Of a stretch of DNA of 42,973 bases, positions 1 through 42,973 are shown one piece after another. Position 1 is the stretch's first letter. Each line of letters starts with the position of its first letter. Source of the DNA: a virus. The notes under the pieces are model-generated. The model did no database searches. It saw only the letters and a list, made by a program, of their open reading frames with translations, and was not told where the DNA came from. Location: IMG/VR virus record IMGVR_UViG_3300032560_000042, positions 1-42,973 of that record, one strand, 5' to 3'. A program made the translations under genes and the position numbers.

Positions 1-704
1 ATGCCAGGACCAGAAATAACCATACCTGGGAGGATTGCAGTGTTAGCAGCAGATAAAGTGATCGTTGTGCTAGAAGATGTAGCATTTTGGGTCACTGTAA
101 CAGCTGAAGCAGGTACAACGCCTACGATACGGAAAGGAGCCGATGTAGTCAAAGGTGTAATCGCTGATGTGCTTGTGGCAGCAGCAGAGATTGCAATACC
201 AGCAGATGAATCGCCAGTAGTTGTCGAACCAGTGTTACCAGCAGCAGCACCAATGTAATAAGCATTAGAACCAACGAAAGCTGGGTTTAGGTATTGAATG
301 GTTGTAGAACCACCAGTACCAGCTGGGTTAGACAAACAAACTGCTTGGAAAACAGCTTGAGGATCATCAACAACATAACCAATAGCATCTGGAGCTGTTG
401 TAGAAGCTTGCCAGAACTGATAACGATTTTTACCGTAGATTGGACCACCAGTTGTTGAATACTCGCAACCAACAAACACGCCAATTGTGCCGTTAACAGC
501 AGAAGAAGCATTGTATGCCAATGTTGAAGATACTAAGTTACCAATGTTTGCACCAGTACCAATTGCTACAACGTCACCGTTGAACAAGCTAGTACTGTAA
601 CCGTTGGTGATAGGGAACATACGGGTAGAACCCGCAAATACACGACCACCAATAAGGTTAACTGGCTTTAGCCCGTAAGGGGCTGCTACTGTAGGATAAG
701 CCAT
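1..704 (-). CDS. Major capsid protein candidate (partial, 3' end outside window)
   Basis: Open on the minus strand from ATG at 704 to the window edge, 234 codons plus two bases. AGGAG lies six bases upstream of the ATG. The product starts MAYPTVAAPYGLKPV and continues with a GGRVFAGSTRMFPI segment, a pattern I associate with abundant structural proteins of uncultured aquatic podoviruses. It is the last visible gene of a terminase-portal-scaffold series, where the major capsid protein is expected. The visible C-terminal part is rich in Thr, Ser and Ala. It ends in a beta-rich segment (TTITLSAANTAILPGMVISG) resembling modules in the tail hub at the right end of the window. The capsid role rests on gene order and overall likeness; no catalytic or diagnostic motif proves it. 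A decoration or other head protein is the alternative. Confidence 0.6.
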   Translation of the reverse strand, partial: MAYPTVAAPYGLKPVNLIGGRVFAGSTRMFPITNGYSTSLFNGDVVAIGTGANIGNLVSSTLAYNASSAVNGTIGVFVGCEYSTTGGPIYGKNRYQFWQASTTAPDAIGYVVDDPQAVFQAVCLSNPAGTGGSTTIQYLNPAFVGSNAYYIGAAAGNTGSTTTGDSSAGIAISAAATSTSAITPLTTSAPFRIVGVVPASAVTVTQNATSSSTTITLSAANTAILPGMVISGPG

Positions 705-721
705 ATAAATCTCCTAATAAG

Positions 722-1174
722 TTAAGAACCTTTACCAAAGGACACTGTAGACTTCCGTTCTTGGAACAGAGGCATACGAGAATCGCTTTGCCGTAAAAAA
801 CTATTGTCTACTGCTTCTGCATTTGCTTGGGTTTGGTTGTTCTCATAATCCATCCTTGCCTTCACAAATTCCTCAGGAATTTTGCATAACAGTAAACCAC
901 CGATTTCGATATTGTCTTTGTATCGACTATCTGGATCGGTCAACATTCCATATTTCGGTTGCTCTTCAGCTCTGACTGCTTCCCAGCCTTCTCTTAGTTT
1001 GGAAGATAAGTTGCGAGGGTCAGCGTTGTTAAGCATCGAAACCCTAACCCAGCGATAAGCATAACCTGCTTGCTTGTCTGGTTCAGGTAACAACTCAGGG
1101 GGTTTCCACGCCATAGGGCGAGCCTCTTGTTGTCTTGTTTCAATTTCACGGGGGGTACGATTGTTATTAGCCAT
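722..1174 (-). CDS. Conserved phage head-region protein, 150 aa
   Basis: Begins MANNNRTPREIETRQQEARP and has a central WVRVSMLNNADPRN block followed by NIEIGGLLLCKIPEEFV. The C-terminus is RKSTVSFGKGS. This composition is familiar to me as a conserved hypothetical protein placed between scaffold and capsid genes in aquatic podoviruses. No enzymatic motif or membrane segment is visible; the chain is charged and probably soluble. Its start overlaps the end of the scaffold-like gene by eight bases, so the two are probably translationally coupled. The capsid candidate starts 17 bases downstream of its stop. A role in head assembly is inferred from position only. Confidence 0.85.
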   Translation of the reverse strand: MANNNRTPREIETRQQEARPMAWKPPELLPEPDKQAGYAYRWVRVSMLNNADPRNLSSKLREGWEAVRAEEQPKYGMLTDPDSRYKDNIEIGGLLLCKIPEEFVKARMDYENNQTQANAEAVDNSFLRQSDSRMPLFQERKSTVSFGKGS

Positions 1175-2111
1175 TTTGGGACTCCGTTTTAACTAGTTCG
1201 TTGTAATATTGCTCTGGCGTAATTTTGAATTTCTTAGCCAGTTCCATTTGACGGGTGTTTAATGTGATCTTTTTTGAAGACGTTGACCTCGTTGCTGGAG
1301 CAACCACCGTGCTTTTACGAGTTGTAGCAGGAGATTTGGTTCCTGCTTCTTCCCCAAATTTCTCTGGGAAACGTCTTCTCATTTCGGTATCTATAGCGTT
1401 CCAGTAATGATCGGAGCCTGTCGGGACTCCCTCACGTTCCAGCCGCTTATGGATTCCCATAGCGAGAAAACTCATGTCATCGTCAGTGCCGTACCATTTG
1501 TTTTTGTCAAGCCACGATTGGGTTTTTGAGTCCAGTCGTGTTGGTTGGCTCTGCTGTTGAGGTATTTGTACATCAACTTCAGAAGATTGTAAAGTATTTT
1601 CGTCATATTGTGGAACATAACGATCCATCTCTTGAGCTTTAAATTTAATTTCAGTTAAACGCTCTTGAGCTTCTACTAAACGCTCTGCATCGCCAGAGTC
1701 ATAAGCCTCTTTGTATGCACGTCTTGCTTGATCAAGATCAGAGGCAATTTTTTCTTTAGCTGTTGATACATACACCTTTTCGCCATCAGAAAGTCGACCT
1801 TTAAGGCGTTTGTTTTCTTCAATAATGGTGTTAGCAACCCGAATAGCTTCTTCGTTTTCACGCTGGATAGCTTCTTTAGCCCTGCGTTCATCGTTAATCA
1901 GCTTTTTCATCTGCAAAAGGCGTTGTTTTGCCTCTTTAGAATAGGCTTCTAAGTCATCATTGTCGATTTCTTCAACGATTTCTTTAGGAAGTGGTGCTGC
2001 ATTAATACGATCTTCTTCTGGGGTATCGTCAACAATCTCTAATTCAACCTCTGGTGGGGTTGCATCATCACTTTCCAAAAAAGAAAAGTCTTGTTTTTCA
2101 AATTCAGCCAT
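1167..2111 (-). CDS. Scaffolding-like coiled-coil protein, 314 aa
   Basis: Residues 1-50 are very acidic. A long charged helix, probably a coiled coil, spans about residues 55-165 and is full of Glu, Lys, Arg and Ala. A Gln-rich linker follows near residues 180-195, and the end is basic, with TLNTRQMELAKKFKITPEQY. A highly charged, helical, capsid-preceding gene is the usual profile of a head scaffolding protein, which guides procapsid assembly and then leaves. There is no serine or aspartyl protease motif. AAGGAG lies upstream of the ATG. The call rests on composition and position, because scaffolds diverge too far for residue-level recognition. Confidence 0.6.
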   Translation of the reverse strand: MAEFEKQDFSFLESDDATPPEVELEIVDDTPEEDRINAAPLPKEIVEEIDNDDLEAYSKEAKQRLLQMKKLINDERRAKEAIQRENEEAIRVANTIIEENKRLKGRLSDGEKVYVSTAKEKIASDLDQARRAYKEAYDSGDAERLVEAQERLTEIKFKAQEMDRYVPQYDENTLQSSEVDVQIPQQQSQPTRLDSKTQSWLDKNKWYGTDDDMSFLAMGIHKRLEREGVPTGSDHYWNAIDTEMRRRFPEKFGEEAGTKSPATTRKSTVVAPATRSTSSKKITLNTRQMELAKKFKITPEQYYNELVKTESQNG

Positions 2112-2122
2112 GTTTTTTCTCC

Positions 2123-2533
2123 TTAAACACGAGTAATTCCACGAGGATCTTCAACTACAGCCTCGACAGAATCGTCATTAATTAATCGGAACTCACGACC
2201 ATGAATCTTTAGGCGTGTGCCAGTGTTTGGTCTGGCAAGAATAAAGTCACCTTCTTGGCACCAAGGACCAGTAGGAAACCTTTTTTCATCTTTGTAGCAA
2301 TCAGGTCCCATTTTGATAACAAAAAAGACGGTGGAAAGCACTTCTTCCATTTGCAGTGTGGCATCCGCTTTGAGGATTCCACCAGCGTGTTCTTTTTCAG
2401 CATCAGGAATACCAACAAGCATACGATAGCCTTGTGGCATGGGTAATTGTCTTGCTTTTTCTTCACCTGTTTGAGGCAAAGTCGTTACGTTACTCACATC
2501 ATCGGGGTTTGAGCCGATTAGTATTTCACTCAT
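2123..2533 (-). CDS. GroES-like co-chaperonin (Cpn10 fold)
   Basis: About 136 aa. After a 30-residue N-terminal extension the chain follows the Cpn10 pattern. MPQGYRMLVGIPDAEKEHAG is the first strand and start of the mobile loop, and GGILKADA matches the family GGI-hydrophobic stretch of the GroEL-binding loop. GDFILARPNTGTRLKIHGRE matches the family GD-V-Y-xx-GTE-xx-x-DG core, and EFRLINDDSVEAVVEDP matches the C-terminal strand. T4 gp31 is a known phage GroES substitute that lets GroEL fold a bulky capsid protein. The gene lies between portal and scaffold, which fits a capsid-folding role. ATG at 2533 is preferred over a TTG at 2536 because GGAG is better spaced. It overlaps the 64-aa gene upstream by eight bases. 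Confidence 0.8.
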   Translation of the reverse strand: MSEILIGSNPDDVSNVTTLPQTGEEKARQLPMPQGYRMLVGIPDAEKEHAGGILKADATLQMEEVLSTVFFVIKMGPDCYKDEKRFPTGPWCQEGDFILARPNTGTRLKIHGREFRLINDDSVEAVVEDPRGITRV

Positions 2534-2720
2534 CAAAATTCTCCAAGTTCTTTTTAAGGTCTGAAATGTACATCCTTACAGACAGAAGACCCGTTATCTG
2601 TCCGCAAGTCTTTTGGTAGTCAGCGTAGTCTTTGGCTACACCAGTACCAAGGGACTCTTCCAAGTCCCTTACTCTCACATCTACCTGTTTGAGGAGATGA
2701 TCTAGTATTTTTTCCTTCAT
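2526..2720 (-). CDS. Small helical protein between portal and co-chaperonin, 64 aa
   Basis: Starts MKEKILDHLLKQVDVRVRDL and is predicted mainly helical, with a CGQITGLLSVRMYI segment and an acidic tail. Its ATG overlaps the portal stop (ATGA), and its own stop overlaps the co-chaperonin start, so it is locked into the head operon by coupling on both sides. It has no recognised domain. Genes of this size directly after the portal occur in many podoviruses and may be minor head or portal-associated factors; that is inference. Confidence 0.8.
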   Translation of the reverse strand: MKEKILDHLLKQVDVRVRDLEESLGTGVAKDYADYQKTCGQITGLLSVRMYISDLKKNLENFDE

Positions 2721-5233
2721 TCAATTTCCTTTTTGGTTTTTTGAGCCTGGGTTTTTGCCATTTCAGCTAAGATTTTGAGCTTCTCTGACTGGCGTTGTTG
2801 ATTCATCTGGGCTTTATTACTTCCTATTTGATGACCTAATTTCATTCCTTCTAATTCTTGTTTAGCAGCAAGGTTGGCTTTATCAGAAGCAGTTTTTGCT
2901 CCCACTTGCATACCAGCAATTTCTTTTTGCGCTGCAATACGCATTTTTTCAATTTCAATTTGATCAGCTTTACCAGCTGCATCCATAGCCAGTTTCTTCT
3001 GTTTAATGTCAATTTCCTGTGCTTTAAGCTGTAATTCTTTCATCTGCATCTGAACAATAGGATCTTGAGCAGCTTGCTGTGCCTGTTGTGCAGCCACCGC
3101 AGTCTGGTTCTGTTGCAATAGATTTTGAGCAGCTGGGACAGCCAGACGAGCAATTTGCATTTCTTGTTCTGGAGTCATATGAACATCTGGATCATCGTCA
3201 TCAGAATACGGAATGTTAATGCCCATTTGCATCTGCATTTGTCGCATATATTCAAGACCAACGTGTTCAGTAATGTGAGCTTGCATCGCTTGAATCATCA
3301 TAGGAGCTTGTGGGTTTTGACCAATAGTTTGTTTGATCTTTGGATCATTCATAGCAGCCATATGAATCTGAATATGGGCTTGATGGTCTTGACCAATGAA
3401 GGCTTTTAATGGTTTGTTCTTTAAGGCGTTGACGTTTTCCGTTACTGGATCTGTAGGCTTCATGTCTTCTGGCAATGGAACCAACTTCTCTAGGTTCTTA
3501 ATGCCGATGACTTCTAACATCTGACGATGTAAGTAAGGAAGGTTGTAAAGCTGGGGAGCTGTCTGGCATAACTGTAGGGCAGCTTGATACTGAACTACCT
3601 TTTGGCTCATGGTTGCTGCGTTTGGATCTGATACGGGAATGATATTGACCATATCGTAGTCAGATTTACGGGCTGTACGATTACCGCTAGTAGGCTGGTA
3701 ACTGTAATCTTCTGGAGCGTAGTCAGCAATGATTCTCTTAAGAAGTTTAAATTCTTGCTTCATGGAGTAATGAATACGAGCTTGAATCGCAGACATGACT
3801 TTAAGTGTGCGTTCTAAAATTGCTAAAGTCGTACCCACTGGAGCTTGGCTGCTCATGTCTGATGCTTTTAAATCGCCAGAAGAAGCAAAACGTCTACCTT
3901 CTTCTACGATCTGGTTGAGCAACGTCATTAATGTTTGGCTTGGCTCTTTATACGGCAATGGCATGATGTTGTCTTTCATCGCACCACTTGGAACATCTAC
4001 GTCACGGAACTCACCTGGAGCTATCGGGGTATCGTCACCTTTGACACGCAACCCACGAGTCTTAAAGCCTCCAGGAAGATTGGACAATGACCCTGCATCA
4101 ACCAGCTGACGAAGAATGGAAGTGCCCGATTTAGCAAAAGCTCCAATAAGATGAATAAGCCCGAAATGATAAAAGCCGAAGCCAGGGATATAGCCATAAT
4201 GTACAAAATGCTGGCGTTTTTGGTGAGTTTTGTCATCTGGATCCCAGTTTCTACGGATTGCTAACACCTGTCCGTTTGATTTTTCAATGGTTACAACATA
4301 AGGAAGAGCAATGCCTGTTGGTTCGCCATGCTTATCTGTGTGCTCAAAACCTTCTAAATCAAGGTGGCAGTGCATTTCAAGGACTTTAAAACGGTCATCA
4401 GTAGATGCCCTAAAGCCTAATTTTTCTGCAATTTTCTTTTCAATCTCATCTAAGACGTTATCTGGCGATCCTAGATTTAAATCACGATAGAACCCTTCAT
4501 ACTGTAGGCGTTTAAGTTCGTTTTCTGTTTTACGCATCACATGGGTAATGCGTTCTGCGGATTCAAGACTAGAAGCACCGTAAGGAACAACCAAATCTTC
4601 AGCAGGAATATACATTGATACTTGACGATCTAGGCTTGGATCTACATAAACCTTTTTAAATCCGTTACCTGAAAGTCCTACACCCCAGAGCATACGCTCA
4701 TGTTCAGGGCGAAACTCTTGCATCACATCGGTAAGCTCATGGTTCATGTCTTCTACAACACGCTCACAAGCATCTTTTTTCTCTGATGTTTCTTTACCAA
4801 CAATTTCGCCCTTGACTGGACCAGCTGCTGGAAAGGTTTCCATGATGGTTTCAGATTGGAATTTAATGACGGCTTCGGCTAAGACTGGATGGTAAACACC
4901 GCAAGCACCTTCCCAAGGTTCTGAACGCTCTTCAATCTTTAAGCCAAGAAGTTCTAAGCCATCAACATAGGTTTGAATCCAGTCACGTCTAGAATCAATG
5001 TCCGATTGGAAATCTTCTAAGAGTTCGCTGGCAATTTGTAGTAAAACCGATTCAGGCAAATATTCAGCAAGGTTTGCATCAAAGTCTTCAATCTCCTCGC
5101 CTTCCATTTGGATTTTTATTCCACCAACTTTTACGTCTACCTCTTCAGGGTCAACAATTTCAATTTCAACATCTGGTCCTTCTAAATCAGGTAAACCTTG
5201 GGGGGCTGCATACATTGCTTTATCGATTGACAT
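2717..5233 (-). CDS. Portal protein (P22-like), 838 aa
   Basis: A large chain with the features of the P22 portal family. An acidic N-terminus is followed by a helical clip and wing region with RRDWIQTYVDGLELLGLKIE and SEPWEGACGVYHPVLAEAVI. The central part includes ETIMETFPAAGPVKGEIVG, GFGFYHFGLIHLIGAFAKSG and GTSILRQLVDAGSLSNLPGG. The last 170 residues are a Gln/Ala/Lys-rich helix, probably the barrel or crown coiled coil. In the virion it forms the dodecameric DNA channel and docks the terminase. AAGGA lies five bases before the ATG. It starts eight bases after the large terminase stop and overlaps the next gene by four bases. At 838 residues it is longer than P22 gp1, mainly through the C-terminal helix. 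Confidence 0.93.
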   Translation of the reverse strand: MSIDKAMYAAPQGLPDLEGPDVEIEIVDPEEVDVKVGGIKIQMEGEEIEDFDANLAEYLPESVLLQIASELLEDFQSDIDSRRDWIQTYVDGLELLGLKIEERSEPWEGACGVYHPVLAEAVIKFQSETIMETFPAAGPVKGEIVGKETSEKKDACERVVEDMNHELTDVMQEFRPEHERMLWGVGLSGNGFKKVYVDPSLDRQVSMYIPAEDLVVPYGASSLESAERITHVMRKTENELKRLQYEGFYRDLNLGSPDNVLDEIEKKIAEKLGFRASTDDRFKVLEMHCHLDLEGFEHTDKHGEPTGIALPYVVTIEKSNGQVLAIRRNWDPDDKTHQKRQHFVHYGYIPGFGFYHFGLIHLIGAFAKSGTSILRQLVDAGSLSNLPGGFKTRGLRVKGDDTPIAPGEFRDVDVPSGAMKDNIMPLPYKEPSQTLMTLLNQIVEEGRRFASSGDLKASDMSSQAPVGTTLAILERTLKVMSAIQARIHYSMKQEFKLLKRIIADYAPEDYSYQPTSGNRTARKSDYDMVNIIPVSDPNAATMSQKVVQYQAALQLCQTAPQLYNLPYLHRQMLEVIGIKNLEKLVPLPEDMKPTDPVTENVNALKNKPLKAFIGQDHQAHIQIHMAAMNDPKIKQTIGQNPQAPMMIQAMQAHITEHVGLEYMRQMQMQMGINIPYSDDDDPDVHMTPEQEMQIARLAVPAAQNLLQQNQTAVAAQQAQQAAQDPIVQMQMKELQLKAQEIDIKQKKLAMDAAGKADQIEIEKMRIAAQKEIAGMQVGAKTASDKANLAAKQELEGMKLGHQIGSNKAQMNQQRQSEKLKILAEMAKTQAQKTKKEIE

Positions 5234-5241
5234 AAGGATCC

Positions 5242-6732
5242 TTAGTAATAACCTTTTTTACGCCTAAATTCTTGTGGCTCATCTGGCTCATCGCTTTGCA
5301 GCGTAATAAAGCCACCTCTTCTAAATCTTAACAGTGCTTGGGTTGTGGAGTCTACTAAGTCATCGTGATCTGAATTGGGAAATGCTGCTAATTCCTCTAC
5401 TACTTCTTCAGCCCAGCGTTTTCTTGGTGCCCAAATTTTACCGCTTGCAAACAAATCAGATACGCTATTAACACGAGATATTTTATCGTTACCCCTAGTC
5501 GGTGTAAACTCTTGAACAGGAATACCCATCCTTCTAAGTTCAAATATAAGTGGAGCACCAGATGCTTTCGCTTCAACAATGAACGAATCTGGTTCCCAGT
5601 CTTTATACATATCATAGGCTCGCTGTTTAAGAGTGGGGAACTCCATTCTCTCTTTAAACGCATCCAATAAAATGATATTAGCATCCGTTTTATCTTCATT
5701 TAGGTAAAAAACTCCCCAAGTCGTACACGCTGAATAGTCAGCCCGTTCTGATTTTGTAAATGCCGTATCCCAAGATTGGATAATGTAATCACAAGGGGGA
5801 GGGGTTTCTTTATCCCAGACCCTCCACCATTCCCGTTTTACAAGAGCACCTTCTTCAGAGGTCGGATCTTGTTGATACTGGGCTTGCCACTTAGAAAGCG
5901 GTAGTTCTATCCTTAGTTTATCAAGTTCTTCGTAAGACCAAAACTCGGGCCAGAGGGGTTTTTCGTTTCTTTTTATCGCTGGAAGGCTGATGATTTCCCA
6001 TTCATCACCGTCTCTGTCCACCATCGCTTGGCAGATTTTTCCCGTCAGATCCCTTTTAGACCAACGGGTCATCACAACTACAATAGATCCTCCAGGCTGC
6101 AAACGCTGGCGAGGACCTGAAGTGTACCACTCGTACACCTTATCAAAAACGCTAGGATCCCCAGCTGCAAGTGCTGCTTCTTGCTCGGAATGAGGGTCAT
6201 CAATAATGAGAAGATCAGCACCTTTACCAGTAACAGTACCGCCAACACCAATAGCAAAATACTCCCCGTTAGCATTAGTACTCCAACGACCAGCAGCCTT
6301 GCTATCCGATCTAAGAGCAACATTAGGGAATACTTTGGCATATGCCTCTCCGTCTACTAAGTTACGCACCTTTCGACCAAAACCAACTGCAAGTTCAGCC
6401 GTGTTAGAACATTGAATGATTTTCTTATTAGGGAATTTTCCTAAGAACCAAGCTGGCAAAAGATAACTGGCAAACTCAGACTTAGTATGACGAGGTGGCA
6501 TATTAATAATAAGGCGTTTAATTTTTCCACTGGCAATCTCCTCAAATTTTGTTGCCATTAATGCGTGATGTTCGCCATGAATAAAATTGGGCCACATGGT
6601 TTCTACAAACGACATAAAGTCAATTTGCCCAGTTTCACGAGTTACTGCATCCTGATAAGCCAACGCCAATGGGCGTAGCTTTGCCTGATCCTCCTCAGGC
6701 AGCTGGTCAATGATGGCTAACAACTCATCCAT
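5242..6732 (-). CDS. Terminase large subunit (packaging ATPase-nuclease), 496 aa
   Basis: The N-terminal ATPase has a Walker A region INMPPRHTKSEFASYLLPAW near residues 76-95 and Walker B DLLIIDDPHSEQEA near residue 175. A coupling-motif candidate VVVMTRWSKRDLTG follows. The C-terminal RNase H-like nuclease has IIQSWDTAFTKSERADYSAC near residue 315, with its first acidic residue in SWDTA, a second acidic site in FIVEAKASG, and a final one in NSDHDDLVDSTTQALL. The enzyme docks on the portal, cuts concatemers and pumps DNA into the head. AAGGAA precedes the ATG. The start overlaps the LexA-like gene by eight bases. All expected acidic residues are present, so it looks intact. Confidence 0.96.
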   Translation of the reverse strand: MDELLAIIDQLPEEDQAKLRPLALAYQDAVTRETGQIDFMSFVETMWPNFIHGEHHALMATKFEEIASGKIKRLIINMPPRHTKSEFASYLLPAWFLGKFPNKKIIQCSNTAELAVGFGRKVRNLVDGEAYAKVFPNVALRSDSKAAGRWSTNANGEYFAIGVGGTVTGKGADLLIIDDPHSEQEAALAAGDPSVFDKVYEWYTSGPRQRLQPGGSIVVVMTRWSKRDLTGKICQAMVDRDGDEWEIISLPAIKRNEKPLWPEFWSYEELDKLRIELPLSKWQAQYQQDPTSEEGALVKREWWRVWDKETPPPCDYIIQSWDTAFTKSERADYSACTTWGVFYLNEDKTDANIILLDAFKERMEFPTLKQRAYDMYKDWEPDSFIVEAKASGAPLIFELRRMGIPVQEFTPTRGNDKISRVNSVSDLFASGKIWAPRKRWAEEVVEELAAFPNSDHDDLVDSTTQALLRFRRGGFITLQSDEPDEPQEFRRKKGYY

Positions 6733-6952
6733 TCAAATTCCTTAGTTTGATATACGCTGGTCTGATGCTACGAGAGTACTTCATGTTCCCTTTGCAAACC
6801 CCTATTTCAATTAGGATTTTCATTTTCCTAGCCGTACCCCCACGCCCCCGATAACCTGTCATTCTCATCACGTCATCAATAGTCGGACCAAAGCCAAAGT
6901 CCTCCCAGAACTTTTCTATGACATGAAAGACTTCTTTTTGTGCAGGAGTCAT
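6725..6952 (-). CDS. Stand-alone LexA-type winged-helix DNA-binding protein, 75 aa
   Basis: The whole protein follows the N-terminal DNA-binding domain of LexA. MTPAQKEVFHVIEKFWEDFG is helix 1, FGPTIDDVMRMTGYRGRGGT is the helix-turn-helix, ARKMKILIEIGVCKGNMKYS is the next helix and wing, and RSIRPAYI closes it. The LexA peptidase domain (Ser-Lys dyad) is absent, so it cannot self-cleave. It overlaps the 102-aa gene by four bases and the large terminase by eight. It could be a transcription factor, possibly for the dyads described below, or a DNA-recognition component of packaging. The fold call is fairly secure; the role is open. Confidence 0.75.
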   Translation of the reverse strand: MTPAQKEVFHVIEKFWEDFGFGPTIDDVMRMTGYRGRGGTARKMKILIEIGVCKGNMKYSRSIRPAYIKLRNLNG

Positions 6953-7257
6953 TTGCCACAGTCCTCTTGCCCTGCACCCCAGTTGGGATCATCTTTATAA
7001 GTAGGATATTTGTTTGCACTACCAGCCCCTTCGCCAGCTACCCAATGGTCATAGGCTTGCTTTTTACGAATACCAAAATCTTTCAGCCCTCCTGGGAAAG
7101 ACGAAATCGCTGCTGCATCTCTTAGTAACTTTAAGTGAGCGATCACTTTATCTAGAATAGCCACTTCCATCTCCTGTTGTTTTAACCAATCTTCTTTGTT
7201 CATACGATCCCTGCCCATAAGAAAATCACTGTTATCAGTATCAAAATGATTAGCCAT
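6949..7257 (-). CDS. Uncharacterised protein in packaging operon, 102 aa
   Basis: Starts MANHFDTDNSDFLMGRDRMN, then a helix (KQQEMEVAILDKVIAHLKLL) and a Gly/Trp/Tyr-rich C-terminal part with KKQAYDHWVAGEGAGSANKY. No catalytic motif or membrane segment is visible and I do not recognise the family. Its stop overlaps the start of the LexA-like gene (ATGA), and it begins 22 bases after the small terminase stop, so it belongs to the late operon. Confidence 0.75.
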   Translation of the reverse strand: MANHFDTDNSDFLMGRDRMNKEDWLKQQEMEVAILDKVIAHLKLLRDAAAISSFPGGLKDFGIRKKQAYDHWVAGEGAGSANKYPTYKDDPNWGAGQEDCGK

Positions 7258-7279
7258 TGTTCTCTATCCATATACCCCC

Positions 7280-8245
7280 CTACCCTTTTTGATTAGAAAA
7301 AGATGACGGGGGGGTTTCTAAAACAGTGTTTTTTTCCTGCCAGTTAGGATTTTGTACCCCCTCCCCCATAGGGATTAACTGGTTAGGGTTAATACTTAGT
7401 ACTTCGCAAGTATTTGATTCTAAAGGATTTGTCACCGTAACAGGTGTTAGGGTGAGATTTGTTGGTGATTGAATGTGTGAAATACTATGCAAATGATCCG
7501 CATCGAGCACGGGCAAAAAAGGGGTGGTGGCACTCGGTGGGGGGTCGGAAATGGGAAAAGAAGAGCCAGTATCCCCAGTTTCAGAGATGGAATCCTCTTG
7601 GGATTGTTCCTGATCATCCTGATCCTGATCATCATGCACCTCACGAGAGACCACATCGACTGGATCATTGATCTCAGCGAGCAGTTGCTCGGCTGTTCGC
7701 TTGGTCGATACCCTTAGACTATTACTGTTCTGTATCGCCAGTTGGACTGCTTCCATCAGCTTGGACTTGAGCGTGGTGCTATCCATCGTATGCACCAGTT
7801 CCCGTCTCTCAGTGAACAGTGCTACCTCAGTCATCTTGCCTACCAGCTCTAACGCCTTGAGTTGCTGAGCGGGGGGCAAGTCATCATTCAGAGCCATACT
7901 GGAGAGTTTATGGATTGCCATAGCCCTCAAACGAGGGGGTAGAAGATATTCCTCCACCTCTTTCTGTGCTTCCAGTGCCGTTATGTATGTAGCCACATTT
8001 GGGGAGCGTGAGAGCTTACTTGCTTCTACTCCAGCAGTCTCTCTCTTGCCCTTAGTGTTATACGCTCTGCGGTAGGCTTCGCTCTTGTTCCCAGTAGCCA
8101 CGACTTGTTCAGCAAATGCCTTTTGTTTCTTGGTTAGCTTGATCCCTTGCTTAGACTGGCTACCGAGAATGATGGTCTCAATCGGCACTGCTTTCATGCC
8201 TTCTGCTATCTCTTTCTTGGTTAGTCTTCTCTTGGTGTTAGGCAT
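7280..8245 (-). CDS. Terminase small subunit, 321-324 aa
   Basis: Residues 35-90 follow the DNA-binding start of the terminase small subunit family (Terminase_2): KLTKKQKAFAEQVVATGNKS then EAYRRAYNTKGKR and a helix rich in Ala, Ser and Leu. A helical oligomerisation region with LRAMAIHKLSSMALNDDLPP follows. After about residue 205 the chain is a long disordered tail, first Asp/Gln/Glu-rich, then Pro/Ser/Thr-rich, which is unusual for the family. It binds phage DNA and recruits the large subunit. ATG at 8245 and TTG at 8254 are both possible; neither has a good ribosome-binding site. It is the first gene of the leftward block, and the stop is TAG. Confidence 0.8.
   Translation of the reverse strand: MPNTKRRLTKKEIAEGMKAVPIETIILGSQSKQGIKLTKKQKAFAEQVVATGNKSEAYRRAYNTKGKRETAGVEASKLSRSPNVATYITALEAQKEVEEYLLPPRLRAMAIHKLSSMALNDDLPPAQQLKALELVGKMTEVALFTERRELVHTMDSTTLKSKLMEAVQLAIQNSNSLRVSTKRTAEQLLAEINDPVDVVSREVHDDQDQDDQEQSQEDSISETGDTGSSFPISDPPPSATTPFLPVLDADHLHSISHIQSPTNLTLTPVTVTNPLESNTCEVLSINPNQLIPMGEGVQNPNWQEKNTVLETPPSSFSNQKG
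7432..7455. repeat. Dyad element copy within small terminase gene
   Basis: Half-sites TCACCGTAACA (7432-7442) and TGTTAGGGTGA (7445-7455) are inverted repeats of each other with one mismatch, separated by GG. The same dyad occurs at 8371-8393 and 32828-32850. This copy lies inside the small terminase reading frame, where it encodes part of a PVTVT stretch, so some of the similarity could come from coding. Confidence 0.45.
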
Positions 8246-8370
8246 AGTATTCAATGGGTATATTTATACCCCCTGAGTATAGGACAGTTCTGTAAAGGAC
8301 ATCAATAGTCTTATCTCCCTTACTCTTATCTCTCTCTACTGGAGTCATCACACTGTTCCGCTTCGCTCTT

Positions 8371-8393
8371 TCACCCTAACACTGTTAAGGTGA
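8371..8393. promoter_or_regulatory. 23-bp dyad, candidate operator
   Basis: TCACCCTAACA (8371-8381), central C, then TGTTAAGGTGA (8383-8393). The arms match in 10 of 11 positions. The single-base centre makes an RNA hairpin unlikely, so a dimeric DNA-binding protein is the natural reader. It lies between the two divergent transcription units. Candidate binders encoded nearby are the LexA-type protein (6725-6952) and the ribbon-helix-helix protein (20015-20293). Confidence 0.5.
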
Positions 8394-8546
8394 GACCGCC
8401 TTTTAGGGTCATTCAGGCGAGCCATAGAGCCATGCTTCCCATTTTTATGAGCCTTGATACACAAGCAAGGCACTTCTCAGCTATATCAATCGCCTTGAAA
8501 GCCTTATTCTATATAGGGGTCAAAAATAATTAAAAAAAAGTTGTGC

Positions 8547-8575
8547 AAGTCAAGTTTTTTGGATTATCATTTAAT
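8547..8575 (+). promoter_or_regulatory. Candidate early promoter
   Basis: AAGTCA, a 17-base spacer and TTTAAT, about 50 bases before the first early gene. The -10 matches the sigma-70 consensus in five of six positions; the -35 matches in three. A/T-rich DNA surrounds it. Only moderately supported. Confidence 0.3.
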
Positions 8576-8608
8576 CTCATTCACTAGATGAATGAATAAA
8601 CAAACCAC

Positions 8609-8618
8609 CTACTAGGAG
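8609..8618 (+). promoter_or_regulatory. Leader/RBS motif variant CTACTAGGAG
   Basis: Five bases before ATG 8624. It is a one-base variant of the CTGCTAGGAG leader found at several other initiation sites in the window. The core AGGAG is a Shine-Dalgarno sequence; the extra CTnCT is not needed for ribosome binding. Confidence 0.6.
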
Positions 8619-8623
8619 CAGAT

Positions 8624-8875
8624 ATGCAAACACTACAAGACACAATCGCTATATGGGATAAGCAGATAGACGAGGAGCAGATGATTGGGTTTGTTCGTCT
8701 TCATGCCAATACAAACTACAACAAAGGTTGGGATGCAATCGTGGAAGCATGGACAGATGGAGACATCCTTGAGTATCTATCTGAATCCAAGTTCGATATG
8801 GCTAAGACACTGGAAGCCATACAGGAATGGATCGATTTACGGGCTGAGATGGAAGAGAACACAAGATTCGAGTAA
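8624..8875 (+). CDS. Early protein, 83 aa, unknown
   Basis: First gene of the rightward early block. MQTLQDTIAIWDKQIDEEQM begins a predicted helical, acidic protein with a GFVRLHANTNYNKGWDAIVE segment and a C-terminal helix. There is no recognised domain or membrane segment. A strong ribosome-binding site (TAGGAG) precedes the ATG. Early-position acidic small proteins of phages often modify host functions; nothing in this sequence identifies a target. Confidence 0.8.
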   Translation: MQTLQDTIAIWDKQIDEEQMIGFVRLHANTNYNKGWDAIVEAWTDGDILEYLSESKFDMAKTLEAIQEWIDLRAEMEENTRFE

Positions 8876-8883
8876 TACCTACT

Positions 8884-8904
8884 AACCCATGCACTGCGTG
8901 GGTT
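8884..8904 (+). terminator. Hairpin after first early gene, weak terminator or processing site
   Basis: Arms AACCCATGC (8884-8892) and GCGTGGGTT (8896-8904) pair over nine bases with one G-U and a three-base loop. Only a short T stretch follows, so termination would be partial at best. It lies between the first and second early genes. Confidence 0.35.
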
Positions 8905-8907
8905 TGT

Positions 8908-8929
8908 GGATTATCACTTGATAGTCATA
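8908..8929 (+). repeat. Direct repeat of GGATTATCAYTTRAT promoter-region element
   Basis: GGATTATCACTTGAT here matches GGATTATCATTTAAT at 8561-8575, and the following CAT is also shared. Both copies lie 25-65 bases before an early gene, so this may be a second early promoter region. The link is by sequence likeness only. Confidence 0.35.
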
Positions 8930-8935
8930 ACCAAA

Positions 8936-8945
8936 CTGCTAGGAG
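8936..8945 (+). promoter_or_regulatory. Leader/RBS motif CTGCTAGGAG
   Basis: Six bases before the TTG start at 8952, preceded by AAA. Exact copy of the ten-base leader. With a TTG start the strong AGGAG site decides where translation begins. Confidence 0.65.
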
Positions 8946-8951
8946 TTCAAA

Positions 8952-9137
8952 TTGAAAAAAGTATTCATCATCGAAGTTCGGTCATGCGATGGTTCGGACA
9001 AGCTAATCAAGAGCCATGTATGCAGTGGTATCCGTTCAGCTAAACAGAAATTTAAAGAAGCCTTAATGATTGCCAGTCGTTTAAATATGTATGTTCGGTC
9101 ATGCGATGAGCATGGTTCATCAGTTGAAATTTATTAA
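8952..9137 (+). CDS. Early protein, 61 aa, unknown (TTG start)
   Basis: Reads MKKVFIIEVRSCDGSDKLIK followed by a helix with AKQKFKEALMIASRLNMYVR. A short beta strand, then a helix, then a strand resembles the small MPKY proteins later in the block. RSCD occurs twice (residues 10-13 and 49-52). The start is TTG, placed by the CTGCTAGGAG leader six bases upstream. No function is recognised. Confidence 0.7.
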   Translation: MKKVFIIEVRSCDGSDKLIKSHVCSGIRSAKQKFKEALMIASRLNMYVRSCDEHGSSVEIY

Positions 9138-9142
9138 GGAGT

Positions 9143-9505
9143 ATGAAATTGGACACACAAACTAAAACAATCGACTTATCCCAGTTCTATGGCACTGAGT
9201 CGTATCACCGCACTAACCTGTTTACACCTAAGTTGGTTCACACTGATGGGGTTCAATACTTTGCCGATCAAGGTGGTTGCTACTGGTTCTTGGATATCGT
9301 TGCCAGTGAATACTATCCACTGTTAGCTAAAGAGCCACTGCTCTCCATCCAGTTAGCCGTTGAGGATGGGAAAGCAGATATCTGCGTGGAAGACGGGGAT
9401 TGCAACATCATCAAGCAAAAGCATATTGCCCTAACCGATTGCCCTGATGGGATGTATCGGTTCTTCCTTACGGACAATGTTTTGATGCTTACTTCGGAGT
9501 ATTGA
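9143..9505 (+). CDS. DUF6876-like phage protein, 120 aa
   Basis: The central part QFYGTESYHRTNLFTPKLVH followed by TDGVQYFADQGGCYWFLDIV matches the pattern of the DUF6876 family as I remember it: a conserved TDG-V-Y-A start and a G-YW-(L/F)-DI core. The family is widespread on phages and plasmids and its function is unknown. AAGGAG lies close before the ATG. It is followed directly by the next gene, with the start three bases after the stop. Confidence 0.75.
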   Translation: MKLDTQTKTIDLSQFYGTESYHRTNLFTPKLVHTDGVQYFADQGGCYWFLDIVASEYYPLLAKEPLLSIQLAVEDGKADICVEDGDCNIIKQKHIALTDCPDGMYRFFLTDNVLMLTSEY

Positions 9506-9507
9506 TT

Positions 9508-9807
9508 ATGGCGGACTTGATTGACACTATGACAGTCAAGTCTCCCCTATTTCTTGAGGGAAGTTGGGGAGAGCGAGACATTGGCACACATGAATCCACG
9601 CTGGAGTTGTATTTCAACAAGGACAACACTGGGTTTATCGAATGGGATATTCCTGATGTTGCCTTTGAATACATTGGTCTTTGGTTCGATATCGACAAAG
9701 ATGGAAAACGCTCCCTATCTGAATACGATGGGGTTATGAGTCTCAATGACCATGCAATAGCACTGCTCCGCAAAAACGGAGTTGAAGTAGGAAAGGACTT
9801 CGAATAA
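9508..9807 (+). CDS. Early protein, 99 aa, unknown, acidic
   Basis: The ATG at 9508 (MADLIDTMTVKSPL) is preferred to an in-frame TTG at 9502. The chain has WGERDIGTHESTLELYFNKD, then WDIPDVAFEYIGLWFDIDKD, and a C-terminal helix. DIDKDGKRSLSEYDG resembles an EF-hand loop (D-x-D-x-D/G and a later acidic residue), but a single loop is weak evidence of calcium binding. The stop overlaps the next start by one base. Confidence 0.75.
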   Translation: MADLIDTMTVKSPLFLEGSWGERDIGTHESTLELYFNKDNTGFIEWDIPDVAFEYIGLWFDIDKDGKRSLSEYDGVMSLNDHAIALLRKNGVEVGKDFE

Positions 9808-9989
9808 TGGATGCCATCATCTACAACACTGAGTTGGAGGTGGTGGCAGTTCATCGCCTACTTACTTTCATTGAAGCCTGTGAATGGGTCGAGCAGTATC
9901 TCGGTTGGCATGGTCTTGCTCGTATCAAAACTAAAGTTGACCACACCCGTAAAACAATCAAAGTCTTAGCTAAAAAGGAGTTTGCATAA
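9807..9989 (+). CDS. Early protein, 60 aa, unknown
   Basis: Reads MDAIIYNTELEVVAVHRLLT and ends in KTIKVLAKKEFA. A strand, a helix (FIEACEWVEQYLGW) and a basic strand suggest a small alpha-beta fold. No family is recognised. The start overlaps the previous stop (TAATG), and the same TAATG junction leads into the next gene. Confidence 0.7.
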   Translation: MDAIIYNTELEVVAVHRLLTFIEACEWVEQYLGWHGLARIKTKVDHTRKTIKVLAKKEFA

Positions 9990-10105
9990 TGTTTAAAGAT
10001 CAAGAATGGATCATCAACGCAATACTGGTCGTTGCATGGGCATATATCGCCTTGTATGTATTTCCACAAGCAATTTACCTATTCATTAAGACTGGAGGGT
10101 TCTGA
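9989..10105 (+). CDS. Single-pass membrane protein, 38 aa
   Basis: An ORF of 38 codons with ATG at 9989 and AGGAG eight bases upstream. After MFKDQEWIINAI comes one hydrophobic stretch (LVVAWAYIALYVFPQAIYLF), then IKTGGF. Both ends use one-base overlaps (TAATG into it, TGATG out of it), so it fits the gene train precisely. A host-membrane protein is likely; the purpose is unknown. Confidence 0.7.
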   Translation: MFKDQEWIINAILVVAWAYIALYVFPQAIYLFIKTGGF

Positions 10106-10329
10106 TGCACGAGCACGAGGGTTATGTATGGGATGAATACGATGCTCAAGGTATTTTTCTATGCCGAGTATGCGATGGATGCGTGGAAGAGAAGTTGAGC
10201 AAATACCGCCCTGAGATCCTTTCAGGGTATTCACAAAACGATGTAGATGAGCCAATAGAGCCTGATGATGAGTTTCCTAGTGAACGCTACATCTTGGCTG
10301 AGAGCAATAGTCGCAACAATCAATTTTAA
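10105..10329 (+). CDS. Conserved small phage protein with CxxC, 74 aa
   Basis: Starts MHEHEGYVWDEYDAQGIFLC. The core LCRVCDGCVEEKLSKYRPEI followed by LSGYSQNDVDEPIEPDDE is a pattern common among phage small proteins of unknown role. The CRVCDGC cluster could bind zinc, though only three cysteines are present. It starts on the previous stop (TGATG), and AAGGAG for the next gene lies just after its stop. Confidence 0.8.
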   Translation: MHEHEGYVWDEYDAQGIFLCRVCDGCVEEKLSKYRPEILSGYSQNDVDEPIEPDDEFPSERYILAESNSRNNQF

Positions 10330-10340
10330 GGAGCAATAAC

Positions 10341-10913
10341 ATGGGATGGACTGGGACACAATGCTTTTTCAAAATCAGTCGCAAAGACTTTTTGATCAAA
10401 GAATTTACGCAAGAAAACGATACCCACAAATGGTGGCTAACCAATATTTCAATGCGTGGTAACACCGCATATTGCATTAGTTGGCAAGAGGAGAAAGCCA
10501 CTGGGATCAAACACCATGAGGGCATGGTTATCCTGACGGAGAAACGCAGAGAAGATCCTGATTGGATCTATTACAAGAATATGGGGGAGACTGTATTGCC
10601 CTATTACTTTGACGCTCCTAAGAGCCTTATCACGACTCTAAACGCACTAGGAGAGCCATACAACGATAACGCTAAACAATGGCGGGAGCGATGCTTGGAA
10701 AATGCCAGTGTCAAGAAGCCAAAGTTGAAGTTTGGGGATGTTGTGAAGTTTGCCCATCCGATGTCATTCTCATTCTCGACTGGGAGGGTTGAAGAGGACA
10801 CCTTTACCTATGTTGAATACGGGACAAAGAGAAATGTATTTAAAACCCGTCAAGGGCATCTTTGCCGTATATCAAAATTAACCAATAGGGAATTTACAGT
10901 TCTATCAAACTGA
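10341..10913 (+). CDS. DUF6927-like phage protein, 190 aa
   Basis: Opens with MGWTGTQCFF, resembling the MGWT start typical of the DUF6927 family as I recall it, and continues with WWLTNISMRGNTAYCISWQE. The second half (KFGDVVKFAHPMSFSFSTGR onwards) looks like a small beta domain. No catalytic residues are evident. It is the largest protein of the early block. An inverted-repeat element follows its stop. The family assignment is from memory of the N-terminus and is not certain. Confidence 0.7.
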   Translation: MGWTGTQCFFKISRKDFLIKEFTQENDTHKWWLTNISMRGNTAYCISWQEEKATGIKHHEGMVILTEKRREDPDWIYYKNMGETVLPYYFDAPKSLITTLNALGEPYNDNAKQWRERCLENASVKKPKLKFGDVVKFAHPMSFSFSTGRVEEDTFTYVEYGTKRNVFKTRQGHLCRISKLTNREFTVLSN

Positions 10914-10934
10914 TGAGCCAAGAGTAATGGCGAA

Positions 10935-10990
10935 ACAAGTAAGTATGAGACCGCAAAGTCGTATGACGAGACCGCAAATTACTTACTTGT
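10935..10990 (+). repeat. Intergenic inverted repeat enclosing two GAGACCGCAAA direct repeats
   Basis: ACAAGTAAGTA (10935-10945) and TACTTACTTGT (10980-10990) are perfect 11-base inverted arms. Between them GAGACCGCAAA occurs twice (10947-10957 and 10968-10978). No open frame covers the segment, and the leader motif follows 10 bases later. It could be an RNA regulatory element, an RNA processing site or a protein-binding array. No T stretch suited to termination is visible beyond TGTCTTTG. Confidence 0.6.
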
Positions 10991-11000
10991 CTTTGATTAA

Positions 11001-11010
11001 CTGCTAGGAG
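11001..11010 (+). promoter_or_regulatory. Leader/RBS motif CTGCTAGGAG
   Basis: Six bases before ATG 11017. The 15 bases GATTAACTGCTAGGA are identical to those at the leader of the minus-strand gene starting at 23653. Confidence 0.65.
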
Positions 11011-11016
11011 AATTAA

Positions 11017-11196
11017 ATGATTAAAAATGTTATTGCAAAGTGTATTGACCGCACAAGTTCTGATGAATATGTAGAGCATAAGGTCGAATGGGATGTTGAA
11101 GACAATGGTTCTTCTGAACATAAATTTCAGTTTGTCTCTGCTACTGATCCACTAAATGCCATCAAATCTGTATTTGGCACTATCCATCCATTATAA
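11017..11196 (+). CDS. Early protein, 59 aa, unknown
   Basis: Reads MIKNVIAKCIDRTSSDEYVE, then WDVEDNGSSEHKFQFVSATD and a short C-terminal helix. A beta-rich start and a final helix give the same outline as the MPKY group. It begins a new sub-block after the inverted repeat, with an exact CTGCTAGGAG leader. Its stop is followed by AAGGAG for the next gene. Confidence 0.75.
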   Translation: MIKNVIAKCIDRTSSDEYVEHKVEWDVEDNGSSEHKFQFVSATDPLNAIKSVFGTIHPL

Positions 11197-11206
11197 GGAG
11201 ATTGAC

Positions 11207-11353
11207 ATGGGTTTAGATATGTATTTATCTGCAAAACGCTATTTGTGGAATAAGACTGATGATGTAATTGCCGAAAAAGTTGGCGAGGAGGGTCTTGACC
11301 GAGTGTTGGCATTACCTGACGAGTATTCATTCCACTATCAATCGAGTTGGTAA
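11207..11353 (+). CDS. Short MGLDMYL-family protein, 48 aa, probably truncated
   Basis: Begins MGLDMYLSAKRYLWNKTDDV, the hallmark N-terminus of a widespread phage and bacterial family of unknown function whose members are, from memory, usually over 100 residues. Here the frame stops after 48 codons (ending YSFHYQSSW). The remaining part of the family is absent, so it is either a reduced version or a remnant. AAGGAG precedes the ATG, and the next gene has its own AAGGAG directly after the stop. Confidence 0.65.
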   Translation: MGLDMYLSAKRYLWNKTDDVIAEKVGEEGLDRVLALPDEYSFHYQSSW

Positions 11354-11363
11354 GGAGATAACC

Positions 11364-11654
11364 ATGCAAAACATATGCGAAGACGGATATCAGGGCAATC
11401 ACGATCCAGTATTAGATGAGTTTGGATTAGATGCTTACGAGCAGATTCAGATGAATTATGAGTCTCTTGACAATGGATCAGTGGTTGTCAATTTTGATGT
11501 ATGGGACACCGAGAATGACCAAGTTGTAAAGCAAGGGGGTTATGTCATGGTGCGTAAAGACGAAGACGACAAAGTGTTTGCCGTTGTCGTTATTGATGCC
11601 AATGGCGATAAGGTTGCAGAGGTTCATTTGCCATTTAACTTTTTGGAGTGCTGA
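11364..11654 (+). CDS. Early protein, 96 aa, acidic, unknown
   Basis: ATG at 11364 with AAGGAG eight bases upstream; an upstream in-frame start would overlap the previous gene and lacks such a site. MQNICEDGYQGNHDPVLDEF leads into a beta-rich half (GSVVVNFDVWDTENDQVVKQ, GYVMVRKDEDDKVFAVVVID). Strongly acidic; possibly a DNA-mimic-like surface, but that is speculation. No recognised domain. Confidence 0.7.
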   Translation: MQNICEDGYQGNHDPVLDEFGLDAYEQIQMNYESLDNGSVVVNFDVWDTENDQVVKQGGYVMVRKDEDDKVFAVVVIDANGDKVAEVHLPFNFLEC

Positions 11655-11656
11655 TT

Positions 11657-11908
11657 ATGAAAGATATCAAAGATTACGACAAATATTGGAATGATGAGGC
11701 CAAGAAACTATTGCTTCACAAACGCATTGTCAATGTTCGGTATTTAACGCAACAAGAGACTGAAGACATGGGTTGGCATGAAAGGGTTGTTGCCTTTCAA
11801 ACGCATGACGGATTGTGGTTTTTCCCCAGTTGTGATGATGAGGGAAACAGTGGGGGTGCGTTGTTTACTTCTGATGAAAAACAAAGTTGTTTACCAGTGA
11901 TGAGGTAA
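11657..11908 (+). CDS. Conserved small phage protein, 83 aa
   Basis: MKDIKDYDKYWNDEAKKLLL is followed by KRIVNVRYLTQQETEDMGWH and the end WFFPSCDDEGNSGGALFTSD. The RRIV-VRYL-EE-MGW and SDDEGN-GGAL signature is one I recognise from many phage and bacterial hypothetical proteins; it has no known function. ATG at 11657 is preferred to GTG at 11648 because of GGAG spacing. Confidence 0.75.
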   Translation: MKDIKDYDKYWNDEAKKLLLHKRIVNVRYLTQQETEDMGWHERVVAFQTHDGLWFFPSCDDEGNSGGALFTSDEKQSCLPVMR

Positions 11909-11910
11909 TC

Positions 11911-12096
11911 ATGCCTAAATACATTATCAGGGCTGAGACCAATGTGATGTATGAGAGGGTTATAGAAGCCACCAGTGAAGCCGATGCTTGGGAAAAGGGC
12001 AAAGCCCTACCTGAGTGCGACTTTCACTGTGTTGGCGAATATGACCATGTTGTCTACGATGTAGAACAAACCGATGACGATGAGGATATCGAATGA
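11911..12096 (+). CDS. MPKY-type small protein 1 (DpnD/PcfM-like outline), 61 aa
   Basis: MPKYIIRAETNVMYERVIEA followed by a helix and an acidic end. A first strand after MPKY, a second strand ending in EA, then a helix with alternating Ala is the layout of DpnD/PcfM-like phage proteins. Two more proteins with the same MPKY start occur at 12701 and 12861, so this looks like a small paralogous set. Its stop overlaps the next start (ATGA). Confidence 0.7.
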   Translation: MPKYIIRAETNVMYERVIEATSEADAWEKGKALPECDFHCVGEYDHVVYDVEQTDDDEDIE

Positions 12097-12305
12097 AAAA
12101 TGTTTACTTAGTTGAGACCAGTGAGACTTGTTTGGTTCACAAGCAATACTCCGTATGTGCTTACACGATGGAGCAAGCCAAAGACATTGTGTTGCGTGGT
12201 GATCTTTATGATGAATACGAGCAAATAGATCACTGGATTACCGATGATCTTGGAGTAAATGAAATAACCAATATCAAACATTCAAGAGTTGTGGAGGAAG
12301 ACTGA
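12093..12305 (+). CDS. Early protein, 70 aa, MPKY-like outline
   Basis: MKNVYLVETSETCLVHKQYS then VCAYTMEQAKDIVLRGDLYD and an end with a second strand. The strand-strand-helix layout and the helix AYTMEQAKDIV resemble the MPKY proteins, though the start differs. Overlaps the previous gene by four bases and the next by one (TGATG). Confidence 0.65.
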   Translation: MKNVYLVETSETCLVHKQYSVCAYTMEQAKDIVLRGDLYDEYEQIDHWITDDLGVNEITNIKHSRVVEED

Positions 12306-12523
12306 TGTTTGAAGTTCAACACTACACCCTGTGCGATGGTTGGATTAACTGTTGGTCGGAGGAGGATGAAAACGGAGTAATGATCCCCTCCATTTATAGG
12401 ACATATACCGAAGCCCTAGATGCCTTGAATGAATTTCTTGAAGATGAGTTGATGGAATTTAACGCTGGCAATATTGATTCGATGTATGAATTAGACGAGT
12501 TCAGAATAATGGAGATTTTTTAA
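12305..12523 (+). CDS. Conserved DGW-NCW family small protein, 72 aa
   Basis: MFEVQHYTLCDGWINCWSEE, a central YRTYTEALDALNEFLEDELM helix, and the end YELDEFRIMEI. The pattern DGW-NCW, a T-EA-A-L-F helix and a closing D-RI-E is a small family seen across phages and proteobacteria. Function unknown. One-base overlaps at both ends. Confidence 0.75.
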   Translation: MFEVQHYTLCDGWINCWSEEDENGVMIPSIYRTYTEALDALNEFLEDELMEFNAGNIDSMYELDEFRIMEIF

Positions 12524-12708
12524 TGCCTAAGAAAACATTGGAAGAAATTGAAGCAGAGATGAATAACATGGTTTTCCAATTAACGAAGCTATGCAAGATG
12601 GAGTATTACGACTGGCGATTAGAAGACAGGATGCACTATGGTCGGCTGATGGCTATGAAGCAAAGAAGATTGGCTGAACAACAACATAAGAGGACTGAAA
12701 ATGCCTAA
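12523..12708 (+). CDS. Small helical protein, 61 aa
   Basis: MPKKTLEEIEAEMNNMVFQL continues as one amphipathic helix, with a basic C-terminal half (KQRRLAEQQHKRTENA). Possibly a coiled coil or nucleic-acid-binding helix. Its last eight bases, ATGCCTAA, are also the first eight of the next gene. Confidence 0.7.
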   Translation: MPKKTLEEIEAEMNNMVFQLTKLCKMEYYDWRLEDRMHYGRLMAMKQRRLAEQQHKRTENA

Positions 12709-12868
12709 ATACGAAGTTAGCTATACATCATGGGTAACGATTGAAGTAGATGCCCATGATGATGACCAAGCCCTTTCTATGGCTGATGCCATTCTTGACA
12801 CCTTTACTGGTGCTGACTTTAGAGAATGTTGTGATTATCAAGGGATCAGGGAGGAATCAAATGCCTAA
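12701..12868 (+). CDS. MPKY-type small protein 2, 55 aa
   Basis: ATG at 12701 gives MPKYEVSYTSWVTIEVDAHD, then a helix (DDQALSMADAILDTF) and a short end. Same layout as the proteins starting at 11911 and 12861. It overlaps the previous gene by the eight bases ATGCCTAA, and the next gene starts with the identical eight-base overlap. Confidence 0.7.
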   Translation: MPKYEVSYTSWVTIEVDAHDDDQALSMADAILDTFTGADFRECCDYQGIREESNA

Positions 12869-13058
12869 ATATCGAGTATGCATAGCAAGAGAAGAGACTA
12901 CCCTTTGTTGGATAGATGTTAATTGCAAGACTAAAAGCAAAGCTGAAGATATTGCTTGGAAAATGTTTAACGAGGACTCTTCTATTTTGGAAAAGGGAGA
13001 GATGGTTCATGCCGATGAATACATTGACTATGTAACGGAGGTGCATGATGGACTATAA
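12861..13058 (+). CDS. MPKY-type small protein 3, 65 aa
   Basis: MPKYRVCIAREETTLCWIDV then a helix (KSKAEDIAWKMFNEDS) and a final strand (YIDYVTEVHDGL). ATG at 12861 is chosen because GGGAGG is well placed upstream and the MPKY start matches its paralogs; a longer upstream frame would run through the previous gene. The C-terminal acidic strand is like the DpnD/PcfM ending. Confidence 0.7.
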   Translation: MPKYRVCIAREETTLCWIDVNCKTKSKAEDIAWKMFNEDSSILEKGEMVHADEYIDYVTEVHDGL

Positions 13059-13227
13059 CCAGTTGAAAGACTTGGTTGGCGAGGACAATGCCATTTCAGT
13101 CTATGACTATTTCAATGACTTTACAGTCGATAACCTAATCCAGTTGGTGCTAGATGGCTACACACCTAGCCAGTTGTTGAATTTAGCCAAACAGTTAAGA
13201 GAGGATTTAGATGATGAAGATGCCTAA
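13048..13227 (+). CDS. Early protein, 59 aa, helical
   Basis: MDYNQLKDLVGEDNAISVYD then a helical part with YTPSQLLNLAKQLREDLDDE. ATG at 13048 suits the GGAGG spacing better than ATG 13045. A mostly helical, acidic protein of unknown role. Its end overlaps the next gene by 17 bases, and its stop is again within ATGCCTAA (13220-13227). Confidence 0.65.
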   Translation: MDYNQLKDLVGEDNAISVYDYFNDFTVDNLIQLVLDGYTPSQLLNLAKQLREDLDDEDA

Positions 13228-13453
13228 CATGAACCGCCTACACCGATTCAAGGAATTACTTTGGGAAAGGTATGACGATAGGATTCGAGACCAAGAGGAT
13301 TGGTTTTACAAGGGATGGGGATGGGAAATTAACTTTGTAGAAAACAATGACCAAAGCAGTTGTGTTGCTTATCGGATTAAAGATGGCACGACTGACTGGA
13401 GCGATTACATCATCCTTGAAAAGTATGTTAAAGAATGGAGGAAAGTGGTATGA
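13211..13453 (+). CDS. Early protein, 80 aa, unknown
   Basis: MMKMPNMNRLHRFKELLWER, then an aromatic-rich core (DWFYKGWGWEINFVENNDQS) and a C-terminal helix. Four in-frame ATG codons are clustered at 13211-13231; the first is best spaced from GAGG. No recognised domain. The stop overlaps the next start (ATGA). Confidence 0.65.
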   Translation: MMKMPNMNRLHRFKELLWERYDDRIRDQEDWFYKGWGWEINFVENNDQSSCVAYRIKDGTTDWSDYIILEKYVKEWRKVV

Positions 13454-13629
13454 ATAAATGGGAAGTAGTGCCATTTTTTGACTATGACGATTACTACCAA
13501 GTTGGTAGAACAGTCATGGTAGATGGAAAGTATAAATTTGAATCAAAAGGTATCAGGTATAGGGAAAAGTCTAAAGCTCAGAACCATGCCAATAAACTAA
13601 ATAAGGAGTTAGCAAATGAACCAAGCTGA
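13450..13629 (+). CDS. Early protein, 59 aa, unknown
   Basis: ATG at 13450 with GGAGG eight bases upstream gives MNKWEVVPFFDYDDYYQVGR, then KYKFESKGIRYREKSKAQNH and a basic C-terminal helix. A strand, a strand, and a helix that holds an EKSKAQNHANKLN repeat-processing-like segment; no family recognised. Overlaps both neighbours. Confidence 0.65.
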   Translation: MNKWEVVPFFDYDDYYQVGRTVMVDGKYKFESKGIRYREKSKAQNHANKLNKELANEPS

Positions 13630-13783
13630 TAAAGATGCAGAAAAGTGGATGGAAATGAATCAGAGAGTGCAATACCGCAACCTTATTAAAGCCAAAGAAC
13701 TAGGCGATCTTTACTATATCGACCAACATGGCACAGTCATTGTCCATGATCCGAAAGCAGAGAATGAATCTAAAGAACTGTAA
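13616..13783 (+). CDS. Early protein, 55 aa, unknown
   Basis: A 55-codon ORF with ATG 13616 preceded by AAGGAG. It reads MNQADKDAEKWMEMNQRVQY, a helix, then GDLYYIDQHGTVIVHDPKAE and an acidic end. A small helix-hairpin outline. It overlaps the end of the previous gene by 14 bases and probably the start of the sigma-like gene as well. Confidence 0.6.
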   Translation: MNQADKDAEKWMEMNQRVQYRNLIKAKELGDLYYIDQHGTVIVHDPKAENESKEL

Positions 13784-14045
13784 GGGGAAAGTGCCAGTCT
13801 TTGTAGGAGGTGATGCCCCTTACAAGCTGGTGGATTTTCCGACTAGGGAGCAATTTGACGAAATGTTTAAGCGTAACAATGTTGTTTTACGGGAGAAATA
13901 CTGGAATGTTTTGAAGATGCGTTCACAAGGGCATACACTTATAGAAGTAGGAGGAATGTATACCCTTACTCGTGAAAGGATCAGGCAGATTGAAGCTAAG
14001 TTTTTAAGGAAAGTAGCAGTTTCTTTAGAGACTGAGACGCTTTGA
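13764..14045 (+). CDS. Stand-alone sigma-70 region 4 protein, about 93 aa
   Basis: The C-terminal 50 residues follow sigma-70 region 4: LREKYWNVLKMRSQGHTLIE then VGGMYTLTRERIRQIEAKFL and RKVA. TRERIRQIEAKFLRK is nearly the bacterial consensus helix-turn-helix that reads the -35 element. Regions 2 and 3 are missing, so it cannot melt promoters alone. It may act with host RNA polymerase, for example by remodelling -35 recognition, or as an autonomous DNA-binding factor. The start is uncertain: ATG 13728, 13746 or 13764, or GTG 13791. It ends the early block and overlaps the convergent primase gene by 50 bases. Confidence 0.75.
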   Translation: MNLKNCKGKVPVFVGGDAPYKLVDFPTREQFDEMFKRNNVVLREKYWNVLKMRSQGHTLIEVGGMYTLTRERIRQIEAKFLRKVAVSLETETL

Positions 14046-14823
14046 AATTACCTACTTTGACATGGTAATCATTAAAATCATCCCCGATTGTTGGGGATAT
14101 CCAATACGGCTTGCCTGTCTTTTTGGCAGTCATTTCTCCGACACTGTTGGGGTCATTATCAGCGATGATGATCCCACTTTCGATGCTCCGACTTACGAAC
14201 TCCATGTTGCTTGCACTAAAACAAATATAGACCGAATACGGCAGATTCATCTGTTTCATAATATCCCTGACGGAAAGACCAGTGGCATAACCCTCGCAAA
14301 ATATTGCAGTCCCTTTTGCTCCAATCGTGAAAGTTGCTCCTTTGCTCGTCTGTCCATGCAAGAACTTCTTGTTCCCCTCATGGTCGATGAGTTGGCATCC
14401 TATCAAGGTCTTACCACTTCTCATCGGAATGACTAAGATCTCTTTATCATCTTTGACCCAAACATTGCCATGTTCCATAGGGAATCCCTTTTTGACGAGG
14501 TATGGATGTGGTTCAAGACTGCATTGGCTAAGAATCCATTCTGCCTTTTCTCTTGCTTTTTGTGCCAGTTGGTCTCTTTCTTGATTTGACGAGGCTATAC
14601 GCTTCTTTACATCCGCTGACGAGGACGATTTTCCTTGCGCAAACCAAGTTACAGGCTTTTCCATTGTTGCCCAGTTGATGACCCAACCAACCTCGCCTAA
14701 GAACTTGTAGCGACCATTAGATGATCGTGGGTGGTCTTCCGTTGGAGTAGCGACCCACTTGTCATAGATAACATTGTTTAAGATCAAGCCATGATCCCTA
14801 GCGAAATTGACGAACTCAATCAT
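13996..14823 (-). CDS. Toprim-domain DNA primase-like protein, 275 aa
   Basis: The N-terminal half (MIEFVNFARDHGLILNNVIY onward) is of the type found in phage and plasmid primases. A middle section VWVKDDKEILVIPMRSGKTL is followed by IGCQLIDHEGNKKFLHGQTS and the Toprim core: AIFCEGYATGLSVRDIM with the acidic residue in EGYA, SGIIIADNDPNSVG with the DND motif, and GDDFNDYH. No zinc-binding domain or helicase motor is in this chain; the adjacent SF2 helicase may supply unwinding. It is coupled to that helicase by a four-base overlap. Most likely a primase for lagging-strand priming. Confidence 0.8.
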   Translation of the reverse strand: MIEFVNFARDHGLILNNVIYDKWVATPTEDHPRSSNGRYKFLGEVGWVINWATMEKPVTWFAQGKSSSSADVKKRIASSNQERDQLAQKAREKAEWILSQCSLEPHPYLVKKGFPMEHGNVWVKDDKEILVIPMRSGKTLIGCQLIDHEGNKKFLHGQTSKGATFTIGAKGTAIFCEGYATGLSVRDIMKQMNLPYSVYICFSASNMEFVSRSIESGIIIADNDPNSVGEMTAKKTGKPYWISPTIGDDFNDYHVKVGNFKASQSLKKLLLSLKT

Positions 14824-16307
14824 GCTGCCTTCCTCATTTTATTTTGTCGTTTTGACCAAGCAATATTGCGGTGCTGCACCCACTTTTGAGTTTCCAGTGA
14901 TGGCACTCTTCTGACCTCATTTAATCCACGAGGCCATACTCCGAACTTCTCTCGATACTTGTTGCTTGCCCAGTAAGGGTTATAAAGTTTCTCTTGGGCG
15001 ATATAGAGCAATTCTGAATAGAACTTTTGCTTCACATCCTTTTCTACTCTGCCGTTAAAGCCAAGCTCTACAAGCTCTCCCTCGACTGCTTCAATCTGCC
15101 GTCTTGGTCTGACATATCCACATGATGCACACGAATGACTGCCTTTAATCCATAGGGCATGGCATTGTGGGCATTGTTGTTCTGCCTTTTCCCCTTCTGT
15201 TGGTTCTTTCTTGGTCTTTTCAATCTTCTTATCAAGATCTTTGACCCCTTCAGCATAGATTTCTTCCCAGTCTTCCCTGAATCGAATGTAATTGCCTGAG
15301 TGATCGAGCCATAAACCGAACTCTTTCCCCTCATAAGATCGCATTACACGACCCAGTTGCTGAATATGAGAAGAAAGTGACTTACTAAAAGGGCGAGCTG
15401 ATACCCCAACCATAACATCAGGCACATCAAACCCACGAGTGAGAATATCAGTAGCAATAAGCCCATGAATATCTGTATCAGGCTTGGCGAAGTCATCGAT
15501 TACCTCCTGTTTGTATTCGCCACTGTCCTTGTAGGATATGCTGACGAAGTTATAACCTTTACGAGCAAACTGCTCTACTAAATCCTGACCATGTGCGACA
15601 CCAGCACAAAACACAATGGTCTTTCTTGGTCTGCCAAAGACTTCATGGCACTTCTTAATCCATTCGGCAACAATGTCCCCTGTGATCTGCATACCACGCT
15701 TGGTAACTTCTTCAGGACTCCATTCTCCTGCCAGTTTCTTTGCCCCTTTCATGTCAATTTCTTTGGCAATAAAGACCCGTAGTGGAGATAACCACTTGTC
15801 ATTGACAAGGGATTCGGTGGTGGATGCACACACCACATTGGAATAGATATGACCTAGACCTTTGGTGAACGGAGTGGCGGTAAGCCCAATGACCTTGATC
15901 TTGGGATTGGTCTGAATGATCTCGGTAATCTGCTTGCGAGTGATATGACATTCATCTACGACTAGTAGGTCGATATCAGGGAAGTTTTGCCGTCTTTCGA
16001 TGGTCTGTGACGAACAGATTTGGATGCGTTGGGTGGGATCTTTTTTCCAGTGATCAGCCTGTAAAACCCCATGATTGATTGAATACTTGGTAAGGCGAAG
16101 ACTGGTCTGATCAATCAACACAATCCTGTCAAGGATCATGGCAGCCCTTTTGTATTTGTCTGCCGTAGCCTTCATCAGGTAGATTGCGACTTCTGTCTTA
16201 CCAAAGCCCGTTGGTGCGTAAAGGAGTTGGCATCTATGTCCGTCTTTGAATCCTTGACGGAGTTTATCCACTACCCCCATCTGATATTCCCTCAGTACTA
16301 AATCCAT
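14820..16307 (-). CDS. SF2 DEAD/DEAH-type helicase with zinc finger, 495 aa
   Basis: Motif I is LLYAPTGFGKTEVAIYLM (residues 28-45). Motif II is LLVVDECHITRKQI (about 135-148). Motif III is VIGLTATPFTKGLG. Helicase C motifs include GLIATDILTRGFDVPDVMVG and SSHIQQLGRVMRSYEGK. Near residues 385-410 a zinc ribbon is visible as CPQCHALWIKGSHSCASCG. A basic C-terminal tail follows. These are the features of a UvsW/RecQ-like SF2 helicase of the type beside Toprim primases in phage genomes. It overlaps the primase start by four bases and follows the ParB-like gene by three bases. It probably drives replication-fork or recombination unwinding; substrate preference is not visible. Confidence 0.88.
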   Translation of the reverse strand: MDLVLREYQMGVVDKLRQGFKDGHRCQLLYAPTGFGKTEVAIYLMKATADKYKRAAMILDRIVLIDQTSLRLTKYSINHGVLQADHWKKDPTQRIQICSSQTIERRQNFPDIDLLVVDECHITRKQITEIIQTNPKIKVIGLTATPFTKGLGHIYSNVVCASTTESLVNDKWLSPLRVFIAKEIDMKGAKKLAGEWSPEEVTKRGMQITGDIVAEWIKKCHEVFGRPRKTIVFCAGVAHGQDLVEQFARKGYNFVSISYKDSGEYKQEVIDDFAKPDTDIHGLIATDILTRGFDVPDVMVGVSARPFSKSLSSHIQQLGRVMRSYEGKEFGLWLDHSGNYIRFREDWEEIYAEGVKDLDKKIEKTKKEPTEGEKAEQQCPQCHALWIKGSHSCASCGYVRPRRQIEAVEGELVELGFNGRVEKDVKQKFYSELLYIAQEKLYNPYWASNKYREKFGVWPRGLNEVRRVPSLETQKWVQHRNIAWSKRQNKMRKAA

Positions 16308-16310
16308 GAC

Positions 16311-17117
16311 TTACTTCTTCTTGGATAAAGATTTGACCTGACGGATCAATTCAGCGTTCCTTTGTTGATACATATCTCGGCTATCACGCAGAGCTTTGTT
16401 GTCAATTTCAAGGACACGAATCTGTTCACGCAGATTTACCACTGTGTCGTGGATGTCCTCAACCTCAATCTCGGTAGCGTTCCATCGTTTGGTGGCGATG
16501 ATGTCTCTTGCTTCTGTGAGTTCTTTATCTAGGATGACGATGGTGTCGGTGAGTTCTTGAATCTTTTCTTCAACGGAGGGTTCTTCTTTTGGTTCTTCTT
16601 TGACCTCAACCTTTGGTTCTTTCTTACTTAACTTCATGGTAGCTTCTTTGCCATGCTTGTTGATGTAAGTAACCTCTTCTTTGGGTGTCTCTTCCAGTGA
16701 CTTACGAATACGACCTATGGTCATGCCTGACACACCGATGTGTTTGGCAATCTGAGCGTTAGACCATTTACTCCATTCGGAGTCTTTAATCATGTCTAGA
16801 ACGATTTGGCGGTTATCTTCTGATGTATGGGGTATGCCATGCTTGTTAGAGCCGTAGGCAAACAGTTTGGCATCTCTGACTGTGCCTTCTTTGACATCGC
16901 AGTCGATGGACACATTACCGATTTGCTTGGTAGCGAAGTAGCGGTGGAATCCTGCTGATAGCCAGTAATCTGAGCCGTCAAAAAACACTGTGATGGGTGG
17001 AAACTCAACCTTGTCACGCATGAGATCTGCGTATTCTTGTACCTTATCTTGATTGAGTTGTTTGCGTACTTGTGTGCCACCATCAATACGGATGACGGCA
17101 AGATTTAATCTTTTCAA
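16311..17117 (-). CDS. ParB/Srx-type DNA-binding protein with HTH and coiled coil, 268 aa (TTG start)
   Basis: Residues 1-95 are ParB/Srx-like: VIRIDGGTQVRKQLNQDKVQ, then FPPITVFFDGSDYWLSAGFH and RYFATKQIGN, with GFHR in the place of the usual GHRR-type motif. A helix-turn-helix follows (WSNAQIAKHIGVSGMTIGRI). Residues 170-268 are a charged coiled coil. No ParA partner is visible, so plasmid-style partition is doubtful; a role in replication or transcription control is as likely. The start is TTG at 17117. An upstream ATG begins only a two-codon frame (ATG AAT TGA) whose TGA overlaps the TTG. CTGCTAGGAG lies seven bases before the TTG. Confidence 0.8.
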   Translation of the reverse strand: MKRLNLAVIRIDGGTQVRKQLNQDKVQEYADLMRDKVEFPPITVFFDGSDYWLSAGFHRYFATKQIGNVSIDCDVKEGTVRDAKLFAYGSNKHGIPHTSEDNRQIVLDMIKDSEWSKWSNAQIAKHIGVSGMTIGRIRKSLEETPKEEVTYINKHGKEATMKLSKKEPKVEVKEEPKEEPSVEEKIQELTDTIVILDKELTEARDIIATKRWNATEIEVEDIHDTVVNLREQIRVLEIDNKALRDSRDMYQQRNAELIRQVKSLSKKK

Positions 17118-17124
17118 TTCATTT

Positions 17125-17134
17125 CTCCTAGCAG
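17125..17134 (-). promoter_or_regulatory. Leader/RBS motif CTGCTAGGAG
   Basis: Minus-strand copy, seven bases before the TTG of the ParB-like gene, with a two-codon ATG AAT TGA in between. Exact match to the leader at 8936 and 11001. Confidence 0.65.
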
Positions 17135-17145
17135 TTGGAAATTCC

Positions 17146-17174
17146 AGTTTAACAATATTAAATTACTTATTCAA
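17146..17174 (-). promoter_or_regulatory. Candidate promoter for ParB-like/helicase/primase operon
   Basis: On the minus strand TTGAAT, a 17-base spacer and TAAACT with TG one base upstream (extended -10). It lies in the end of the zinc-finger ORF, 25-50 bases before the TTG start of the ParB-like gene. Each hexamer matches consensus in four of six positions. Confidence 0.4.
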
Positions 17175-17282
17175 TCTTTTTTTCATTACATATTTCAATC
17201 TACATTTATAAGAACAGTAACCACGTTTCCTATGATGTAGCCAATCTACTTGCATAAAACTTAGACCACAAATACATTTCAT
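17163..17282 (-). CDS. Small cysteine-rich (zinc-ribbon-like) protein, 39 aa
   Basis: ATG at 17282 has AGGAGG four bases upstream. The product MKCICGLSFMQVDWLHHRKR then GYCSYKCRLKYVMKKRLNK has C-x-C and C-x3-C pairs and a basic end, typical of a small treble-clef or zinc-ribbon nucleic-acid binder. A longer frame reaching 17378 exists but has no comparable ribosome-binding site. Role unknown. Confidence 0.55.
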   Translation of the reverse strand: MKCICGLSFMQVDWLHHRKRGYCSYKCRLKYVMKKRLNK

Positions 17283-17425
17283 ACGACCTCCTATCAGGAT
17301 TGCTAGATTCAGGGCACAACTATCCCCAATTAAGGGGATCAGTTGTTTTTTCAGTCTTGCTGAGTTCTTGTTACACAATATTGCTTCGATGTCTTTGTCG
17401 TGCCTAGGTCTGTAAATTTATCACT

Positions 17426-17515
17426 TCATCGGTCTATCCATGCAGGATCTCTGCATACAGGACGGTTCCCAGTCGCTATCCAAGCAATAACGGATAGGTG
17501 GGGGCATATAGCCAT
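17426..17515 (-). CDS. Doubtful short ORF, 29 aa
   Basis: MAICPHLSVIAWIATGNRPV followed by CRDPAWIDR, stop TGA at 17426. The reading frame is open upstream to a TAG at 17570-17572 with protein-like codons (PVLIGVATVKAVDPLEEA), and beyond that TAG to an ATG at 17656. No strong ribosome-binding site lies before ATG 17515. It may be a remnant, a short peptide gene or chance. Confidence 0.2.
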   Translation of the reverse strand: MAICPHLSVIAWIATGNRPVCRDPAWIDR

Positions 17516-17684
17516 AGCTTCTTCTAGGGGGTCTACAGCCTTTACCGTTGCAACACCAATGAGAACGGGCTAGACAACGCTAGGAATAGGTATACAAAAT
17601 GGCATAAATCTATACACATTAAATAAACGTGTATAAAAAATACCTAATTTGTTCATTGGAAATTGTTTCAGTTCCAATGTCCTA

Positions 17685-17694
17685 CTCCTAGCAG
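17685..17694 (-). promoter_or_regulatory. Leader/RBS motif CTGCTAGGAG without an obvious gene
   Basis: Minus-strand copy preceded by TCAA. A hairpin (17654-17679) lies just downstream, and an ATG at 17656 starts only a 28-codon frame ending in TAG. The plus strand here reads the exact complement of the leader, so a plus-strand transcript would be antisense to all copies. Confidence 0.5.
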
Positions 17695-17736
17695 TTGAGA
17701 CTATAGATTACATGAAGTAAATTTATTTTGCAAGCA

Positions 17737-17850
17737 CAAAAGGAAAGACCCCTAGGGTGAGCTAGAGGTCTTTGGGGGATCGTAGGATCCAAGTCTGCAT
17801 TGCACAAACATCTGCTAGGATCTAGGGCATCGGACTTGTCATGGGCTGAC
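17737..17850 (-). ncRNA. Candidate small RNA complementary to the CTGCTAGGAG leader
   Basis: A minus-strand transcript from the promoter at 17857-17887 would start near 17850. It would fold a short 5' hairpin (TGTCA/TGACA, 17837-17851) and contain TCCTAGCAG (17820-17812). It would end in a strong hairpin followed by CCTTTT. TCCTAGCAG is the exact nine-base complement of CTGCTAGGA in the leader family. The locus has no reading frame. A cis leader that controls the next downstream copy at 17685-17694 is an alternative. Confidence 0.4.
17744..17773 (-). terminator. Intrinsic terminator (minus strand)
   Basis: Arms AAAGACCCCTAG (17744-17755) and CTAGAGGTCTTT (17762-17773) pair over 12 positions with one mismatch and a six-base loop. 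On the minus strand CCTTTT follows the stem; on the plus strand GGGGG follows, so the minus orientation fits termination better. Confidence 0.6.
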
Positions 17851-17856
17851 ATACTA

Positions 17857-17887
17857 AATATAGCATAAAACTGACAAAAAATGTCAA
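17857..17887 (-). promoter_or_regulatory. Promoter with perfect -35 and extended -10
   Basis: On the minus strand TTGACA (17887-17882), a 19-base spacer and TGC-TATATT (-10 at 17862-17857). The 12 bases ACCTATTGACAT around the -35 are identical to those of the promoter at 23683-23711. The spacer is long, but the TGn extension may compensate. Confidence 0.5.
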
Positions 17888-17896
17888 TAGGTAGAT

Positions 17897-18190
17897 TTAT
17901 TTTGTATCAATTAGGTGGTTTTCAAACAACCAACCTATTGTTTTGCGGTGAGCTTCCTCCCACATCTCAATCCTTTGGGCTTTTGAGAGTTTTGTGCCTT
18001 GGTCGAGTTCCGAGTGGCATGAATAACAGAGGGCAGCGCACCTATAGTCATGTGCCTTAATTCCCCTACCTTTACCGTCTCGAAGCTGATTGGAATGTGC
18101 AGCCACAACTGTGCCGTCAGCTCGACCACACGCTTGGCATGGGGATTGCCGTAGTAAATCAAGGAGTTTCCTATTTCTATAAATCGTCAT
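17897..18190 (-). CDS. YbcO-type (DUF1364) nuclease, 97 aa
   Basis: After a basic start (MTIYRNRKLLDLLRQSPCQA) the chain shows CQACGRADGTVVAAHSNQLR, GKGRGIKAHDYRCAALCYSC and HSELDQGTK. CxxCG, AAHSN, GKG-GIKAHD and AALC-x-x-CH are the zinc and active-site elements of the DUF1364/YbcO family, an HNH-like nuclease found next to recombination genes in lambdoid phages. Length is normal for the family. It overlaps the upstream coiled-coil gene by 14 bases. It may process recombination intermediates together with the RusA-type enzyme. Confidence 0.85.
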   Translation of the reverse strand: MTIYRNRKLLDLLRQSPCQACGRADGTVVAAHSNQLRDGKGRGIKAHDYRCAALCYSCHSELDQGTKLSKAQRIEMWEEAHRKTIGWLFENHLIDTK

Positions 18191-18380
18191 CTTCCCTTAT
18201 GGGATTTTTGGAGATGTTATGGTTCAAAAGCGCAGCGTAAGCATTGTAGTAGGCTTGCTTTTCTTTCTTTTCCATCGCAATGATGTAGTTCAGTCTGTCT
18301 ATCTCGGTCTGCATGATATGAATCTGCTTGCGAAGATAGTTCTCTTCTTCTTCCCTGTCTTGGCTAGTAAATGTAGTCAT
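18177..18380 (-). CDS. Small coiled-coil protein, 67 aa
   Basis: MTTFTSQDREEEENYLRKQI followed by HIMQTEIDRLNYIIAMEKKE, a clear heptad-like charged helix, and a short polar end. Overlaps both neighbours (four bases with the 61-aa gene, 14 with the YbcO-type gene) and stops with TAG. No function recognised. Its start lies in the repeated junction AAAGGCACAAGAGAAATG. Confidence 0.65.
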   Translation of the reverse strand: MTTFTSQDREEEENYLRKQIHIMQTEIDRLNYIIAMEKKEKQAYYNAYAALLNHNISKNPIREDDDL

Positions 18381-18562
18381 TTCTCTTGTGCCTTTAACAT
18401 TGGTTCAATTGTTACTGTTTCCCATTTAACTTCCCCAGTCTTAGGGTTTTTCCACCCATGCTTTGTGTAGATTGCTGGATAAACACAAGACGGATGCCAA
18501 TCAAATCTAGTTTCTTGCACCGCCACAACTTCTAAGTCGGTCTGCATATCTTTAAGGTTCAT
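18377..18562 (-). CDS. Unknown protein, 61 aa
   Basis: MNLKDMQTDLEVVAVQETRF then DWHPSCVYPAIYTKHGWKNP and KTGEVKWETVTIEPMLKAQE. Beta-rich, no recognised domain. It ends KAQEK-stop, like the upstream gene, because both ends share an 18-base junction sequence. Confidence 0.6.
   Translation of the reverse strand: MNLKDMQTDLEVVAVQETRFDWHPSCVYPAIYTKHGWKNPKTGEVKWETVTIEPMLKAQEK
18378..18395 (-). repeat. Gene-junction repeat AAAGGCACAAGAGAAATG, copy 1
   Basis: Contains the last codons of the 61-aa gene, a purine-rich site and the start of the coiled-coil gene. Exact copy of 18560-18577. Confidence 0.7.
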
Positions 18563-18804
18563 TTCTCTTGTGCCTTTCTTAGTATTGCTCTAGCAAATTC
18601 AATCAAAGAATCAGAGTTATTGCAATCTTCGTACCAAACTCTATCTATTTCCTCATCTGTTAGGTTTGCTGGATGGGTGTAGAGTGGAACAGATTTAGCA
18701 TCACCGCCTTTAAGACGGCACAGTTCATCTGCTTCTTCTTTATAAAGAAATACATCATGCGGTTTTCCTTCCCATACAGCCCACGCTACTGGTTCATTGT
18801 TCAT
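18559..18804 (-). CDS. Conserved phage small protein, 81 aa
   Basis: ATG 18804 with GGAG eight bases before it gives MNNEPVAWAVWEGKPHDVFL then YKEEADELCRLKGGDAKSVP and LYTHPANLTDEEIDRVWYED. The EPVAW start and the VPLYTHP motif belong to a common small phage family of unknown role. It overlaps the upstream 74-aa gene by four bases. Confidence 0.7.
   Translation of the reverse strand: MNNEPVAWAVWEGKPHDVFLYKEEADELCRLKGGDAKSVPLYTHPANLTDEEIDRVWYEDCNNSDSLIEFARAILRKAQEK
18560..18577 (-). repeat. Gene-junction repeat AAAGGCACAAGAGAAATG, copy 2
   Basis: Identical 18 bases to copy 1, at the junction of the 81-aa and 61-aa genes. Both upstream genes therefore end in the same KAQEK peptide. Confidence 0.7.
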
Positions 18805-19025
18805 TTCATAACTCCATAAATTCCAGCGCAAAATAACCATACTGCAAGCGCATGACCCGCAATAAAATACAAAAAGTTAATCATTTCTGTGCCTTTCATT
18901 TCAGTTTCTAACGCTTCTATTTCTGCTTGTTGCTGGCGTAGCATGGTGGCGGCTCTATTAACCATGTTGTTTTCCGTATTGGCATAGAATTTATCAAGCC
19001 AATCAGCTAGTTCATTTGCGTTCAT
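18801..19025 (-). CDS. Membrane-anchored small protein, 74 aa
   Basis: MNANELADWLDKFYANTENN starts a helical cytoplasmic part that ends in QQQAEIEALETEMKGTE. A single hydrophobic segment follows (MINFLYFIAGHALAVWLFCA). The second part may once have been a separate gene: ATG 18884 is preceded by AAAGGCACAGAA, a three-base-shorter form of the junction repeat. As written the frame is continuous. The stop overlaps the next start (ATGA). Confidence 0.6.
   Translation of the reverse strand: MNANELADWLDKFYANTENNMVNRAATMLRQQQAEIEALETEMKGTEMINFLYFIAGHALAVWLFCAGIYGVMK
18882..18896 (-). repeat. Gene-junction repeat, shortened copy 3
   Basis: AAAGGCACAGAAATG is copies 1 and 2 with three bases missing. 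Here it lies inside one reading frame instead of between two genes. Confidence 0.5.
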
Positions 19026-19198
19026 TTTTTATCCTTTGAAGAAAACTTTTGATGGCTAACTTTCTTTAAACAATTGGCACACTTCCAGCGTTTGATGCTT
19101 TTATGAGCAGTTTGTATGACCTGACCAGTGTCTGCTGGCTGATAGGATATACATGACGAGCAGTATCTGAGCTTACCGACAGATGGGATTTCAAGCAT
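19022..19198 (-). CDS. Zinc-ribbon-like small protein, 58 aa
   Basis: A 58-codon ORF with ATG 19198. MLEIPSVGKLRYCSSCISYQ, then a polar linker and SIKRWKCANCLKKVSHQKFS. Two CxxC pairs (CSSC and CANC) 23 residues apart are typical of a zinc ribbon. It starts with an eight-base overlap of the previous gene (ATGCTTGA) and ends in a four-base overlap with the next (ATGA), which strongly supports it being a real gene. Confidence 0.7.
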   Translation of the reverse strand: MLEIPSVGKLRYCSSCISYQPADTGQVIQTAHKSIKRWKCANCLKKVSHQKFSSKDKK

Positions 19199-19388
19199 CT
19201 TTTTTAGATCTCCGTTTAATGGCTGGTAAACCTACAGTTGGCTCTGGTTTACGAGCTTCCAACATAGCATCAGCCATGACATAAGCATTGTTAGCAACTT
19301 TATCTACTATGTCACCATCAATTCCTCTGCTAACTATTCCCATCATGGCAAACATGGCAAAGCAATCTCTAAGGTCTTGTTCGTTCAT
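19191..19388 (-). CDS. Unknown helical protein, 65 aa
   Basis: MNEQDLRDCFAMFAMMGIVS, then a helix with VDKVANNAYVMADAMLEARK and a basic tail KRRSKKDA. The pattern D-LRD-FA-MAMMG is one I recall from small phage proteins near recombination genes. ATG at 19388 overlaps the previous stop (TGATG). Confidence 0.65.
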   Translation of the reverse strand: MNEQDLRDCFAMFAMMGIVSRGIDGDIVDKVANNAYVMADAMLEARKPEPTVGLPAIKRRSKKDA

Positions 19389-19657
19389 CAATGCACCTGT
19401 TTAACCAGTTTCTTTAATCGGCTTTTAGCGTTCCTAAAGGAGCGTGTAAAGGCATATACGGCTTTCTCTTCTTCCATACCCATTTCAACGGCTATGGTAG
19501 ATAGCACCATAGATACCGCTGCCATAATGACATTGGCTTCAACTTCTGCTTTGGGAGCCAGTAAGTGAAATATCTCTAATGCTATTTCACGAGATGGGTC
19601 TTTAAGCTTCTCTTGTAATGCAGATTCCATAAACTTTGGGTCACCTATTTCAGCCAT
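19388..19657 (-). CDS. Unknown helical protein, 89 aa
   Basis: MAEIGDPKFMESALQEKLKD, then a long helical core (ALEIFHLLAPKAEVEANVIM and AAVSMVLSTIAVEMGMEEEK) and a basic end (RNAKSRLKKLVKQVH). The core is hydrophobic but not long enough for a clear membrane span. No family recognised. Overlaps the upstream gene by eight bases. Confidence 0.65.
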   Translation of the reverse strand: MAEIGDPKFMESALQEKLKDPSREIALEIFHLLAPKAEVEANVIMAAVSMVLSTIAVEMGMEEEKAVYAFTRSFRNAKSRLKKLVKQVH

Positions 19658-20018
19658 TTGTATTTCCTTGTTTAATTATTGTTGATGTAGATCCAAAGAA
19701 TCTACGCTCTTGCAGATCTTTATCTTCATCACCACTGCGTTCCATTACTAAAGTCTTGGAAAAGTCTCTAAATAACTTAACGTCTTTGTATTTATCTTGA
19801 AACGTGCCACGCTGTCCATGTTCATAGCTAAGTGGATCAAAAGCATGAAGAACGATGTTTTGATCCCAATATTTGTAGCGTTTACGCAAATAGTCCATAG
19901 TCCATTTAACATCTTCTACCTTTGACATCGTGGGATCTAGCGTAAGCATAAGATACAGCAAACGCAGAATGATCCAATCTTGCTTTTTAATTTTATGCAC
20001 ACCGCCTTCTTCAATCAT
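19650..20018 (-). CDS. Unknown protein, 122 aa
   Basis: MIEEGGVHKIKKQDWIILRL, YLMLTLDPTMSKVEDVKWTM, DYLRKRYKYWDQNIVLHAFD and a charged C-terminal half. Predicted mainly helical with many Tyr, Trp and Lys. The ATG overlaps the end of the ribbon-helix-helix gene by four bases. No domain recognised. Confidence 0.65.
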   Translation of the reverse strand: MIEEGGVHKIKKQDWIILRLLYLMLTLDPTMSKVEDVKWTMDYLRKRYKYWDQNIVLHAFDPLSYEHGQRGTFQDKYKDVKLFRDFSKTLVMERSGDEDKDLQERRFFGSTSTIIKQGNTNG

Positions 20019-20293
20019 CGCTTTAGCTCCTCTATGCGTTCTGACAAAACTACGCCCAAGTCTTTACCTTTAATGGCAATCATTTGGGCTTCTTCACAGT
20101 CATAAATTACTTTGGCTGCATCGGTAATGCCTACGTTGTAACCAGTCGTAAAGGCATCAGTGCCATCAACCAACATTCCAATGGCATTACGAATTAACAC
20201 AGAAGCTTTGCGTTCTTTTGCTAACTCCTTCAGTTTGTTGTGATGCTCCAAAGGTAGGTATACCGAGTAGGGTATTAGTTTTTTTGTGTCCAT
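20015..20293 (-). CDS. Ribbon-helix-helix DNA-binding protein, 92 aa
   Basis: The N-terminus IPYSVYLPLEHHNKLKELAK then ERKASVLIRNAIGMLVDGTD is the ribbon strand plus two helices of an Arc/CopG-type dimer, with SVLIRNAI as the second helix. The C-terminal 50 residues (YNVGITDAAKVIYDCEEAQM onward) are an extra helical domain. It is a candidate operator-binding regulator for this phage and could read one of the dyads described here. Overlaps the previous gene by 19 bases. Confidence 0.7.
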   Translation of the reverse strand: MDTKKLIPYSVYLPLEHHNKLKELAKERKASVLIRNAIGMLVDGTDAFTTGYNVGITDAAKVIYDCEEAQMIAIKGKDLGVVLSERIEELKR

Positions 20294-20697
20294 TCCGTAT
20301 ACTCTCTATGTAATTTATCTAACAGTATTTGGGCTGAACGATTAGTTTTAAGATCTGCCCTGGAGGGGACATTGAGATAATTACGAACCCATTCAGTAGC
20401 CTCTTCCATATCTTCATCAAAGATCTGCTCTTCGGCATACAAATACTTCCAAAATTTAGGATCTCGGCAGAGTAAACCAGCGATACGAATAGCTCTATCG
20501 CCAGCAAACTCTTCTGCTTTATCCATCGGTTGCTCATCTCCGTTAACTCTGACTAAGACACATTGATATCTCGCCCCAACGTAATCCCTGAGTAAATCTT
20601 CAGGAATCTCATCAGGATGCAGTGACAATGTAAGCACATAGCCAGTCTTATCTTGTTTGAGAGCGACTTTAACGGCTTCGAATTGTAAGGTCTTCAA
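20275..20697 (-). CDS. Conserved phage protein, 140 aa (TTG start)
   Basis: TTG 20697 is chosen because GGAGG lies six bases upstream. The product reads MKTLQFEAVKVALKQDKTGY, VLTLSLHPDEIPEDLLRDYV and GARYQCVLVRVNGDEQPMDK, then a helical half. FEAVKVALKQDK-GYVLTLSLHPD is a conserved start I recognise in phage proteins near recombinases; the function is unknown. An upstream frame starting at 20799 would overlap the AT-hook gene and has no comparable site. Confidence 0.7.
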   Translation of the reverse strand: MKTLQFEAVKVALKQDKTGYVLTLSLHPDEIPEDLLRDYVGARYQCVLVRVNGDEQPMDKAEEFAGDRAIRIAGLLCRDPKFWKYLYAEEQIFDEDMEEATEWVRNYLNVPSRADLKTNRSAQILLDKLHREYTEWTQKN

Positions 20698-21043
20698 CTC
20701 TGCCCTCCAAGTATTTAACAAGCTTCTTCCAGTCTTCAATGGTTTCCCAACGCTGAACGCAAATACGAGCCAATTCTTCGTTTTCCTGACGGAGCACATT
20801 GAGTTCCATCTCTTGCTTTTGCGCCACTTCTTCCCAATGCACTGGTGCTCTTTCAGAAATCAAGCGTTGAATATTGGCTTCATGTGCAGCTTCTGCTTCC
20901 ATTTGATCAAAAGATACTGGAGCTGGTTTTTTAATGTGCTCCATCATCTCTATAAGTTCTTTTGCTTTGGCTGCTTTAGATGGGCGACCACGTTTCTTTT
21001 TCGTAGGAATCTCTAGATTGATTGTGTAATTAGGGTTTTGCAT
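20669..21043 (-). CDS. AT-hook coiled-coil protein, 124 aa
   Basis: ATG 21043, preceded by AAGGA. After MQNPNYTINLEIPT comes KKKRGRPSKAAKAK, an AT-hook core (RGRP) that binds A/T-rich minor grooves, followed by charged helices and a coiled coil (EVAQKQEMELNVLRQENEEL). It lies between the 83-aa gene and the 140-aa gene. Possibly a small DNA-architecture or anti-host-DNA factor; that is inference. Confidence 0.65.
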   Translation of the reverse strand: MQNPNYTINLEIPTKKKRGRPSKAAKAKELIEMMEHIKKPAPVSFDQMEAEAAHEANIQRLISERAPVHWEEVAQKQEMELNVLRQENEELARICVQRWETIEDWKKLVKYLEGRVEDLTIRSR

Positions 21044-21053
21044 TTTCTTATCC

Positions 21054-21305
21054 TTAGTACGGGAGTTCTTCTTCAGGTTTGACATAGGGTTCCGCTGCGG
21101 TTAGTGAGGTGTAATTCATGCCAGACTTGGAGGTATTGTTCCAACCTGACAGGGCAATCTTGACCATTGATCCTTTGGATTTATCCATCTGTTCAATGAG
21201 AAAAGTCTTATCCAAAAAGATATCTCCACGCACATCAGGATGATTGGGAGTCTTCTTTTGATTGGGGAATAACGCCCCAGTGTTTGGTTTTTGTTCAAAT
21301 GCCAT
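21054..21305 (-). CDS. Conserved phage GALF-N-KKT-NHPD family protein, 83 aa
   Basis: MAFEQKPNTGALFPNQKKTP then NHPDVRGDIFLDKTFLIEQM and IALSGWNNTSKSGMNYTSLT. The NTGALFPN-KKT-NHPD-G and the final SGW--TSK-G--Y-SL form a pattern seen in many small phage and bacterial proteins near recombination genes. A small beta-barrel nucleic-acid binder is plausible but not shown. Confidence 0.7.
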   Translation of the reverse strand: MAFEQKPNTGALFPNQKKTPNHPDVRGDIFLDKTFLIEQMDKSKGSMVKIALSGWNNTSKSGMNYTSLTAAEPYVKPEEELPY

Positions 21306-21307
21306 GA

Positions 21308-21985
21308 TTACTCCTTAAATTTGTTTTTGGTTTCAGTAAACTTGCCCATCATCTCTTTAAAGAACTCAGGGTCTTTTGCTTTGACGGTATCAAAGAGAAC
21401 CTTGTTCTTTTTAAATATCGTCATAACATCGGCATCGCTAGAGCATAGGTCTAGCAACATATGGGATGAATCCCTAACCAGTGCAAGCCATTCTTCTTGG
21501 GTGCAATCAGGTTTAGCGTTGATCACAATTTGAAACTCACCTTTCTTGCCCTCAATCTTTTCAGGCATTTTGGTGAACTCAGGCTTGGGTTCAATCTTCT
21601 TAGGTGGCTCTTTAGGCTCTTGTGCATCGATGTGATCATTTTCTAAAACATCCATGCAAAGCAACCAAAGGTATCTGCGAAAATAGGTATGGGTGCTGCC
21701 CAGTGACTGGATAGCCTGACCTTTGGCGTTCTCTGCATATACCAATGGTGAAGTAAAGGTAATCAAGCCATCACCTTCTGTTTCATGCACTGTTAGATAC
21801 GCAGTATCAGAGGTAAATGACACTACACCACACAATCCAATCTTGTTAAAGATCTCGGTTACTTGAGGAATAAAGTCACCTAGTTCAAAGTAATTAAACC
21901 CTGCAAACTTATTTTTGCCTGATTTGTTGAGAGGAGTTTTGTGAAGCAATGCTCTTGCTTCTTGTAATTTTTTATAAACGCTCAT
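21308..21985 (-). CDS. ERF-family single-strand annealing protein, 225 aa
   Basis: The N-terminal 120 residues follow the ERF superfamily: NKSGKNKFAGFNYFELGDFI, PQVTEIFNKIGLCGVVSFTS and GSTHTYFRRYLWLLCMDVLE, with the conserved Y/F-ELGDFIP and the S-x-TYFRRY motif. The C-terminal part is linker plus a helical domain. ERF proteins anneal single-stranded DNA during phage recombination and circularisation. The gene lies in a recombination set with the nuclease (22409-23281), YbcO-type and RusA-type enzymes. AAGGAG precedes the ATG. Confidence 0.88.
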   Translation of the reverse strand: MSVYKKLQEARALLHKTPLNKSGKNKFAGFNYFELGDFIPQVTEIFNKIGLCGVVSFTSDTAYLTVHETEGDGLITFTSPLVYAENAKGQAIQSLGSTHTYFRRYLWLLCMDVLENDHIDAQEPKEPPKKIEPKPEFTKMPEKIEGKKGEFQIVINAKPDCTQEEWLALVRDSSHMLLDLCSSDADVMTIFKKNKVLFDTVKAKDPEFFKEMMGKFTETKNKFKE

Positions 21986-21994
21986 TATTTCTCC

Positions 21995-22135
21995 TTAACA
22001 ACCAATTGGTTTGAATGGTCCATCTTTATCTACATCCCAGCAACAAGTACCGCCACCGCTTGGGACACATCTAATTGCAGCAACTGCGCTGGTAGAAATT
22101 AATGCAACTACGATTACAGCTAATATCTTTTTCAT
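21995..22135 (-). CDS. Secreted cysteine-rich peptide, 46 aa
   Basis: A 46-codon ORF with ATG 22135. MKKILAVIVVALISTS is a classic signal peptide with AVAA as the likely cleavage site. The mature part of about 26 residues has four cysteines (IRCVPSGGGTCCWDVDKDG and a final IGC). It starts as a four-base overlap with the previous gene (ATGA) and is followed by AAGGAG for the ERF gene, so it is a regular member of the operon. An exported, possibly disulfide-bonded peptide is unusual between recombination genes. Confidence 0.65.
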   Translation of the reverse strand: MKKILAVIVVALISTSAVAAIRCVPSGGGTCCWDVDKDGPFKPIGC

Positions 22136-22407
22136 GACTGCTCCTCAATATCTGCTGCTAATGCTGAAAAGTTATAGTTATCTTCTTCAGCAAGAGCAAG
22201 AACAAATTCATAAATTAAAAATGCTTTACTTTTTGAAACAAAGTATTCATAAATTTTTTCTGCTTTTGTTAGTGAATAATCGCCAACCCCTTCTTCAATT
22301 AAAATGCTTTGAATATAATTAATGCAATCATTTTCCGTTCTGCTTTCTGCATCTAATAATTGTTTTGGGGTCATACCAGCTAAATCAAATGCGGTTAGTG
22401 TTGTCAT
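22132..22407 (-). CDS. Unknown acidic protein, 91 aa
   Basis: MTTLTAFDLAGMTPKQLLDA, then CINYIQSILIEEGVGDYSLT and a helical end with IYEYFVSKSKAFLIYEFVLA. Helical and acidic; no recognised domain. One base separates it from the nuclease stop, and it overlaps the secreted peptide by four bases. Confidence 0.65.
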   Translation of the reverse strand: MTTLTAFDLAGMTPKQLLDAESRTENDCINYIQSILIEEGVGDYSLTKAEKIYEYFVSKSKAFLIYEFVLALAEEDNYNFSALAADIEEQS

Positions 22408-22408
22408 T

Positions 22409-23281
22409 TTATTGCTCCTTTAAGTAAGTTTGATATTGATTACACCAAGTGTTAACTGGGCAAAAGTTACTGCATCTTGTACGCTCACCCTTACGCACTT
22501 CGATTTCATATCCCTTGCCTAGCTCCGCAAGAGCAATATTGGCAAGATCTTCTGATTCATATAAAGAATGGGCTCGTTTCCCACCGACCTTACGAACAGC
22601 CCATACTGCTGGTTTTTCCCACATTTCTTCGGGGGTACAATCAGGTAAGTCTCCATCGGTTTCTAAGGCGAACTCACACGCTGAATGTGCAGAGATACGG
22701 GCTTTGATGAACTCTTCACGCTCTGCCATAGTCCATAAAGTAATTGGTACTTCTTTGACTGGGGCTTCGGGATAGCCCTCTTTAGTTCCTACTTCTCTAG
22801 ACTTCCAGTCACGCAAAATAGCCACGATGCCTAGATCTGTGACAGGAGTTCTTTTGACCTTCTCAACTAACCAAGCGTAGCAATTGAGTTGATATTCCCA
22901 CTCAATCTTCTCGTTCATCACAGCCCAAACACTGGTAGTCTTGTAGTCTTTGATAGACAAGCCACCATCGTTAGTGATCTGAAGGTCAATAGCACCGCTT
23001 AGATTCCAGCCATCTATCTCGGAATGGATGCGTTCCTCCACAGTGTGATTAGAGTCCTTGCCATGCTCTAGGATGTTGTGAATGGCAGAGCCAAACAGTG
23101 ACCAAACCATCTCAGCCACATCTTGCTCAAGCTCATCATCAAACTTTTTAGTCAGGGCAACAATTTTAGGACTGTTGATTAACTGGGTTACGGATAAATT
23201 AGCCTTACCTTTGCTATAGGTAGGGCGTTTTAAGACATTCAGAAAGGTAATTGGGATATTAAATTTGTTTGTTAGCTTCAT
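22409..23281 (-). CDS. PD-(D/E)XK nuclease (RecB/Cas4-like), 290 aa
   Basis: An active-site pattern is visible in the middle: RIHSEIDGWNLSGAIDLQIT with the first acidic residue in GAID, then GLSIKDYKTTS giving the D-x-K signature. A QLNCYAWLV helix follows, the usual QxxxY-type motif of RecB-family nucleases. Near the C-terminus CSNFCPVNTWC resembles the cysteine cluster that holds an iron-sulfur centre in Cas4 and AddB, although the distant fourth cysteine cannot be assigned. It probably supplies the resecting exonuclease partner of the ERF protein. Starts inside the 54-aa gene. Confidence 0.8.
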   Translation of the reverse strand: MKLTNKFNIPITFLNVLKRPTYSKGKANLSVTQLINSPKIVALTKKFDDELEQDVAEMVWSLFGSAIHNILEHGKDSNHTVEERIHSEIDGWNLSGAIDLQITNDGGLSIKDYKTTSVWAVMNEKIEWEYQLNCYAWLVEKVKRTPVTDLGIVAILRDWKSREVGTKEGYPEAPVKEVPITLWTMAEREEFIKARISAHSACEFALETDGDLPDCTPEEMWEKPAVWAVRKVGGKRAHSLYESEDLANIALAELGKGYEIEVRKGERTRCSNFCPVNTWCNQYQTYLKEQ

Positions 23282-23423
23282 CTGCTGCCTCGTCTAACTT
23301 TAAGTTGAAAGCCTTGATCTGTTCCTCAGTCAAGGGTCGGATTCCCAGTTCTTTATCCATAGACCGAAAGACGGCTCTGAGGATTTCATGCTGGATTGGG
23401 GAAAAAACATCATCTTTGTCCAT
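23259..23423 (-). CDS. Small unknown protein upstream of nuclease, 54 aa
   Basis: A 54-codon ORF, ATG 23423. MDKDDVFSPIQHEILRAVFR, then SMDKELGIRPLTEEQIKAFN and an acidic helical end. It overlaps the nuclease start by 23 bases and follows the 73-aa gene by eight bases. The composition is protein-like and the spacing fits the operon; AGGA lies close before the ATG. Function unknown. Confidence 0.6.
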   Translation of the reverse strand: MDKDDVFSPIQHEILRAVFRSMDKELGIRPLTEEQIKAFNLKLDEAADEANKQI

Positions 23424-23431
23424 GATTGTTC

Positions 23432-23653
23432 CTATCTAAAAAGAAAGCTGTAGAAGGCAATAAAGACAAGCCCAGCCACACTCAAGCGAATAACCCATGC
23501 TTCTATGCGTTTGGCTCTACGGTATTGGGGAGTGGATAAAAGTGCTTCTTGAAGAAACAACATATCTGGGTCATCAATCTCTGTTCTGTTACCATTTTCT
23601 TGATAACGAGAACCGATCTTGATACCAGTCTTCGTGGTATACGGTACGTTCAT
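23432..23653 (-). CDS. Tail-anchored membrane protein, 73 aa
   Basis: MNVPYTTKTGIKIGSRYQEN then DDPDMLFLQEALLSTPQYRR, a basic stretch, and one C-terminal hydrophobic segment (VIRLSVAGLVFIAFYSFLF). The YTTKTG-KIG-RY start is a pattern seen in other phage small proteins. It is the first gene of the leftward recombination block, preceded by the leader variant CTGCTAGGAC and a TTGACA promoter. Confidence 0.7.
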   Translation of the reverse strand: MNVPYTTKTGIKIGSRYQENGNRTEIDDPDMLFLQEALLSTPQYRRAKRIEAWVIRLSVAGLVFIAFYSFLFR

Positions 23654-23659
23654 TTGATT

Positions 23660-23669
23660 GTCCTAGCAG
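23660..23669 (-). promoter_or_regulatory. Leader/RBS motif variant CTGCTAGGAC
   Basis: Six bases before ATG 23653. Last base differs from the ten-base leader, weakening the Shine-Dalgarno part. The 15 bases GATTAACTGCTAGGA are identical to those at 10996-11010. Confidence 0.6.
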
Positions 23670-23682
23670 TTAATCAGTCTTT

Positions 23683-23711
23683 ATTTTCACTGATATAATT
23701 AACCATGTCAA
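23683..23711 (-). promoter_or_regulatory. Leftward promoter of recombination block
   Basis: On the minus strand TTGACA (23711-23706), a 17-base spacer and GAAAAT (23688-23683). The -35 region ACCTATTGACAT is identical over 12 bases to that at 17881-17892. It overlaps the rightward promoter on the opposite strand. Confidence 0.55.
23691..23699 (+). promoter_or_regulatory. Rightward extended -10 promoter of RusA-type gene
   Basis: TGA-TATAAT is a perfect -10 with a TGn extension; only a weak -35 (TAATCA, 23671-23676) is seen 17 bases upstream. It lies within the spacer of the opposite promoter. The leader to ATG 23741 is about 35 bases and lacks a Shine-Dalgarno sequence. Confidence 0.55.
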
Positions 23712-23740
23712 TAGGTCGTACCAATTAAAATACATCTACT

Positions 23741-24082
23741 ATGAATACAGTAATTTTGCCCTGGCCTCCTAAAGAATTAAGCCCAAATTCCACATTACAC
23801 TGGGCTAAGAAGGCTAAATTTAAGAAAAGTTATCGTCATACTTGCTGGGCGTTGACCTTAGAAGCCAAGCTCACAGCTGACGGATCAGGGAAAATCCCTA
23901 TCCTGATTACCTTTTACCCCCCAGATAAACGCCATCGGGATGCAGATAACATGGTTGCCAGCATTAAAGCTGGATTGGATGGCGTAGCAGATGCCCTCAA
24001 GATAAACGATAGGCAGTTTATGCCTACGTTTACCTTTTCAGATGAGGTTAAGGGGATGGTTAAAGTCCAGCTGACAGCCTGA
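23741..24082 (+). CDS. RusA-type Holliday-junction resolvase, 113 aa
   Basis: MNTVILPWPPKELSPNSTLH then ITFYPPDKRHRDADNMVASI, KAGLDGVADALKINDRQF and a final strand. RDADNMVASIKAGLDGVADAL-INDRQ carries the family's catalytic aspartates (D-x-DN, LDG-x-D, and the late ND). Length is normal for RusA. It resolves branched recombination intermediates before packaging. It is alone on the plus strand in this part and overlaps the convergent giant gene by 23 bases. No clear ribosome-binding site precedes the ATG. Confidence 0.92.
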   Translation: MNTVILPWPPKELSPNSTLHWAKKAKFKKSYRHTCWALTLEAKLTADGSGKIPILITFYPPDKRHRDADNMVASIKAGLDGVADALKINDRQFMPTFTFSDEVKGMVKVQLTA

Positions 24083-27000
24083 ACTTAATCGTCTGTTCCA
24101 AAATTTCTTCTTTTTTGTTCTTATAGAAGTTAATCTGTTTGCGTTTTTCGTCTGGAGACATCTGAGATGCTGGTAGATCCTCAATCCTACGAATCTGGGC
24201 GTTGATATCAATTAGGGCTTTACCAGCTTGACCAGTAAATCCAGAGGCTTGTATTTCCCCTTTATGGTCGTTAAACCATTGTTTAGCCTCTTCTTTATGA
24301 CCTTTCCCGACTAGATCCGTGAATGTTTTCATAGCAATGTCAGAACGGGTCTTCAGGTCGTAGAAAAGGTCTTCCCTGCCTCGTGGTACTTCAGGAGCTA
24401 CAAACGAGCCATAGAGGGGATTATTGCGTTCCTCTGGGCTTGCTTTGTGACCAGAGAATAGGTTAGATCCCCACATCGCAGCAGCAGCCACAGAACCGCC
24501 TAAACCACGCATGACGTGATCAGCTTGGATTGGGCTTAACATCCGATGCTCTTGGGATCCTAGACCGCTGGCATAGCTAATCCACTTACCTAATTCAGAG
24601 GTGCTGCCGTTGTATTGACGGAAGGCAGCCAAGTCTTTCATGGATTGTGGAGTGACGTTACCGCCAGTGTAGAAGTCATGGTTTAGGGCTATCTCAGCAA
24701 ATGGCTTGATGGCAGTAGGCACTGGACCCGATCCAAGTGGGCCAAGTAATGCATCCACTGCACCTTCCTTGAGAGCTTTACGCAATCTAGCATTGTCGAT
24801 GGCATCTTTAGTACCCTCTTTAGTGATCTTGTTATAGAGCATCTCAGGGATAGACTTAAAGAAATAGCTGGCAGAAGTATGCATTGGGATGAGCAAGGTA
24901 TGGTCATAGCCAATTGTCTTCATCATAGAACGAGGGATAACAAAGTTACGCATCTTTGTCTGATCATCCATCTTCTTGTATTCGTCATCATCACCAATCG
25001 CAAAGGCATATAACAAGCAAGTAGAAGCCAATAGACCGCTGGCAATAGCCAATCTGGTCATTGCTTGCTGACGATCTAATCCTCTTAGACCACCGCTAAT
25101 ACTGGTGACTTTTTGACCTGTGAGCCTTTCTACACCACCAGCAATAGGCTCTGCCAATGCTTGGGTCAGCACATCAATCTGCTGGGCATAAGCGTTCATA
25201 AACGCAATAGTCCTGTTGAGGAATTGAGCTGTTCTACCCATGCCACGCTTGTCAAAGTCAATGACGTTAGTCGCTGCAAGAATAGCTTTACGCTGGTCTC
25301 CACCGCTTGGGAAACCGCCAGTCTCTTTCATTACACGCACATAAACGGCTCTACGCTGTGCAAAGTCTGAGGCATCAGCAATCTGGTCAAGGATGCTGGT
25401 CACTCTGGCAAAGGCTGATTTATTCAATAAACCAATTTCTTGCTTGTATTGATGCTCTGCTGTTCTAGCACCAGAGTGATAACCACCAATACCGTAAGAC
25501 TTGAGCAACTCGACCACTTCATCTTTCTGGGTTAAACCTTTAACAAATGAACCAAACACACCGCCAAACAAGGCTACTGGGTTCTTCACGCCAGTCACGA
25601 TGGCAGCTGTTGGGGCATCCATGAAAAGCTGTTTAATCTGGAATACGCCAGAGAAAGTAATCGATCTACGCAAGCCGTTAGCAAAATAAGCCATGATCTC
25701 GTTCATTGGGATCTGGATGTTCTCAATACCAATCACGGACTGGGCAATCAATGGATCAGCAATTTGGATGTTGACCTTTCTGCCACTAATCAAAATCTTA
25801 ACAATGCCACGAGCAGGATCTTCTTTAGGGAAGACTTTGAGCTTGCCGTTCTCATTACGAGTGCCATACTCCTGGGCAATACGGTTGGCTGCATAGTTCT
25901 TAATGGCGTTACGAGTAGTCACCATGACGTTGTGAAGCATATTGTCCACGATGTCATCGATGTCTAAATCAACTTTACCTTCTTTGAAACGATGCTCTCT
26001 GGCTACGTTCTTGACACCTTTAGAACTGTAGATTGGGGTATGAACGTCTGTCTGTTCATCCATAATCCGCTGCCAAGGCACATAGTCTTCGATGTCACGC
26101 AAAGTATCAGCACGTTGTTTGCTGATCATGCGAGCTTGTTCCATCATGTCAATCATGTTCTTGTTAACAGCGTTCCAGTTATCCATCATTTTTCTAAGTT
26201 CTGGATACTGTTTGTCTAGCTTGCTAAAGTCATCGATAGCTTCATCGGACATATTGACTTTTTGCAAGGCAATACCGATGTTTTTAAAATCTTGTTCAGC
26301 ATCAGCAATCTTGTCCAAAAGCAATAGTTGACGGTCTGGTGAAGTACTTGGATCCATCTGCTCTGTTCTTAGCATCTCCAATTCGCCTTCACGCTTGAGG
26401 TATTCATCCACGATAGAACGTGAACGCTTGGCTTCAAAGTAGGCTTGGATGACGTTGGCAGCACGTTGAACGCCAATTTCTTTCTCTAGCTGGTGCTTCA
26501 AGGTCAGGATATTAGCCATTGAGAACTTGTCTTGAACGGCATGGAACATTTGATTGGTGTTATCAAAGACTAATTTACCCAGCATAATGACTTGAGTACC
26601 AATACGAGTAGCTTTGAGAGCTTGGTTCATAGCCACAGAAGCCACAGCACGACCTTCGCTGTCTTCTAACATACGACCATAACGGGCTGCATCGGCAGCT
26701 GTCAGACCAGCTGTGAAGTCTGTTGTCTTAATACGAGTAGCCAGCACTGCACGATCTAAGTTTCCAACCATGTTGTTGACAGCAAGGCGTGGTGACTCAA
26801 CCATCTTCGCACCAATATTCTTAGCTTCTTGAGCACCGCCCAAGAACTTATCCATCACACCGTTAGAGGTATGGATAGGAGCATCATTGCGATTGTGCTT
26901 GGCTAATAGCTCGTCAGTCTTCTCAACGCTGTAGAGGAACTTAGTCTTATATGGTCCTGAACTAATCAGGTCTACCAACATGGTCTTATGAGTTCTTGGT

Positions 27001-30000
27001 GTCTCGCCTTTGATTAAATCATTGAAGGCTTTGTAGACTGAATGGGTATTGTTAAAACCAAACAGCTTCTTCATTGCCTCAAATACTTGACGGATGGCGT
27101 TGACATAACGACCCCAAGGAGTTCCCATACGAGTGCCAAATAGCTTCTCAGCGTTGACAGCCCAAAACTCTGAAGGATTGATGTATTGGTACATATCCTG
27201 TGAAGGCAACAACTCCATCGCCTTTTCAAAGTTTTTCTCGCTTGGATCGTTGACGTAATCCATTACCGCCATGAAATACTTCTGAGAAACCTCATCAGTG
27301 TTCTTCTTGATGGCTTTCTCAAGGGCTGCTCTCCAAGATTCGATGATGGCTTGCTGGGTCTGTGGATCCATCATCTGCTCAAGGGTATGCATCAATTCAT
27401 GTCGAATAGTGCCAGGATTAACAGCTCCTGATTCCTTGTATAGCCTGACGATACGCTCTAGGTTATTGAATACGCCAGCAGCTGTGTAGGCTGCGTTCTG
27501 TGGGGCTTGCTTAACCGATAAGCGTAGACCAGTCAAAATAGCTGGGGATTGTCTATAGATGTATTGGATAACGTCTAGGACATCCTTGCTGATATTGCCC
27601 TTGTTGTATTCGTTAAGGGCACGAGCCATGAACGCTTCTGGCGTAATCTTCTTCTCAGCAGTCATCTTCTTGTCGGCTGCCAACTCTTTAGCCAGCTGAT
27701 CAAGATGGGTTAACTCACGCTGAGTATTGATTGTGGTCTCGCCTTTGATGACTTCACGCTTAATCTTGGTGATGCCACGTCTTACACGAGCCAACTCATC
27801 TGTTTTAGCTTTGTGAATCTGGGCAATTTGCTCTCTTAGATTCTTAGGAATCACGCTTGGATTTAGCTTTGGAATATGAGCGTAATTGGTTAAAGTAAAT
27901 CCATCTTCATGGGCTTTACGGTCATACTCAATAGCTTTAGCAGGACTTAAAATACCGTTTTCTGATTCAGCACCATTGTAATAATCAATAGCAACTGGTA
28001 AGTATTTAAAGCCTAATTCTTTTGCTGCCATGATTCGATGGTTTCCTTCATTTACATAAGGAGTGCCATCTTGGTAAATATTGATATATGGGGTGTAATG
28101 GGTTTTACCATCTTTCTCAAATGGCAAATGGTTTTTCTCGCCCATGTAATCCATTAAGGATTTCAAATCTGCAACTCTTACATTGCGTTGTTCATCATTT
28201 ATACCTTGCAGTTTTGCAAGAACATCAACTGGAACAAGCATTTTGCGAACTGGTGAGTTTGTTACGCCCTCTTTTGTTCTGAAATAAGCTGTTGCAGAAC
28301 CAAATCTATATGGAACGCCAGATGATTTTCTGCCATCTTCCCTAGATAATTGACGTTTGTGCTCTAACCAATTTCCACCTGGGTTATCTGTAATCATATA
28401 AACAGGAGGAACTTTTGGCTGATACATCACGCTTGGAGTAACAGTTGCTTTAGGTGGTGCAAACATCTCTCTAGCTTTATCTCTAGGACTAGAAGCAATC
28501 AGAGTGTCACCACGAGTATTGATGATGAAATCTATAGCTTTGGCTGCTTGATCTTCGTTGGCTCTGGCATACATAGTGTTACCAGACTTATAGAAGTCAC
28601 CAGTAATATCAGTCAAACCTCGGTCTAGGAAGTATGTACCGCCTTCTTTCTTAGAACTTGGGACATTGAATTGATACTGATTTCCGTAGCTAGACTTGGT
28701 AATCCGCAATACATTATCGGCAGAAGTAATCACACCGTTTACTTCATTCATAAACCGCATAGCATCGGCAGCAGAACGTAAACGAATAGGTGCTTCTCTT
28801 TGTTCTTTCTCAAAATCATAATTGCGTGGCATTAAAATGCCTTGACCAGTTTCGTTAGTGCCCTTTTTGGTATAGGACATAATCTGACCAATGTTTTTAA
28901 CGGCAGCGTAACCAGCCAAGATATTGCCAGTAACCATGTAGCGTTTTTCACGTCTAACAGTGGTATTACGGTCAAACATATCCTTTAAGTGGATATTTTC
29001 AGCTTGTTGTGTTTCTGGATTAAAGTAATTGACAATACTTTCTTCTTTTAAAGTATAGGTACTTCCAATCTGAGAAAAATTTAAATTAATAGATTTAGCT
29101 TCGCCATTTGCCAAAGCTATGGTCATTTTCCAATCAGAACCAGCTGCTGGGTTAGCAGTTTTCTTTTTGTTTTCCACATTAGTAACAACACCATATACAA
29201 ACATATTTTGTTTGTTTGTAAGTGAAACAGGTGTGCCAATACGGTAGTTGTTTAAAACTGTTTGAATACGGTTATAGTTGGAATCCAAATCATCTTTAAA
29301 CTTTTGTATTCTTACTGGATCAGCTTCTGCTTCTTTTAATTTGGTTAGTTGCTCTGTACCAAATGTTCTAGCTCTTTCACGCAATTCTTCTCTTTGTGCG
29401 CTGGCTTTAGCAGGTGGAGACATTCCATCTAAATGTTTAAGAACAAGCTCTTCTACCTCATCTTTAGAATAAGGTTTAACTGTTCTTTTAACTTCAACTT
29501 GTTCCATGTAAGCTGGTTGAGCAAACAAGGATGGATCACCTTTATCTTCAGTAATTGGTTTAGAAGATAGAGTTTCAGCATCAAGGTCAACGGCTTTCGC
29601 TTCGAGCTTGTTAGTTCCCATGCTGTTTTCACGCTCTAACAAATCGTTGTAGCGTTCAATTAAATCTTTGTAGATTTCCTCTTGTTGCTTTAATGGCAAC
29701 ACAGGGATATAACCAGTTAGCTTGCGTATATCTTCCTCGGTAGCTTCTGCTGGATCATCCAACAAATTAATGTTTGCATCTTTACCGCCAATATCAGCAT
29801 AAACTTCAGGGTTATCTTTTAAATACTCTTGAGCTACTTGACCACCGTAGTCATTCATAAAGTCCACAACACCTTCAGCTGTAACGGCAGACTTACGAGA
29901 AGCTGTCGTATTAGCGTTCAGAGAAGCCATCTTTTTAAGTAATACCGCAGCTGGTCTCATTTCAGCTGGAACATCTGCCATTAGTTGAGAATATGCTGGA

Positions 30001-33000
30001 GGCTGCACTTGACCAGTTCTTAAAACACGACCCAATGTTTGCATATGCACGTCAATATTAGGATCAGCTTGTGCAATGATCATATGACGTTTTTTCTGAT
30101 CTTTAAAATTCTCAGATGCGTGTAAAGAAATACCAGTTGAACCAGATTGATTAATAATTAAGGCATCAATTGAACCATCATTGAAACCATCGATTGCCCT
30201 ACTTTTATCTTCAGTATCATTGTCTCTAGATGCCAAAATAGGAATACCATCTTGATAGTTAATAATCACTGTCCTACCAGTAATTTCATCTGATTTATAG
30301 CCAGCTTGACGTAATGCATTATGCATATAGTCAATTGGAGACATTGGAGCAGCACCAAAACCAGCATTATTAATAAACTCTTTAATTTTGTTATAAGCTG
30401 CTGTAGCTACTGGACCAAGATCATCATCAGTTAAACGATAAGGAGTACCTTCTTTTTGTCCTGGTTTCTTAATCTTAATAGTTCTTTGTTTTTCAAGATA
30501 GTTCAAAAACATATCTTTAAATGAAAGATTAATTGGATCACCAAATTTTATATCATTCATCTTTGCATATTCTTGCAAAAACGAACCCATAGTATTGGAC
30601 ACAGTAATGACGGGTTTTTCGCCAGCTTTCAATCTTTCTATAGCAAACCTAACTGCATCTTCTGTTTTCAAAGATAAAAGCATCTGACTAATTAAACTAT
30701 GCATCCTTGAACCAAAAGTTGCACTTTGAACAGTGGTTCTTTCACTTTTTGCTCTACCAACCGCACCAGATTGATCAAGACTTTTCTGCATCTGTTTGGT
30801 AATCATTTGAATGGCTCTTGAAAATGCAAGAATATCTCGCATTGAAGTAGCCATTTTTTCAGCTGTTTCTTTGTTTACTACTGTTGGAACGGTATCGTAA
30901 GCTACGCCAGCAAAGGTACGCTCTCTGCGTATATATTGACCAACATTCGTTAACATATTAGCAACAACTTGTTGCATTGGAATACCACCATTTTTAATGG
31001 CATCACCTAATTCGCTAATATTATCTACAGCCAAACTCATGTCTGTACTTGAATACAAGTCCATCACATCTGGGCGTTTAGCGTAAGTTGCAGAGGAGAA
31101 GAATGTTCCGTAAGCGTTATCAACTAAATTACGAACATACTTGGCACGATTTAATCCTTCACTTTCTGCCGTTTTTTCACCAGCGCCACCAGCACTATGG
31201 CTTTCATCAAGAATTAAATAATTACCTTGTGCAAAATGATCAATGAATCTTCTTCTTTCAGTGTCTTCTTTTTTAACAGTGTTTAACTGATCATATGTTG
31301 TAAAGATTACTTTATAGTCACCAATACTATCTTTAGAATGCATATCTTTAAGAATAGAATCTAATTTTATAGCAGCAGATTTTAAAATTAGTTTTTTCTC
31401 TTGAAGTTTTCCATTTACTTTTCTTTTTAATGTATATGGAATTTTTTCATCATTGTTAGTAATTAAAATTTTTGGTTTATCAGTATCTAAACCAAGTTCT
31501 TTGGTCATACCAATATCGTCTAAATCATTGACCATTGCTGCATACAAGGTAGGCTTTTGAGTAACAAAAATAGGAATTTTGTCATTAACAATAGCAAACT
31601 TAATCATCGCAGCAACAACACGACCCTTACCAATACCAGTTTGGTCTCCAATGATGAAGCCTTTGCCAGCTTCAGCATTGCGGATAGCCAATGCCAACGC
31701 ATCTATTTGTTCTGCTGAAAGGTTTTCTTTTAAAGTTTCTGGGTCCATTTCGATGGCATTAGCAACATATTCATCTATATTGCCCATCTCATCTTCTACA
31801 CGAGTAAGAGACTTATCAATAGATTGCGACATTGCTTTAGGAACCAATGTTCCAACAGAAGCTGCTTGCGAATGAGGTTCGTAAGCCACTTGATGACCTG
31901 TTTCTACCTCTTCTCCTCTACGGTCTTTTAATCCAGACTCGACACGCTCACCTGAGACAACGCTAGGTCCACCCAATTCGACAGGCTCGTTTCTTCTATT
32001 GCTTTCTGTGCCAACGGGTTGCTTTCCTTCACCAGTGCTGGGAACGGCATTTTTGTTATTGATACGTTCAGGTTTGTTAATAGATTCAGGTTGTCCTCTA
32101 CCAGCACCTGCCCCAGTTGGTTCGGAAAGTACACGTTTGCTAGGCTCATTCTCAGACACGCCTCGTTTGCCGACTTCATTGGGTCTGGCTCCTTCATTAC
32201 TAGGTCTACCACCCTCTGTGACAGGGCGTTCACCCAATCGTTCTGGCTGACCTGCCCCTTCTCCACGTTCACTGATGTTAGTTCTATCGGGGCTGACATT
32301 CCCTCTGGATACCATGCTGTCATTTAATTTCTCCTTGAGTTGCTCGTATGAGGTAATTTGCTGTGGGAGTTCCGCAGCTGGTAAAGCTCTTTGTGACTGA
32401 CCTTTTCCATCAATAACAATCACATCCACAGGGTAACTAGCACCCTGTTTGGTATACATATTCCCTGCTACCGAGAAGTGATCTATTACGTTGTAATCTT
32501 TGTAGAGGTTGTAATAAAACTCTCGTTTTGCTTTTTGACGATATCCTTCACGCCTTGCATCTTCGCCTTCAGCACGAACACCGCCTAGGATCAATACGGC
32601 TCTGCCATTAACTGGCATATCATTTAAAGCTTTGTATGAAATAGCATGATCTATTTCTCTAGTGATTTTTCCATAAACATGAAATTCTTCGCCAATAGAA
32701 CCAAAAGGAGGGTTGGCAATGACTACATCGACAGGATTTATGGATTTAAGAACTGCATTTTCATTAGATACTTTTGCACCTGGAAGCACCTTTTTGAGCA
32801 TTTCATAACGGCTAGTATTGAGTTCGTTCACCGTAACATTGTTAGGGTTAGAAGCTATCAACAACATTCCGTTACCGCCAGTAGGCTCGTAAACCGTTGT
32901 TTTATCAGTTATTCCTGCTAGTTGCGATGCAACATAAGCCAATGGAGCTGGGGTGGAATAAGCCTGTTCTCTAACACTGGTAGAACTTCTGACAGCCAAA

Positions 33001-35879
33001 TTAGGCTGACGGTTGTATAGATTTACCAAGCCATCATAGATTTCGCTTGGCTTTCTGTTCTTATGAGCAATGTTCTGGGCAGCCAATACGACACCCACTT
33101 CAACAGCTTCATCAGCTTGTTTAGCAGCCATCGTGCCAGCTTCAATCTTCTGACCAGTCAAATCGGCAATGAATCTACGGGCTTCGTTGATATCTTTAAA
33201 GCCTAGACCACCCATGAAATGCTTAGAAATAGCTTGTGCAATATGGAACTTGCCATCTTCTGTATTGAGGTCAAGAGTACCTTTTGGCTCTTCAGCCTTT
33301 TCTAGCTCATCCAAAGATTCAACTTCAACCACTTCCTTCTTGGTGCTTGCTTCTGGATAGTTACCAGACATTGCAATATAAGCACCTTGAAGATGGTTAA
33401 GGTTGATTTTGTCAGAAACGTCTTTACCAAACTTCTCAAGAATCATGTCCCTGACAAACTTGGCAGCCTGTTTGAACTTGTGATAGCCCATACGGAACGC
33501 AGCATCCATTAATTTAGTCAAAATCGGCATGAGGCGTTGTTCATCCCCAGGCATCATATTCATACGGGTAGGCTTAGTAGCCAGCCATGCGAGATCTGAT
33601 AATGCATCTTCTAGGTCTTGTTTGGCTTTAGCCTCTGGCGATACTTCAGCTGTTTTAACTGGCGTAGGGCTTAAATATTCCCTAAGTTTTGCCATGTCCG
33701 CAGAATCAGTAAATGGACTAAATGAACTTCCATGAGGTATGCCAAATGCTGTAACTTCTGGAGCTATATAAACTTTGCCATTTTTTTGGTTAATTAAACC
33801 AGCTTGCTCTAATTTCTTTAATAAAGGTTTAGCTGCTTCGGTATATTGAAGACCATTGCCAGATTTAAGAATCTGACCAGCATCAGCAATATCCGCTGGG
33901 GTTAAAGATTTTTTAACCTCTTCAGCAACTTTAGCTTTTTTAGCAGCTTGGCGTTCTTGGTTTATTTGAGCTTGAGTTTTTTCTTCAGCTTCTGGTTTAG
34001 CTTCTTCAGCTGCAACTTCAGCTTCTGCAACAGGCTTTTCTTCAGTGGGAACTTCGGCAGCTGGTTCGGCTGGTTTTTCTTCACTGGGCTTTTCTTCACT
34101 GACGGATTGCTCAATGTAGGGCTTGGCTTTTTCATGTTCGGAGTTCGCATAATCAATCGCTTTCTGTTTTGATTCTTCGGTATTACCAAAATTTCTAGCC
34201 GTTACAAGCTGGTTAGAATCTTTATCAACTAAAACGGCAGTCCAGCCGTTATCGTTTTTGACAACACGATACTCAGTGTTCTCGCCCATATCCAATGGAG
34301 CAATTGCTTCAGCTGGTTTTTTAACTGGTTTAAGTGCTTCTTCTTTAGGAACGACTAACAATTGATCAGCGGTATAGCCTTTCATTTGGTCTACATCTTT
34401 GATCAATTTTGGATGAGCTAAATCTTGTTCATGGAACGCATAAACAGAATCACCATCACTATGGGCTTTTTCGGCTTCCTGTTTAGTATCTACAGGTTGA
34501 CCACGCTCCATAATTTGCTCAACTGTATGAGGTACATTAGGCGTTTCTACAGGGGCAACTTTAGGTGGAACAATAGCAGCAGGAGTCTCTAAATCTGATT
34601 CATTTACCAATCCAGCAGCAACGGTCTCTGGTGTTGCAGCTTTGGGGGCTTTTGGGGCTTTAGGTGCTGGTGTAGCTGTTGGAGTAGGAGGAGCAGGAGG
34701 AGTAACTTCACCAGTAGGTTTAGCTCTTGCGCCAGCCAATGCACCAGCTGGAGCACCGCCTAAAGCGCCATAGATAAATGTTGCAAAAGCATCAGTGCCA
34801 ATCTCTTTACGAACAGCTTTGTTAATTCCTAAATCGCTGGCAATATCGTCAGCAACTTCGTTTAACCCTTGTTCTACAGATTCAGCTACAAGACCTTTAG
34901 ATGTTTGTGAAATTATTCTAGCTGCACGATTTTTAGCAGATGATAGCAAAGCTTTATCAAAACGACCAGCTAACAAGTTACCAGTAAATGAGCTACCTAA
35001 AGTATCAACTAAACCTTCAGCTGTAGCAGCAGCATCTACAGCCTTTTCTTTGGTCATGGCTCTTGCTGTTTCTGGTTTATAACCACGAGCCAACAAATCT
35101 CTAAAGTATGGGCTATTTTCTGCTAACTTCTTGTCATCCATGCCATCAACATACTGAATGGCGTTTCCAGTAGCTTCACTACCACCCTGAACAAAACCCA
35201 TTGCTTCCATGTATGTTGGATTTTTTGTAACTACAGTAGCAACCATTGCTGGTAATGCGGATCCAAATACGTTAGCAAACTGGCCAGCAACGCCAAGCAG
35301 AGTAGGGTTTTTACCCATGCTAATGCCAGACATATCGCCTTTGGCTACTTTAGCAAGATCAAGTGTTGGATGGAAATCTTCTAAAGCTTTTTGAAACTCA
35401 CCAGATTCGGTGCTGCTAATTTGGGCAGCCTTATCAATACCAGCCTGTGTAAGCTGGCGCAGTGTCTGTGATTTTCCTTTGGCAATAACTTCATCTAAAG
35501 CACGTTCAGATGCTCCCGTTGGGATTAATTCAGTGCCAGCTTCTTTACCTTGATAGGGGGCTGTAAATCCTAGACCAGTGGCTACTTTATTAGCCAATAG
35601 CTCTGGGTTGGCTATGGTATTAAGAATGTCCGTAGGAACATTAAATATGGATCTCTGAGATTGAGCTACAGCAGATTGAGCAGTCTCTGGTGCTCCATAT
35701 ATTCCAGGAACAATACCAGCTAATGCTGCTTTTCCTAAGTCTTTTGCTACTGAACCAGCTGTATAAGGAACAACTTCACCGCCATATTGGGCTGCTAACT
35801 TTGATAGATCGTCTTGAGGTGCTTGTTCTGGAACTACGGTTCCTCCAAACTGCGCTGCCAGTTTTTGTAGATCATCCAT
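24060..35879 (-). CDS. Giant polyvalent virion protein: methylase, helicase, ParB-like, metallopeptidase and ejection-type domains, about 3940 aa
   Basis: One uninterrupted chain. Residues 1-40 carry two copies of an LAAQ(F/Y)GG(T/E)VVP repeat, and hydrophobic Gly/Ala helices follow to about 400. Residues 400-700 are Pro/Glu/Lys-rich. An N6-adenine methylase lies at about 930-1150: EPTGGNGML near 999 and NPPF near 1057. After a disordered linker a strawberry-notch-type SF2 helicase spans about 1385-2050: GDQTGIGKGR (Lys near 1419), LILDESHSAGG near 1559, FFSSATYAKR, and QTLGRVLRTGQ near 1948. A ParB-like core (GTPYVNEGNHRIMAA) is near 2614. HELMH near 2828 with a possible third ligand in NPSEFWAVN (Glu near 2905) is a zinc metallopeptidase. 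The last 900 residues are helical and end in a DRQQAMTRLAIASG segment typical of LPD38-type ejection proteins. P1 DarB combines similar methylase and helicase domains and protects injected DNA from type I restriction; a similar role is inferred. ATG 35879 or TTG 35882. Confidence 0.85.
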   Translation of the reverse strand: MDDLQKLAAQFGGTVVPEQAPQDDLSKLAAQYGGEVVPYTAGSVAKDLGKAALAGIVPGIYGAPETAQSAVAQSQRSIFNVPTDILNTIANPELLANKVATGLGFTAPYQGKEAGTELIPTGASERALDEVIAKGKSQTLRQLTQAGIDKAAQISSTESGEFQKALEDFHPTLDLAKVAKGDMSGISMGKNPTLLGVAGQFANVFGSALPAMVATVVTKNPTYMEAMGFVQGGSEATGNAIQYVDGMDDKKLAENSPYFRDLLARGYKPETARAMTKEKAVDAAATAEGLVDTLGSSFTGNLLAGRFDKALLSSAKNRAARIISQTSKGLVAESVEQGLNEVADDIASDLGINKAVRKEIGTDAFATFIYGALGGAPAGALAGARAKPTGEVTPPAPPTPTATPAPKAPKAPKAATPETVAAGLVNESDLETPAAIVPPKVAPVETPNVPHTVEQIMERGQPVDTKQEAEKAHSDGDSVYAFHEQDLAHPKLIKDVDQMKGYTADQLLVVPKEEALKPVKKPAEAIAPLDMGENTEYRVVKNDNGWTAVLVDKDSNQLVTARNFGNTEESKQKAIDYANSEHEKAKPYIEQSVSEEKPSEEKPAEPAAEVPTEEKPVAEAEVAAEEAKPEAEEKTQAQINQERQAAKKAKVAEEVKKSLTPADIADAGQILKSGNGLQYTEAAKPLLKKLEQAGLINQKNGKVYIAPEVTAFGIPHGSSFSPFTDSADMAKLREYLSPTPVKTAEVSPEAKAKQDLEDALSDLAWLATKPTRMNMMPGDEQRLMPILTKLMDAAFRMGYHKFKQAAKFVRDMILEKFGKDVSDKINLNHLQGAYIAMSGNYPEASTKKEVVEVESLDELEKAEEPKGTLDLNTEDGKFHIAQAISKHFMGGLGFKDINEARRFIADLTGQKIEAGTMAAKQADEAVEVGVVLAAQNIAHKNRKPSEIYDGLVNLYNRQPNLAVRSSTSVREQAYSTPAPLAYVASQLAGITDKTTVYEPTGGNGMLLIASNPNNVTVNELNTSRYEMLKKVLPGAKVSNENAVLKSINPVDVVIANPPFGSIGEEFHVYGKITREIDHAISYKALNDMPVNGRAVLILGGVRAEGEDARREGYRQKAKREFYYNLYKDYNVIDHFSVAGNMYTKQGASYPVDVIVIDGKGQSQRALPAAELPQQITSYEQLKEKLNDSMVSRGNVSPDRTNISERGEGAGQPERLGERPVTEGGRPSNEGARPNEVGKRGVSENEPSKRVLSEPTGAGAGRGQPESINKPERINNKNAVPSTGEGKQPVGTESNRRNEPVELGGPSVVSGERVESGLKDRRGEEVETGHQVAYEPHSQAASVGTLVPKAMSQSIDKSLTRVEDEMGNIDEYVANAIEMDPETLKENLSAEQIDALALAIRNAEAGKGFIIGDQTGIGKGRVVAAMIKFAIVNDKIPIFVTQKPTLYAAMVNDLDDIGMTKELGLDTDKPKILITNNDEKIPYTLKRKVNGKLQEKKLILKSAAIKLDSILKDMHSKDSIGDYKVIFTTYDQLNTVKKEDTERRRFIDHFAQGNYLILDESHSAGGAGEKTAESEGLNRAKYVRNLVDNAYGTFFSSATYAKRPDVMDLYSSTDMSLAVDNISELGDAIKNGGIPMQQVVANMLTNVGQYIRRERTFAGVAYDTVPTVVNKETAEKMATSMRDILAFSRAIQMITKQMQKSLDQSGAVGRAKSERTTVQSATFGSRMHSLISQMLLSLKTEDAVRFAIERLKAGEKPVITVSNTMGSFLQEYAKMNDIKFGDPINLSFKDMFLNYLEKQRTIKIKKPGQKEGTPYRLTDDDLGPVATAAYNKIKEFINNAGFGAAPMSPIDYMHNALRQAGYKSDEITGRTVIINYQDGIPILASRDNDTEDKSRAIDGFNDGSIDALIINQSGSTGISLHASENFKDQKKRHMIIAQADPNIDVHMQTLGRVLRTGQVQPPAYSQLMADVPAEMRPAAVLLKKMASLNANTTASRKSAVTAEGVVDFMNDYGGQVAQEYLKDNPEVYADIGGKDANINLLDDPAEATEEDIRKLTGYIPVLPLKQQEEIYKDLIERYNDLLERENSMGTNKLEAKAVDLDAETLSSKPITEDKGDPSLFAQPAYMEQVEVKRTVKPYSKDEVEELVLKHLDGMSPPAKASAQREELRERARTFGTEQLTKLKEAEADPVRIQKFKDDLDSNYNRIQTVLNNYRIGTPVSLTNKQNMFVYGVVTNVENKKKTANPAAGSDWKMTIALANGEAKSINLNFSQIGSTYTLKEESIVNYFNPETQQAENIHLKDMFDRNTTVRREKRYMVTGNILAGYAAVKNIGQIMSYTKKGTNETGQGILMPRNYDFEKEQREAPIRLRSAADAMRFMNEVNGVITSADNVLRITKSSYGNQYQFNVPSSKKEGGTYFLDRGLTDITGDFYKSGNTMYARANEDQAAKAIDFIINTRGDTLIASSPRDKAREMFAPPKATVTPSVMYQPKVPPVYMITDNPGGNWLEHKRQLSREDGRKSSGVPYRFGSATAYFRTKEGVTNSPVRKMLVPVDVLAKLQGINDEQRNVRVADLKSLMDYMGEKNHLPFEKDGKTHYTPYINIYQDGTPYVNEGNHRIMAAKELGFKYLPVAIDYYNGAESENGILSPAKAIEYDRKAHEDGFTLTNYAHIPKLNPSVIPKNLREQIAQIHKAKTDELARVRRGITKIKREVIKGETTINTQRELTHLDQLAKELAADKKMTAEKKITPEAFMARALNEYNKGNISKDVLDVIQYIYRQSPAILTGLRLSVKQAPQNAAYTAAGVFNNLERIVRLYKESGAVNPGTIRHELMHTLEQMMDPQTQQAIIESWRAALEKAIKKNTDEVSQKYFMAVMDYVNDPSEKNFEKAMELLPSQDMYQYINPSEFWAVNAEKLFGTRMGTPWGRYVNAIRQVFEAMKKLFGFNNTHSVYKAFNDLIKGETPRTHKTMLVDLISSGPYKTKFLYSVEKTDELLAKHNRNDAPIHTSNGVMDKFLGGAQEAKNIGAKMVESPRLAVNNMVGNLDRAVLATRIKTTDFTAGLTAADAARYGRMLEDSEGRAVASVAMNQALKATRIGTQVIMLGKLVFDNTNQMFHAVQDKFSMANILTLKHQLEKEIGVQRAANVIQAYFEAKRSRSIVDEYLKREGELEMLRTEQMDPSTSPDRQLLLLDKIADAEQDFKNIGIALQKVNMSDEAIDDFSKLDKQYPELRKMMDNWNAVNKNMIDMMEQARMISKQRADTLRDIEDYVPWQRIMDEQTDVHTPIYSSKGVKNVAREHRFKEGKVDLDIDDIVDNMLHNVMVTTRNAIKNYAANRIAQEYGTRNENGKLKVFPKEDPARGIVKILISGRKVNIQIADPLIAQSVIGIENIQIPMNEIMAYFANGLRRSITFSGVFQIKQLFMDAPTAAIVTGVKNPVALFGGVFGSFVKGLTQKDEVVELLKSYGIGGYHSGARTAEHQYKQEIGLLNKSAFARVTSILDQIADASDFAQRRAVYVRVMKETGGFPSGGDQRKAILAATNVIDFDKRGMGRTAQFLNRTIAFMNAYAQQIDVLTQALAEPIAGGVERLTGQKVTSISGGLRGLDRQQAMTRLAIASGLLASTCLLYAFAIGDDDEYKKMDDQTKMRNFVIPRSMMKTIGYDHTLLIPMHTSASYFFKSIPEMLYNKITKEGTKDAIDNARLRKALKEGAVDALLGPLGSGPVPTAIKPFAEIALNHDFYTGGNVTPQSMKDLAAFRQYNGSTSELGKWISYASGLGSQEHRMLSPIQADHVMRGLGGSVAAAAMWGSNLFSGHKASPEERNNPLYGSFVAPEVPRGREDLFYDLKTRSDIAMKTFTDLVGKGHKEEAKQWFNDHKGEIQASGFTGQAGKALIDINAQIRRIEDLPASQMSPDEKRKQINFYKNKKEEILEQTIKFRLSAGL
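32828..32850. repeat. Dyad element copy inside giant gene
   Basis: TCACCGTAACA (32828-32838), T, then TGTTAGGGTTA (32840-32850). The left half is identical to the copy at 7432 and the right half differs by one base. It lies between methylase motif I and the NPPF motif of the giant gene. Confidence 0.4.
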
Positions 35880-35914
35880 CAAATTGTGTCCTATTGGGTA
35901 CTGCTAGTTTACTA

Positions 35915-38152
35915 TTAATCAGTTGCTTGTGGCTTCATTAATGCTTGGTACTGAGATGTTGCTTTAAATGCATCTGCTGCTGCTTGTGTTGGGAACTGCA
36001 ATGTCTTACCAGCTACAGAAACCGTTACAGGAACTGCACCTGGAGCTGGAGCTGCACCTGGAGCTGGAGCTGCTACAGGAGGTTGTAGTAATAGCAAATC
36101 ACGGGTCTGCTGTGGCATAGACTCATAGACATTCTTACGAGCTTGTACCCATAATTCTTCTGGGTGCAATTGGAATGTCAGTGCGTTCTTCTCTTGTGTT
36201 GCCAAATCTTTAAATACACGCTCTACGCTATTTTGATAAGCAGTAGAAGCCGCATTTTGCAGAGCAGCCATCTTGGAATCAACACCAGCTTGACGAGTGG
36301 CAGCAGCTTGAGCTAAACCAATCTTTTTAGCCTGTTCTGTGCCATATACGTTAGCCAATACGCCAGTAAGCTGATCTCTGCGTTGCTGGTCAGCTTTGGT
36401 AGCTTCAATAGTGCCTTGTTGTAAGGTTTTCTTAGCAGCATTGATATCTTTAAGATTGCTGGTCATTCCTTGAACAGCACCTAAACCTGATACGCCAACG
36501 TCTTGTAATGTTTTATTGAGTAATGAACCGCCTCTACCGCCTTGGGAGTTCATCATTCCCAAGCCAAAGCGAGTAGCCAATTCAGGCATCAACATGGCTT
36601 TTTGCTGTGCAATATCTTCTTGGGCTGTTTTAGCTAATGGTTTATAGGCTTCAGATACAGAACCTTTTCCTGATTGTTCTTCAGCCAAACGAGGAGCAAG
36701 GATAGATGCCCAGTCTAATTCGCCAGATTTTGTGCGTGGAATTGATGGATCTTTTACTTCGCCTTCATCAGCAAACGCAATAATGCCACCACCAGCCATT
36801 TGGGTCATTTGTGGAGGAGTAGCAATAGATGCTACGCCTGAACGATCCATAGGGGCTTGAGCCATTTGCTGAGGCATACCTTGTTGCATCATTTGACCAG
36901 CTTGTGGGTTATTGTGTATATAACCATGTAATTGCTCCAATCCTTGAGCGTTCATCTTTGCCATTGGGCTAGAAGTAGGATTCTGTTGAACCTGACCTAA
37001 TTGTTGGTCGCTCATCATGTTCATAGGCACAGCACCGCCTACAGCCATAGCTTTAATCTTACCGCCTCGTTTAGATCCTGCTGCTTTCATTAAAGAAGAA
37101 GCACCCAATCCAGCAATTCCAAGACCACTTAATTGGGATACGGTACTTGGGGCAGCCTGATACATCGAGGTAGAAGACTGTTGCATAGGCAAACCACGGA
37201 GCATCGCATTGAGCTGACCCAATTGCATATATGGATACTGCTGGGCCGTAGCGTAATTCTGAACCGCTTGGTTAATGATGTTTTGTTGATTTTGCTGTTC
37301 TGTAGCACCTTGTTGTGCTTGAGTGCTAATAATGCCCTGTTGTGCAGTCAATTGTTGACCACCAATACCAGCCAGTTGATTAGCACCGCCCATTTGAGAT
37401 GCCAGAGCACCAGCTTGAGCCTGTTGACCTTGTAGACCTAAATTAGCACCAAATTGCTGTGCTTGTTGGGCTTGGTTAAATGCATTGTTATAGCCTGTAC
37501 CAATCAATGAATTTTCAGCAAGCATTTGATTTTGTTGGTTTAATCCTTGTTGCAGTGCATTACGAGAACCACCAAATGCTCCTGCAGAAGTCGCTGCTCC
37601 TTGTTGCGCTGCACCTTGAATACCGTATTGTTGTTGGGCTAACTGAAGTTGTGGAGCCAAAGACTGTTGGATATACGGATTCATGTATGCACCAATAGAA
37701 CCATTGGTAGCATTTTGAGCATATTGATTACCAGCTTGACCCATTTGGTTGCCTAAACTACCAAACTTATTAATATCCTGCATTGTCTGACCAGTTGCAG
37801 CACCATACTGTCCTGGCATTTGCATATTAGCAGCAGTAGACTGAGCTTGCTGTTGTAAAGGGCTAAAGCCAGCTACATAATCAGAAGGATTGGTGCTGTA
37901 AGGCGTATAAGCATTAAACCCAGTCATGTCTGGGGTATAGATCTGTGCCTGTGCAGCATTGAGCATATTGCTGACATATGGCTGTGCATAATCAGGAATA
38001 TTGGTATTTGTTACAGTTGTATTAGTAGGACCAGATGGAGCACCACCACCACCACCGCCACCATAGATCATTCCACCGCCAACTTTACGTTGAGTTACAG
38101 AATCCCCTAGGGTTTCTCCTAAAGCATATAGTTGGCGTTTTGAATAATACAT
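35915..38152 (-). CDS. Gln/Ala-rich virion protein, probable ejection or internal protein, 745 aa
   Basis: After a glycine run (residues 25-37) the chain shows IPDYAQPYVSNMLNAAQAQI, then FSPLQQQAQSTAANMQMPGQ, MNPYIQQSLAPQLQLAQQQY and TSAGAFGGSRNALQQGLNQQ. The middle is extremely rich in Gln, Ala and Gly. A late part has SGELDWASILAPRLAEEQSG and helices. MNPYIQ...AGAFGGSRNAL is a signature I recognise from structural proteins of uncultured podoviruses. It lies between the GNAT gene and the giant protein, consistent with an internal virion or ejection protein. AAGGA lies six bases before the ATG. Confidence 0.7.
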   Translation of the reverse strand: MYYSKRQLYALGETLGDSVTQRKVGGGMIYGGGGGGGAPSGPTNTTVTNTNIPDYAQPYVSNMLNAAQAQIYTPDMTGFNAYTPYSTNPSDYVAGFSPLQQQAQSTAANMQMPGQYGAATGQTMQDINKFGSLGNQMGQAGNQYAQNATNGSIGAYMNPYIQQSLAPQLQLAQQQYGIQGAAQQGAATSAGAFGGSRNALQQGLNQQNQMLAENSLIGTGYNNAFNQAQQAQQFGANLGLQGQQAQAGALASQMGGANQLAGIGGQQLTAQQGIISTQAQQGATEQQNQQNIINQAVQNYATAQQYPYMQLGQLNAMLRGLPMQQSSTSMYQAAPSTVSQLSGLGIAGLGASSLMKAAGSKRGGKIKAMAVGGAVPMNMMSDQQLGQVQQNPTSSPMAKMNAQGLEQLHGYIHNNPQAGQMMQQGMPQQMAQAPMDRSGVASIATPPQMTQMAGGGIIAFADEGEVKDPSIPRTKSGELDWASILAPRLAEEQSGKGSVSEAYKPLAKTAQEDIAQQKAMLMPELATRFGLGMMNSQGGRGGSLLNKTLQDVGVSGLGAVQGMTSNLKDINAAKKTLQQGTIEATKADQQRRDQLTGVLANVYGTEQAKKIGLAQAAATRQAGVDSKMAALQNAASTAYQNSVERVFKDLATQEKNALTFQLHPEELWVQARKNVYESMPQQTRDLLLLQPPVAAPAPGAAPAPGAVPVTVSVAGKTLQFPTQAAADAFKATSQYQALMKPQATD

Positions 38153-38160
38153 ATTTGTCC

Positions 38161-38607
38161 TTACAACATTTTCGTAAATACTTTATCAGTCATCTTATAT
38201 CCCAAATACTCAAACAGTCTCGTATTATCTAAATGCACTTTTGTATGCATTACGATACGTTTCACACCTCTGTCTTTCAATACCTGTTCTGCATATTGAA
38301 ATAACTTAATGCCTACTCTTCCTTTGCGAAACTCTTTAGTCACAAAGTACAAATCTTCAATTGCCGTCATACAAGACTTATAGTGCAAATGTGGAGTGAC
38401 TATAAAAATAATGTAGCCAATCAATTGTTCATCATTCCTACAAGTAATGCACCGCAACATTCCTGCTTCTGCCATTCTTTTATAAGCTGGGTAATCAGGC
38501 TCATAAGGAAATTCTTTTGTTACACATAGCTCTTCGTAATGCTCTGGGAAAAGCTTTTCAAATTCATCAACAAACTTAAAACCGTCAACGTCTTCGTAGA
38601 TAATCAT
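38161..38607 (-). CDS. GNAT-family acetyltransferase, 148 aa
   Basis: The C-terminal half carries the GNAT core: CMTAIEDLYFVTKEFRKGRV with the beta-strand 4 and pyrophosphate loop (RKGRVGIKL), then LFQYAEQVLKDRGVKRIVMH and LDNTRLFEYLGYKMTDKVFT. The loop reads R-K-G-R-V-G in place of the usual Q-x-x-G-x-G. Acetyltransferases recur in podovirus virion gene clusters with an unknown target. Its start overlaps the stop of the 640-aa gene by four bases, and the 745-aa gene follows after eight bases. Confidence 0.85.
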   Translation of the reverse strand: MIIYEDVDGFKFVDEFEKLFPEHYEELCVTKEFPYEPDYPAYKRMAEAGMLRCITCRNDEQLIGYIIFIVTPHLHYKSCMTAIEDLYFVTKEFRKGRVGIKLFQYAEQVLKDRGVKRIVMHTKVHLDNTRLFEYLGYKMTDKVFTKML

Positions 38608-40526
38608 GCTGGTAAATACTTATATGCCTTTGTGTCCGCTGCAATATCCTTCGCTTTCGCTCTGGCGTGTTTTATTCTATCCATCATGGCATACAGGCGT
38701 TTTGCACCTGCATCGGTACTACCGTTACCTAACTCTGAAACAATTCTGGCTGGGATAACAAACTCACCATCGGCTAATCGTGCTGGTTGTTTACCGCCAA
38801 TCGTAGCTGGGATGCCATCGCTCACTCCATCACCTGGACCTTTGAGCAAACGACCACCGTCAGAGAATGATCCTAAATGACCGAAGTGACCGTCTGGAAC
38901 ACCGCCATTTGCATGGTGATGTTTAAAGTCTTTTGGTAATCCACCAGAAGCACCGCCACCGCCACCATAATCATATCCAGATGCAGCAGCAATTTGAGCT
39001 TGAGCAGCAGCTTGAGCAGCTAAATCAGCTTGATGTTGGTTATAAGCTGGAGAACCTTGCATTAACAATGGATCAATTTTATAACCCTGTGCAGGGACAG
39101 AAGCTGGTCTAGTTGGCACTGGGATACCAGAAGAAGCCTGTGGCTGATATTGTTGTTGTGCGTAATTTTGATATTGTGGATGGTATATATGGTCTGTAGA
39201 ACCACCAGATGCCATAGCCATTAAACCGCCTTCTTTGGCAGAAGTCTTCTGTTGTGCAGCTTTATCAATGTCAGCTTGAGCTATTGCTGCAGCTGGAGTA
39301 GTGTCATAGTCACCTAACTGACCTACTGGTTGTAGACCATTAGCTACCGCAATTTTATGAGTTTTCATCAAAGCAGCAGGAGTCATCTTGGCATATTCAA
39401 TATCGCTAAGATGGTATACGCCATTTTTTGAATTTTCTTGCCCTGCAGCAATCAGTTCTTTTTGTAACTCTGATAACTGCTGTGGGCTAGTAGCTTGAGC
39501 CAACCCTTGTTGCATTTCATTAGCACCAGTGACCATACTTCCGTAGTCTGCACCAGAATACTTAGGGATATCCATTAGTCCTCCAGAAGCAGCCATAGTA
39601 GGCTGATATGGATTCTGTACATAGTTAGGATAGGTAGCCTGATAGTGTGGGCTTGGAACTGCTGGAATAGAAGCGTTAAAAATAGGATTGCCATTAGCAT
39701 CTTTTGGAATAGTTTTCATCCCAAAAGGATTGGTGCTTGTATTGGTTGCTGTAGGAACTGTAGGTTGTTTAAATAAACTGGTTGCACCTGATAGAACAGG
39801 TGACACAGCAGCCAAAGTAGCTCCTGGCATAGATGAAGCAACAGAGCCAAAACTGCTTAATCCTCTTCCAGCATTAGCCAAATTCTGCATACCAGTTGGA
39901 TTGGTTACATTGCTTGCCAATGAAGCATTACCTTGTCCAGCTGCATTAACTATGTCCGATGGATTAGCAGCATTTAGAACTGAACCTTGCATTTGTTGCA
40001 ATTGTTCGGCAGGAATATTTGGAAAATTTGTTGGATTTAACGCTTGTTGGGCAGCAACTTGGTTTACGCTTTCAGTAGTTGCGGTAGGAAATTGAGCAGC
40101 AACTTCTTTTTGCGCTGCATCAAACGCAGCGTTTCCTACATCGCCACCAGTTTGGGTTAAAGCTTGAGTACCAGCTGCTTCAAGGCCAGTAGTCAAACTA
40201 CCAGTACCCCAAGCACCTAAACCAGCCATCAAGCCTTGTGTAAGACTGCCAGTCATGGCGTAATCAGCAACACCAATACCACCAGCTACAAGGGGAAGAA
40301 GTTCAGGAGCAAAAGCTGCGGTAGCAATACCAGCCACAGCTGGAAGAACTGCACTTAAAAATCCTGCTTCGGGTAAACCCGTATGTGGGTTAATTGTGAG
40401 TGATCCACCATGCTGTTCTGCCATTTTTTGCAGGGCTTTAAGCTCCCCAGTAGTCATATGTACTAAATGGGTATCTTCACCACGACCATGTTCTGCTAAA
40501 TGCTTGGCAATCAAAGGTAGACTCAT
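38604..40526 (-). CDS. Virion structural protein with DGEFVIP motif, 640 aa
   Basis: Starts MSLPLIAKHLAEHGRGEDTH then LVHMTTGELKALQKMAEQHG and GSLTINPHTGLPEAGFLSAV, followed by hydrophobic Gly/Ala helices (residues 60-130). The centre is Ala/Gln/Asn-rich. The C-terminus has LLKGPGDGVSDGIPATIGGK then QPARLADGEFVIPARIVSEL and GNGSTDAGAKRLYAMMDRIK, a motif set common to structural proteins of many phages. The C-terminal block resembles a cleaved or assembly domain seen in such proteins; the exact virion location is unknown. ATG 40526 is preferred to TTG 40532. Confidence 0.75.
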   Translation of the reverse strand: MSLPLIAKHLAEHGRGEDTHLVHMTTGELKALQKMAEQHGGSLTINPHTGLPEAGFLSAVLPAVAGIATAAFAPELLPLVAGGIGVADYAMTGSLTQGLMAGLGAWGTGSLTTGLEAAGTQALTQTGGDVGNAAFDAAQKEVAAQFPTATTESVNQVAAQQALNPTNFPNIPAEQLQQMQGSVLNAANPSDIVNAAGQGNASLASNVTNPTGMQNLANAGRGLSSFGSVASSMPGATLAAVSPVLSGATSLFKQPTVPTATNTSTNPFGMKTIPKDANGNPIFNASIPAVPSPHYQATYPNYVQNPYQPTMAASGGLMDIPKYSGADYGSMVTGANEMQQGLAQATSPQQLSELQKELIAAGQENSKNGVYHLSDIEYAKMTPAALMKTHKIAVANGLQPVGQLGDYDTTPAAAIAQADIDKAAQQKTSAKEGGLMAMASGGSTDHIYHPQYQNYAQQQYQPQASSGIPVPTRPASVPAQGYKIDPLLMQGSPAYNQHQADLAAQAAAQAQIAAASGYDYGGGGGASGGLPKDFKHHHANGGVPDGHFGHLGSFSDGGRLLKGPGDGVSDGIPATIGGKQPARLADGEFVIPARIVSELGNGSTDAGAKRLYAMMDRIKHARAKAKDIAADTKAYKYLPA

Positions 40527-40564
40527 AAGCAACCTATCGAGTTATTTGGAGATAAGTTTAACAT

Positions 40565-40870
40565 TTAAACCACCGTTCCACTAGCATTTACCCATTTAGT
40601 ACCGTTCCACCAAATAGGATATCCCAGAGTAGTATCAAAGTAAAACTGACCAATTTGTTGATTAGCAGTCGGTCTTTGGGTTTTTGTTCCGTAATCTGGT
40701 GTAGCTGTGGCTTGGGTATAGTTATTTAGCTGGTTAAAGTACAGACGTAGCTGGCTTAATATTTGGTTCTCAAATTGAGGCGTATAGTTGCTAGGCGCAG
40801 ATACTGGTAAGTTTGGTGGCGCTGGGTTTAACGGTGTACCGTTATAGTTAAAGTAGGTTGGAATTGTCAT
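40565..40870 (-). CDS. Tail-associated small protein, 101 aa
   Basis: MTIPTYFNYNGTPLNPAPPN then APSNYTPQFENQILSQLRLY and the end GQFYFDTTLGYPIWWNGTKW. The motif G-x-x-YFDTTLGxPIWWNGTxWVxAxG is a common phage tail-protein ending that I recognise. It follows the tail hub by three bases. Probably a virion component bound at the tail; function not known in detail. Confidence 0.75.
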   Translation of the reverse strand: MTIPTYFNYNGTPLNPAPPNLPVSAPSNYTPQFENQILSQLRLYFNQLNNYTQATATPDYGTKTQRPTANQQIGQFYFDTTLGYPIWWNGTKWVNASGTVV

Positions 40871-40873
40871 AGG

Positions 40874-42973
40874 TCACCTTCTGCCATCAGGTCTGACATC
40901 GTAGCGTGGAATACCAATTTGCCAAGCTACACCTACTCCTGTTGATTCAATCCGAATAGCCATTTGACGCCCACGAACCCGTGTGTAGACCTGACCCGTA
41001 AACTGATTGACCGTATAAGCAGGGATATTAGTAAAGTTTTGTGAACTTAAAACCTGTGGCTTATCTACAGCAGTATTGTAATCAGTACCTGAGTTTTGCC
41101 GAGGTATTAACTGCATCGTTACCGATGGCTGATTAGTTGTTGAACTATTAAAGTTAATATCTGGCAACATACGCCATACAAAACCAAAATGCTGTCCAGA
41201 ATCTTGTGGGGATATTTCAAAGTCTGAAGATTGAATATAAGCATTAATTGGTAGGGTAGCTGCCGTTGAAAGGTCATCGTTACCATTTTCTTGGTATAAC
41301 AAAATACTATTGCCATTTGTAGTAGTAATAGTAGTTGAAGCTGTTATTTGAGGCAAATTGACTGTATAAGTACCAACGCCACCTGACCCTGAACCAAGCG
41401 CAGTTATCGTAGTGCCAACTGCAATTCCACTTCCAGCAAGTATTTGACCTACCGCTAAAGAACCTACCGTAACAGAAGTAACTGTTAAAGTTGAACCAGA
41501 AATGGAGCCAGTGCATATTGCATTTGTAGCATAAGTAGAAGATATTGGATATTGAACAATACCTGTTTGATACCAAGCAGTTCTAGGCATAGTGCCGTAA
41601 TACCAAACTTGGTCTAAATAATTATAAATAACGTATTTATCTACCGTTGTGTTACCGCTAGACTGGCTAACATAAAACCACCAGACTTCGTTAAAACCTT
41701 CGTTAGCACCACATACGACTTGATAAGACTGATCTTGATTGATATCTTCAAAAATGTATTGTTTTAATGAGCAAGGCAAGGTTTGTACTGTACCGTTATA
41801 CATATAGAAACGGTCTTTGCCCATCCAGTACGTTACGTTATTAACCGTAATCATGCAGTTAGGAGATATAACAGATATGTTATCCATGAGCAATTGGAAA
41901 CCCCATACATAAGGAGCGCCAATATACTGCATTGAATAAAGGGCAGAATCAGTCCAAACTAGAATCTCTTGGCGGGTGGCACGAGCACCCATAATGAATG
42001 AGCCGTTAGACAAGGCGTATTCACCAGATTGATTAGTTAATTGGGGAACCCATTGATACGCATTAGCTTGGTCTGACCAACGCACCAACATAGGGTTAAA
42101 TCCAGAGTTACTAACTAATTCACCATTTAATGTGCTAGTCGGAGCACCAGGAGTATAGGGGTTAGCACCAAAACAAATAATAAATTCTTGAACTTCAGAC
42201 GAAATAACTTGGTAAGTCTGAGTAGGTATATAACCCCCAGAATAAGAAAAACTATAGTTACCTGAGCTATTTAAAGTAGTGGTTTTAGTAATCGGTACAG
42301 TAGTTGCGCCTGTTATATAGTTTGCAGCTACTTGAGTTCCTGCTGGGATACCTATTCCTGTAATCACCATTAACGGATAAATGTAAGGCGCATTAGTTGA
42401 AGTTACGGTAATTGACGTTGCACCAGAACTAAATGTAGAAGCATCAGTAAGTAAGGTTGTAGCATTTGCAAGGCTGCTTAAATATTGAGCACTAGCACTA
42501 TCCCCACCACTATCTTGCCAGTAAAAAACAGGACCATTACGAGGAGCTAACACAAGGTCAGCACCAAAGTTATCGTTAGACCAAAGACGTAACTGCTCAC
42601 CAATACCTGCGGAATATGATGAACCCCAAGTGCCACGACCCCAAGGACCAGCGCCCCATCCTGTACCAATAGAGTAGACGTTTAGACCTGATGGATATTC
42701 ATAGGCAAGAGTAACTGTACCGCCTGTACCAGAACCTGTTCCAGAAGCATTGGTAGCAAAATTAACTGTAAATTGATTAGTTGCTGGAATACTGGTTACT
42801 TGATAATCGCCACCAGCAAATTGAACTCCGTTAACTGCAGTTGTAGAAGTAATTAAAACATAATCACCCACCGAAGGTGAGTAAGAAGTATCAGTAATAG
42901 TCACTACTGGGCTACCGCTTACTGTTGAGATAGTTCCAGCAACAGACGTTATAGTATCTGTTTGTATAATTGG
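40874..42973 (-). CDS. Tail hub / packaged-DNA stabilisation protein (P22 gp10-like), 5' end outside window
   Basis: The frame is open to the right edge; the part inside starts [20 protein letters not shown] and a GTG at 42904 is unlikely to be the true start. [20 protein letters not shown], then [50 protein letters not shown] and the end [16 protein letters not shown] are features of the beta-propeller hub family next to P22 gp10. Two inserted Thr/Ser/Gly-rich beta modules are visible (about 41325-41513 and 42285-42440). In the virion it would close the portal channel and hold DNA in. The P22 gp10 likeness is from overall pattern. Confidence 0.65.

Follow-up and report, generated by a model that had tools for sequence, protein, structure and literature searches.

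A predicted GroES-type co-chaperonin encoded in the head module of a large aquatic phage group

Known phage co-chaperonins and the gene in this record

The T4 protein gp31 is described in a passage of PMC6318259 as replacing GroES, binding GroEL competitively and being essential to fold gp23, the 56-kDa capsid protein that it serves, with a loop of 22 residues. GroES genes are recorded in further phages as well: a section of PMC9599517 counts co-chaperonin GroES among the 13 core genes of HTVC023P-type podophages, a part of PMC10149686 marks it in Roseobacter phages, and a passage of PMC6487183 mentions GroES in viral genomic islands.

The window analysed here is a whole stretch of viral DNA of 42,973 nucleotides, the IMG/VR record IMGVR_UViG_3300032560_000042. 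Its GroES-like protein of 136 aa is encoded on the minus strand (2533..2123 including the stop codon, ATG start), and the ORF listing has it one codon longer, from a TTG start at 2536. A plus-strand reading of 2123-2533 was ruled out by the in-frame stops in its translation, and the two strings from which the initial annotation had recognized a co-chaperonin, GGILKADA and GDFILARPNTGTRLKIHG, are both present in the minus-strand translation. The gene is under purifying selection, its dN/dS being 0.06-0.17 in all nine comparisons with close relatives (rough values, with dS up to 2.1); together with relatives encoded by at least 599 IMG/VR stretches (599 of the 600 pattern-matching stretches listed), this puts the reality of the ORF beyond chance.

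Among the described phages, Planktothrix phage Pag-Yong1, HTVC027P and DSL-LC04 encode GroES proteins homologous to the window protein with 50%, 40% and 35% identity, respectively, and in all three, as in the window, relatives of a 314-aa and a 150-aa gene come after GroES. Compared with the window protein, those of the HTVC and DSL types have longer N-terminal tails, and their third loop residue is Leu, Phe, Ile or Met instead of Lys. Cellular GroES (Cpn10, PF00166) has the same predicted fold, with 19-26% identity between the window protein and solved cellular Cpn10s, but the window protein differs in the sequence of the roof region and has about four extra residues after the loop, an N-terminal tail some 29 residues long and a Lys at position 55. 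T4 gp31 also shares the fold with the window model (1g31, Z 7.4; 2cgt, Z 7.8), yet bacterial Cpn10s match better, the structural alignment gave 13% identity to gp31, and gp31 is absent from the 19 PDB matches found at E ≤ 1 with the profile described below.

Family assignment, predicted fold and mobile loop

The Cpn10 identity proposed in the initial annotation was borne out by a PHROG match, a family profile and a structural model. The window protein matched phrog_3188 'co-chaperonin GroES' at E 1.1e-10, and M. tuberculosis Cpn10 was the top match in a single-sequence PDB search (E 0.0089). Counted against the co-chaperonin reading is the Pfam model Cpn10 (PF00166), for which the window protein alone scored 18.3 bits, under the 21.1 cut-off; NCBIfam GroES models likewise gave at most 23 bits versus cut-offs of 96-136 (best model, 23 versus 136). 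Relatives were taken with four IMG/VR queries as best matches, i.e. 80 loci in the closest set, 80 HTVC, 80 DSL and 62 Planktothrix, in sets that can overlap in contigs (L077 and L291 do); a plus-strand GroES match was present in 306 of 307 loci, the one left out (L085) being the window's own. Alignment A1 holds 66 sequences, namely the window protein plus 65 of the 71 representatives of these relatives at 82% clustering, with four annotated phages (L081-L084), L115 and L125 lying outside it and some start positions trimmed. The A1 profile matched 19 PDB sequences at E ≤ 1, 18 of them co-chaperonins (best E 1.9e-13), and 54 of the 66 A1 members matched PF00166 at E ≤ 0.01 (best 4e-17). A GroES-like identity is suggested positively but modestly by the window protein alone and becomes firm once its relatives are added. 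In a tree with few columns, long branches and an unsettled bootstrap, the 34 cellular sequences were separated from a single branch (98/99) comprising all aligned phage proteins but one (65 of 66), and the exception, the distant L307, fell on the cellular side.

The AlphaFold2 model of the window protein had a mean pLDDT of 80.3 and a pTM of 0.69, with pLDDT ranging over 41-50 in residues 1-20 and 88-95 in residues 71-120. Foldseek returned co-chaperonin chains in all of rows 1-35 (TMt up to 0.78), the 7ekq chains being counted as such by their name in the profile-versus-PDB search. Rows 1-16 of VIA-align were co-chaperonins too (Z 9.9-7.2), headed by the Cpn10 8wuc_a (Z 9.9, rmsd 2.9, 92 residues), and oxidoreductase-type domains began at row 17 with Z ≤ 6.2. 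An oxidoreductase identity was dropped despite the shared GroES-like barrel, because of the lower Z and an ORF that is far too short. The window protein is thus predicted to adopt the Cpn10 beta-barrel fold; of the two features on which the initial annotation had staked this assignment, the barrel is present in the model and the mobile loop is placed at about residues 44-56.

In cellular GroES, GG in the mobile loop is followed by a hydrophobic tripeptide, IVL in E. coli, that contacts GroEL. The predicted counterpart in the window protein (DAEKEHAGGILKA; 2366..2404, minus strand), located by alignment columns and HMMER alignments to GroES, has GG-I-L where expected and then Lys55 as the third tripeptide residue. 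All 76 distinct close relatives share this Lys, whereas the same residue is Leu, Phe, Ile or Met in 73 of 73 distinct HTVC-type proteins and Leu or Ile in 66 of 66 DSL-type ones; the Planktothrix-type set has Lys or Arg in 33 of 41 proteins and Leu, Val or Ile in eight. The 34 cellular GroES have Ile (33) or Leu (1) in a sample that leans to canonical sequences, as it comprises 30 loci drawn from the top-scoring matches in 60 genomes of one phylum plus the four best of 13 further loci, the other nine (L321-L329), at least some of them phage-type or short matches, having been excluded before the count. The loop of L331 was read as GGIII from its printed sequence, where the motif search alone misread Thr. 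Position 52 is Gly throughout A1 and in 75 of 76 proteins of the larger close set, which also almost always has hydrophobic residues at 53-54, and sister phage proteins in the same genomic place carry a canonical loop, e.g. EKTKGGIVL.

The counterpart of the GroES roof spans about residues 76-96 (2246..2308, minus strand), and the invariant or nearly invariant A1 columns there make up a phage signature, G...Y.D...FP.G.WC..GD. The segment is of similar length to the GroES roof and confidently predicted, and DSSP on the model assigned no strand of three or more residues within 76-96. The fixed Lys of the window clade is one modest new point; together with the roof signature, it hints that GroEL is fitted in a way particular to this clade, or that a contact has been lost. 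That the loop of this clade was re-tuned, with Lys for the third hydrophobic residue and an aromatic/Cys roof signature of its own, so as to bind a particular host GroEL differently or to hold a head client via the roof, we regard as unlikely. Being fixed in the clade, the Lys would offer a single-residue handle on how phage co-chaperonins match host GroEL.

Head-module neighbourhood and the capsid gene

On the minus strand, the genes run in the order of terminase small subunit (7280..8254; phrog_51, E 1.7e-15; Terminase_2), two small ORFs, a 496-aa terminase large subunit, TerL (5242..6732; phrog_38, E 2.2e-111; Terminase_6C), an 838-aa portal protein (2717..5233; phrog_1216 portal, E 3.9e-27), a 64-aa ORF taken from the ORF listing (2526..2720), GroES, a 314-aa protein (1167..2111), a 150-aa head-module protein assigned by synteny and phrog_36003 (722..1174; E 4.2e-31) and a protein truncated by the contig end, of which the first 234 aa are visible (3..704). 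The gene had been described as lying between portal and scaffold. Portal and the 314-aa ORF indeed flank it, but the 64-aa ORF, for which PHROG and Pfam gave no family at a convincing E-value, intervenes on the portal side, and the label 'scaffold' is guesswork based on position and a charged sequence, the only convincing match of the 314-aa protein being phrog_28737 of unknown function (E 1.4e-35).

The place of GroES in the head module is steady. All counts refer to loci with room, i.e. with enough flanking DNA on that side by set thresholds. In the closest set, the portal lay upstream in all 76 such loci, TerL (counted in this set only) in 47 of 47 and a relative of the 64-aa ORF in 66 of 77; downstream came a relative of the 314-aa gene in 76 of 76, of the 150-aa gene in 65 of 65 and of the gene beyond it in all 45. 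The 314-aa relative likewise followed GroES in 73 of 75 HTVC, 78 of 79 DSL and 58 of 59 Planktothrix loci, and the 150-aa relative in 65 of 65, 68 of 68 and 55 of 56, respectively. The portal was upstream in 69 of 73 DSL and 57 of 60 Planktothrix loci and in just 16 of 67 HTVC-type loci (3 kb flanks), since other genes intervene in HTVC027P. Relatives of the 64-aa ORF were upstream in none of 78 HTVC, none of 77 DSL and 33 of 61 Planktothrix loci, and those of the contig-end protein were found in 2 of 52, 6 of 51 and 41 of 45, respectively. Thus, the co-chaperonin gene is confirmed as a steady head-module part in a large aquatic phage group.

No major capsid gene was found in the 42,973-base contig. 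The protein at 3-704 was ruled out as the major capsid protein because its matches, in unnamed proteins at 9847-10338 of L081, 9806-10255 of L083 and 9770-10303 of L084, immediately precede the annotated capsid genes, which start at 10462, 10363 and 10321, respectively; L082 had no match. In Pag-Yong1, HTVC027P, DSL-LC04 and CRP-902, the same block lies downstream of the annotated GroES gene, and a capsid gene of 300-302 codons comes next; in Caulobacter phage RW genes of similar sizes, likened by size alone, come after the annotated GroES. The 300-302-aa capsid proteins of these four annotated relatives are well under the 56 kDa of gp23, so the enlarged-cage reason for gp31 does not apply here. 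Independence from the host GroES supply, or a fit to the host GroEL, would be a likelier reason for the gene than a larger cage. No Cpn60 was found in the window record, which starts inside a gene and may be incomplete; the GroEL partner should therefore be the host's, unless it is encoded outside the contig.

Proposed role, distribution and other genes of the record

The gene very probably encodes a phage GroES-type co-chaperonin, likely a ring, that caps host GroEL and helps to fold one or more phage head proteins. The protein would be made together with the head proteins and assemble as a ring, which would cap host GroEL via the mobile loop and displace host GroES, and the capped GroEL would support the folding of at least one phage head protein. 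Ring assembly, GroEL binding and the identity of the client are inferred steps, and by likeness to T4 gp31 and gp23 the capsid protein would be the first client candidate. A dedicated capsid-folding role, as the initial annotation had suggested, is plausible from synteny. Besides the low single-sequence scores, points against the preferred reading are the non-hydrophobic Lys55, the small capsid proteins of the four relatives and the scarcity of a nearby portal gene in HTVC-type loci.

A Cpn10-fold protein that no longer partners GroEL could have been re-used in the virion as a structural or assembly component, say at the portal or within the head. The gene's constant position next to the 314-aa gene and mostly close to the portal would fit such a role, as would the third-position Lys of the window's set and a conserved roof signature unlike that of the sampled cellular GroES. 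The loop is nevertheless canonical in sister phage proteins encoded at this site, and the invariant Gly52 in A1 and the nearly always hydrophobic residues 53-54 of the window's set also argue against a lost partnership; such a virion part is very unlikely. The protein could instead act as a takeover factor that competes with host GroES and redirects GroEL from host clients, with no particular head protein as its client. Any competing co-chaperonin would presumably redirect GroEL in this way, and the binding of gp31 to GroEL is competitive according to the passage of PMC6318259; the steady linkage to head genes favours a head client, and we consider a takeover factor the least probable of these readings. 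The steady presence of a co-chaperonin gene in the head module suggests that head assembly in these aquatic phages depends on a phage-made lid for GroEL.

The view that such a gene is less common in podoviruses does not hold, given its place in the core genome of HTVC023P-type phages in the section of PMC9599517 and its wide occurrence in IMG/VR. In INPHARED, nine of 50,697 records matched the window protein and all nine annotate GroES there, and the DSL-LC04 protein as query gave 25 matches, some of them annotated as hypothetical or left unannotated. The GroES-like head-module gene is of a known kind, real but ordinary. Host assignment from cellular contigs was dropped, as the nine MAG loci concerned (L308-L316) carry labels of several unrelated phyla (Geobacteraceae, Chloroflexi, Bacteroidetes, Actinomycetota, Euryarchaeota/Poseidonia, Cellvibrionales and Gammaproteobacteria), two of them archaeal (Euryarchaeota and Poseidonia); these loci are probably phage contigs mis-binned by chance.

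Elsewhere in the record, a 3940-aa ORF (24060-35882, minus strand) that takes up more than a quarter of its length encodes a giant polyvalent protein with Strawberry-notch-type helicase domains (AAA_34, Helicase_C_4), LPD38 and a DNA-methyltransferase match (phrog_3820, E 2.5e-8). A likely acetyltransferase (38161-38607, minus strand; phrog_1249, E 2.9e-12) is flanked by a 642-aa ORF with no PHROG match and a 745-aa ORF that matches a DNA-ejection protein (phrog_4287, E 1.2e-6).
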